From: Prolixibacteraceae bacterium
GTDB taxonomy: Bacteria; Bacteroidota; Bacteroidia; Bacteroidales; Prolixibacteraceae
Length of the DNA: 34,686 nucleotides
NCBI GenBank assembly: GCA_018648265.1
Contig: JABGRN010000063.1
Coordinates: forward strand, 1 to 34,686
Direction: 5' to 3'
Of this stretch, positions 1-34,686 are shown piece after piece. Positions within the stretch are counted from its first letter, which is position 1. Each line of letters begins with the position of its first letter. A program made the position numbers and the translations under genes. The notes beneath the pieces were generated by a model. That model saw only the letters and a list, made by a program, of their open reading frames with translations, had not been told where the DNA came from and ran no database searches.

Positions 1-90
1 TTGCTAAAATTTATGCTTAAAAACAAAACCAACCCGAATTATGAAGTGAGCCAATTCCCCACTCCTCAAATTAATAGCAGATTGAAATAA
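1..90 (+). CDS. possible 3' end of an unidentified gene, cut by the window edge
   Basis: The first forward frame is open from the window edge and stops with TAA at 88-90, giving 29 residues that end in NSRLK. It converges on the small minus-strand gene that ends five bases later. Nothing in these residues identifies a family, and an open frame this short can occur by chance, so this is only a possible gene tail. Confidence 0.3.
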   Translation: MLKFMLKNKTNPNYEVSQFPTPQINSRLK

Positions 91-94
91 GGCC

Positions 95-388
95 TTAAAT
101 TACTTTTTTTACTTCTGCCGATAATTTTTCGAGTGAAGAATCTGCGGCACTTAACATATCGGCAACCAAACTATTGTAATATTTCTTAACCAGTTTCGAA
201 TTGTCTTTCCCGTCGGGATGATTAACCCGCAGTCTCAATTCGCGGTGATTCTGAATAACTTCACCAGCAATTTTCATTATTTCTTCATTATTCACTTTCG
301 AATTGTATTCCATCACATAAAAACAATCGCTCAACACCAGCGACATTAACAAATCGATATCCTTTTTTAAGTCTCTAATACTTGCCAT
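95..388 (-). CDS. conserved hypothetical protein, about 97 aa
   Basis: This is a small, charged, apparently all-helical cytoplasmic protein with no signal peptide or membrane segment. The N-terminal half carries a hydrophobic helix with the residues LLMSLVLSDCFYVMEYN, and the C-terminal half is rich in Lys and Glu. I do not recognise a named family. The coding frame is clean, with AT-rich codon use like its neighbours and a plausible ATG, and nothing competes with it on the other strand. It stands alone: the next gene on the same strand ends beyond 550. Its function is unknown. Confidence 0.6.
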   Translation of the reverse strand: MASIRDLKKDIDLLMSLVLSDCFYVMEYNSKVNNEEIMKIAGEVIQNHRELRLRVNHPDGKDNSKLVKKYYNSLVADMLSAADSSLEKLSAEVKKVI

Positions 389-553
389 AATAAACGTGAT
401 TTTAATTTAAAGGTAAATAAAATTGATAAAACGAGCATGATAATTATTATTACTCAGAAACCAGATTATCGGTGAGTTCTCCCGATTTACCGTGACGGGA
501 TGACTTTTACTATCAAAAATAAACAACATTAACTATAAAACAGGTTACGCTTT

Positions 554-2515
554 TTACTGTCTCCTAATATTTACGCCACTGCCCGTAGATCCACTGCTCC
601 CCCCCTGAAACATATTATTTCCACCTTGTGGGTTATTTTGCTGTTCCTTTTCCTTGCGTGCATTTTCTTCGGCCCGTTTCTTTTGTTGTTCTTCCAATTC
701 CAAATCCCTAATATTTTTATAAAATGTAGGATCGTGTTTTAATTCCCAACTTTTTTCATTGTCCCAGTTAGACCGGACTTTTATAACCTCGTTAATATAG
801 GCTACACGTTCGGGCAGGTATTTATCCTGGTAACTTCCGGTATCCCATTTACCATTGCCATTTTTGTCGTAAACAATTTTTACCTTGTACTTGTCGGGGG
901 CAAGATAATCGAAAATTACATTCGCGTCTTCCTCAATTTCTTTTTGAACTATAATTTCTTCCTCATCGTTGTTTTTAAGCAATTGAATCAACATTTGACT
1001 TTCAACACCCGTGATTTTTAACAAAATGGTCCCGTAATAATCTTCTTCTTGTGTTTTGAATTTTTTAATCATTTCCTTACTGGTAAGCCCATAAATATTT
1101 TCGCAGGCTGCCGAATCAATTTCCAGGTTGTATTCAGTGCCGGGTTCCAGGTTAAATAAAAGTTTGTACCTCCGCCAGGCTGTTGTGTCCTTTTCGAACC
1201 GAAAATTTAAAGCAGTTTTTAAGGTGTCATCTGCAAGGTAAAGATTAACACGGGTACTATCGAAATATTTTACGGGTTCGGGAGCTGAAATAAAAATATT
1301 TTTATTTAAGTTGAATGCCGAAGTACTTACATTTGTTTCCCAGCTAAACTGAGGGACCGGCACTGCCTCTTCTTCTTCGTCCCCCTTTTGTTTTCTCCTT
1401 TTTTTCGATGTATCTTCTTTATCAATAAAATTTAATTCCAGTGTATCTTTTTGAATATACAACTGACTTAAAGAATCAAATTGAAAATAAGACAATTCCA
1501 TAACAAGGGTATCTGTTTTTGCTACCAGAGTATCGGCAATCCACATTGTCAGCGAATCCATATTCTCATTAGGTTCTAAAATATACCAATCGGTTACATC
1601 AGAATCGACAAGCCTTACTTTAAAGGTATCTTCAACCGACTCGTTAAAAACAAAGCTGCATTTGTAACGCGTGTCCCGATTATACGAATCTAAGTACTGT
1701 TCAAATATATCTTCGGTAAAATGCCTTAAATAAAATGGCTCAGGCAAAAACTGGGTATGTCCTGTAATTAATAACGAATCAACCCCTTTCACCAAAGTAT
1801 CCGGTTCTTCATGAAATTCGGCCAACGGAAACACGATTGTATCGACAAATGCAATTTGTTCTGCCCCTTCGTTGTACATCAAATCGGAATTAGCATCATT
1901 TACAGAAAAAATATGATAATTGCCCGGCGGAATATTGTCGATCATAAAAAGTCCTGTTTGATCTGTTTTGGCTATAAAATCCGGGCGAACTTTATGGACT
2001 GCAGAATCGTGCAAGTTTTTATGCAACATTACCAAAGCACTTTCCACAGGTTCGAGATTAAAAGCATTAATTACACGTCCGGCAACTCTCAATGAATCGT
2101 AAATATCGCCTGTGCTAAATGAAAAGCGTAAATTTTCGAGTGGATTTCTTTCGTTATTATCGGCAACCGAATTTTTAAAATCAAGCGAATAAGTTGTGCT
2201 GTCTAACAATTCTTCATTAAATTGTACTATCAGCGTTTTTGATTTTGTACGAATAGATGGCTTTTTTGTTAATGGCGGTGAAACCACCAATGTTTCAGTA
2301 ATTTCATCGGGTATAATATACTCACTAAAAGTTAGGCGAACATCTTCTCCTTTATAATTTAAGGCTTTATAAACGGGCTGGGTTCCAATTAAAACAGGAG
2401 GAATACTATCGAGTGGGCCACCCGTGGGCATTCCCTGGTTGGCGCACGACGAGATGATAACAATCCATGCCAAGCCGGCAATAATAAAATATGGTATTTT
2501 CCCTAATAATTTCAT
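554..2515 (-). CDS. Ig-like domain (Big_5) lipoprotein with large periplasmic region
   Basis: This is a 653-residue exported lipoprotein. Residues 1-23 are a hydrophobic signal ending in a lipobox (ISSC), with the lipidated Cys at 24. Residues of about 35-135 look like a Big_5-type Ig domain, with the PPVLIGTQP and RLTFSEYI strands typical of this family in Bacteroidota. Residues of about 143-230 resemble a carboxypeptidase-regulatory-like beta sandwich (GLFMIDNIPPGNYHIF). A late region has a calcium-loop-like DKNGNGKWDTG. The C-terminus is low-complexity, rich in Glu, Lys, Gln, Gly and Ser, which suggests an extended tail. Family knowledge places such proteins in the envelope, but no substrate is known. 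A good -7 promoter box lies just upstream. Confidence 0.8.
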   Translation of the reverse strand: MKLLGKIPYFIIAGLAWIVIISSCANQGMPTGGPLDSIPPVLIGTQPVYKALNYKGEDVRLTFSEYIIPDEITETLVVSPPLTKKPSIRTKSKTLIVQFNEELLDSTTYSLDFKNSVADNNERNPLENLRFSFSTGDIYDSLRVAGRVINAFNLEPVESALVMLHKNLHDSAVHKVRPDFIAKTDQTGLFMIDNIPPGNYHIFSVNDANSDLMYNEGAEQIAFVDTIVFPLAEFHEEPDTLVKGVDSLLITGHTQFLPEPFYLRHFTEDIFEQYLDSYNRDTRYKCSFVFNESVEDTFKVRLVDSDVTDWYILEPNENMDSLTMWIADTLVAKTDTLVMELSYFQFDSLSQLYIQKDTLELNFIDKEDTSKKRRKQKGDEEEEAVPVPQFSWETNVSTSAFNLNKNIFISAPEPVKYFDSTRVNLYLADDTLKTALNFRFEKDTTAWRRYKLLFNLEPGTEYNLEIDSAACENIYGLTSKEMIKKFKTQEEDYYGTILLKITGVESQMLIQLLKNNDEEEIIVQKEIEEDANVIFDYLAPDKYKVKIVYDKNGNGKWDTGSYQDKYLPERVAYINEVIKVRSNWDNEKSWELKHDPTFYKNIRDLELEEQQKKRAEENARKEKEQQNNPQGGNNMFQGGSSGSTGSGVNIRRQ

Positions 2516-2530
2516 TCACTAAAAAGGTTA

Positions 2531-2538
2531 CAAACATA
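2531..2538 (-). promoter_or_regulatory. Bacteroidota -7 box for the lipoprotein gene
   Basis: Read on the minus strand the octamer is TATGTTTG, an exact match to TAnnTTTG. It lies 16 bases upstream of the lipoprotein ATG, and a TTTG about 18 bases further upstream could serve as the -33 element. The rest of 2516-2780, between the divergent lipoprotein and rnr genes, is AT-rich with no gene visible. Confidence 0.5.
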
Positions 2539-2780
2539 CAAATTCCTGCAAACAAAGAATGTTATGTGTTGTTAATTTAAGTTGCACGAATTGAAAAAAT
2601 AACAGGAACGTCTAACCTTAATCAATTAAATATTGCCCACCCTTCAAAATTTGACAATCTATTTATATCATTGCAAAATGCTTATAAAGAATATTAGCTT
2701 TAAAAAGAAAATTCAAAAAGAAAACCAATTTGTTCAGATAAATTAAAGTAACTTGTTCATCAATTAAAAGAAAAAAACTG

Positions 2781-4940
2781 ATGGTTAGAAAGAAGAAAAG
2801 AAAACACATAAAACACAGAAAAACAGGCACATTTAATAAAAAGAAATTAAAAAATGCCATCCTTTCTGTTCTATACGAAGAACCTTCGCAAACGGTAAAT
2901 TACAGGCAGGTTTCGAGTTGGCTAGGTATAAAAGATCAGGAAACTCAAAAACTTGTAAATGTAGCTTTGCTGGAACTAAAAGACGATGGTTCGTTGGAAC
3001 AAATCTCGCGGGGAAAATATAAATTAAAAGCAAAAACGGGGACAATCTGCGGAATTGTTGAATTACAACCCCAGGGTTTTGCGTACATAAACAGCGATGA
3101 AGTTGACCGCCCCGTACTCGTTTCTACCCGTAACCTAAAACATGCCATGGAGGGCGATAAAGTTCGCGTACACTTATATGCCCGGCGCAAAAAACACGAC
3201 CTGGAAGGAGAAGTAGCTGAGATTGTAGAACGGGCCAAATCTGTTTTTGTGGGAACTGTTCAAATTTCGCGCAATTTTGCCTTTTTGCTTCCAGCGGGGA
3301 AAGTTGGATTCGACATTTTTATCCCACTCGATAAATTATATGGAGCAAAGAATGGTCAAAAAGCCATTGCCGAAATTAACGAGTGGCCATCGCATGCCCG
3401 CAGCCCATTTGGAGAAATTATTGAAGTTCTGGGTGATGCAGGAGATAACGATGCTGAAATGCACTCGATTTTAGCCGAATTCGAATTACCACATAAATTC
3501 CCTCAAAATGTTGATAAAGCTGCTCAAAAAATCCCCTTGGAAATCCCGCCAGAAGAATACACAAAACGTCGGGATTTTAGGGGAATAACCACTTTCACAA
3601 TCGACCCCGCTGATGCTAAAGATTTCGACGATGCACTGTCGTTACAAAAATTAAAAAACGGAAATTGGGAAGTGGGCATCCACATTGCCGATGTTACTCA
3701 CTATGTCACACCAAATTCGATTATCGAAGAAGAAGCACAAAACCGGGCTACTTCTGTTTACCTGGTTGACCGAGTAGTCCCGATGTTGCCCGAACGGCTT
3801 TCGAACGGTGTTTGTTCGCTGCGCCCCAACGAAGACAAACTCTGTTTTTCTGCAATTTTCGAAATAAACGGACAGGCGGAAATATTAAACCAATGGTTTG
3901 GGAAAACGGTAATTCACTCGAACAAAAGATTTACATACGAAGAAGCACAGGAAATTATTGAATCCGGAGAAGGCGAATTAGCTGATGAATTATTAAAATT
4001 AGACAAACTGGCGCAAAAACTAAGAGAAGATCGTTTTAAAAATGGTTCTATTGCTTTCGACAGAGTTGAAATAAAATTCAATATCGATGAAAAAGGGAAG
4101 CCGCTTTCTGTATTTTTTAAAGAGGCAAAGGAATCAAATAAATTAGTTGAAGAATTTATGCTCCTCGCCAATAAACAGGTTGCAGGATTTATTGGAACAC
4201 TACCCAAAAACAAATCGCCAAAAACTTTTGTTTACCGGATTCACGACAAACCCGACCCCGACAAATTAGTCTCCCTAAATACTTTTATTCAACGTTTTGG
4301 ATACGGGATCCAGCTTTCAACAACTAAAGCCATTTCTAATTCGTTAAATAACCTGTTGAACAATGTAAAAGGGAAAAAAGAGCAAAATGTAGTTGAAACT
4401 CTGACAATTAGAACCATGGCAAAAGCAGCTTATTCAACGCGCAACATTGGTCATTACGGCTTATCGTTCGAAAACTACACACACTTCACCTCCCCTATCC
4501 GGCGCTACCCCGACATGATGGTACACCGCCTGCTGGAAAAATACCTCGCAAACGGACGTTCAGCCAACGAACAAAAATACGAGAACCTGTGTAAACACTC
4601 ATCCGAAATGGAAACAAAAGCGGCAAATGCTGAGCGTGCTTCAATAAAATATAAACAGGTAGAATTTATGCAAGACCATGTTGGGGAAATTTATCAGGGT
4701 GTAATTTCCGGTATTACGGATTGGGGGATTTATGTGGAATTAGAAAATAAAATTGAAGGAATGGTGCCCATAAGAGAATTAGACGATGATTTTTACATTT
4801 TTGATGAAAAAAATTATGCTTTGGTTGGCCGGCACACAAATAAAACATATCAGTTAGGAGCCGATGTTGTGGTTAAAATCTGGCGAACAAATTTAGAACG
4901 AAAACAACTTGATTTTCTTCTGGCAGAAAAAGAAAATTAA
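2781..4940 (+). CDS. rnr: ribonuclease R (3'-5' exoribonuclease)
   Basis: This 719-residue RNB-family exoribonuclease processively degrades structured RNA in the cytoplasm. A basic N-terminal segment and winged helix (about 1-85) precede cold-shock-like domains (about 86-230), the RNB catalytic domain (about 260-600) and a C-terminal S1 domain (about 635-718). The catalytic aspartates are in DPADAKDFDDAL, with D275, D281, D283 and D284 spaced as in E. coli RNase R. The RNB signature TSPIRRYPDMMVHRLL is also present. Length is normal for the family. The ATG start gives a lysine-rich N-terminus, as is common in Bacteroidota homologues. It is divergent from the lipoprotein gene and followed by a separate regulator gene. 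Confidence 0.96.
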   Translation: MVRKKKRKHIKHRKTGTFNKKKLKNAILSVLYEEPSQTVNYRQVSSWLGIKDQETQKLVNVALLELKDDGSLEQISRGKYKLKAKTGTICGIVELQPQGFAYINSDEVDRPVLVSTRNLKHAMEGDKVRVHLYARRKKHDLEGEVAEIVERAKSVFVGTVQISRNFAFLLPAGKVGFDIFIPLDKLYGAKNGQKAIAEINEWPSHARSPFGEIIEVLGDAGDNDAEMHSILAEFELPHKFPQNVDKAAQKIPLEIPPEEYTKRRDFRGITTFTIDPADAKDFDDALSLQKLKNGNWEVGIHIADVTHYVTPNSIIEEEAQNRATSVYLVDRVVPMLPERLSNGVCSLRPNEDKLCFSAIFEINGQAEILNQWFGKTVIHSNKRFTYEEAQEIIESGEGELADELLKLDKLAQKLREDRFKNGSIAFDRVEIKFNIDEKGKPLSVFFKEAKESNKLVEEFMLLANKQVAGFIGTLPKNKSPKTFVYRIHDKPDPDKLVSLNTFIQRFGYGIQLSTTKAISNSLNNLLNNVKGKKEQNVVETLTIRTMAKAAYSTRNIGHYGLSFENYTHFTSPIRRYPDMMVHRLLEKYLANGRSANEQKYENLCKHSSEMETKAANAERASIKYKQVEFMQDHVGEIYQGVISGITDWGIYVELENKIEGMVPIRELDDDFYIFDEKNYALVGRHTNKTYQLGADVVVKIWRTNLERKQLDFLLAEKEN

Positions 4941-5012
4941 AACAATTTCGAATATTAAGTGTTGTATATTCAACTATTTACAGGCATTTTAAGTTTTTTA
5001 AATCAATATCGT

Positions 5013-5046
5013 CTGTAACAGTAAAAAATTCAAAACTGTTTTACAG
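5013..5046 (+). promoter_or_regulatory. inverted repeat, probable TetR operator
   Basis: CTGTAACAGT at 5013-5022 faces ACTGTTTTACAG at 5035-5046. The outer arms CTGTAA/TTACAG and inner arms CAGT/ACTG pair, with two extra T's on the right side. It sits just upstream of the predicted -7 box of the TetR gene, over the expected -33 region, which is where an autorepressor would bind. That the adjacent regulator binds it is inferred. Confidence 0.5.
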
Positions 5047-5060
5047 GTAAAATAAATAAT

Positions 5061-5068
5061 TATATTTG
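5061..5068 (+). promoter_or_regulatory. Bacteroidota -7 box for the TetR gene
   Basis: The octamer TATATTTG is an exact match to the Bacteroidota -7 consensus TAnnTTTG. It lies 34 bases upstream of the regulator's ATG and directly downstream of the inverted repeat. Confidence 0.5.
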
Positions 5069-5102
5069 TACACTTTTTATAATGCAAAATAAGGGATAAA
5101 AA

Positions 5103-5705
5103 ATGCAAATCAATAACGAAAACGGGAATAAAAAAGACTTCAACAAAGAGAACATCTTAAAAATTGCCCGCGAAATTTTTAGCAAATACGGCTATAAAAA
5201 AACTACCCTCGACGACATTGCCAATGCGGTGCGAAAAGGAAAAAGCTCTCTCTACTATTATTTTAAAAGTAAGGAAGATCTTTTTCAGGCAGTAATTTTA
5301 AAGGAAGTTGAAATATTGGCCCGCGAACTGGAAATTGTTATTAACCGCAATACCGACCCTGTAGATAAATTACGCGATTATATTTTAACAAAACTTACTA
5401 CTTTTCGCAGTCTGGCAAATTTCTACCATGCCATCGAAAACGATGTAACTGCCATCGATTTTATTGAGGAAGTCAAACTCCGCTATGAACAAGATGAAAT
5501 TCGTATGATAAAACGGATCCTCATTGAAGGGGTGCGTAAAAATGAATTTGAAATTTACGATTTTAACCTTGCCGCCATTGGGATTACTACTGCAATTAAA
5601 GGACTGGAAATGCCTCTTTCGGCAGGTACTTACGGAAACGTTAACCTCGAACGGAGTGTTGACAATATCTTAAAAATAATGTGTTACGGAATTATGAAAC
5701 GGTAA
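5103..5705 (+). CDS. TetR/AcrR family transcriptional regulator
   Basis: This is a 200-residue one-component repressor. The N-terminal TetR helix-turn-helix lies at about residues 17-66 (ILKIAREIFSKYGYKKTTL, then DDIANAV, then SSLYYYFKSKEDLF), matching the family pattern closely. The rest is the helical ligand-binding and dimerisation domain, which gives no clue to the ligand. No transporter or enzyme gene lies next to it on the same strand; the following gene converges on it. With a palindrome over its own promoter, autoregulation is the best-supported role. Its other targets are unknown. Confidence 0.9.
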   Translation: MQINNENGNKKDFNKENILKIAREIFSKYGYKKTTLDDIANAVRKGKSSLYYYFKSKEDLFQAVILKEVEILARELEIVINRNTDPVDKLRDYILTKLTTFRSLANFYHAIENDVTAIDFIEEVKLRYEQDEIRMIKRILIEGVRKNEFEIYDFNLAAIGITTAIKGLEMPLSAGTYGNVNLERSVDNILKIMCYGIMKR

Positions 5706-5814
5706 AACAAAACGCCCGTATTATTAAATTGCTGAGTAAACCTGCTTTAAAGAACGTTAGTGGGATTTATAAACCCCCTTAATCGAAATAAATTAATAAG
5801 CCCGTGTTTACCAA

Positions 5815-8301
5815 TTATTTTTTAACAATCTTTTTTGGCGTTGTTTTCCTAAATTCACTAAAAGCATAGCCCGCAATTGCCAACATCAATAAAATTGAAC
5901 TTGCAAACGAAATTTTATTTCCTGTAAAATACGATTTTGGCTCAAACTTAAATTCGACGATGTGTTCTCCGGCAGGTAAAATCATTGCCCTTAAAATATA
6001 ATTTACCCTGAAATGTGGCACTTTTTCGCCGTCGATAAATGCATTCCAACCTTTATCGTAATAAATTTCTGAAAAAACTGCAAGTTGCTCTGATGAGGTT
6101 TTTGCTTTATATTTCAAATAATTAGGTTCATATTCAATTAATTCAATGTTCCCGTTTAAATCTTTATTGAATTTCTTTCCATCGACAAACCCCGAAAATC
6201 TTTTATCGATTGTAGTTTCAAGGGCTGGATTAATTCTTTTTAAAGCCGCAATTTCTTCATCTGCATTTTCAACAATTTTGTAATCGTTTACAAACCAGGC
6301 ATTGCCAAAGGCCAAAGGATTTCGAATTGGCCCCTGATTTAGATCGTAAATAATATAACGGGTATTAAGCATATTAATAACCGGGGTTTGACCAAAAACA
6401 GAATCGACTGCAGAACCACTTTGAAGACCGGTCACCATTACCTGCATTTCTGGAGATAAATGATTTTCTATCACTTCCTGATATCGGCGTAATTTTGCAG
6501 CGTGGTAACCACCCACATTTTTATGATAGTATGAAGCACGTGCGTCCATAAAAGGATTTTGCAAAGGTAAAACACGGTAGTTTAAATCTTTATCCTGAAG
6601 TATGGCCCTGTCAGCCGGCATTTCCGGGAATGGATTTGCTGCTTCGCGTTTCGAAACAAAGTTGCCATTATTTAAATATCTTTTATCAACAGACCATAAA
6701 TCAATTAGGATTAACAATCCTAATAATCCAATAAACAAGTTGGTTTTAATTTTTTTGAGATGCCATAAAAATAGTACGCCTGCGGCCATCGCAATAAACA
6801 AAAATGAACGCAATGCATCAGAACTTAATGCAGCTTTACGGTCTGCAACCGCACTATCTATTAACCAATCCGGAAATTGTTGCCTCAGATCATAAGGGCT
6901 GCTAAAGTCTCCTGTAATTCCTGGTGCAGCAGCAAATAATAACGACAAACCACCTGTAATAATAGCTGCCCATTTCAACCCGTTTAACCATTCCTTTTTT
7001 TCTGTTTTCCCCGTTAAAATCTCATTTAATGCTATAAATCCAAGTAAAGGCATTGCAATTTGTGCAATAACCAATGTCATACTTGGCGCCCGGAATTTAT
7101 TGTACAATGGCAAATAATCGAGAAGAAAACTGGTTAATCCCATTACATTTCCTCCCCACGAAAGAACAATCGAAACAATTGTTGCAATTAACAACCACCA
7201 TTTATAACGTCCTTTTACCACAAAAAGGCCAAGAAAAAAGAGGAACACTACAATGGCCCCAACATAAACCGGCCCTGCTGTACTTGGTTGATCGCCATGA
7301 TACATAACAACAGAACCAACCACTTGTCTCGGGTTCTGAATCCCTCTTTCATGCAGGGCTTCATAACTTTTAGAATTTTCGTCGGCACTAATTTGACTGG
7401 CTCCTCCCTTAAAGTTAGGAACAAGCAGTGTAAATGTTTCGCCAATTCCATAACTCCACTGAACCACATAATCTTTATCCAATCCAGAAGTTTTATTGGT
7501 ATTGTTTGATGTTAATTCAGATGGGCCGCGTATAGTTTCTTTGGAATATTCCCAGGAAGTATAAAGCCGCGAAAAATTCATGCCGACAGCAACTATTGCA
7601 CCTACAAATAAAAATAATGTAGATTTAAAAAAAGAGGTCGTCGTTTTTTCTTTTATTGCAAAAACTAATTCAACCAACCCGTAAATTGCAATCAAAATTA
7701 ATCCATAGTAAGTTATTTGTGGATGCCCTGCCAGCAATTCCAATGAAAGGGCCAAGGCAAATAAAAGTACACCCTGAATTCGTTTTTTGTTAAAAACCAT
7801 TAGCACGCCTGCAATAACTAATGGAAGATAGCCTAGAGCATAAGCTTTTGAGTTATGTCCTGCACTAAGAATTATTAAAAAATAAGAGGAAAAACCAAAC
7901 GCAATTGCACCAACTAAACTTTTCCAGCGACCAACACCAAGAGACAATAATAATATGTAAAACCCCAATATATAAAGCATTAAGGCTGAGGCCGGATGAA
8001 ACAATCTGGTAAAAATCTTGTGTATGGGCTGAGCCAGGTTTGAAGGATAAAGTACCGAGATCATATATCCTGGCATTCCCCCAAACATGCCATTTGTCCA
8101 AATAGCTTCTTCTCCGTTATCGCTTCGGTAGTCTGCTAACTCTTTCGACATACCTTTAAAATGTGTAATGTCTGATTGTTCCAAAATTTTCCCTTCAATT
8201 TGAGGAGAAAAATAAATAAACGATATACTAATAATAATTACTATTATAAATATATTTATTCCAATCGGGTTTGAACTAATAATTTTCTTCATAGTAACCA
8301 T
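5815..8301 (-). CDS. YfhO-family multi-spanning membrane protein (GT-C-like)
   Basis: This 828-residue protein belongs to the YfhO family (PF09586). It has an N-terminal transmembrane helix, about a dozen further hydrophobic segments up to about residue 560, a soluble extracytoplasmic region of about 570-790 (containing AVFSEIYYDKGWNAFIDG), and a final transmembrane helix near 795-815 before a basic tail. The DITHFKGMSKELADY stretch after the first helix is typical of Bacteroidota members. Some Firmicutes members glycosylate cell-wall polymers, and the fold is GT-C-like; the Bacteroidota role is unproven. A second in-frame ATG lies three codons in (8292). It is divergent from the flippase that opens the polysaccharide locus, so a role in surface glycosylation is plausible but inferred. 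Confidence 0.85.
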   Translation of the reverse strand: MVTMKKIISSNPIGINIFIIVIIISISFIYFSPQIEGKILEQSDITHFKGMSKELADYRSDNGEEAIWTNGMFGGMPGYMISVLYPSNLAQPIHKIFTRLFHPASALMLYILGFYILLLSLGVGRWKSLVGAIAFGFSSYFLIILSAGHNSKAYALGYLPLVIAGVLMVFNKKRIQGVLLFALALSLELLAGHPQITYYGLILIAIYGLVELVFAIKEKTTTSFFKSTLFLFVGAIVAVGMNFSRLYTSWEYSKETIRGPSELTSNNTNKTSGLDKDYVVQWSYGIGETFTLLVPNFKGGASQISADENSKSYEALHERGIQNPRQVVGSVVMYHGDQPSTAGPVYVGAIVVFLFFLGLFVVKGRYKWWLLIATIVSIVLSWGGNVMGLTSFLLDYLPLYNKFRAPSMTLVIAQIAMPLLGFIALNEILTGKTEKKEWLNGLKWAAIITGGLSLLFAAAPGITGDFSSPYDLRQQFPDWLIDSAVADRKAALSSDALRSFLFIAMAAGVLFLWHLKKIKTNLFIGLLGLLILIDLWSVDKRYLNNGNFVSKREAANPFPEMPADRAILQDKDLNYRVLPLQNPFMDARASYYHKNVGGYHAAKLRRYQEVIENHLSPEMQVMVTGLQSGSAVDSVFGQTPVINMLNTRYIIYDLNQGPIRNPLAFGNAWFVNDYKIVENADEEIAALKRINPALETTIDKRFSGFVDGKKFNKDLNGNIELIEYEPNYLKYKAKTSSEQLAVFSEIYYDKGWNAFIDGEKVPHFRVNYILRAMILPAGEHIVEFKFEPKSYFTGNKISFASSILLMLAIAGYAFSEFRKTTPKKIVKK

Positions 8302-8332
8302 GTTGAATTAGAATTGCTATTTTTGATTTGTA

Positions 8333-8340
8333 CAAAAATA
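8333..8340 (-). promoter_or_regulatory. Bacteroidota -7 box for the yfhO-like gene
   Basis: On the minus strand the octamer is TATTTTTG, an exact fit to TAnnTTTG, 31 bases upstream of the first ATG. The 66-base gap must also hold the promoter of the divergent flippase gene; TATATTTC at 8341-8348 on the plus strand is a one-mismatch candidate. Confidence 0.45.
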
Positions 8341-8367
8341 TATATTTCTAATTCTTTTTGCATATAA

Positions 8368-9843
8368 ATGGGAATAATCATAAATCAAAGTATTAAGGGA
8401 AGTTTCTGGTCGTACGCAGGGATAGTTGTAGGATTTATAACTACATCATATTTATTTCCAAAATTTTTAACGCCTGAAACAGTGGGGTTGTTTGGGCTTC
8501 TGATTGCTTACTCAGTACTAATGTCGCAATTCTCGGCCTTAGGCTTCCATGGTGTAACATCACGTTTATTTCCTTATTTTAGAAATAAAGAAAATGCACA
8601 TAATGGTTATTTGTTTGTTGCAGCGGTTGTAATAATTACCGGTTTTATTTTGTTTGTTATGGTTTTCTTTTTTGTAAAACCACTACTTATTGAAAGCAAT
8701 ATTGAAAAATCTGCATTGTTTGTAGATTATATTTATTTGCTTTTGCCCCTCACTTTTTTCACTTTAATTTTTATTCAACTCGATGTTTTTAATAAAGTAT
8801 TGTACGATGCCGTTTTTGGAACCTTTTTGCAGGAATTTTTCCAACGTGTACTTATCCTTTTGATAACCATTTTATACGTTTTTAATATTTTCAACTTACA
8901 TCAATTAATTTTGGCCTATGCTGCTTCGGTTTGTTTTAAAGGGGCATTTTTATTTATTTATCTACTTTTTAAGAAGAAAATAAGTTTTAAACCTCAGCTT
9001 GCTTTTATTGACAAAAAACTTCGAAATGAAATGATCAGTGTAGCACTATTTAGTATATTAACAGGTTTAGGGAATAGCATTGTTTTTAATATTGATAAAA
9101 TAATAATTAATCAAATACTGGGTTTAAGCCAAACTGGTGTATATACAATCGCTTTCTTTTTTGGTACCCTTGTAATAATTCCTTCGCGAGCTCTATTAAG
9201 GATTTCCGGGACACTAATCGCAGACGCTTTTAAACGAAAAGACTTAAAGTATATCGCTGACATTTATCACCGAAGTTGTTTAAACCAGTTTATTATTGGA
9301 GCATTTATTTTTGGTGGTATTTGGATTAACATCGATAATATTTTAGAGGTTTTGGGGCCGGATTACGAAGAAGGTAAATGGGTTATAATAATAATAGGGC
9401 TGGCTTATCTTTTTGATATGCTCACAGGTGCCAATTCACTGGTTATTGCATTTTCGCCATTTTACAAGGTTGCTTTAATTTTTATTTTGATACTAATTGT
9501 TTTGGTTGTGGGAACAATGTACCTGCTTGTTCCCGAATTTGGCGTTGTTGGAGGGGCCGTAGCAATCGGTATTTCCATAATTGCTAATAATATTATGCGT
9601 TATACATTTCTAAAAATAAAATATGGGATGCAACCTTTTAATGCAAAGTTTTTATTCGTTTTATTTATTTTTGCAGGTGGCATAGGTCTTTCGTATTTTC
9701 TACCCAAATTAAACCTTATTGTCGATATTTTAATTCGGAGTACTATCTTTGCAATAATTTTTATTTCTGGCATTTATGTTACTAAAGCATCGGAAGATTT
9801 CAACTTACTTGTTAAAAAGCTAAAAGAAAATTACTTGTTTTAA
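8368..9843 (+). CDS. Wzx-type polysaccharide/lipid-linked oligosaccharide flippase
   Basis: This 491-residue protein has about 12-14 hydrophobic helices spread over its full length and short basic loops. It matches the polysaccharide biosynthesis protein branch of the MOP (MATE/Wzx) superfamily. The N-terminus (GSFWSYAGIVVGFITTSYLF) and the helix NIDKIIINQILGLSQTGVY are characteristic. The family moves lipid-linked oligosaccharide units across the inner membrane. It is the first plus-strand gene of the locus, 58 bases before the neuB-like gene, which fits export of a unit containing the sugars made by the following genes. Substrate specificity cannot be read from sequence. Confidence 0.88.
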   Translation: MGIIINQSIKGSFWSYAGIVVGFITTSYLFPKFLTPETVGLFGLLIAYSVLMSQFSALGFHGVTSRLFPYFRNKENAHNGYLFVAAVVIITGFILFVMVFFFVKPLLIESNIEKSALFVDYIYLLLPLTFFTLIFIQLDVFNKVLYDAVFGTFLQEFFQRVLILLITILYVFNIFNLHQLILAYAASVCFKGAFLFIYLLFKKKISFKPQLAFIDKKLRNEMISVALFSILTGLGNSIVFNIDKIIINQILGLSQTGVYTIAFFFGTLVIIPSRALLRISGTLIADAFKRKDLKYIADIYHRSCLNQFIIGAFIFGGIWINIDNILEVLGPDYEEGKWVIIIIGLAYLFDMLTGANSLVIAFSPFYKVALIFILILIVLVVGTMYLLVPEFGVVGGAVAIGISIIANNIMRYTFLKIKYGMQPFNAKFLFVLFIFAGGIGLSYFLPKLNLIVDILIRSTIFAIIFISGIYVTKASEDFNLLVKKLKENYLF

Positions 9844-9901
9844 GTTGGTTGTTTTTCTGTAAATATATTTTCTTTAATAACTTCATTACAAAGTATAAAA
9901 T

Positions 9902-10960
9902 ATGGGGGCTTTTTCATTTTCAAAAAAAATAAAAGTTGGCGATAAATCAATTGGCGAAAGTCATCCTGTTTTTATTATTGCCGAAGCGGGGGTAAATCAC
10001 AACGGAAATTTACAAAAGGCAAAAAAATTAATCGATGCGGCGGTCGAATCAGGTGCCGATGCGGTTAAATTCCAGGCTTTTAAAACTGAGAATCTAATTT
10101 TAAACAATGTTGGTAAAGCACCATATCAAAAAGAGAAAACCGGTAATGAAGAATCTCAGTTTGAAATGCTTAAAAAATTAGAAATTACCAAAGAACAAAA
10201 CCAGGTGCTCATTGAATATGCCCGTCAAAAAAATATTGTTTTTCTATCTACTCCTTTTGACGAAGAAAGCCTTGACGAATTAGTTGATTTGGGAGTTGAT
10301 GCAATTAAAATTTCTTCGACCGATGTTACGAATCTGCCCTTTTTAAAAAAGGTGGCAAAAAAGGGAAAGCCTATTTTTTTATCAACAGGAATGTGTTATT
10401 TGTCGGAAGTAGAGAAAGCACTAATTGAGATTGAAGCTTTCAATAACGAGGTCATACTTTTACAATGCACGGCCAATTATCCGGCAAAAAACGACGAAGC
10501 AAACCTGGCAGTTTTAAATACCTATAAACAACATTTCGATATAATTTTAGGGTATTCCGACCACACTGAAGGCATTGGGGCTTCACCATTTTCAATACCT
10601 TTGGGGGCACAAGTTGTTGAAAAACATTTTACACTCGACCGTAACGATTTGGGGCCAGACCACGACGCATCCCTTAATCCTGAACAATTAATTGAATATG
10701 TAAAAACCATAAGGAAAGTTGAAAGTTATATGGGAACCGGGATAAAATTTCCTTCATTCGATGAAACATTAACAAGAAAATCGCTGCAAAAATGCCTCGT
10801 TGCCAATATCGACATAAAAAAAGGCGACATTTTTTCCGAAGATATGTTAGTGGCAAAAAGAACTGGAGGTAAAGGAATTTCACCTGTGTATTACAAAAAT
10901 ATTACGGGGGAAATTGCGCCAAAAGATTTTCAAAAAAATGATATAATTGAAATTAAATGA
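9902..10960 (+). CDS. NeuB-family nonulosonic acid synthase
   Basis: This 352-residue enzyme should condense phosphoenolpyruvate with a 6-carbon sugar of manno configuration to give a nine-carbon ulosonic acid. The NeuB TIM barrel spans about 20-270, with E28 in the IIAEAGVNHNG motif, K56 in AVKFQ, K136 in AIKIS, and H221 and H242 in GYSDHT and VEKHFTLDR. A C-terminal antifreeze-like SAF domain (about 292-352) supplies the usual second half of the active site. Both halves look intact. By motif it could be a sialic, legionaminic, pseudaminic or KDN-type synthase; sequence alone does not decide. Its stop overlaps the start of the acetyltransferase gene (ATGA), so the two are translationally coupled. 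No intact 2-epimerase (neuC/legG) or pseG gene lies in the window. Confidence 0.9.
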   Translation: MGAFSFSKKIKVGDKSIGESHPVFIIAEAGVNHNGNLQKAKKLIDAAVESGADAVKFQAFKTENLILNNVGKAPYQKEKTGNEESQFEMLKKLEITKEQNQVLIEYARQKNIVFLSTPFDEESLDELVDLGVDAIKISSTDVTNLPFLKKVAKKGKPIFLSTGMCYLSEVEKALIEIEAFNNEVILLQCTANYPAKNDEANLAVLNTYKQHFDIILGYSDHTEGIGASPFSIPLGAQVVEKHFTLDRNDLGPDHDASLNPEQLIEYVKTIRKVESYMGTGIKFPSFDETLTRKSLQKCLVANIDIKKGDIFSEDMLVAKRTGGKGISPVYYKNITGEIAPKDFQKNDIIEIK

Positions 10961-11571
10961 AACCCAAAATTGTAATATTCGGTGCAGGTGGCCATACACG
11001 CACTTTAATTCCCCTCGTTCGTTCTGAAGGTTATGATATTTTAGCTATTTATGACGATTCTTTTAAAAATGGGGTTGATGAAAAAATTGATGGGATTTCA
11101 GTAATTGGAAAAATTGACGATTTTAAAAAAGAAGCAAAAATTATCCTATCTTATGGTGAAGGTGAAAAAAGGAACATGTTAATCAATAAATTCCCTGATT
11201 ATATTTTAAACGATAATTTGATACACCCTTCTGCAATTATTGAAAATAGTGCTAAAATAGAAGGGCTTAACCAAATTTTTGCACTTGTTGTAATCAATGC
11301 CCAGACAATTATCGGAAAAAACAATATTATTAATACCGGGGCAATTATTGAACACGAAGTTAAAATCGGGGGTAATAACCATATTTCGGTTGGGAGCGTT
11401 TTAGCCGGCAGGGTTGAAATTGGTGATTACTGTTTTATTGGGGCCGGGGCAGTAATAATCGATAAAGTAAAAATTACCGATAAAGTAATTATAGGTGCCA
11501 ATGCCGTTGTAATTAAAAATATTAATGAACCGGGAACATACGTGGGTAATCCCGCAAGAAAAATAAAATGA
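10957..11571 (+). CDS. NeuD/PglD/PerB-family sugar N-acetyltransferase
   Basis: This is a 204-residue left-handed beta-helix acyltransferase with an N-terminal Rossmann-like nucleotide-sugar domain (GAGGH at 9-13) and hexapeptide repeats from about 95 to 190. It carries the PglD/PerB catalytic pair: H133 with E134 in AIIEHEV, and H142 in NHISVGSVLAG. Family members acetylate the C4 amino group of nucleotide-linked 4-amino-4,6-dideoxy sugars (PglD, PerB) or O-acetylate sialic acid (NeuD). With perosamine synthase and Gmd genes in the same block, GDP-perosamine N-acetylation is my preferred role. It overlaps the preceding and the following genes by four bases each. Confidence 0.85.
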   Translation: MKPKIVIFGAGGHTRTLIPLVRSEGYDILAIYDDSFKNGVDEKIDGISVIGKIDDFKKEAKIILSYGEGEKRNMLINKFPDYILNDNLIHPSAIIENSAKIEGLNQIFALVVINAQTIIGKNNIINTGAIIEHEVKIGGNNHISVGSVLAGRVEIGDYCFIGAGAVIIDKVKITDKVIIGANAVVIKNINEPGTYVGNPARKIK

Positions 11572-12416
11572 TTTACGTATCATCTGCTTGTTCAAAAAAA
11601 ACAAATATCAGAGCAAGTGTATTAGAACTTGTTTCCGCCGGAATTCAAAATATTGAATTATCAGGTGGTACAGAATACAGCGAGACACTTGAAAATGATT
11701 TAATAGAACTGCAATTAAAACATAATTTAAATTTTTTACTACATAATTATTTTCCTCCGCCCCAAAAACATTTTGTACTAAACCTCGCTTCAGAAAATCA
11801 AGGAATCCGGGAAAAAAGTTTAAAGCATATTAAAAATGCCATTAATTTATCTGAAAAATTAAAAGCTTTTAAATATGGGGTTCATGCCGGATTTTTTATC
11901 GATCCAAATGTTAATGAGCTTGGAAAAAATATTGACATAAAAAAAATATCAGGGACAGAAACCGGAACAAGCAATTTTGTTGATTCTTTTTTGATGCTGA
12001 ATAATAGTAAAACAGATGTAAAACTTTATATTGAAAACAATGTCATTTCAAAAAATAATTATACAAATTTTGCCGGAAATCCATTTATGTTGACCAATTC
12101 TGAATCGTTCAATCAATTGCAAAAAAAAATCAATTTTAATCTCCTGCTTGATGTTGCTCATTTGAAGGTGTCGTGTAATAGTTTAAATTTGCGTTTTGAA
12201 AAAGAATTACAATACTTATTATCAAAAACTGATTATATTCATTTGAGCGATAATTGTGGACAAGTTGATTCAAACAATGCAATAACAAAGGATTCCGAAA
12301 TGTTCAGAAGCCTGAAAAAAAACAATCTCAAAAATAAAACAATATGCCTGGAAATTTATTCCGGCTTAAACGAAGTTTTAAAAACCATCGAATTATTAAA
12401 ACCATTGGTAGTATAG
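11568..12416 (+). CDS. Endo IV/xylose isomerase-like TIM-barrel protein
   Basis: This 282-residue protein resembles the AP_endonuc_2 TIM-barrel superfamily (sugar isomerases, epimerases and endonuclease IV). Candidate metal ligands are visible in order: H59, H106 (GVHAG), E156 (YIENN), D195 and H198 (LDVAH, spaced as in Endo IV DTCH), H225 with D228 (IHLSDN), D234, and E262 (CLEIYSG). The region 71-95 also reads like the Endo IV family. Single-metal sugar epimerases normally need only a subset of these, so a two- or three-metal phosphoester or isomerase chemistry is conceivable. It is coupled by ATGA overlap to the acetyltransferase gene and ends five bases before the perosamine synthase gene. 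Its exact reaction is unknown. Confidence 0.78.
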   Translation: MIYVSSACSKKTNIRASVLELVSAGIQNIELSGGTEYSETLENDLIELQLKHNLNFLLHNYFPPPQKHFVLNLASENQGIREKSLKHIKNAINLSEKLKAFKYGVHAGFFIDPNVNELGKNIDIKKISGTETGTSNFVDSFLMLNNSKTDVKLYIENNVISKNNYTNFAGNPFMLTNSESFNQLQKKINFNLLLDVAHLKVSCNSLNLRFEKELQYLLSKTDYIHLSDNCGQVDSNNAITKDSEMFRSLKKNNLKNKTICLEIYSGLNEVLKTIELLKPLVV

Positions 12417-12421
12417 CAACT

Positions 12422-13498
12422 ATGAGATATCCAGTTTACAAACCCGAGATTACAAAAAATGAAAAGATATATGTAAACGAATGTCTCGATTCAACCTGGA
12501 TTTCTTCACGGGGTAAGTTTATTGAAAAATTTGAAAGTGCAGTTGCTTCATTTGTTGATGTTGAAAATGCTATTGCTGTTTGCAATGGAACTGTTGCTCT
12601 CCATCTGGCAATTGAAGCCTATGGAATTGGGGCAGGTGATGAAGTTATTATCCCCGATTTTACATACATTGCTACTGCCAATGCAGTTAAATATACTGGG
12701 GCGCAAGTTGTTTTAGCTGATGTAAACCTGAACAGCTGGAATATTACAGTAGAAAATATTGACCGTTGTTTAACCCCAAAAACAAAAGCCGTAATTGTTA
12801 CCGATATTTATGGGACACCTCCTGAAATGGACGAAATCCGGGAATATTGTTCAATTAAAAATTTAATTCTTATTGAAGATGCAGCTGAATCATTAGGGGC
12901 GGTTTATAAAACCCAAAAAGCTGGTAATTTAGCCGATGTGGCAACCCTTAGTTTTTTTGGGAATAAAACAATAACCACTGGAGAAGGTGGTATGGTGCTT
13001 ACCAATAACAACGAAATTGCCCAAAAAATCAGGAAGCTCATGAATCAGGGGAATTCTGAAAAAGTCCGTTATTATCACGACATTCTTGGTTATAATTATA
13101 GAATGACTAATATCCAGGCTGCAATCGGCTATGCCCAAATGCAGCGAATTGGCAGTATTATTAATCGTAAAAGAAAAATCTTTGAAATTTACAAAAATGA
13201 ACTTGATGGTTTGGTTCAATTTCAAGAAATACAGGAACATACAAAATCGTCTTATTGGATGGTAAGTTTTTTACTTAGAGATAAGTTTTCACGAAATAAA
13301 TTAATGACAAAATTAGAAGAGAATGGAATTGAAACCAGGCCATTTTTTTATCCTGTTAATAAAATGCCTTTTTACGAGAATTGTGGTAATCTAGATACCG
13401 AAAAGCTTTCTGATACTGGCATTAATGTGCCAAGCTATCCTACTTTAAAAGAAGAAGATATTAAATGGATTTGTTCAATTATTAAGAATAATTTATAA
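12422..13498 (+). CDS. GDP-perosamine synthase-like PLP aminotransferase
   Basis: This is a DegT/DnrJ/EryC1-family aminotransferase of 358 residues. It should transfer an amino group from glutamate to GDP-4-keto-6-deoxy-D-mannose, making GDP-perosamine. The N-terminus (PVYKPEI, then NECLDSTWISSRGKFI) and the PLP-lysine segment (SFFGNKTITTGEGGM, K182) are characteristic of the Per/RfbE group, and the C-terminal RPFFYPVNKMPFYE also fits. D153 in EDAAES is the probable PLP-ring aspartate. The start is taken at ATG 12422, because an upstream in-frame ATG at 12344 lies inside the previous gene and adds 26 residues with no homology pattern. Gmd, its expected partner, is the next gene. Confidence 0.88.
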   Translation: MRYPVYKPEITKNEKIYVNECLDSTWISSRGKFIEKFESAVASFVDVENAIAVCNGTVALHLAIEAYGIGAGDEVIIPDFTYIATANAVKYTGAQVVLADVNLNSWNITVENIDRCLTPKTKAVIVTDIYGTPPEMDEIREYCSIKNLILIEDAAESLGAVYKTQKAGNLADVATLSFFGNKTITTGEGGMVLTNNNEIAQKIRKLMNQGNSEKVRYYHDILGYNYRMTNIQAAIGYAQMQRIGSIINRKRKIFEIYKNELDGLVQFQEIQEHTKSSYWMVSFLLRDKFSRNKLMTKLEENGIETRPFFYPVNKMPFYENCGNLDTEKLSDTGINVPSYPTLKEEDIKWICSIIKNNL

Positions 13499-13514
13499 AC
13501 CACTGTAAATAATT

Positions 13515-14549
13515 ATGAAAAAAGCACTTATAACGGGAGTTACAGGGCAGGATGGTTCTTATCTGGCTGAATTTTTATTAGACAAAGGTTATGAAGTACA
13601 TGGTTTAGTTCGAAGATCAAGTTTGGAGCAAAAACTTAGAATAGAACATCTTTATCATGATCCGCATTATAATGGTAAATTCAAAGTACATTATGGGGAT
13701 ATGACAGATTCTTCAAATATAATTAGGATATTAGATACTGTCAGGCCAAATGAAATTTATAATCTTGCAGCTCAAAGCCATGTACGCGTAAGTTTCGAGA
13801 TACCAGAATATACGGCTAATGCAGATGCTATTGGACCATTAAGGATTTTAGAAGCGATTCGCATTTTAGGGTTACAAAATCATTCCCGGTTTTATCAGGC
13901 TTCAACAAGCGAGCTTTACGGAAAAGTTCATGAAATCCCTCAAAAAGAAACAACCCCGTTCTATCCAAGAAGTCCGTACGGGGTTGCAAAACTATACGCA
14001 TATTGGTTAACGCGGAATTATCGCGAAGCTTATAATATTTATGCTTCGAATGGAATATTGTTTAATCATGAATCTCCCCGACGAGGAAATAGTTTTGTAA
14101 CCAAAAAAATTGCCATCGCTGCCGCTCAAATTGCAGCGGGGCAACGGGAAAAACTATTTTTAGGGAATTTAAATGCCTGTAGGGACTGGGGTTATGCCCC
14201 CGATTATGTTCGTTCTATGTGGATGATGCTTCAACACAACGAACCCGATGATTTTGTTGTGGCGACCGGTGAAACCCGATCTGTGCGTGAATTTGTAGAA
14301 AAATCTTTTTTAATGGCAGGCGTTCAAATACAATGGGAAGGAGAGGCAGAAAACGAAAAAGGCATTGACAAAAAAAACGGCAAAATAATAATTGAAGTAG
14401 ATCCTTGGTATTACAGACCAACGGAAGTAGATCTTTTAGTTGGCGATTACACTAAAGCAAAAGAGAAGCTTGGATGGGAACCACAATACACTTTTGACGA
14501 TCTAATTCAAATAATGATGGAATTTGAACTTAATAACATAAAAAAATAA
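13515..14549 (+). CDS. gmd: GDP-mannose 4,6-dehydratase
   Basis: This 344-residue extended short-chain dehydrogenase converts GDP-D-mannose to GDP-4-keto-6-deoxy-D-mannose. The Rossmann NADP-binding motif is GVTGQDGSY at 8-16. The catalytic set is T131 and E133 (ASTSELYG) with Y155 and K159 (SPYGVAKLY). Gmd-specific blocks are present: RRSS after the cofactor motif, FNHESPRRG near 183-191, and [13 protein letters not shown] near the C-terminus. Length is close to the family norm. It lies 16 bases after the aminotransferase gene and 3 bases before the cytidylyltransferase gene. No GDP-fucose synthase follows, so the product most likely goes to perosamine rather than fucose. Confidence 0.95.
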
Positions 14550-14552
14550 ATA

Positions 14553-15266
14553 TTGAATAACGGTAAAAATATAGTAGCCCTTATACCTGCCCGCGGGGGT
14601 AGCAAGGGGATAAAAGGCAAAAATATAAAATTGCTAAATGGAAAGCCGTTAATTGCCTTTAGCATTGAAGCTGCATTAAAATGCAAAGTAATTAATCGTA
14701 TTATTGTTTCAACCGACAATGCAGAAATTGCATCCATCGCAATAAAATATGGGGCAGAAGTCCCTTTTATGAGGCCTCCGGAAATTTCAACCGACCAAAC
14801 CCCGGATCAACCGGTAATGCAACATTGTATTAATTGGCTTAATGTAAACGAAAATTTTCAGCCTGAATATTTGGCCTACCTTAGACCCACTACTCCGTTT
14901 AAAACTGCCATTTTGATAGAAAACTGTTTTATTAAGATTTCTAACTCAAAAACTGCAACATCGCTACGCACAGTTACAAAATCAGAGGGGGTTTTTCATC
15001 CTTACTGGATGTATAAAACTGAAAAGGATGAGTTAAAACCTTTTATTGATGGAATCAATATTAAAGAATATTATCGCCGACAAATGTTACCCGAGTGTTA
15101 TCGGTTAAATGGTGTTATTGACATATTGCGGCCTGAAATATTTATGAATCAGAATGATATTTACGGAAAAAATATAATTTATAACGAACTGAATGAAAAA
15201 CAATCAGTAGATATTGATAATGAATTTGATTTCGCTTTTGCTGAATTTCTAATGAAAAATAAATAA
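14553..15266 (+). CDS. NeuA-family acylneuraminate (CMP-nonulosonate) cytidylyltransferase
   Basis: This 237-residue enzyme should activate a nonulosonic acid with CTP to the CMP-sugar. The CTP-binding motif IPARGGSKGI lies at 11-20 (R14, K18 conserved), followed by LLNGKPLIAFSI. RPTTPFK at 111-117 corresponds to the usual QPTSPLR, and SVDIDNEFDF near 218-227 holds the metal-binding D220 and D222. The family includes NeuA, LegF, PseF and KDN-type enzymes; specificity is not readable. The only start upstream of the CTP motif is TTG at 14553, three bases after the gmd stop, consistent with low-level coupled translation. It ends the compact block; a gap of 334 bases follows. Confidence 0.9.
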   Translation: MNNGKNIVALIPARGGSKGIKGKNIKLLNGKPLIAFSIEAALKCKVINRIIVSTDNAEIASIAIKYGAEVPFMRPPEISTDQTPDQPVMQHCINWLNVNENFQPEYLAYLRPTTPFKTAILIENCFIKISNSKTATSLRTVTKSEGVFHPYWMYKTEKDELKPFIDGINIKEYYRRQMLPECYRLNGVIDILRPEIFMNQNDIYGKNIIYNELNEKQSVDIDNEFDFAFAEFLMKNK

Positions 15267-15600
15267 GCGCTCCAGAATCCTAAAAATAAATTTAAACAAT
15301 TTACAGAATAAAAAATAGGCTGGTAATAAAATGCCCAATAATTTAGACTGGTATAATTATTAAAAATGATTGTGGTGTGTAATTTACTTAGGCAATTTAT
15401 CCCGAAATAAGCGGAAGGGCCAGTTTGATACCAAATGGTCTGAGGTAATTCGTGAATTACAATTAAACATACACATAGCATCTGCTATTTAAGGAAAATT
15501 CAACGAAGAATAAATGAAAAAGACGCATAATTAAATGAAAGGATAATTTTTAAACAGTCTCTTAATATTTTACTTATTATTGATATTATTAGATATAAGC
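15267..15600. other. 334-base gap with a perfect palindrome, no convincing gene
   Basis: No open frame here looks genuine. The plus-strand frame around 15381-15495 gives about 40 residues with no ATG start and no recognised family. A perfect 16-base palindrome, GTAATTCGTGAATTAC (7-base arms, 2-base loop), lies at 15445-15460. It has no T-run behind it, so it is not an obvious terminator. The region may be the residue of a lost insertion or gene, and it must also supply the promoter for the following transferase gene. Confidence 0.5.
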
Positions 15601-16986
15601 ATGAATTCAATCAAAATCACAGATAATATTTCATTAAAAAAACTTGCGGAATTTTTCTGGAAGTTGGAAAAGGAATTCGATTTAATCCATTATGAAATAA
15701 ACGATGTTAAAGTTTGGCAATATCAAAGATTTAGAATCTTTCTCACCATCGCCAGGCAACTTGGAGTGTTTAATCATGTCCATACTAAAAAAACCAAGTT
15801 TTTAGAAATTCTTAGTGCTGCACCTTCATTATTATATAATTCAATCTTTTCTAATCCGATATTGGGAAATTATAATAAAGAAACATTAGTGTTTAGTTCA
15901 GGAAGAAAAATAAAAGTTAATGAATGGTTTATCGATATTTACACAGAATATTTTATTGACAAACTTAAAAACGGTTCATTTGAAATAATTGAAGAATTAT
16001 ATTTAAACCGGCATCTTCCATCGGAAACAAAAAACAGGAAACACCAGGACTACCAGCAAATCAGCACGTTCCTAAAGAGCAAACTAAGTATTTTTAAGCT
16101 AAACAAAAAACAACTTCTCTTTATCTCTGAAATAGAAAAATTTATTAAAACAAAATTAGGGGCAGAAATAAATCTCAAAACCCTTTTTCGAAATGGATAC
16201 CTTACTTTTAAAAATGATTTTGAATTTTATAACAAGCTGATTAGAAAGAGAAAGCCAACAAAAATATTTCTGATTTGTTCTTACGGTTATAAAATGGCCT
16301 TAGTTGCTGCTGCCAAACAAAACCAAGTGGAAACTATCGAAATCCAACATGGCACGGTAAATAAATATCACCTTGGATATAGTTATCCAAATCATTCTTA
16401 CATCGATTATTTCCCCGATAAAATCTACTTTTGGAGTGAATATTGGAAAAATTGCATGCATTTTCCACTGGCAGAAGAAAATAAATTTGTGTCTGGTTTT
16501 CCATATTTCCGAAATCAAAAAGAGCGATTTCAAGGAGTTTCCAAAATCCCAAAACAGGTGCTAATAATATCTCAAGGCACCATCGGTAATCAATTAAGCG
16601 AATTTATTTGGAAAAGCAGAGATGTGCTTAAAAATTATAAGGTAATTTATAAATTGCACCCCGGAGAATTTGATAGATGGGTTAATGAATACCCGTGTTT
16701 AAACAAACTAAATGAACTGGATAATATCTCCATTATCGATAATAATAACTCAAACTTATATTCCTATTTGGCCAAATCAGAGTTTGTGGTGGGTGTATAT
16801 TCAACGGCTGTTTACGAAGCCCTTTCATTTAATTGTAAAGTTATTTTGGCCGATCTTCCGGGAGTGGAATTTTTAGAAGATTTAGCTAAATTAAATTATA
16901 TAAAAAAAGTGTTTAATACTAATGATTTACAAAATAGCCTGATTTCTGATACATTTAATAAACTTGCCCCTGATTATTTTTTTTAA
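15601..16986 (+). CDS. GT-B capsule-type glycosyltransferase, candidate nonulosonate transferase
   Basis: This is a 461-residue soluble protein with no signal or membrane helix. The C-terminal half looks like a GT-B nucleotide-binding domain of the capsule/sialyl/Kdo-transferase type: EIQHG (H250), SQGTIG near 324-329, KLHPGE (H353, P354), and VYSTAVYEAL (S401, T402). An HP motif followed by an S-S/T motif is shared by several bacterial sialyltransferase families (GT38, GT52, GT80) that bind the CMP phosphate. I infer a CMP-nonulosonate transferase from these motifs and from its position after the cytidylyltransferase; another capsule polymer transferase is the main alternative. ATG 15601 is chosen over an in-frame TTG seven codons upstream. 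Confidence 0.7.
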   Translation: MNSIKITDNISLKKLAEFFWKLEKEFDLIHYEINDVKVWQYQRFRIFLTIARQLGVFNHVHTKKTKFLEILSAAPSLLYNSIFSNPILGNYNKETLVFSSGRKIKVNEWFIDIYTEYFIDKLKNGSFEIIEELYLNRHLPSETKNRKHQDYQQISTFLKSKLSIFKLNKKQLLFISEIEKFIKTKLGAEINLKTLFRNGYLTFKNDFEFYNKLIRKRKPTKIFLICSYGYKMALVAAAKQNQVETIEIQHGTVNKYHLGYSYPNHSYIDYFPDKIYFWSEYWKNCMHFPLAEENKFVSGFPYFRNQKERFQGVSKIPKQVLIISQGTIGNQLSEFIWKSRDVLKNYKVIYKLHPGEFDRWVNEYPCLNKLNELDNISIIDNNNSNLYSYLAKSEFVVGVYSTAVYEALSFNCKVILADLPGVEFLEDLAKLNYIKKVFNTNDLQNSLISDTFNKLAPDYFF

Positions 16987-17238
16987 AAAATTTATATGTT
17001 CTCCTTTATTATTGTATCAATTTATTAAACAAATGGAAAAAATTCCTAAACCTCCTATATCCTCCATTTAATTCAGAAATAATATTTCTTTTCAAATCAG
17101 TATTTCTGATATTTGGAAGATGTTTTATTTTCAATACTGTTAGCATCAATGTTTACAATTTACAGTCTGTAGAAGTTGTATATTATCGCAGATAAATTCA
17201 CAATAGTGAAAGACAAATCTGCAAAACACTTGTTTTGA
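16987..17238. other. non-coding stretch between transferase gene and epimerase scar
   Basis: This AT-rich stretch has stops in all frames. I see no RNA gene, promoter match or repeat in it. It probably represents decayed sequence upstream of the epimerase remnant that follows. Confidence 0.4.
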
Positions 17239-17382
17239 CCAAGTTATTTAATTGAATCGAATAAAATTGAAATTCTTAAAAAAGCGTTGCAAGTTGCTAA
17301 TTTTAATAAAACGTTTGCCGAAAAACCTTTCGGAAAAGGAAATGCAGCCGATAAAATTGCTTCTTTTTTAAATAAATTGTAA
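17239..17382 (+). pseudogene. C-terminal remnant of a UDP-GlcNAc 2-epimerase family gene
   Basis: After an in-frame TGA at 17236-17238, 47 codons run to TAA at 17380-17382. They read PSYLIESNKIEILKKAL, then KPFGKGNAADKI, then ASFLNKL. This is the C-terminal pattern of the WecB/NeuC/LegG/WbpI family, where a KEI..A.. helix is followed by PYGDGxAxxKI and a final helix. The family normally has about 370 residues; nothing before the stop resembles the rest, so the gene has been deleted down to its tail. It could be the remains of a neuC/legG gene for the preceding nonulosonate block or of a wbpI gene for the following block. Confidence 0.72.
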
Positions 17383-17424
17383 TCCTGATTATTTCATTTT
17401 TTTAGGAAAATCGGTTTATCACAC

Positions 17425-17432
17425 TAATTTTG
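17425..17432 (+). promoter_or_regulatory. Bacteroidota -7 box upstream of wbpE
   Basis: TAATTTTG matches TAnnTTTG exactly and lies 41 bases before the aminotransferase ATG, just after the epimerase scar. It would give the second sugar operon its own promoter. Confidence 0.42.
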
Positions 17433-17473
17433 CTAAATGTAAGTTTTTATAATAATTACAAAATATAACAAGT

Positions 17474-18595
17474 ATGCAAACCATCCACATGTCTGATTTA
17501 TATGGCCAATATTTAACCATGAAAGAGGAAATTGATGCAGCCATTCAGGATGTAATAAAATCTACTCGATTTATTAAAAGTGGCAAGGTCCTCGATTTTG
17601 AAGAAAAACTTTCGACCTATTTAAATACAAATGTAATTGCATGCGCCAATGGAACCGATGCTTTGCAAATCGCTTTAATGGCCCTTGATCTTCAGCCCGG
17701 TGACGAGGTAATTACAACACCATTTACTTTTATTGCAACAGTTGAGGTACTCGTTTTATTAGGATTAAAACCCGTTTTTGTTGACACGGAACCAGATACG
17801 TTTAATTTAGATGTATCGAAAATTGAACAAGCAATTTCTGAAAAAACAAAAGTAATTCTTCCTGTCCACCTTTTTGGGCAATGTGCAGATTTAGAATCAA
17901 TAATTTCATTGACAAGAAAAAGAAATATTACAATCATTGAAGATGCTTGCCAGGCATTAGGAACTGATTATGTTTTTACTGACGGAACAAAAAAGAAAGC
18001 TGGCACCATTGGTAAAATAGGGTGCAATTCATTTTTCCCTTCAAAAAACCTGGGTGCATTTGGCGATGGCGGAGCAATTTATACAAGCAACGAAAAACTG
18101 GCTAAAAAAATTCGTTCTATTGCAAATCACGGTATGAAACAAAAATACCAGTACGAACAAATCGGTGTAAATTCCAGATTAGATAGTTTACAGGCTGCAA
18201 TTCTGGAAGTAAAATTAAAATACTTCGAAAAACATATTAAGGCACGGCAAAATGCGGCAGCATTTTACGATGAACATTTGGCAAATATTGAAGAAATTCA
18301 AATCCCTAAAAGAGTAAAATACAGCACACACACATTTCATCAATATACCATTAAAACAGAAAAAAGGGATGAGCTTCAGCAATTCCTGAAAACAAAAGAA
18401 ATTCCGTCGATGGTGTATTATCCCGGCGTTATTCATTTACAGGAAGCATATAAATTCTTAGGATATAAAAAGGGGGATTTCCCGGTAAGCGAATTACTTG
18501 CAGAAACAGTTCTATCTTTGCCAATGCACACTGAATTAACCGAAGAACAGTTGAAATATATTGTTATGGTGGTTAAGGAATTTTATTCAAATTAA
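17474..18595 (+). CDS. wbpE: UDP-2-acetamido-2-deoxy-3-oxo-glucuronate aminotransferase (WbpE/WlbC)
   Basis: This 373-residue DegT/DnrJ-family PLP enzyme should aminate the 3-keto group of UDP-3-keto-GlcNAcA. The N-terminal DLYGQYLTMKEEIDAAI, the CANGTDALQIALMAL block, PFTFIATVEV and PVHLFGQCADLE follow the WbpE/WlbC pattern. The PLP lysine is K191 in FFPSKNLGAFGDGG, and D157 in EDACQ contacts the cofactor ring. Length is normal. The other three enzymes of the same pathway follow on the same strand, after the interrupting GxxExxY gene. It has its own candidate promoter. Confidence 0.92.
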   Translation: MQTIHMSDLYGQYLTMKEEIDAAIQDVIKSTRFIKSGKVLDFEEKLSTYLNTNVIACANGTDALQIALMALDLQPGDEVITTPFTFIATVEVLVLLGLKPVFVDTEPDTFNLDVSKIEQAISEKTKVILPVHLFGQCADLESIISLTRKRNITIIEDACQALGTDYVFTDGTKKKAGTIGKIGCNSFFPSKNLGAFGDGGAIYTSNEKLAKKIRSIANHGMKQKYQYEQIGVNSRLDSLQAAILEVKLKYFEKHIKARQNAAAFYDEHLANIEEIQIPKRVKYSTHTFHQYTIKTEKRDELQQFLKTKEIPSMVYYPGVIHLQEAYKFLGYKKGDFPVSELLAETVLSLPMHTELTEEQLKYIVMVVKEFYSN

Positions 18596-18609
18596 AAAGG
18601 AAAATTCCC

Positions 18610-18634
18610 AGCAAAGGCGCAGAGACGCTAAAGG
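18610..18634 (+). repeat. left inverted repeat of the GxxExxY insertion
   Basis: AGCAAAGGCGCAGAGACGC and the following TAAAGG form the left arm. In the 21-base core (18611-18631) it matches 18 positions of the reverse complement of the right arm at 19075-19095. The GC-rich GCGCAxAGACGC core stands out from the AT-rich surroundings. Confidence 0.6.
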
Positions 18635-18679
18635 AAAATGAAAATTGAAAATGGTGATAACATTTGAAGCGAAAATAAC

Positions 18680-19057
18680 ATGAATGAAAATGAAATTGCA
18701 AAAATTATTGTCAATACATGTTATAATATTCATGTTGAACTTGGTCCCGGATTACTTGAATCGGTTTATGAAGAGATTTTGTTCCATGAGTTATCTACCT
18801 TGGGATTGAGAATTGACCGACAAAAAACAATACCTTTAACATGGAAGGGTATAAAAATGGAAGTCGGTTTTAGGGCTGACTTAATTGTTGAAAATAAGGT
18901 AATTATAGAATTAAAGTCAGTTGAAAATATTGCCCCTGTTCATCCCAAACAACTTCTAACTTACTTAAAAATAACCAGGCTAAAACTGGGTTTGTTGATT
19001 AATTTTAATGAAAAATTAATTAAGGATGGAATAACGAGAATAGTGAATAATTTATAA
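18680..19057 (+). CDS. GxxExxY family protein
   Basis: This 125-residue protein carries the family-defining motif in GPGLLESVYEEIL (G-x-x-E-x-x-Y). Two acidic/lysine stretches, GFRADLIVENKVIIELKSV and then HPKQLLTYLKI, look like the core of a PD-(D/E)xK nuclease fold (D...ExK, then Q near the next helix). A nuclease-like activity is therefore possible but unproven. The protein is full length for the family. It has nothing obvious to do with sugar metabolism and lies inside the wbp operon, flanked by inverted repeats, so I read it as a recent arrival. Confidence 0.88.
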   Translation: MNENEIAKIIVNTCYNIHVELGPGLLESVYEEILFHELSTLGLRIDRQKTIPLTWKGIKMEVGFRADLIVENKVIIELKSVENIAPVHPKQLLTYLKITRLKLGLLINFNEKLIKDGITRIVNNL

Positions 19058-19071
19058 CTATGTAATATAAC

Positions 19072-19096
19072 TGCTTTGCGTCTTTGCGCCTTAGCG
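19072..19096 (-). repeat. right inverted repeat of the GxxExxY insertion
   Basis: TGCTTTGCGTCTTTGCGCC followed by TTAGCG is the imperfect reverse complement of the left arm at 18610-18634. It ends 13 bases before the start codon of the acetyltransferase gene, so it lies in that gene's leader. Confidence 0.6.
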
Positions 19097-19109
19097 AGAA
19101 GTTTTTAAA

Positions 19110-19685
19110 ATGAATAAAAAATATTACAACCACGAAACAGCCATTATTGACGAAGGTGCTCAAATTGGAGAGGGTTCAAAAGTATGGCATTTTTGCCATG
19201 TTATGGGAACAGCCCAAATTGGACAGAATTGTATTTTTGGACAGAATGTTTTTGTAGGGAACAATGTAAAAATCGGAAATAATGTAAAAGTGCAAAATAA
19301 TGTTTCGTTGTATGAAGGCGTAATTTGCGAAGACGATATTTTTCTTGGACCGTCAATGGTTTTTACAAATGTTATAAACCCTAGAAGCGCTGTTAACAGA
19401 AAAGAAGAATTCAAAAAAACACTGGTTAAAAAAGGAACTTCTATTGGTGCAAATGCTACCATTGTTTGTGGAGTTACTTTAGGCGAATATAGTTTTATTG
19501 GAGCTGGTGCAGTTGTTACAAAAAATGTAAACCCTTTTGCATTAATGGTTGGTGTTCCTGCAAAACAAAAAGGCTGGGTAAGCAGGGCAGGTGCCATTTT
19601 ACACGATGATTTAGTTTGTCCCGAAACTAAAGAAAAGTATAAATTAACAAGAGGTTTTTTAGAACTAATCAAAAATGAACATTAA
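19110..19685 (+). CDS. wbpD: UDP-2-acetamido-3-amino-2,3-dideoxy-glucuronate N-acetyltransferase (WbpD/WlbB)
   Basis: This 191-residue left-handed beta-helix enzyme should acetylate the 3-amino group of UDP-GlcNAc3NA, using acetyl-CoA. It is built almost entirely of hexapeptide repeats from residue 10 to 150. The blocks [54 protein letters not shown] and [19 protein letters not shown] are diagnostic of the WbpD/WlbB group. Its last codons overlap the start of the dehydrogenase gene by 11 bases, indicating translational coupling. Confidence 0.93.
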
Positions 19686-20985
19686 AAAAGAGATACTTTA
19701 TAAAGTCAATAATAAACAACTTCTAATTGGAGTTGTAGGCTTGGGTTATGTTGGATTACCACTCTCAGTAAGTTTCGCTCAAGAGAATAATCAGGTTTTA
19801 GGTTTTGATAAATCTGAAGAAAAGATTAAAAAAATAAATTCGGGCGAAAATTATATAGGAGATATTCAAGATGATGATTTAATATCTGTTGTAAACAAGG
19901 GTTTACTTTCTGCTTCAAATGATTTTTCACTGATAAAAAAGTGTGATGTCCTGTTAATTTGTGTTCCAACTCCCTTGGATAAATTTCGCAAACCTGACAT
20001 GAGTTACATTGAATCGGCTTGTATTGAGATTGGAAAGAATATGAAAAGAGGTACTTTTATTTGTTTAGAAAGTACAACCTACCCAACAACAACAGAACAT
20101 TTTATGTTGCCAATTATCGAGCGTGAATCTGGATTTAAACATGAAAATGATTTTTGGCTGGCTTTTTCCCCCGAACGGGTTGACCCCGGAAATAAAGAAT
20201 ATTTTACTAAAAATACACCAAAGGTCTTAGGTGCTTTAACAAAAGATGGATTAGAAATAGGGGAAGCTATTTATAAACTGGCCATTGAGAATGTTCATTT
20301 AGTTAGTTCTCCCAGGGTAGCAGAAATGGTTAAAATCCTGGAAAATACTTACCGCTTGGTAAATATCAGTTTAATTAATGAACTGGCATTACTTTCCGGT
20401 AAAATGGACATCAATATCTGGGAGGTAATAGAAGCAGCAAAAACAAAACCATTTGGTTTTCAGGCATTTTATCCCGGCCCTGGAGTTGGCGGACACTGTA
20501 TTCCTTTAGATCCATTTTATTTAGAGCATATTGCCAAAAAGTTTAATTTCGATTTAACAATGATAAATACTGCAGGTCATATTGATATGTTAATGGCTCA
20601 TCGGATGACATTAAAAATTACCTCTGCTTTAAACCGACATAAAAAGTCCATTAACGGAAGTATAATTTTATTTTTAGGCGTCGCTTACAAACCCAACATT
20701 AATGATGAACGTGAATCTCCTGCTTTAAAAATTATAGATGAAGTAATCAATAAAGGAGGAAATGTTCGATATCACGATCCGTATATTTCTGAAATAAAAA
20801 CCCCGGAAAATAAACAGCTGAAAAGTATTAAACTATCACCGGATTCTTTAAAAATTTTTGATTGTGTTGTAATTACAACAAATCACTCTGAATTCGATGC
20901 AAGTTTTATTGAAAGAAATTCAAAAATGATTGTTGATTTACGAAATCTAATAAAAGTAGCATCTAATAAAGTCTATAAACTTTAG
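19675..20985 (+). CDS. wbpA: UDP-N-acetyl-D-glucosamine 6-dehydrogenase (WbpA type)
   Basis: This 436-residue nucleotide-sugar dehydrogenase oxidises C6 of UDP-GlcNAc with NAD+ to UDP-GlcNAcA, the first step of the pathway. The NAD-binding GVVGLGYVG motif is at 19-27. The substrate and catalytic set includes E132 (LESTTYP), K220 and N224 ([12 protein letters not shown]), and the catalytic Cys at 275 in [14 protein letters not shown]. The C-terminal UDP-binding domain is complete, with [14 protein letters not shown]. By sequence it could also be a UDP-ManNAc or UDP-GalNAc dehydrogenase, but the partner genes favour WbpA. Confidence 0.92.
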
Positions 20986-21030
20986 ACTTAAAATCCAGGT
21001 TAGAAAATACACAAAATTCAATACTAAATT

Positions 21031-21966
21031 ATGAAACGATTTGCATTAATAGGTGCGGCAGGTTACATTGCCGACCGCCACATGAAAGCGATAAAAGAAA
21101 CAGGAAATCAACTGGTGTGTGCATCAGACCGATTTGATGTAATGGGCAGAATCGATCGATATTCCCCCGAAACAGAGTTTTTCCTGGAACATGAAAACCT
21201 CGATAAATACATGGACGACTTACGTATGAGAGGCGCCCCAATTGATTACGTAAGTATTTGTACACCAAATTATATGCACCCATCGCATATTCGATTTGCT
21301 TTACGAAATGGTGCTGATGCCATTTGCGAAAAACCATTGGTTATTTTCCCTGAAGACATACACATTATTAAAGACATTGAAACTGAAACCGGAAAAAAGG
21401 TTTACACTGTTTTGCAACTACGTTACCACCCTACAATTTTAAAACTAAAAAAAGAAATTGAAGAGGCTGGCAATAAAATACACGATATTGATTTAAGTTA
21501 TATTACAACACGTGGGAAATGGTATTTTAAAAGCTGGAAGGGGGATATTCAAAAATCGGGCGGCGTCGCAACTAACATTGGGATTCATTTTTTCGACATG
21601 CTTACCTGGATTTTTGGAAATGTAAAAGAAAATATTGTTCATGTGTATGATCACAATAAAGCTGCCGGTTATTTGCAATTAGAAAAAGCCCGTGTACGTT
21701 GGTTTTTGAGCCTCGATTCAAACGATCTCCCCAAAGCCGCCACCGATAAGGGAATGCGAACATTTCGCTCGATTACAGTTGATAACAAAGAAGTTGAATT
21801 TAGTGGCGGATTTACCGATTTGCACACTATTACCTACCAAAATATTTTAAACGGAAATGGCTTCGGTATCGACGATGCCCGGGAAAGTATCGAATTAACA
21901 AACTTTGTTCGAAACTCAAAGCCGGTTGGATTAAGGGGCGAGTATCATCCTTTTCTTGTAAAATAG
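21031..21966 (+). CDS. wbpB: UDP-N-acetyl-2-amino-2-deoxyglucuronate 3-dehydrogenase (WbpB/WlbA)
   Basis: This is a 311-residue Gfo/Idh/MocA-family oxidoreductase. It should oxidise C3 of UDP-GlcNAcA to the 3-keto intermediate that WbpE aminates. The N-terminal Rossmann motif reads ALIGAAGYIADRHMKAIKETGN, the family lysine lies in CEKP (E100, K101, P102), and LQLRYHP plus GGVATNIGIHFFDML match the substrate domain of this group. It is the last plus-strand gene of the locus and ends ten bases before the stop of a converging glycosyltransferase gene. Confidence 0.93.
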   Translation: MKRFALIGAAGYIADRHMKAIKETGNQLVCASDRFDVMGRIDRYSPETEFFLEHENLDKYMDDLRMRGAPIDYVSICTPNYMHPSHIRFALRNGADAICEKPLVIFPEDIHIIKDIETETGKKVYTVLQLRYHPTILKLKKEIEEAGNKIHDIDLSYITTRGKWYFKSWKGDIQKSGGVATNIGIHFFDMLTWIFGNVKENIVHVYDHNKAAGYLQLEKARVRWFLSLDSNDLPKAATDKGMRTFRSITVDNKEVEFSGGFTDLHTITYQNILNGNGFGIDDARESIELTNFVRNSKPVGLRGEYHPFLVK

Positions 21967-21976
21967 ATTTAAGCCT

Positions 21977-23254
21977 TTAAATTAATTCTAATAAATTTTT
22001 TGTTAGATTGTCTCTGGAATATTTAAGAGCCTCTGAAAAGTCAGAGTCTGTTTTTGTTGAGTGAAAAAAGATTTCTATACTTTCTGCTATTTTATCTTTG
22101 TCGTTACAAGAACAAATTATTCCACTTTTGGTTTCTTCAATAATCGCTGCTGCATTGCCATTAACAGGGCCTAAAAATAAAATTGGTCGCTTACTTGCTA
22201 AATACTCAAATAATTTACCTGTTAGAATGCCCATATTGTTTTTTACATTCGGAATTATTAACAATAAAACATCAGAAGACATCATGTAACTTATTGCTTT
22301 TGAATGCTCTACATAACCAACTATTTCAATTTGCCCTTTTAACCCGGTATCATTTAGTTTTTCTACAAGTTCAGATGAGATCTTCCCTATAAAACGTAAA
22401 CGTATTTTCGTTTTAATAATCCCAGATAATTGTTTTATACCATTTATAAGGCCATCGATATTATAATCATTAGAAATAGTTCCAACATATGAGATATAAA
22501 ATAAATTATTACGCTTTGCCTTATTAATATTTAAAAAATCATCAATGTCAAAACCATTTGGAATTACCTCTGTTTTATCTCTAACATTATTCAATTTGCT
22601 CGAAAAGAGTCTTTTTAATTCGCGACTTACAGTTATTGTTTTATTAGAATTTTGAAGAACTTTCCTTTCAAAATTTTTATTTATTGCTGTAGCAAGTTTA
22701 GTTGGATACAATTGTTTATAATAATAAATATCAGTCCATGGATCCCGAAAATCAGCAAGCCATTTAATGTTCAATTGTTTTTTGAGTTTTAATCCAATTA
22801 GCTGTGTTGAATGTGGCGGGCTGGTTGTAATTATGGTTTCAATATTATTATTTCTAATAATTTCCCTGGCCTTTTTTACAGCAAATTTGTTCCAACCTCT
22901 TCGTGGGTCTGGCAGAAAAAAATTCCCTCTAACAAATCGAAGAATTTTTTCCATAAAATTGGCTTTTTTTGAATTTGCAAAACCTCCGTAAGGTACTTCT
23001 TTGTTGGGTGAGAATTTTTTGTAAACCGAATACAATTCGAAAGATTTTGTATAATAAACTCTTACAGACTCTGGAATATCTTTTAAAAGAGATTCGTCGA
23101 TTTGAGGATAAGTTGCAAACTTTGGATCTACTGTTAAAACAAAAGTCTCAACATTCATCTTCGATAAGTATTTCGCAAATTTAACCCACCGTTGAACACC
23201 TGCCCCACCACTTGGAGGCCAATAGTATGTAATAATCAATACTTTTTTTACCAC
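21977..23254 (-). CDS. GT4-family glycosyltransferase
   Basis: This 425-residue cytoplasmic GT-B glycosyltransferase has an N-terminal acceptor domain opening with KVLIITYYWPPSGGAGVQRW. The interdomain TTSPPHSTQLIG and WLADFRDPW blocks are typical of a Bacteroidota GT4 subgroup, and the C-terminal nucleotide-binding domain has VIPNGFD, SYVGTIS and LTGKLFEYLASKRPIL. The donor sugar is unknown. It lies 15 bases downstream of the next GT4 gene on the same strand and is the last gene of the glyS-led operon. Confidence 0.87.
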   Translation of the reverse strand: MVKKVLIITYYWPPSGGAGVQRWVKFAKYLSKMNVETFVLTVDPKFATYPQIDESLLKDIPESVRVYYTKSFELYSVYKKFSPNKEVPYGGFANSKKANFMEKILRFVRGNFFLPDPRRGWNKFAVKKAREIIRNNNIETIITTSPPHSTQLIGLKLKKQLNIKWLADFRDPWTDIYYYKQLYPTKLATAINKNFERKVLQNSNKTITVSRELKRLFSSKLNNVRDKTEVIPNGFDIDDFLNINKAKRNNLFYISYVGTISNDYNIDGLINGIKQLSGIIKTKIRLRFIGKISSELVEKLNDTGLKGQIEIVGYVEHSKAISYMMSSDVLLLIIPNVKNNMGILTGKLFEYLASKRPILFLGPVNGNAAAIIEETKSGIICSCNDKDKIAESIEIFFHSTKTDSDFSEALKYSRDNLTKNLLELI

Positions 23255-23269
23255 ACTAAATTAATTCTT

Positions 23270-24430
23270 CTAAATTTCTTTATTTAATTCCAGTATCGTT
23301 TGAACAAAAATTTCCCATGAATATTTCTTTTTTTCCAAAGCTGCATTTTTACTAAATTCCTCTTCCTTGTTTAATTCATAAAATTTGTAAATCGCCTCTG
23401 CTACTTGCTCAATGTTATTTTTAACAACAAAACCAACTTTGTTATCTGGTATTAATTCAGCTAATCCACCTACATCTGTTGTAACCATTGGTTTGTTAAA
23501 ATGGTATGCTACTTGAGTTATTCCACTTTGAGTAGCAGTTTTATAGGGTTGAACAACCACATCGGAAGCACAAAAATATTTATGGACATCGGTGTTTGGA
23601 ATAAATTCGGTGTGCAATTCAACTAACTTTTCCAGCTTGTGTTTTTTTATGATGTCTAAAAATTTATCAGGTTTAGTATAAAATTCTCCTGCAATTAAAA
23701 GCTTTACCGGGAACTTTCTAAGTCGTTTATCTGCAAAAGCTTCCAACAAAGTATCCAAACCTTTGTAGTCTCTTATAAATCCAAAAAATAAAATGTAATT
23801 TGAATTATTATCCAATTTTAATTGCTTCTTTGCATCTGCTTTGGAAATAATTTCACCAAAGTTATCGTAAAGCGGATGAGGGGTATATTTTCTTGGTTTG
23901 CTTGTGTCAAATAAACTAAGGTCGTTCAAAACACTTTTTGAGAGAGTTATAAATGCATCTACATTTTTTATAAAATAACGCGACAGTAATTTATCACCCG
24001 GTTTATTTTCGTGAGGAATAACATTGTCGGTAATCGCAATAACTTTCGTTTTTTTGTTCTTTCTAATGATTTTTGCAATTGTACCCAAACTCGGAGCAAC
24101 AAAAGGAATCCAGTACCTAAAAATAACAATGTCGGGAGCCAGTTTTTTTAACCGACGCCCTACTTTAATCCAGTTCAAAGGATTTATCGAATTTACCAAT
24201 ACTTCAATATCCAATCCTTCCGGTGGCTCCTCTTCTGAATATTGGGTTTTACCAGGAAATAGAATAGAAGGATATTGTAGGCTAAATGTATATATTTTTA
24301 CCTCATCGCCATTTTCAATAAATGCCTTTGCCATTCTTTCGTTAAAAGTTGCAATTCCTCCACCACGCAATGGAAACGCAGATCCAACGATTGCAATTTT
24401 TCTTTTTCCTTTTGGCAAACTGGTTATCAT
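23270..24430 (-). CDS. GT4-family glycosyltransferase
   Basis: This 386-residue GT-B transferase has the N-terminal GGGIATFNERMAKAF motif of GT4 enzymes that recognise lipid or carbohydrate acceptors. In the C-terminal half are FGFIRDYKGLDTLLEAF, LIAGEFY, and the donor-binding run QSGITQVAYHFNKPMV followed by TDVGGLAELI. Donor and acceptor are unknown. Its ATG lies five bases after the glyS stop, so it is probably co-transcribed with glyS. Its proximity to the polysaccharide locus suggests a role in the same glycan. Confidence 0.88.
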   Translation of the reverse strand: MITSLPKGKRKIAIVGSAFPLRGGGIATFNERMAKAFIENGDEVKIYTFSLQYPSILFPGKTQYSEEEPPEGLDIEVLVNSINPLNWIKVGRRLKKLAPDIVIFRYWIPFVAPSLGTIAKIIRKNKKTKVIAITDNVIPHENKPGDKLLSRYFIKNVDAFITLSKSVLNDLSLFDTSKPRKYTPHPLYDNFGEIISKADAKKQLKLDNNSNYILFFGFIRDYKGLDTLLEAFADKRLRKFPVKLLIAGEFYTKPDKFLDIIKKHKLEKLVELHTEFIPNTDVHKYFCASDVVVQPYKTATQSGITQVAYHFNKPMVTTDVGGLAELIPDNKVGFVVKNNIEQVAEAIYKFYELNKEEEFSKNAALEKKKYSWEIFVQTILELNKEI

Positions 24431-24435
24431 GTATT

Positions 24436-25971
24436 TTATAATTCCTCAAACAACTTCTTAAAATTAACCTGCTCTCCAATAATCTTTCCTAGATCTTCAA
24501 TCGAGACCCTTTCTTGTTCCATGGTATCGCGATATCGAATAGTAACGGTGTTATCCTCAGCCGACTGATGATCAACAGTAACACAAAAAGGCGTGCCAAT
24601 TGCATCCTGCCTTCTATAACGTTTTCCAATCGAGTCTTTCTCATCGTACTGACAATTAAAATCAAATTTTAATTCGTTTATTATTTCACGTGCCTTTTCA
24701 GGCAACCCATCTTTTTTAACCAGCGGCAAAACAGCAAGTTTTATTGGGGCCAGAGCTACCGGTAATTTTAAAACAACACGCTTATCTTTTTCCAATTGCT
24801 CTTCGCAATAAGCTGCCGATATAATTTGTAAAAACATACGATCAACCCCAATCGAAGTTTCAACTACAAATGGAACATACGACTCGTTTAATTCCGGATC
24901 GAAATAACGAATTTTTTTGCCCGAATATTCTTCGTGTTGCGAAAGATCAAAGTCAGTTCGCGAGTGAATCCCTTCCACTTCTTTAAAACCAAAAGGGAAT
25001 TTGTACTCTACATCAACAGCAGCATTGGCATAATGCGCTAATTTCTCGTGTTCGTGAAATCGATAATTTTCATCCCCAAAACCAAGTGCTTTGTGCCATT
25101 TCATTCTTGTATCTTTCCATTTTTCGAACCAATCGAGTTCTGTTCCCGGTCGTACAAAAAACTGCATTTCCATTTGTTCAAACTCGCGCATTCTGAAAAT
25201 AAACTGACGGGCAACAATTTCGTTTCTAAATGCTTTTCCGATTTGGGCAATTCCAAATGGAATTTTCATTCGTCCTGTTTTTTGCACATTCAAATAATTT
25301 ACAAAAATTCCCTGCGCTGTTTCCGGGCGAAGATAAATTTTTGAAGCACCTTCGGCAGTAGCTCCCATTTCGGTGGCAAACATCAAATTAAACTGTCTCA
25401 CCTCTGTCCAGTTACGCGAACCGGAAACAGGGCAAACAATTGCCTGGTCCACAATTATTTGTTTCAACTCATTTAGGTCGCTGTCGTTTAGTGCTTTTGC
25501 AAAACGAGAATGAAGTGCATCCCACTTTTCTTTATTGGCTAAAACCCTCGGATTGGTTTCTCTAAATTGTTGTTCGTTAAAACTATCGCCAAACCGTTTT
25601 TTTGCTTTGGCAACTTCCTTATTTATTTTTTCCTCAATCTTGGCAAGTTGTTCCTCTATTAAAACATCAGCTCGATATCGTTTTTTTGAATCTTTATTGT
25701 CGATAAGTGGATCGCTAAATGCATCGACATGACCAGAGGCTTTCCAAATTGTTGGGTGCATAAAAATTGCAGAGTCAAGGCCAACCACATTTTCATGAAG
25801 TTTTACCATGCTGTCCCACCAATATTTTTTGATGTTATTTTTTAGCTCAACACCATTTTGTCCGTAATCGTAAACTGCCCCAAGTCCATCGTATATTTCG
25901 CTCGATTGAAAAACGTAACCATATTCTTTGCAGTGTGCTACCACTTTTTTGAAAATATCTTCTTGTGCCAT
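24436..25971 (-). CDS. glyS: glycyl-tRNA synthetase, alpha2 (eukaryotic/archaeal) type
   Basis: This 511-residue class II aminoacyl-tRNA synthetase charges tRNA-Gly with glycine. The N-terminal GAVYDYGQNGVELKNN and HPTIWKASGHVDAFSDPL are the classic signatures of the single-chain type. The catalytic core contains LRPETAQGIFVNY and QIGKAFRNEI, then FRMREFEQMEMQFF (motif 2), and VVETSIGVDRMFL (motif 3). The C-terminal anticodon-binding domain ends with VTIRYRDTMEQERV. Length is normal. It has its own -7 box and heads a run of three genes on the minus strand, with two glycosyltransferases downstream. Confidence 0.97.
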   Translation of the reverse strand: MAQEDIFKKVVAHCKEYGYVFQSSEIYDGLGAVYDYGQNGVELKNNIKKYWWDSMVKLHENVVGLDSAIFMHPTIWKASGHVDAFSDPLIDNKDSKKRYRADVLIEEQLAKIEEKINKEVAKAKKRFGDSFNEQQFRETNPRVLANKEKWDALHSRFAKALNDSDLNELKQIIVDQAIVCPVSGSRNWTEVRQFNLMFATEMGATAEGASKIYLRPETAQGIFVNYLNVQKTGRMKIPFGIAQIGKAFRNEIVARQFIFRMREFEQMEMQFFVRPGTELDWFEKWKDTRMKWHKALGFGDENYRFHEHEKLAHYANAAVDVEYKFPFGFKEVEGIHSRTDFDLSQHEEYSGKKIRYFDPELNESYVPFVVETSIGVDRMFLQIISAAYCEEQLEKDKRVVLKLPVALAPIKLAVLPLVKKDGLPEKAREIINELKFDFNCQYDEKDSIGKRYRRQDAIGTPFCVTVDHQSAEDNTVTIRYRDTMEQERVSIEDLGKIIGEQVNFKKLFEEL

Positions 25972-26001
25972 AATTTTTTTATACTGAAATTAAATGAACG
26001 A

Positions 26002-26009
26002 CAAAAATA
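26002..26009 (-). promoter_or_regulatory. Bacteroidota -7 box for glyS
   Basis: On the minus strand the octamer is TATTTTTG (TAnnTTTG), 30 bases upstream of the glyS ATG. Confidence 0.45.
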
Positions 26010-26051
26010 GAATATAATTGATTGTTGCGAAAGAAATGGAAGAAATTAAGT

Positions 26052-26178
26052 AATACCGATTTGACAACAAAATGTCGCAAACTTTCACTTTGTTCAGTCT
26101 GCTTCTTTGTTGTATTATCGGCATTAACCATTGTAACTTCAAAATTTGCTATGCGGCATTTTGAAGAACAATTGGTAT
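26052..26178. repeat. MITE-like element with about 30-base terminal inverted repeats
   Basis: The left end ATACCGATTTGAC plus CAAAATGTCGCA pairs with the reverse complement of the right end, which reads ATACCAATTGTTC plus CAAAATGCCGCA; about 21 of 30 positions agree. Both ends abut AAGT (26048-26051 and 26179-26182), a possible 4-base target-site duplication. The 127-base interior has no plausible gene. The size, terminal repeats and duplication suggest a miniature inverted-repeat transposable element moved by a transposase encoded elsewhere. Confidence 0.5.
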
Positions 26179-26182
26179 AAGT

Positions 26183-26426
26183 TAGGAGAATTCGATAATA
26201 AAGAACAGATAAAAAATAGCTGATAAAACTTTATTAAGCAGACTGTTGGAAATTAATGTAAGCAACAATTCATATAAATTTGGAAAGCAAAAAAAAACAG
26301 TTTGGCAATTTTAGAGATGTAAAATAAAACCCTTAAAGTTGACTATCTCCATTCGGGTCCAAAGAGTATTTTCGGTAGTTTTATTTCATCAAAAAAACCA
26401 ACAACAAGCCACAAGAAATTATTTGA
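26183..26426. other. AT-rich intergenic stretch, nothing recognised
   Basis: This is the remainder of the 455-base gap between glyS and the DUF2797 gene. I see no open frame with a credible start, no hairpin followed by a T-run, and no RNA-gene pattern. It would contain the 3' untranslated region of the DUF2797 transcript, which also runs on the minus strand. Confidence 0.4.
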
Positions 26427-27224
26427 TTATAAATTTATATTCAAAAAATAACCGTTATGTTTTCGAATATTTAAAACCATTTCGTTATTGAAAATTAAAT
26501 ATTGCCCTTTTATCCCCTTTAAAATTCCTTCAATAATTGGTAATTTATCAAATCCAATACTTTTAATTTTTTGTGGAAATTGTAGTACCGGATAATCTAT
26601 TTTTGTAATCTGGTTATCTGGATCAAGGTATTTTTGAAGTTCGCTGGGGAGAAGTTGGATTACTTTTTCTTTTTCTTCAAGAAGATTAGTATTCCGGGAG
26701 ATTTCGTTTTTTAACATTGCCCTCCAATTGGTTTTATCAGTAAAGTATTTTTTCAGAAAAACTTCAATTACCCCTGCAATGTGTCGGTTTGGCGTTGTAG
26801 CCAGTTTTATCGCAAAGCTCGCACCCTGATCGATCCATCGTGTTGGGATTTGATTGTTGCGTGTCACGCCCACTTTAACTTCGCTCGAAACTGCCAGATA
26901 AACAATATGATCGACAAGATCGTGTTTTTTTGCCCACTCAATATCACGAGCAATTCCCAGGTGCGATTTCGAAAGCTCTGGCCTGATTATCGACTCGCTT
27001 GCTTCGGGCGCTGTTTGGAGGCAGTTGTAACAGAATCCCTGATGGAAAGAAGTTTTGGTTCGTTTTCCACATGAGATACAATTGATTTGACCCGAAAAAT
27101 TCATTTGAATTTTATTACCAATTAACGAATTCATCTCAATTTCGTTTTCGCCAATCGGTAAAAAATAGCCAACTGGATTTGCAATTTCTGTTCGCATTTT
27201 TTGGATGTTGCCCTCGTATTGCAT
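26427..27224 (-). CDS. DUF2797 family protein with zinc ribbon
   Basis: This 265-residue protein of the DUF2797 type has no signal or membrane segment. A four-Cys zinc site is clear (C49, C52, C65, C68 in CISCG and CYNC). It is followed by a conserved core with VYLAV near 108-112, VKVGVTR at 116-122, IPTRWIDQGA, and GVIEVFLKKYF with E154. The YLAV / VGVTR / R / E spacing resembles a GIY-YIG nuclease fold, which is my inference. The biological role is unknown. It stands alone on the minus strand, 43 bases downstream of the M28 peptidase gene, whose transcript could include it. Confidence 0.82.
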   Translation of the reverse strand: MQYEGNIQKMRTEIANPVGYFLPIGENEIEMNSLIGNKIQMNFSGQINCISCGKRTKTSFHQGFCYNCLQTAPEASESIIRPELSKSHLGIARDIEWAKKHDLVDHIVYLAVSSEVKVGVTRNNQIPTRWIDQGASFAIKLATTPNRHIAGVIEVFLKKYFTDKTNWRAMLKNEISRNTNLLEEKEKVIQLLPSELQKYLDPDNQITKIDYPVLQFPQKIKSIGFDKLPIIEGILKGIKGQYLIFNNEMVLNIRKHNGYFLNINL

Positions 27225-27267
27225 AATTAATTTTTTAAAAATAACCTTTGTTCAATTGAATAAATAA

Positions 27268-28743
27268 TTACAATCCCTCATCATTAGCCACACTCAAAAT
27301 ACTTAGATAAAGTAATTTGGCAGCATCTTCCATAATTTCCGGAGTAAGTACATTTATTTTGTCCATTGGCAAATGATAGTGAACTGGAAAAACAGAATTA
27401 CGGGTCCACAAACCCAATGTATTAATTCCGGCATCTTCAAATATCGAAGCATCGGAACGAGGACGGCCATAATTTTTTCTGGTTTCCGATGCATTCATTG
27501 TCCGATGAAGAAAATTATCGTTTGCATCTTCAAAGTGTTTATAAATTTCAGGAAAACTTTTTCCCGATGCAACAAAAAATCCTGTGCCATTTCCAACCAT
27601 ATCAAGATTAATCATCATTTTAGTTTTTTCGATGGGGAAAAGAGGGTTTTCAACATAAAACTTACTGCCGTATAAACCGCATTCTTCGCCACCAATTAGA
27701 ATGAAAAGCACTGAACGTTTTGGTTTTACTTCCGAAAAGGCGAGTGCTTTTGCAGCTCCCAAAATATCGGCAACACCAGAAGCATTATCCAAAGCACCCG
27801 GAAATAGTACTTCCCCCATTTGTCCCTGCCCATCGAGATGGCCGCCAATAATAATAACTTCGTCTTTTAATACTGGATCCGTTCCTTCTAACAACCCAAC
27901 AACATTGTATGATTTTGCATTGGGAAAATATTTGGTTTTTGCTGAAATTGATATTTTTTGATTTTTATTTAACGCAAACGAAGGAGCCTCCCTTTTTTGT
28001 AATAATTTTTTTACAGCCTTGTAATCTTTTCCAGCATCGGCAAAAATTTGTTCAACCACTTTGTTGCTTATATGCGCATAAATAAAATCATCAAGATTAA
28101 CTGTATTCGGATTGGCAATTTTGCTGGCATAAATCATTCCGGCAGCTCCGTGTTTTACCGCGTTTTTGAATTTGTATCGATGATAAGCGTAGGGTGTCCA
28201 TTTCGTTAATGTAGTATCATTTTTTGTATAAGGAACCCCCGATTCCAGAATAATTATTTTCCCTTTTACATCAACATTTTTAAAATCATCGTAATTTAGT
28301 TCCGGGGCAGTAATTCCGTATCCAACATAAACCATTTCTCCCGAAACTGATCCCGATGCAGAGTTTGAACCCGGTAAATAATCATCTGGAAATCGGTAAT
28401 TAATCTCCTTGCCTTTTTGCGATGAATAAACTAATTTTCCGACCGAAGAAACTTCGCTGTATTCGTTTGGAAAATCTTGAAAATAACTACCTGCGTTTGC
28501 CGGCTTAATCCCCCATTCGGCAAATTTATCTGCACACCATTTTGCAGCATCTAAATATTCCGGCGATCCTGAAAGCCGGCCTTTATATTTTGGGGAACTT
28601 AATTCTTCAGCAAAACCAAGAAGTTCGTGACTTGAAATTGAGTGAAATGTTTTAAGAATTTTTTCTGTTTCTGTTTCTTGCGAAAAACCGGGAAAAACAA
28701 ATAACACAAAAAATAACAAGCAAAATAGATGTTTATAATTCAT
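27268..28743 (-). CDS. secreted M28-family zinc aminopeptidase with PA domain
   Basis: This 491-residue exported peptidase has a signal peptide over residues 1-21 that ends in GFS before QE. A protease-associated (PA) insert covers about 120-270 (VYVGYGITAPELNYDDFKN, then VKGKIIIL). The M28 zinc site is complete: H302 and D304 in GGHLDGQG, D319 in GALDNASG, the E353/E354 pair in GGEECGLYGS, D381 in NLDMVGNG, and H457 in HYHLPMDK. The enzyme probably releases N-terminal amino acids or dipeptides in the periplasm or outside the cell. Homologues are common in Bacteroidota, and the exact specificity cannot be read. Confidence 0.93.
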   Translation of the reverse strand: MNYKHLFCLLFFVLFVFPGFSQETETEKILKTFHSISSHELLGFAEELSSPKYKGRLSGSPEYLDAAKWCADKFAEWGIKPANAGSYFQDFPNEYSEVSSVGKLVYSSQKGKEINYRFPDDYLPGSNSASGSVSGEMVYVGYGITAPELNYDDFKNVDVKGKIIILESGVPYTKNDTTLTKWTPYAYHRYKFKNAVKHGAAGMIYASKIANPNTVNLDDFIYAHISNKVVEQIFADAGKDYKAVKKLLQKREAPSFALNKNQKISISAKTKYFPNAKSYNVVGLLEGTDPVLKDEVIIIGGHLDGQGQMGEVLFPGALDNASGVADILGAAKALAFSEVKPKRSVLFILIGGEECGLYGSKFYVENPLFPIEKTKMMINLDMVGNGTGFFVASGKSFPEIYKHFEDANDNFLHRTMNASETRKNYGRPRSDASIFEDAGINTLGLWTRNSVFPVHYHLPMDKINVLTPEIMEDAAKLLYLSILSVANDEGL

Positions 28744-28829
28744 TGATTCAATTATTATTTTAACCGATAAAAGTACAAAAATTTAAAAGGGAATGGTTTA
28801 TTTCAACGCCAGGAAAAGTAATTCTAAAT

Positions 28830-28837
28830 TAGCTTTG
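28830..28837 (+). promoter_or_regulatory. Bacteroidota -7 box for the sulfatase gene
   Basis: TAGCTTTG is an exact TAnnTTTG match, 55 bases upstream of the sulfatase ATG. Confidence 0.4.
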
Positions 28838-28892
28838 TCGGACATTTTGCAATAACTAACTTCGCAATTGTTTCAACCTAAATAATATACTT

Positions 28893-30233
28893 ATGAATTT
28901 CGTTAAAAAATCACTACTCGGGTTTTTTCTACTTGCAATTTTTTTTGCTTGTAGCATTGAAAAATCACAAACAGAGAAACCCAACGTAATTATAATTTAT
29001 ACTGACGATCAAGGGGCCATCGATTTGAATTGTTATGGTGCAATTGATCTGATTACTCCCAACATGGATGCATTGGTAAACAGCGGAGTAAAATTTACCC
29101 AGTTTTATGGTGCCCCGGTTTGTTCACCTTCACGAGCCGGTTTGCTTACAGGGAAAACACCACAGCGAGCCGGGGTTCCTGGAAATGTAAGCCCGACCAA
29201 TCCCAGAAGCGGGATGCCCGGAAGCGAATTTACAATGGCAGAAATGTTTAAAGATGCCGGTTATAAAACGGGTCACATTGGTAAATGGCATTTAGGGCAT
29301 CCAACTGAAAAGCAACCAAATGCACAAGGTTTCGATTATTCGTTTGGGCACCTGGTGGGTTGCATCGATAATTTCTCGCATTACTTTTACTGGAATGGCC
29401 CTAACCGCCACGATTTATTTCGAAACGGCGAAGAGGTTTTTTATCCCGGACAGTTTTTCCCTGATTTGCTGGTAAAAGAAGCTTCAGCATTTATGAAAGA
29501 AAACAAGGACAATCCGTTTTTTATCTATTTTGCGTTGAACACACCACACTATCCGTACCAGGGAACTCCGGAGTGGTTAAAATATTATCAGGATAATGGA
29601 GTAGAATACCCGCGCGATTTATATGCAGCTTTTCTTTCTACACAGGATGACAAAATTGGTGAGTTAATCCTAAAAGTTGAAGAGTTGGGTTTACTTGAAA
29701 ACACAATCATTGTTTTTCAATCAGACAATGGATATTCAACTGAGGAACGGGCTCATTTTGGTGGAGGAAATGCCGGTGTTTTAAGGGGTTCAAAATCGTG
29801 TTTGTTTGAAGGAGGAATTCGTGTACCGGCAGCAATTAGCTGGCCCGCCAAAATTAAAGCAGGCGAGGTCAGAAACCAATTTGCCGTAAATGCCGACTGG
29901 ATGCCAACACTTGCCGAATTGTGCGGGATTGATTTAAAAACCAGCAGCTTAGATGGAAAAAGTTTGGTGTCGATAATAAACGATAAAAACAGTCAATCGG
30001 AACATATCAATAATTTTTGCTGGCAACATGGAAAACAATGGGCTGCACGAAGTGGCAATTGGAAATTACTTGGAAATCCTTCGATTAGATTTGAGGAGTT
30101 TGCCCCGGAAGATTCTTTGTTTTTAGTGAATTTAAAAGACGATCCTGGCGAAATGACAAACCTGGCAAGTGAAAATCCTGAAAAAGTAAAAGAGTTGAAA
30201 TTTCAATTTGAAAAATGGTTGGAAAGAAACTAA
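28893..30233 (+). CDS. S1-type (formylglycine-dependent) sulfatase, lipoprotein
   Basis: This 446-residue sulfatase has an N-terminal lipobox FFAC that predicts lipidation at C20. The metal-binding aspartates D38 and D39 lie in YTDDQG. The active-site signature is CSPSRAGLLTG, with C77 the residue converted to formylglycine and R81 conserved. The second family signature GYKTGHIGKWHLG is present (K131, H133), and QSDNGYS supplies the remaining metal ligands. The family hydrolyses sulfate esters, usually on polysaccharides. No SusC/SusD pair, glycoside hydrolase or formylglycine-generating enzyme lies near it, so the substrate cannot be inferred from context. Confidence 0.93.
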   Translation: MNFVKKSLLGFFLLAIFFACSIEKSQTEKPNVIIIYTDDQGAIDLNCYGAIDLITPNMDALVNSGVKFTQFYGAPVCSPSRAGLLTGKTPQRAGVPGNVSPTNPRSGMPGSEFTMAEMFKDAGYKTGHIGKWHLGHPTEKQPNAQGFDYSFGHLVGCIDNFSHYFYWNGPNRHDLFRNGEEVFYPGQFFPDLLVKEASAFMKENKDNPFFIYFALNTPHYPYQGTPEWLKYYQDNGVEYPRDLYAAFLSTQDDKIGELILKVEELGLLENTIIVFQSDNGYSTEERAHFGGGNAGVLRGSKSCLFEGGIRVPAAISWPAKIKAGEVRNQFAVNADWMPTLAELCGIDLKTSSLDGKSLVSIINDKNSQSEHINNFCWQHGKQWAARSGNWKLLGNPSIRFEEFAPEDSLFLVNLKDDPGEMTNLASENPEKVKELKFQFEKWLERN

Positions 30234-30506
30234 AGTTTTTTAAAATTACCATTCAAACAAAAACCCTTAAACAATATTTTTAAATTTTAGACTCTGTTTT
30301 AGTGTAAAAAATGTTTTTCTCTTTTCAATTTAAAACTTGAATTTAAAAAATATTTATTCCTAAAATATTAAGCAGTTATAAAACATTTATAATTTTGAGG
30401 TTTACTTGACATTTCTCTTACATTGAAAACAGAAAAAATTATTAATTTGTACTTGATTTTATAAAATGGCCTGAGTTTTAAAAAACAATTTGAAATAAAT
30501 ATAAAA

Positions 30507-31520
30507 ATGGAAAATATCGACTGGAAAAAACTCGGATTTGGATACCTCGATGCAGACTATAATGTTCGTTGTTATTACCGAAATGGAGAGTGGGGCGAAC
30601 TGGAAGTCACCTCATCAAACCAAATTAATATTCACATGGCGGCAACTTCGTTGCATTACGGGCAGGAAGCCTTTGAAGGACTTAAAGCTTTTAAAGGAAA
30701 AGATGGAAAAATTCGTGTTTTCAGGATGGACGAAAATGCAAAGCGCATGCAGGATTCTGCCAATGGAATTTTAATGGAAAAACTTCCCGTCGATAAATTT
30801 ACCGATGCCGTTCGTAAAGCAGTAAAAATGAACGAACGGTTTGTGCCACCTTACGATTCAGGAGCCGCTTTATATATTCGCCCTCTGTTAATCGGAACAG
30901 GACCTCAAATTGGTGTTAGTCCGGCAGACGAGTATTTGTTCCTGGTTTTTGTAATGCCAGTTGGACCTTATTTCCCGGAAGGATTTACTCCAACCGATTT
31001 GGTGATTATGCGCGAATTCGACCGCGCTGCACCGCAAGGAACCGGAAAATACAAAGTTGGCGGTAATTATGCAGCAAGTATGTACGAAGGGAAAAAAGCA
31101 AAAGCCGGTGGTTTTTCTGCCGTACTTTATCTCGACAGTAAAGAAAAAAAATACCTCGACGAATGTGGCCCAGCAAATTTCTTTGGAATTAAAAACAACA
31201 CTTATATTACTCCTGAGTCTGACTCGATATTACCATCCATTACCAATAAAAGTTTAATGGTTTTAGCTGAAGAAATGGGATTAAATGTTGAACGTAGAAA
31301 AGTCCCGTACGAAGAACTTGCAGAATTTGATGAGGTTGGTGCATGTGGAACGGCTGCTGTAATTTCGCCAATTAAAGGTGTTTACGATGCCGATAACGAC
31401 AAGTGGTTCAAATACGGTGATGAACCCGGAGAATGGTCAACAAAACTTTACAACAAGCTACGCGCTATTCAATATGGAGATGAGCCGGATGCGTACGATT
31501 GGGTAGAAATAATTGATTAA
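30507..31520 (+). CDS. ilvE: branched-chain amino acid aminotransferase
   Basis: This 337-residue fold-type IV PLP enzyme interconverts Leu, Ile and Val with their 2-oxo acids. MAATSLHYGQEAFEGLKAF and IRPLLIGTGPQIGV are standard for the group. The PLP lysine is K183 in GTGKYKVGGNYAAS. LDECGPANFFGIKNN (E219) takes the place of the usual E-x-G-T-x-N segment, as is normal in the larger BCAT II-like branch. It is a single-gene unit, closed by a strong hairpin terminator. The 273 bases before it are AT-rich without another gene, and no exact -7 box was found there. Confidence 0.95.
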   Translation: MENIDWKKLGFGYLDADYNVRCYYRNGEWGELEVTSSNQINIHMAATSLHYGQEAFEGLKAFKGKDGKIRVFRMDENAKRMQDSANGILMEKLPVDKFTDAVRKAVKMNERFVPPYDSGAALYIRPLLIGTGPQIGVSPADEYLFLVFVMPVGPYFPEGFTPTDLVIMREFDRAAPQGTGKYKVGGNYAASMYEGKKAKAGGFSAVLYLDSKEKKYLDECGPANFFGIKNNTYITPESDSILPSITNKSLMVLAEEMGLNVERRKVPYEELAEFDEVGACGTAAVISPIKGVYDADNDKWFKYGDEPGEWSTKLYNKLRAIQYGDEPDAYDWVEIID

Positions 31521-31540
31521 AAAATAATCGCATAAAATAC

Positions 31541-31568
31541 AAGCTTCGAAAATATCGAAGCTTTTTTT
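31541..31568 (+). terminator. rho-independent terminator after ilvE
   Basis: A perfect 9-base stem, AAGCTTCGA and TCGAAGCTT, closes a 5-base AAATA loop and runs into seven T's. It starts 20 bases after the ilvE stop. Confidence 0.88.
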
Positions 31569-31577
31569 ATGCCGTCT

Positions 31578-31606
31578 TGTAACATAAAGTAGGGTTGTTC
31601 GTCTTA
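31578..31606 (+). promoter_or_regulatory. ECF-type promoter of the sigma factor operon
   Basis: TGTAAC at 31578-31583 and CGTCTTA at 31600-31606 are separated by 16 bases. The same two blocks, 17 bases apart, precede the downstream beta-barrel gene (33273-33302). The GTAAC/CGTCT pair resembles the -35/-10 layout of ECF sigma targets. It implies autoregulation and a transcript start near 31613. Confidence 0.65.
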
Positions 31607-31632
31607 TCTTTTGAACAGTGTTTAGAAACCGA

Positions 31633-32118
31633 ATGACCGTAAACGAATACAATCAGGCAGTTAACAATTTTTCAGACCGAATTTACCGGTATGTTCTGAA
31701 GAGTATTAGAGATGTGCATAAAGCAGAGGACATTGTTCAAGACAGCTACGAAAAACTATGGAAAAATGTAGAAAATGTGAATGCTGAAAAAGTAAAATCG
31801 TATCTTTTTACAACTGCATACCACACCATGATTGATAGAATTCGTAAAGAAAAACGTTCTTCATTTTCGGAGGAAATAAACCTGAAGGAACCAGGCCATG
31901 AAAACAATTACTCTGATTTAAAGGAAATTCTGGATGAGGCCGTTAAGCGCTTGCCGGAACTTCAGCGCATGGTTTTATTGTTGCGCGATTACGAAGGATA
32001 TTCGTATAAAGAAATTGGAGAAATGGCGAATTTAAGCGAATCGCAGGTGAAAGTTTATATTTATCGGGCGAGGGTATTTCTGAAAAAGTATATTGGCAAA
32101 ATTGAAGTTTTAGTATAA
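31633..32118 (+). CDS. ECF RNA polymerase sigma factor (sigma-70 family)
   Basis: This 161-residue extracytoplasmic function sigma factor has region 2 at about residues 8-70 (DIVQDSYEKLWKN, then YLFTTAYHTMIDRIRKEKR) and region 4 at about 98-152 (LPELQRMVLLLRDYEGYSYKEIGE, then LSESQVKVYIYRARVFLKKY). ATG 31633 is preferred over an in-frame GTG at 31618, because the predicted promoter's -10 element ends at 31606 and the GTG would sit almost at the transcription start. The next gene starts one base after the stop and encodes the likely membrane anti-sigma factor. Confidence 0.93.
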   Translation: MTVNEYNQAVNNFSDRIYRYVLKSIRDVHKAEDIVQDSYEKLWKNVENVNAEKVKSYLFTTAYHTMIDRIRKEKRSSFSEEINLKEPGHENNYSDLKEILDEAVKRLPELQRMVLLLRDYEGYSYKEIGEMANLSESQVKVYIYRARVFLKKYIGKIEVLV

Positions 32119-32119
32119 A

Positions 32120-33187
32120 ATGAAAATCAATAAAAACAATTACGAAGCTTATTTTATCGATTACCTGGAAGGTAAACTCGATGAAAAATTGGTGGATGAT
32201 TTTATTGAATTCCTTCAACAAAATCCTGAATTAAAAGAGGAACTTTCATTGTTTGAGTCGATTTCAATTGAACCTGAAAATGTTTTATTCAATAAAAAAG
32301 AAACGCTTCACAAACAAAAATTAGACTCTGAAGCAGAATTTAATAAAGCTGCAATTGCAAATTTAGAAGGAGATATTTCGCAAACTGAGAAAACAGAATT
32401 TGAAAGTTATATTAACGAACATCCTGAAAAAAAGAGAGATGTTTCGTTGTATGCCAAAACAAAACTTCATCCCGACGAAGCCATTTTGTTCAACAAAAAG
32501 AAAAAACTTTATCACTATTCCGTGGGGAAAACAATATTTCTATGGTCAGGTCGGGTGGCCGCTGTTTTAGTTTTAGCATTTGCATTTTTTACTTTTTTCG
32601 ATAAACCCGTAACCCAAATTATTCCTGACAACAAAATTGCGTTGCTGGAAGACAAGACAAATAAAAAAGAGGTTAATTCAGCAGCAAAAAAGCTACCAAG
32701 CGAAATCAAGAAAAGCGACACTAAAAAATTACAAAAGAATAACTCAAAGCCAAAATCGGAAAAAATTAAACCACAGGCAAAACCCAAAAAAAGTGTAAGA
32801 GAATCAACACAGGGAAGACTGAACCATGAAGATTTGGCACTAAATAGAATCCCCCTGGAAATTCCGGCAGAATTAAAAAGGATAACTGCATCGTTAAACA
32901 CTCAGTTGCCCACCGCATCATTGGCAACTATTAAGAGATATAATACAGGTATTGAACAAAATATTTATGAAGAACGCTTGCTTGCTAATATTGTAAAAGA
33001 GAAAACCGGAATTGATAAATTTCAGTTCAATAAAATTACTAAAGCAGGTTTAAATTTGGTATCCAGCATTTCGAAAGACAAATTTAAATACGAGACAAAC
33101 GAAGATGGAAAAGTGTCTGAATACAAATATGATTCTCGCTTGCTTGCTTTTTCTATTCCATCAAAAAGCGAAAGAAATAGCGAGTAA
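32120..33187 (+). CDS. membrane anti-sigma factor-like protein with duplicated N-terminal domain
   Basis: This 355-residue single-span protein is encoded directly behind the sigma gene. Two copies of a roughly 60-residue helical unit occupy about 5-63 and 72-130; each ends in a near-identical LFNKK stretch, LFNKKETL and LFNKKKKL. Neither copy has the H-x3-C-x2-C zinc motif of many anti-sigma factors. A transmembrane helix (about 142-160) follows, then a Lys-rich linker and a periplasmic domain. The architecture fits a regulator that holds the sigma factor at the membrane, with the periplasmic part sensing a signal. This is inferred from position and layout, as I recognise no family for the periplasmic part. 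Confidence 0.78.
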   Translation: MKINKNNYEAYFIDYLEGKLDEKLVDDFIEFLQQNPELKEELSLFESISIEPENVLFNKKETLHKQKLDSEAEFNKAAIANLEGDISQTEKTEFESYINEHPEKKRDVSLYAKTKLHPDEAILFNKKKKLYHYSVGKTIFLWSGRVAAVLVLAFAFFTFFDKPVTQIIPDNKIALLEDKTNKKEVNSAAKKLPSEIKKSDTKKLQKNNSKPKSEKIKPQAKPKKSVRESTQGRLNHEDLALNRIPLEIPAELKRITASLNTQLPTASLATIKRYNTGIEQNIYEERLLANIVKEKTGIDKFQFNKITKAGLNLVSSISKDKFKYETNEDGKVSEYKYDSRLLAFSIPSKSERNSE

Positions 33188-33272
33188 AAACACATCCATT
33201 TTAGTTTGCAAAACATTCACCAAAAAGAGAAAGACAAGATCTTTAATCTCAATTCATTTTCCAATATTCTTG

Positions 33273-33302
33273 TGTAACTTTTCCAATCACCTCTCCGTCT
33301 TA
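33273..33302 (+). promoter_or_regulatory. ECF-type promoter of the beta-barrel gene
   Basis: TGTAAC at 33273-33278 and CGTCTTA at 33296-33302, 17 bases apart, repeat the elements seen upstream of the sigma gene. The site lies 28 bases before the ATG. It would let the ECF sigma drive the beta-barrel gene separately from its own operon. Confidence 0.65.
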
Positions 33303-33330
33303 GCATCATAATAATTTAAACAGAAAGAAA

Positions 33331-34254
33331 ATGAAACAATTAATTACTTTAATATTATGCAGCGTTTTTGTGTTGAACTTATCGGCACAAAAACAAGATA
33401 CCACAGAGGTTAAAGTGCTAAAAAAGAATGTGGTAACCGTTATTGAAGACAGCGACAAAGTTCATGTAAAAGTAGGCAACGACCGTGGAGTTGAAGTAAT
33501 TACCGACGATTGGGGCGACACAACGCACGTTCGGGTTGGTCGTCGTACTTTTCGTGTAATTGAAGGCGATAACGGAACTTATGTAAAAGTAGATAAAGAA
33601 ATACGCGACAAAAAATGGTCTGGTAGTTTTAATGCTCATTGGGCAGGTTTAGAAGTTGGCATGAACATGTTTCACGAAACCAACTATTCAGTATATGACG
33701 GCTCGGGTTATGGCGAATTTTTTGATCTCAATCCCGGCAAATCTCTTACCTGGAATCTTAATTTCGCGGAATGGGCTTTTAAAAATAAACGCAAAACATT
33801 TGCTGTTGTTACCGGATTAGGAATTAGCTTTTCGGATTATACTTTTGACCAAACAATTTCCATTGAAAAAGAATTTGGTAATGGAATGATTGTTCCTGTT
33901 TCTTTGGATCCGGCAGACTTAAAAAAATCGAAACTACATGCTACTTATTTAACTGCTCCGTTACTACTCGAAATCAAAACTCCATTACGAATGGGAAGCT
34001 CAAGATTGTATATAGCGGGCGGAGTTATTGGTGGTGTGAATATTGGCTCGCACACAAAAATTAAATATAAAAACGACAAAGAAAAGACTAAAAGCAACTA
34101 CAATCTCAGCCCGTTTAAATACGATATTACCGGGCGAATTGGATTTGGCGATTTCTGTGTTTTCGCAAATTACAGCATGACTTCATTGTTTAAAGATGGA
34201 AAAGGGCCTGAACTATATCCTTTGATGATTGGCGTTTCTTTTCCTAATATTTAG
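33331..34254 (+). CDS. outer membrane beta-barrel protein, probable ECF regulon member
   Basis: This 307-residue exported protein has a signal peptide over residues 1-19, ending in LSA before QK. Residues of about 20-95 are a charged, beta-rich segment with repeated short strands (VKVLKKNVVTVIEDSDKVHVKVG, VRVGRRTFRVIEG), probably periplasmic or surface-exposed. From about 100 to the end, alternating hydrophobic strands with glycine and aromatic residues form a small barrel of the porin-like type, ending in LYPLMIGVSFPNI. No enzyme motif is seen. It has its own ECF-type promoter and terminator. It probably belongs to the envelope response controlled by the adjacent sigma factor. Confidence 0.82.
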   Translation: MKQLITLILCSVFVLNLSAQKQDTTEVKVLKKNVVTVIEDSDKVHVKVGNDRGVEVITDDWGDTTHVRVGRRTFRVIEGDNGTYVKVDKEIRDKKWSGSFNAHWAGLEVGMNMFHETNYSVYDGSGYGEFFDLNPGKSLTWNLNFAEWAFKNKRKTFAVVTGLGISFSDYTFDQTISIEKEFGNGMIVPVSLDPADLKKSKLHATYLTAPLLLEIKTPLRMGSSRLYIAGGVIGGVNIGSHTKIKYKNDKEKTKSNYNLSPFKYDITGRIGFGDFCVFANYSMTSLFKDGKGPELYPLMIGVSFPNI

Positions 34255-34292
34255 TTTTTTGTTGAAAGCAATTTGTTGAAAAATATTGGTAC

Positions 34293-34320
34293 TCCCCGGT
34301 TTTCACCGGGGATTTTTTTT
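34293..34320 (+). terminator. rho-independent terminator after the beta-barrel gene
   Basis: A perfect 8-base stem, TCCCCGGT and ACCGGGGA, closes a 4-base loop and runs into eight T's, 38 bases after the stop codon. Confidence 0.9.
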
Positions 34321-34366
34321 GTCCAGAATTTTTAAATAGCGTACTTTCACTTTTCAATTAAACCGT

Positions 34367-34686
34367 ATGAAATTATTTGACGTTTTCCCGTTGGTTAGTT
34401 TTTTAATTCTGTTGTTAATGATTACCGGAAGAATTATTTTTCTGAAAAAGAAAAACGTTCCAATAAGTTCAAAGTCAAAAAAAAGTGTTTTCGTAAGGTT
34501 TTTTCTTTACCCCTTTTTTTTACTCGTTTTTCATTTGTTAATTTTTGAATTAAACAAACCGGCATTTCAAATTTCCTTTTCTGTTTTACCCGCTTTAATT
34601 TCTGAAAGTCTTTTTGATTCAATATTTCTGAAAATTTCCGGGACAGTTCTAATTGCAATTTCATTAGGATTTATGGGATTTACACT
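34367..34686 (+). CDS. membrane protein, 5' part only (possibly isoprenylcysteine methyltransferase-like)
   Basis: An ATG at 34367 opens a frame that runs off the right edge after 106 codons with no stop. The protein begins MKLFDVFPLVSFLILLLM. It has three hydrophobic helices at about 6-25, 43-62 and 90-106, with a basic loop after the first. The layout, with FLKISGTVLIAISL near the end, resembles the N-terminal half of isoprenylcysteine carboxyl methyltransferase-like membrane proteins of Bacteroidota. The catalytic half would lie beyond the window, so this is tentative. The minus-strand frame over the same bases looks like a shadow. Confidence 0.5.
   Translation, partial: MKLFDVFPLVSFLILLLMITGRIIFLKKKNVPISSKSKKSVFVRFFLYPFFLLVFHLLIFELNKPAFQISFSVLPALISESLFDSIFLKISGTVLIAISLGFMGFT

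Follow-up and report, generated by a model that had tools for sequence, protein, structure and literature searches.

A nonulosonic acid gene cluster marked by a TIM-barrel protein suggests a biosynthetic route from GDP-mannose

Nonulosonic acid (NulO) pathways branch from UDP-GlcNAc, Kdn excepted, according to the available part of one paper (PMC8053191), and the legionaminic acid (Leg) of Campylobacter jejuni is made from GDP-linked precursors according to the available part of another (PMC7439481). The six-gene cluster described here resembles several known systems. With the CMP-legionaminic acid pathway (LegB, LegC, LegH, LegG, LegI, LegF) it would share the order of steps, that is, 4,6-dehydration, C4 amination, 4-N-acylation, release of a free manno sugar, condensation with PEP, and CMP activation, and the two have several diagnostic synthase columns in common. 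Unlike that pathway, it is predicted to start at GDP-mannose via a true Gmd, it contains a TIM barrel and no hydrolyzing 2-epimerase, and its synthase has a changed motif at the C2 site, with a hydroxyl predicted at C5 of the product. The first three enzymes of the GDP-N-acetylperosamine pathway (Gmd, Per, PerB) also have counterparts here, by family and best structural matches, but our route is predicted to end in a free sugar for NeuB rather than in a glycosyl donor. As in the KDN pathway, which is based on mannose or Man-6-P, the C5 hydroxyl would come from a mannose-type precursor, although neither the 7-acetamido group nor the 9-deoxy position of the acid predicted here is found in KDN, which is made without nucleotide-sugar remodeling. 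The TIM barrel has the fold of the Endonuclease IV/MJ1311/D-tagatose 3-epimerase superfamily (PF01261) and what we take to be most of its metal-ligand positions. A search of an open paper library found no such pathway, and the sialic-acid-like surface sugar predicted here, derived from mannose and not from the usual starting sugar, appears undescribed.

All genes discussed lie on the forward strand of the window, that is, the whole 34,686-nt stretch of DNA analyzed. A sequence-only reading had described six close-packed genes with overlaps among the first three and gaps of 3-16 bases later, which the ORF coordinates confirm, and its family calls (neuB-like, perB/neuD-like, Endo IV-like TIM barrel, per-like, gmd, neuA-like) agree with the Pfam and TIGR matches. 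The gene for a neuB-like nonulosonate synthase (9902..10960) overlaps by 4 bases that for a NeuD/PerB/PglD-type hexapeptide N-acetyltransferase (10957..11571), which in turn overlaps by 4 bases the gene for a TIM barrel of the xylose isomerase/Endo IV superfamily (11568..12416). The ORF listed for the following DegT aminotransferase, which is GDP-perosamine synthase-like, runs from 12344 to 13498 and overlaps the TIM-barrel gene. Since its Pfam match starts immediately downstream of an internal ATG at 12422, we propose this as the start (12422..13498), which leaves a gap of 5 bases. Gaps of 16 and then 3 bases precede gmd, encoding a GDP-mannose 4,6-dehydratase (13515..14549), and the gene for a neuA-like CMP-nonulosonate cytidylyltransferase with a TTG start (14553..15266). 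A Wzx-like flippase gene just upstream of neuB (8368..9843; PF01943, 33.8 vs. 28.2 bits) gives the context of a polysaccharide locus, and glycosyltransferases are encoded nearby in the window.

In the scheme that we propose, Gmd would convert GDP-Man to GDP-4-keto-6-deoxy-D-mannose, the Per-like aminotransferase would turn this into GDP-perosamine (GDP-Per), and the hexapeptide enzyme would acetylate the 4-amine to yield GDP-Per4NAc. The TIM barrel, a predicted metalloenzyme whose ligand set would resemble that of Endo IV, would then release free 4-acetamido-4,6-dideoxy-D-mannose, which NeuB would condense with PEP to 7-acetamido-3,7,9-trideoxy-D-glycero-D-galacto-nonulosonic acid, and NeuA would convert this acid to its CMP sugar. 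No 2-epimerase would be needed since GDP-mannose is already manno-configured. The product would be legionaminic acid with a hydroxyl replacing the N-acyl group at C5, the same difference that relates KDN to Neu5Ac. The data show which genes are present, their families and co-occurrence, the lack of NeuC in this genome, and the altered synthase motif, whereas we infer every reaction and product of this scheme, and above all the TIM-barrel step. Judged from sequence, the six genes very likely form one linear pathway to a CMP-activated NulO. We regard as probable, with less assurance, both the exact product (7-acetamido-3,7,9-trideoxy-nonulosonate, the 5-OH analogue of legionaminic acid) and the full scheme from GDP-mannose to CMP-NulO with release by the TIM barrel. 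The sequence-only reading, which our results support, had favored a single path with 4-acetamido-4,6-dideoxymannose as the NeuB substrate but had given the TIM barrel no role; we propose that this protein fills the missing sugar-releasing step.

The matches of the individual enzymes are consistent with these assignments. The dehydratase scores 572.4 bits against the Gmd model TIGR01472 (cut-off 415) vs. 112.6 against the LegB model (cut-off 475) and is the only copy above the TIGR01472 cut-off in the window's genome. The aminotransferase (PF01041, 384.7 bits) has perosamine synthetases as its top PDB matches (3bn1/3dr7, 303 bits; next 257), while no curated GDP-perosamine synthase model is among its model matches. 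It remains below the cut-offs of the LegC (370.0 vs. 420, where a NeuC-linked aminotransferase reaches 518) and PseC (269 vs. 423.5) models. Neither LegB nor LegC is represented by these two window genes. In a midpoint-rooted tree, 16 of 17 NeuC-linked aminotransferases form one clade with zero TIM-linked members inside, and the window's short-form group of five adjoins this LegC clade, which speaks against the scheme. A ColD-type dehydrase was ruled out by the FGNK motif with its PLP-lysine, presumably the mark of an enzyme that is not of the ColD type. The hexapeptide enzyme, a predicted GDP-perosamine 4-N-acetyltransferase with a PglD_N domain, scores 182.3 bits against NeuD/PglB/VioB TIGR03570 (cut-off 160.8), and its top PDB matches are tied between PglD-type and PerB chains, at 92.6 and 91.1 bits. 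The NeuA-like protein matches PF02348 (CTP_transf_3; 82.0 bits), is under the PseF cut-off (158.5 vs. 205.7), and has NeuA/CMP-NeuAc synthetases as its best PDB matches.

As for the TIM barrel, it matches AP_endonuc_2 (PF01261) with 33.9 bits (cut-off 31.1). Unlike Endonuclease IV, it scores only 21.6 bits on the deoxyribonuclease IV equivalog model (cut-off 244) and does not qualify as this DNA repair enzyme; nearly all of its sampled relatives are located in sugar clusters. The solved fold nearest to its predicted model (pLDDT 96.9) is MJ1311 (3wqo), followed by UlaE and Endo IV (Foldseek), and the closest of these are epimerase/isomerase-like, which counts against a hydrolase. Endo IV is not among the 50 matches listed in a VIA-align search with the model, which excludes nothing, and a profile search aligns the stretch FVLNLAS...HAGF with Endo IV. 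Residues H59, H106, E156, D195, H225, D234, and E262 are kept in all 74 aligned relatives, H198 and N236 in 73. In terms of sequence position, and with Endo IV numbering that we assume to be correct, conserved residues occupy eight of the nine trinuclear metal-ligand positions. The terminal histidines of strands 3 and 4, invariant in 74/74 relatives, are presumably Endo IV-like rather than epimerase-like. On balance, we lean slightly toward a hydrolase that releases the free sugar. The family is sparse (3/395 Bacteroidota and 3/295 genomes of the window genome's order, the window's genome counted in both, and 6/197 genomes of a SAR11 family, G711 counted); IMG/VR and phage searches gave no matches, and a plasmid search gave one record.

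The window NeuB (PF03102, SAF PF08666) scores 402.8 bits against the NCBIfam N-acetylneuraminate synthase equivalog TIGR03569, just over the cut-off (399.65), and is below that of the PseI model (257 vs. 340). It reads KISSTD where 34/40 NeuC-linked enzymes carry SGE. Position 140 (window numbering) is G in 34/34 NeuC-linked vs. 8/62 TIM-linked synthases, and position 141 is E in 33/34 vs. 0/62, counts that omit six of the 40 NeuC-linked NeuBs (L146, L147, L149, L151, L152, L155) and five TIM-linked ones that are long-branched or badly truncated (L065, L074, L078, L080, L086), with six TIM-linked outliers shown apart from the 62. These outliers (L047, L052, L058, L061, L063, L079) group among NeuC-linked Leg-type enzymes, and all keep E at 141, four of them reading KIPSGE, which counts against the scheme. 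"Leg-type" and "Neu-type" are our own labels, based on where an enzyme falls in the tree and on which genes accompany it. In NeuC loci L157 and L159, second NeuB matches below 100 bits were dropped. Across all TIM-linked NeuBs, a motif scan also revealed unusual variants, KIGSFE and KLASLN among them. A comparison of NulO synthases identifies the Gly/Phe position as a C2-specificity site (PMC7371886), which we mapped to the window NeuB via the PseI KIASFE alignment. Residues F57, Q76, H254, and A256 are in the Leg-type, not the Neu-type, state. TIM-linked synthases thus mostly combine a changed C2 motif with Leg-type residues elsewhere, as would be expected for a 4-acetamido-4,6-dideoxy-D-mannose substrate. 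Arg314 of Neisseria meningitidis NeuB, said in the available part of PMC6795526 to position the N-acetyl group, was rejected as a discriminator because it is conserved in every group (R320 in the window).

The grouping of the six genes is not chance since the set recurs in many genomes, with 83 distinct loci from about 13 phyla collected by their TIM-barrel genes; L016 and L010, which duplicate L009 and L033, are not counted. Cultured carriers include Alteromonas confluentis and Picosynechococcus sp. PCC 7117. The scan of genome contigs kept the best 80 of 167 relatives, so more distant members lie outside the sample. Both 5-kb flanks are complete in 53 loci; of these, 51 have an aminotransferase, 49 NeuB, 42 NeuA, 31 a hexapeptide transferase, and 18 a true Gmd. 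The 40 NeuC-anchored loci, chosen from 54 places and all from Bacteroidota, unlike the multi-phylum TIM set, have no TIM barrel and one true Gmd. Within 5 kb of the TIM barrel, none of the 83 loci has a clear NeuC/LegG; the sole NeuC-like ORF, in L052, is a distant relative scoring 73 bits at 24% identity. The TIM barrel thus marks a type of NulO cluster that differs from the classical NeuC/LegG one. Enzymes not homologous to one another provide for the acyl step (hexapeptide in 47 of the 83 loci, GNAT in 13, formyltransferase in 5); the GNAT of L004, part of a fusion with the TIM barrel, was entered manually. In 18 loci no recognized acyltransferase is nearby, which counts against the scheme. 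That the TIM barrel travels with NeuB, an aminotransferase, and usually an acyltransferase supports a single path, and the sequence-only reading's worry that the six genes might not co-occur elsewhere is answered by this wide co-occurrence.

Gmd exceeds its cut-off in 38/40 TIM genomes vs. 87/148 Bacteroidota; it is absent from the fetched locus in 24 of the 40, of which 22 carry it elsewhere above cut-off, and in the genomes of L042 and L053, one a MAG and the other from a single cell, no copy exceeds the cut-off. These 40 genomes were hand-picked from 80 loci, with short contigs and most SAR11/Prochlorococcus single cells excluded, and are thus biased toward fuller genomes. Since Gmd is so frequent in Bacteroidota, its co-occurrence is weak alone, and we give more weight to linkage, to the absence of NeuC, and to the synthase motif. 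NeuC exceeds its cut-off in 4/41 TIM genomes (the 40 and the window's), a depletion that is not significant at genome level (vs. 53/296, Fisher P 0.27), and kinship of the sequences makes Fisher values optimistic. Matches to the NeuC model at E<=0.001 occur in 26/41 TIM genomes, in 22 solely below cut-off, and these are probably WecB-type. The window's genome is 100% complete, and has one NeuB, with SAF, and the cytidylyltransferase, but no NeuC/LegG/WecB family member (PF02350, 0 matches at E<=0.001; TIGR03568, none). The absence of an intact neuC/legG, noted earlier for the window, therefore extends to the whole genome, where such a set could have spoken against a single path. Two ManC-like genes are present (PF22640 above its cut-off, TIGR01479 below), as are four GlcNAc 2-epimerase-family (AGE) proteins, which make free ManNAc conceivable.

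This last point bears on the improbable alternative that the locus makes two separate sugars for one polysaccharide, GDP-N-acetylperosamine as a direct donor alongside an ordinary NulO such as Neu5Ac or Kdn, which NeuB and NeuA would make from ManNAc or mannose. Both halves are known pathways, glycosyltransferases are close by, the AGE proteins could provide ManNAc, and the synthase scores 3 bits above the cut-off for N-acetylneuraminate synthase. However, the gene order is interleaved with overlaps, the set recurs across phyla and is hardly ever mixed with NeuC clusters, and the synthase is without Neu-type residues at 57, 76, and 254 and without the SGE motif, which is found in 0/21 NeuBs from loci with linked Gmd. 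Somewhat less improbable, though still unlikely, is a single pathway in which the TIM barrel epimerizes or isomerizes the sugar, either freed or still nucleotide-linked, an unlinked hydrolase (e.g., Nudix) carries out the release, and the product is another stereoisomer. The invariant histidines of strands 3 and 4 argue against this, and no epimerization is needed because the manno configuration accepted by NeuB enzymes is already present in GDP-Per4NAc; the most frequent extra families near the TIM barrel (SDR in 23 loci, methyltransferase in 21, MocA in 16) are not hydrolases, the rarer families being only partly identified. Legionaminic acid itself, or a close 5-N-acyl relative, would require Gmd and the aminotransferase to take GDP-GlcNAc-type sugars and the TIM barrel to replace LegG. 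The GDP-linked C. jejuni precursors mentioned above, the several Leg-type synthase columns, and the Leg-type synthases retained in some TIM loci fit this proposal, which we nonetheless consider very improbable: the dehydratase scores 572 on Gmd vs. 113 on LegB, the aminotransferase lies outside the LegC clade and below the LegC cut-off, C2 epimerization would be required, and the SGE motif is mostly lost.

A hidden NeuC was considered in the GT-B-fold protein without family encoded at 15580..16986. The fold matches of its predicted model (pLDDT 74.3) are led by UDP-GlcNAc 2-epimerases, followed by the polysialyltransferase 5wc6 and the CDP-ribitol enzyme TarL, and the 612-aa protein of L009, whose cluster includes the L011/L012 homologues, matches PF02350 with 29.4 bits (under the 30.6 cut-off). 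This L009 protein matches Glyphos_transf better, however, with 40.0 bits. Because QH and HP are invariant in the family and identity is higher to 5wc6 and TarL (16-17%) than to the 2-epimerases, we prefer to read the protein as a candidate CDP/CMP-sugar transferase, which might use the CMP-activated product, although an epimerase is conceivable. Homologues (blastp E<=1e-3, some weak) occur in 13 TIM-type loci, in five adjoining a core gene, and in none of the 40 NeuC loci, which have shorter flanks.

If true, a route from GDP-mannose would mean a further class of surface sugars resembling sialic acid and a new hydrolase family, together with a rule for NeuB specificity and a TIM barrel as gene marker. 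Whether it amounts to a further major, hitherto unrecognized NulO pathway seems to us evenly balanced; such a pathway would be rooted in GDP-mannose rather than UDP/GDP-GlcNAc, would yield 5-hydroxy-7-N-acyl (acetyl/formyl) 9-deoxy nonulosonates in ~13 phyla, with SAR11 and Prochlorococcus among the carriers, and would use a TIM-barrel GDP-sugar hydrolase for NeuC/LegG/PseG, with a CBS sensor domain on the branch-point aminotransferase where Gmd also serves other sugars. The predicted acid has a computed composition of C11H19NO8 (293.1111; DMB adduct [M+H]+ 410.156). Acids of the 9-deoxy-Neu5Ac type, e.g., fusaminic acid, have the identical composition, and mass surveys could therefore have named the predicted acid otherwise.

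The six genes lie close-packed on the forward strand, as the sequence-only reading had placed them; successive members of the first three overlap by 4 bases, and short gaps separate those that follow. They encode, in order, a NeuB synthase with a SAF domain (9902-10960), a NeuD/PglD/PerB hexapeptide transferase (10957-11571), an AP_endonuc_2 TIM barrel (PF01261; 11568-12416), a DegT aminotransferase (12422-13498), Gmd (13515-14549) and a NeuA-like cytidylyltransferase (14553-15266). The listed ORF of the aminotransferase starts within the TIM-barrel gene, and the ATG at 12422 is its likely start. The dehydratase clearly passes the Gmd equivalog model (572 bits against a cut-off of 415) and fails that of LegB (113 against 475). 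The aminotransferase has perosamine synthetases as top matches among solved structures (303 bits, the next reaching 257) and stays under the LegC cut-off (370 against 420). The synthase belongs on the NeuB/Leg side rather than the PseI side, and clears the cut-off of the N-acetylneuraminate synthase model with 3 bits to spare. The predicted product is a nonulosonic acid (NulO) made from GDP-mannose. Searches of open-licence PMC literature, preprints apart, and passages of PMC11898729, PMC8053191, PMC6795526, PMC7371886, PMC12925313, PMC7439481 and PMC8987622 gave no description of a GDP-mannose-derived amino NulO; as subscription papers mostly fall outside this body of work, its silence is weak evidence of absence.

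It had been proposed that these genes form a single path, in which GDP-mannose yields 4-acetamido-4,6-dideoxymannose for NeuB and then NeuA, rather than serving two independent sugars. Our analysis supports the single path and adds to it a gene that marks the cluster, a wide distribution, a signature of specificity in the synthase and a candidate for the step that had been missing. This candidate is the TIM barrel, a predicted GDP-sugar hydrolase that would release the sugar. The reported absence of an intact neuC or legG extends to the whole host genome (5.58 Mb, 100% complete, the window being one entire contig), in which neither PF02350 (to which NeuC, LegG and WecB belong) nor the NeuC model TIGR03568 finds a match, and the window's NeuB is the only one. 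Two ManC-like nucleotidyltransferases, below the TIGR01479 cut-off and above that of the ManC beta-helix domain, suggest a source of GDP-mannose. Free ManNAc is also possible in this genome, since it encodes four GlcNAc 2-epimerase-family proteins.

The TIM barrel is rare: 3 of 395 Bacteroidota genomes have it, and so do 3 of 295 genomes of the window's order, both figures counting the host. Four new relatives (loci L004, L005, L009 and L010) all stand beside the same kind of partner genes, and the search for the same six-gene order in other genomes succeeded with L009, where it is identical. In L004 the hexapeptide enzyme is replaced by a GNAT acetyltransferase that forms a single polypeptide with the TIM barrel (8279-9574, minus strand), a fusion that ties the acylation and TIM steps; in L005 the GNAT is a separate gene, and L010 ends at a contig edge with TIM, gmd, per and neuA visible. 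A six-member TIM alignment was scanned against 84,980 named genomes, and the best 80 of 167 relatives were retained; 13 phyla are represented in the trees, among them Pseudomonadota (including SAR11), Cyanobacteriota (Prochlorococcus), Thermodesulfobacteriota, Planctomycetota and Bacillota, and MAGs or single cells account for many of the hosts.

Clusters with the TIM barrel form a type of their own. Of the 53 TIM loci whose flanks extend the full 5 kb, 51 have an aminotransferase match (77 of all 83 loci), 49 NeuB (74), 42 NeuA (59), 31 a hexapeptide transferase (48) and 18 a true Gmd (23). The 40 NeuC-anchored Bacteroidota loci (flanks of ~5 kb) have NeuB in 40, NeuA in 31, an aminotransferase in 19, a hexapeptide transferase in 12, a true Gmd in one and a TIM barrel in none. 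Acyl transfer in the 83 TIM loci falls to unrelated enzymes, assigned as hexapeptide in 47, GNAT in 13 and formyltransferase in five, with none recognised in 18. Gmd exceeds its cut-off in 38 of 40 hand-chosen TIM host genomes, against 87 of 148 Bacteroidota genomes, and does so elsewhere in the genome in 22 of 24 surveyed hosts whose fetched locus has none. NeuC exceeds its cut-off in 4 of 41 TIM host genomes; across the 83 TIM loci the only NeuC-like ORF within 5 kb of the barrel is in L052 (73 bits, 24% identity), and the true NeuC of L014, 7.8 kb off, is part of a second cluster. The TIM-type and NeuC-type clusters of this Deferribacterales contig adjoin (L014 6250-19842).

In a tree of 126 NeuBs, 64 of the 72 TIM-linked enzymes and six paralogues form one group (support 92) with no NeuC-linked member; six others fall among NeuC-linked Leg-type enzymes and two on long branches. 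Columns separating the main TIM group (62) from the NeuC-linked Leg-type enzymes (21) include 138, 140 and 141, which lie in a single K-I-x-S-x-x motif; the Leg-type G at 140 is mostly T/A in the TIM group, and the Leg-type E at 141 mostly D/Q. According to PMC7371886, Gly at this site (Phe in PseI) may set C2 specificity, and residues 70-85 act at C4-C6. F57, Q76, H254 and A256 (the last in 49 of 62) are common to TIM-linked and Leg-type but not Neu-type enzymes, only Q76 falling within that 70-85 stretch by our own mapping. Together, the motif change and the Leg-type residues suggest a substrate resembling the legionaminic acid precursor towards C6 and differing at C2, as would be expected for 4-acetamido-4,6-dideoxymannose. 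None of 21 NeuBs in loci with linked Gmd has the SGE motif; against the C2 reading, however, G140 is kept in 8 of 62 (as SGQ) and E141 in all six outlier TIM-linked NeuBs. In five Bacteroidota-type loci (L022, L025, L041, L044 and L049), a second and divergent NeuB lies upstream of the TIM-type genes, in several cases along with another NeuA; the second NeuB of L025 reaches neither the NeuB nor the PseI cut-off. Six loci share a DHDPS/NanA-like family gene (Pfam was run on L025 only).

NeuC-linked aminotransferases fall, for 16 of 17, in one long-branched clade with no TIM-linked member, which the window's short-form group (n=5) adjoins under midpoint rooting. An N-terminal CBS domain (Pfam) is present in 56 of 58 long TIM-linked forms. 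Linked Gmd is absent from 48 of 58 loci with CBS forms and present in 13 of 14 with short forms. We infer that the CBS domain regulates the branch point of a shared Gmd product. Helicobacter cinaedi and H. labetoulli (L055, L056) combine TIM barrel, CBS-aminotransferase and a methyltransferase-family gene, and each of the two genomes encodes three NeuC homologues at other sites.

Downstream in the window, 15580-16986, with a GT-B-type model and no family assigned, is a candidate transferase for the product. Homologues (E<=1e-3) occur in 13 TIM loci and in none of the 40 NeuC loci, which were fetched with shorter flanks; UDP-GlcNAc 2-epimerases lead its fold matches, and polysialyltransferase and TarL rank further down but at higher identity. 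A second sugar set (17474-21966; DegT aminotransferase, hexapeptide transferase, UDP-sugar dehydrogenase and Gfo/Idh oxidoreductase) resembles the UDP-2,3-diacetamido-glucuronic acid pathway (WbpA/B/D/E), and a PDDEXK_3 nuclease-family ORF (18680-19057) sits amid polysaccharide genes. In L024, L025, L044, L081 and L086, a formyltransferase-cluster gene no more than 5 kb from the TIM barrel takes the acetyltransferase's place (family models were run on L081 only), which suggests that the sugar has an N-formyl version. HisF/HisH-like pairs near the TIM cluster in L006, L070, L089 and L090, the first with a named N-acetyl sugar amidotransferase, suggest an acetamidino modification.
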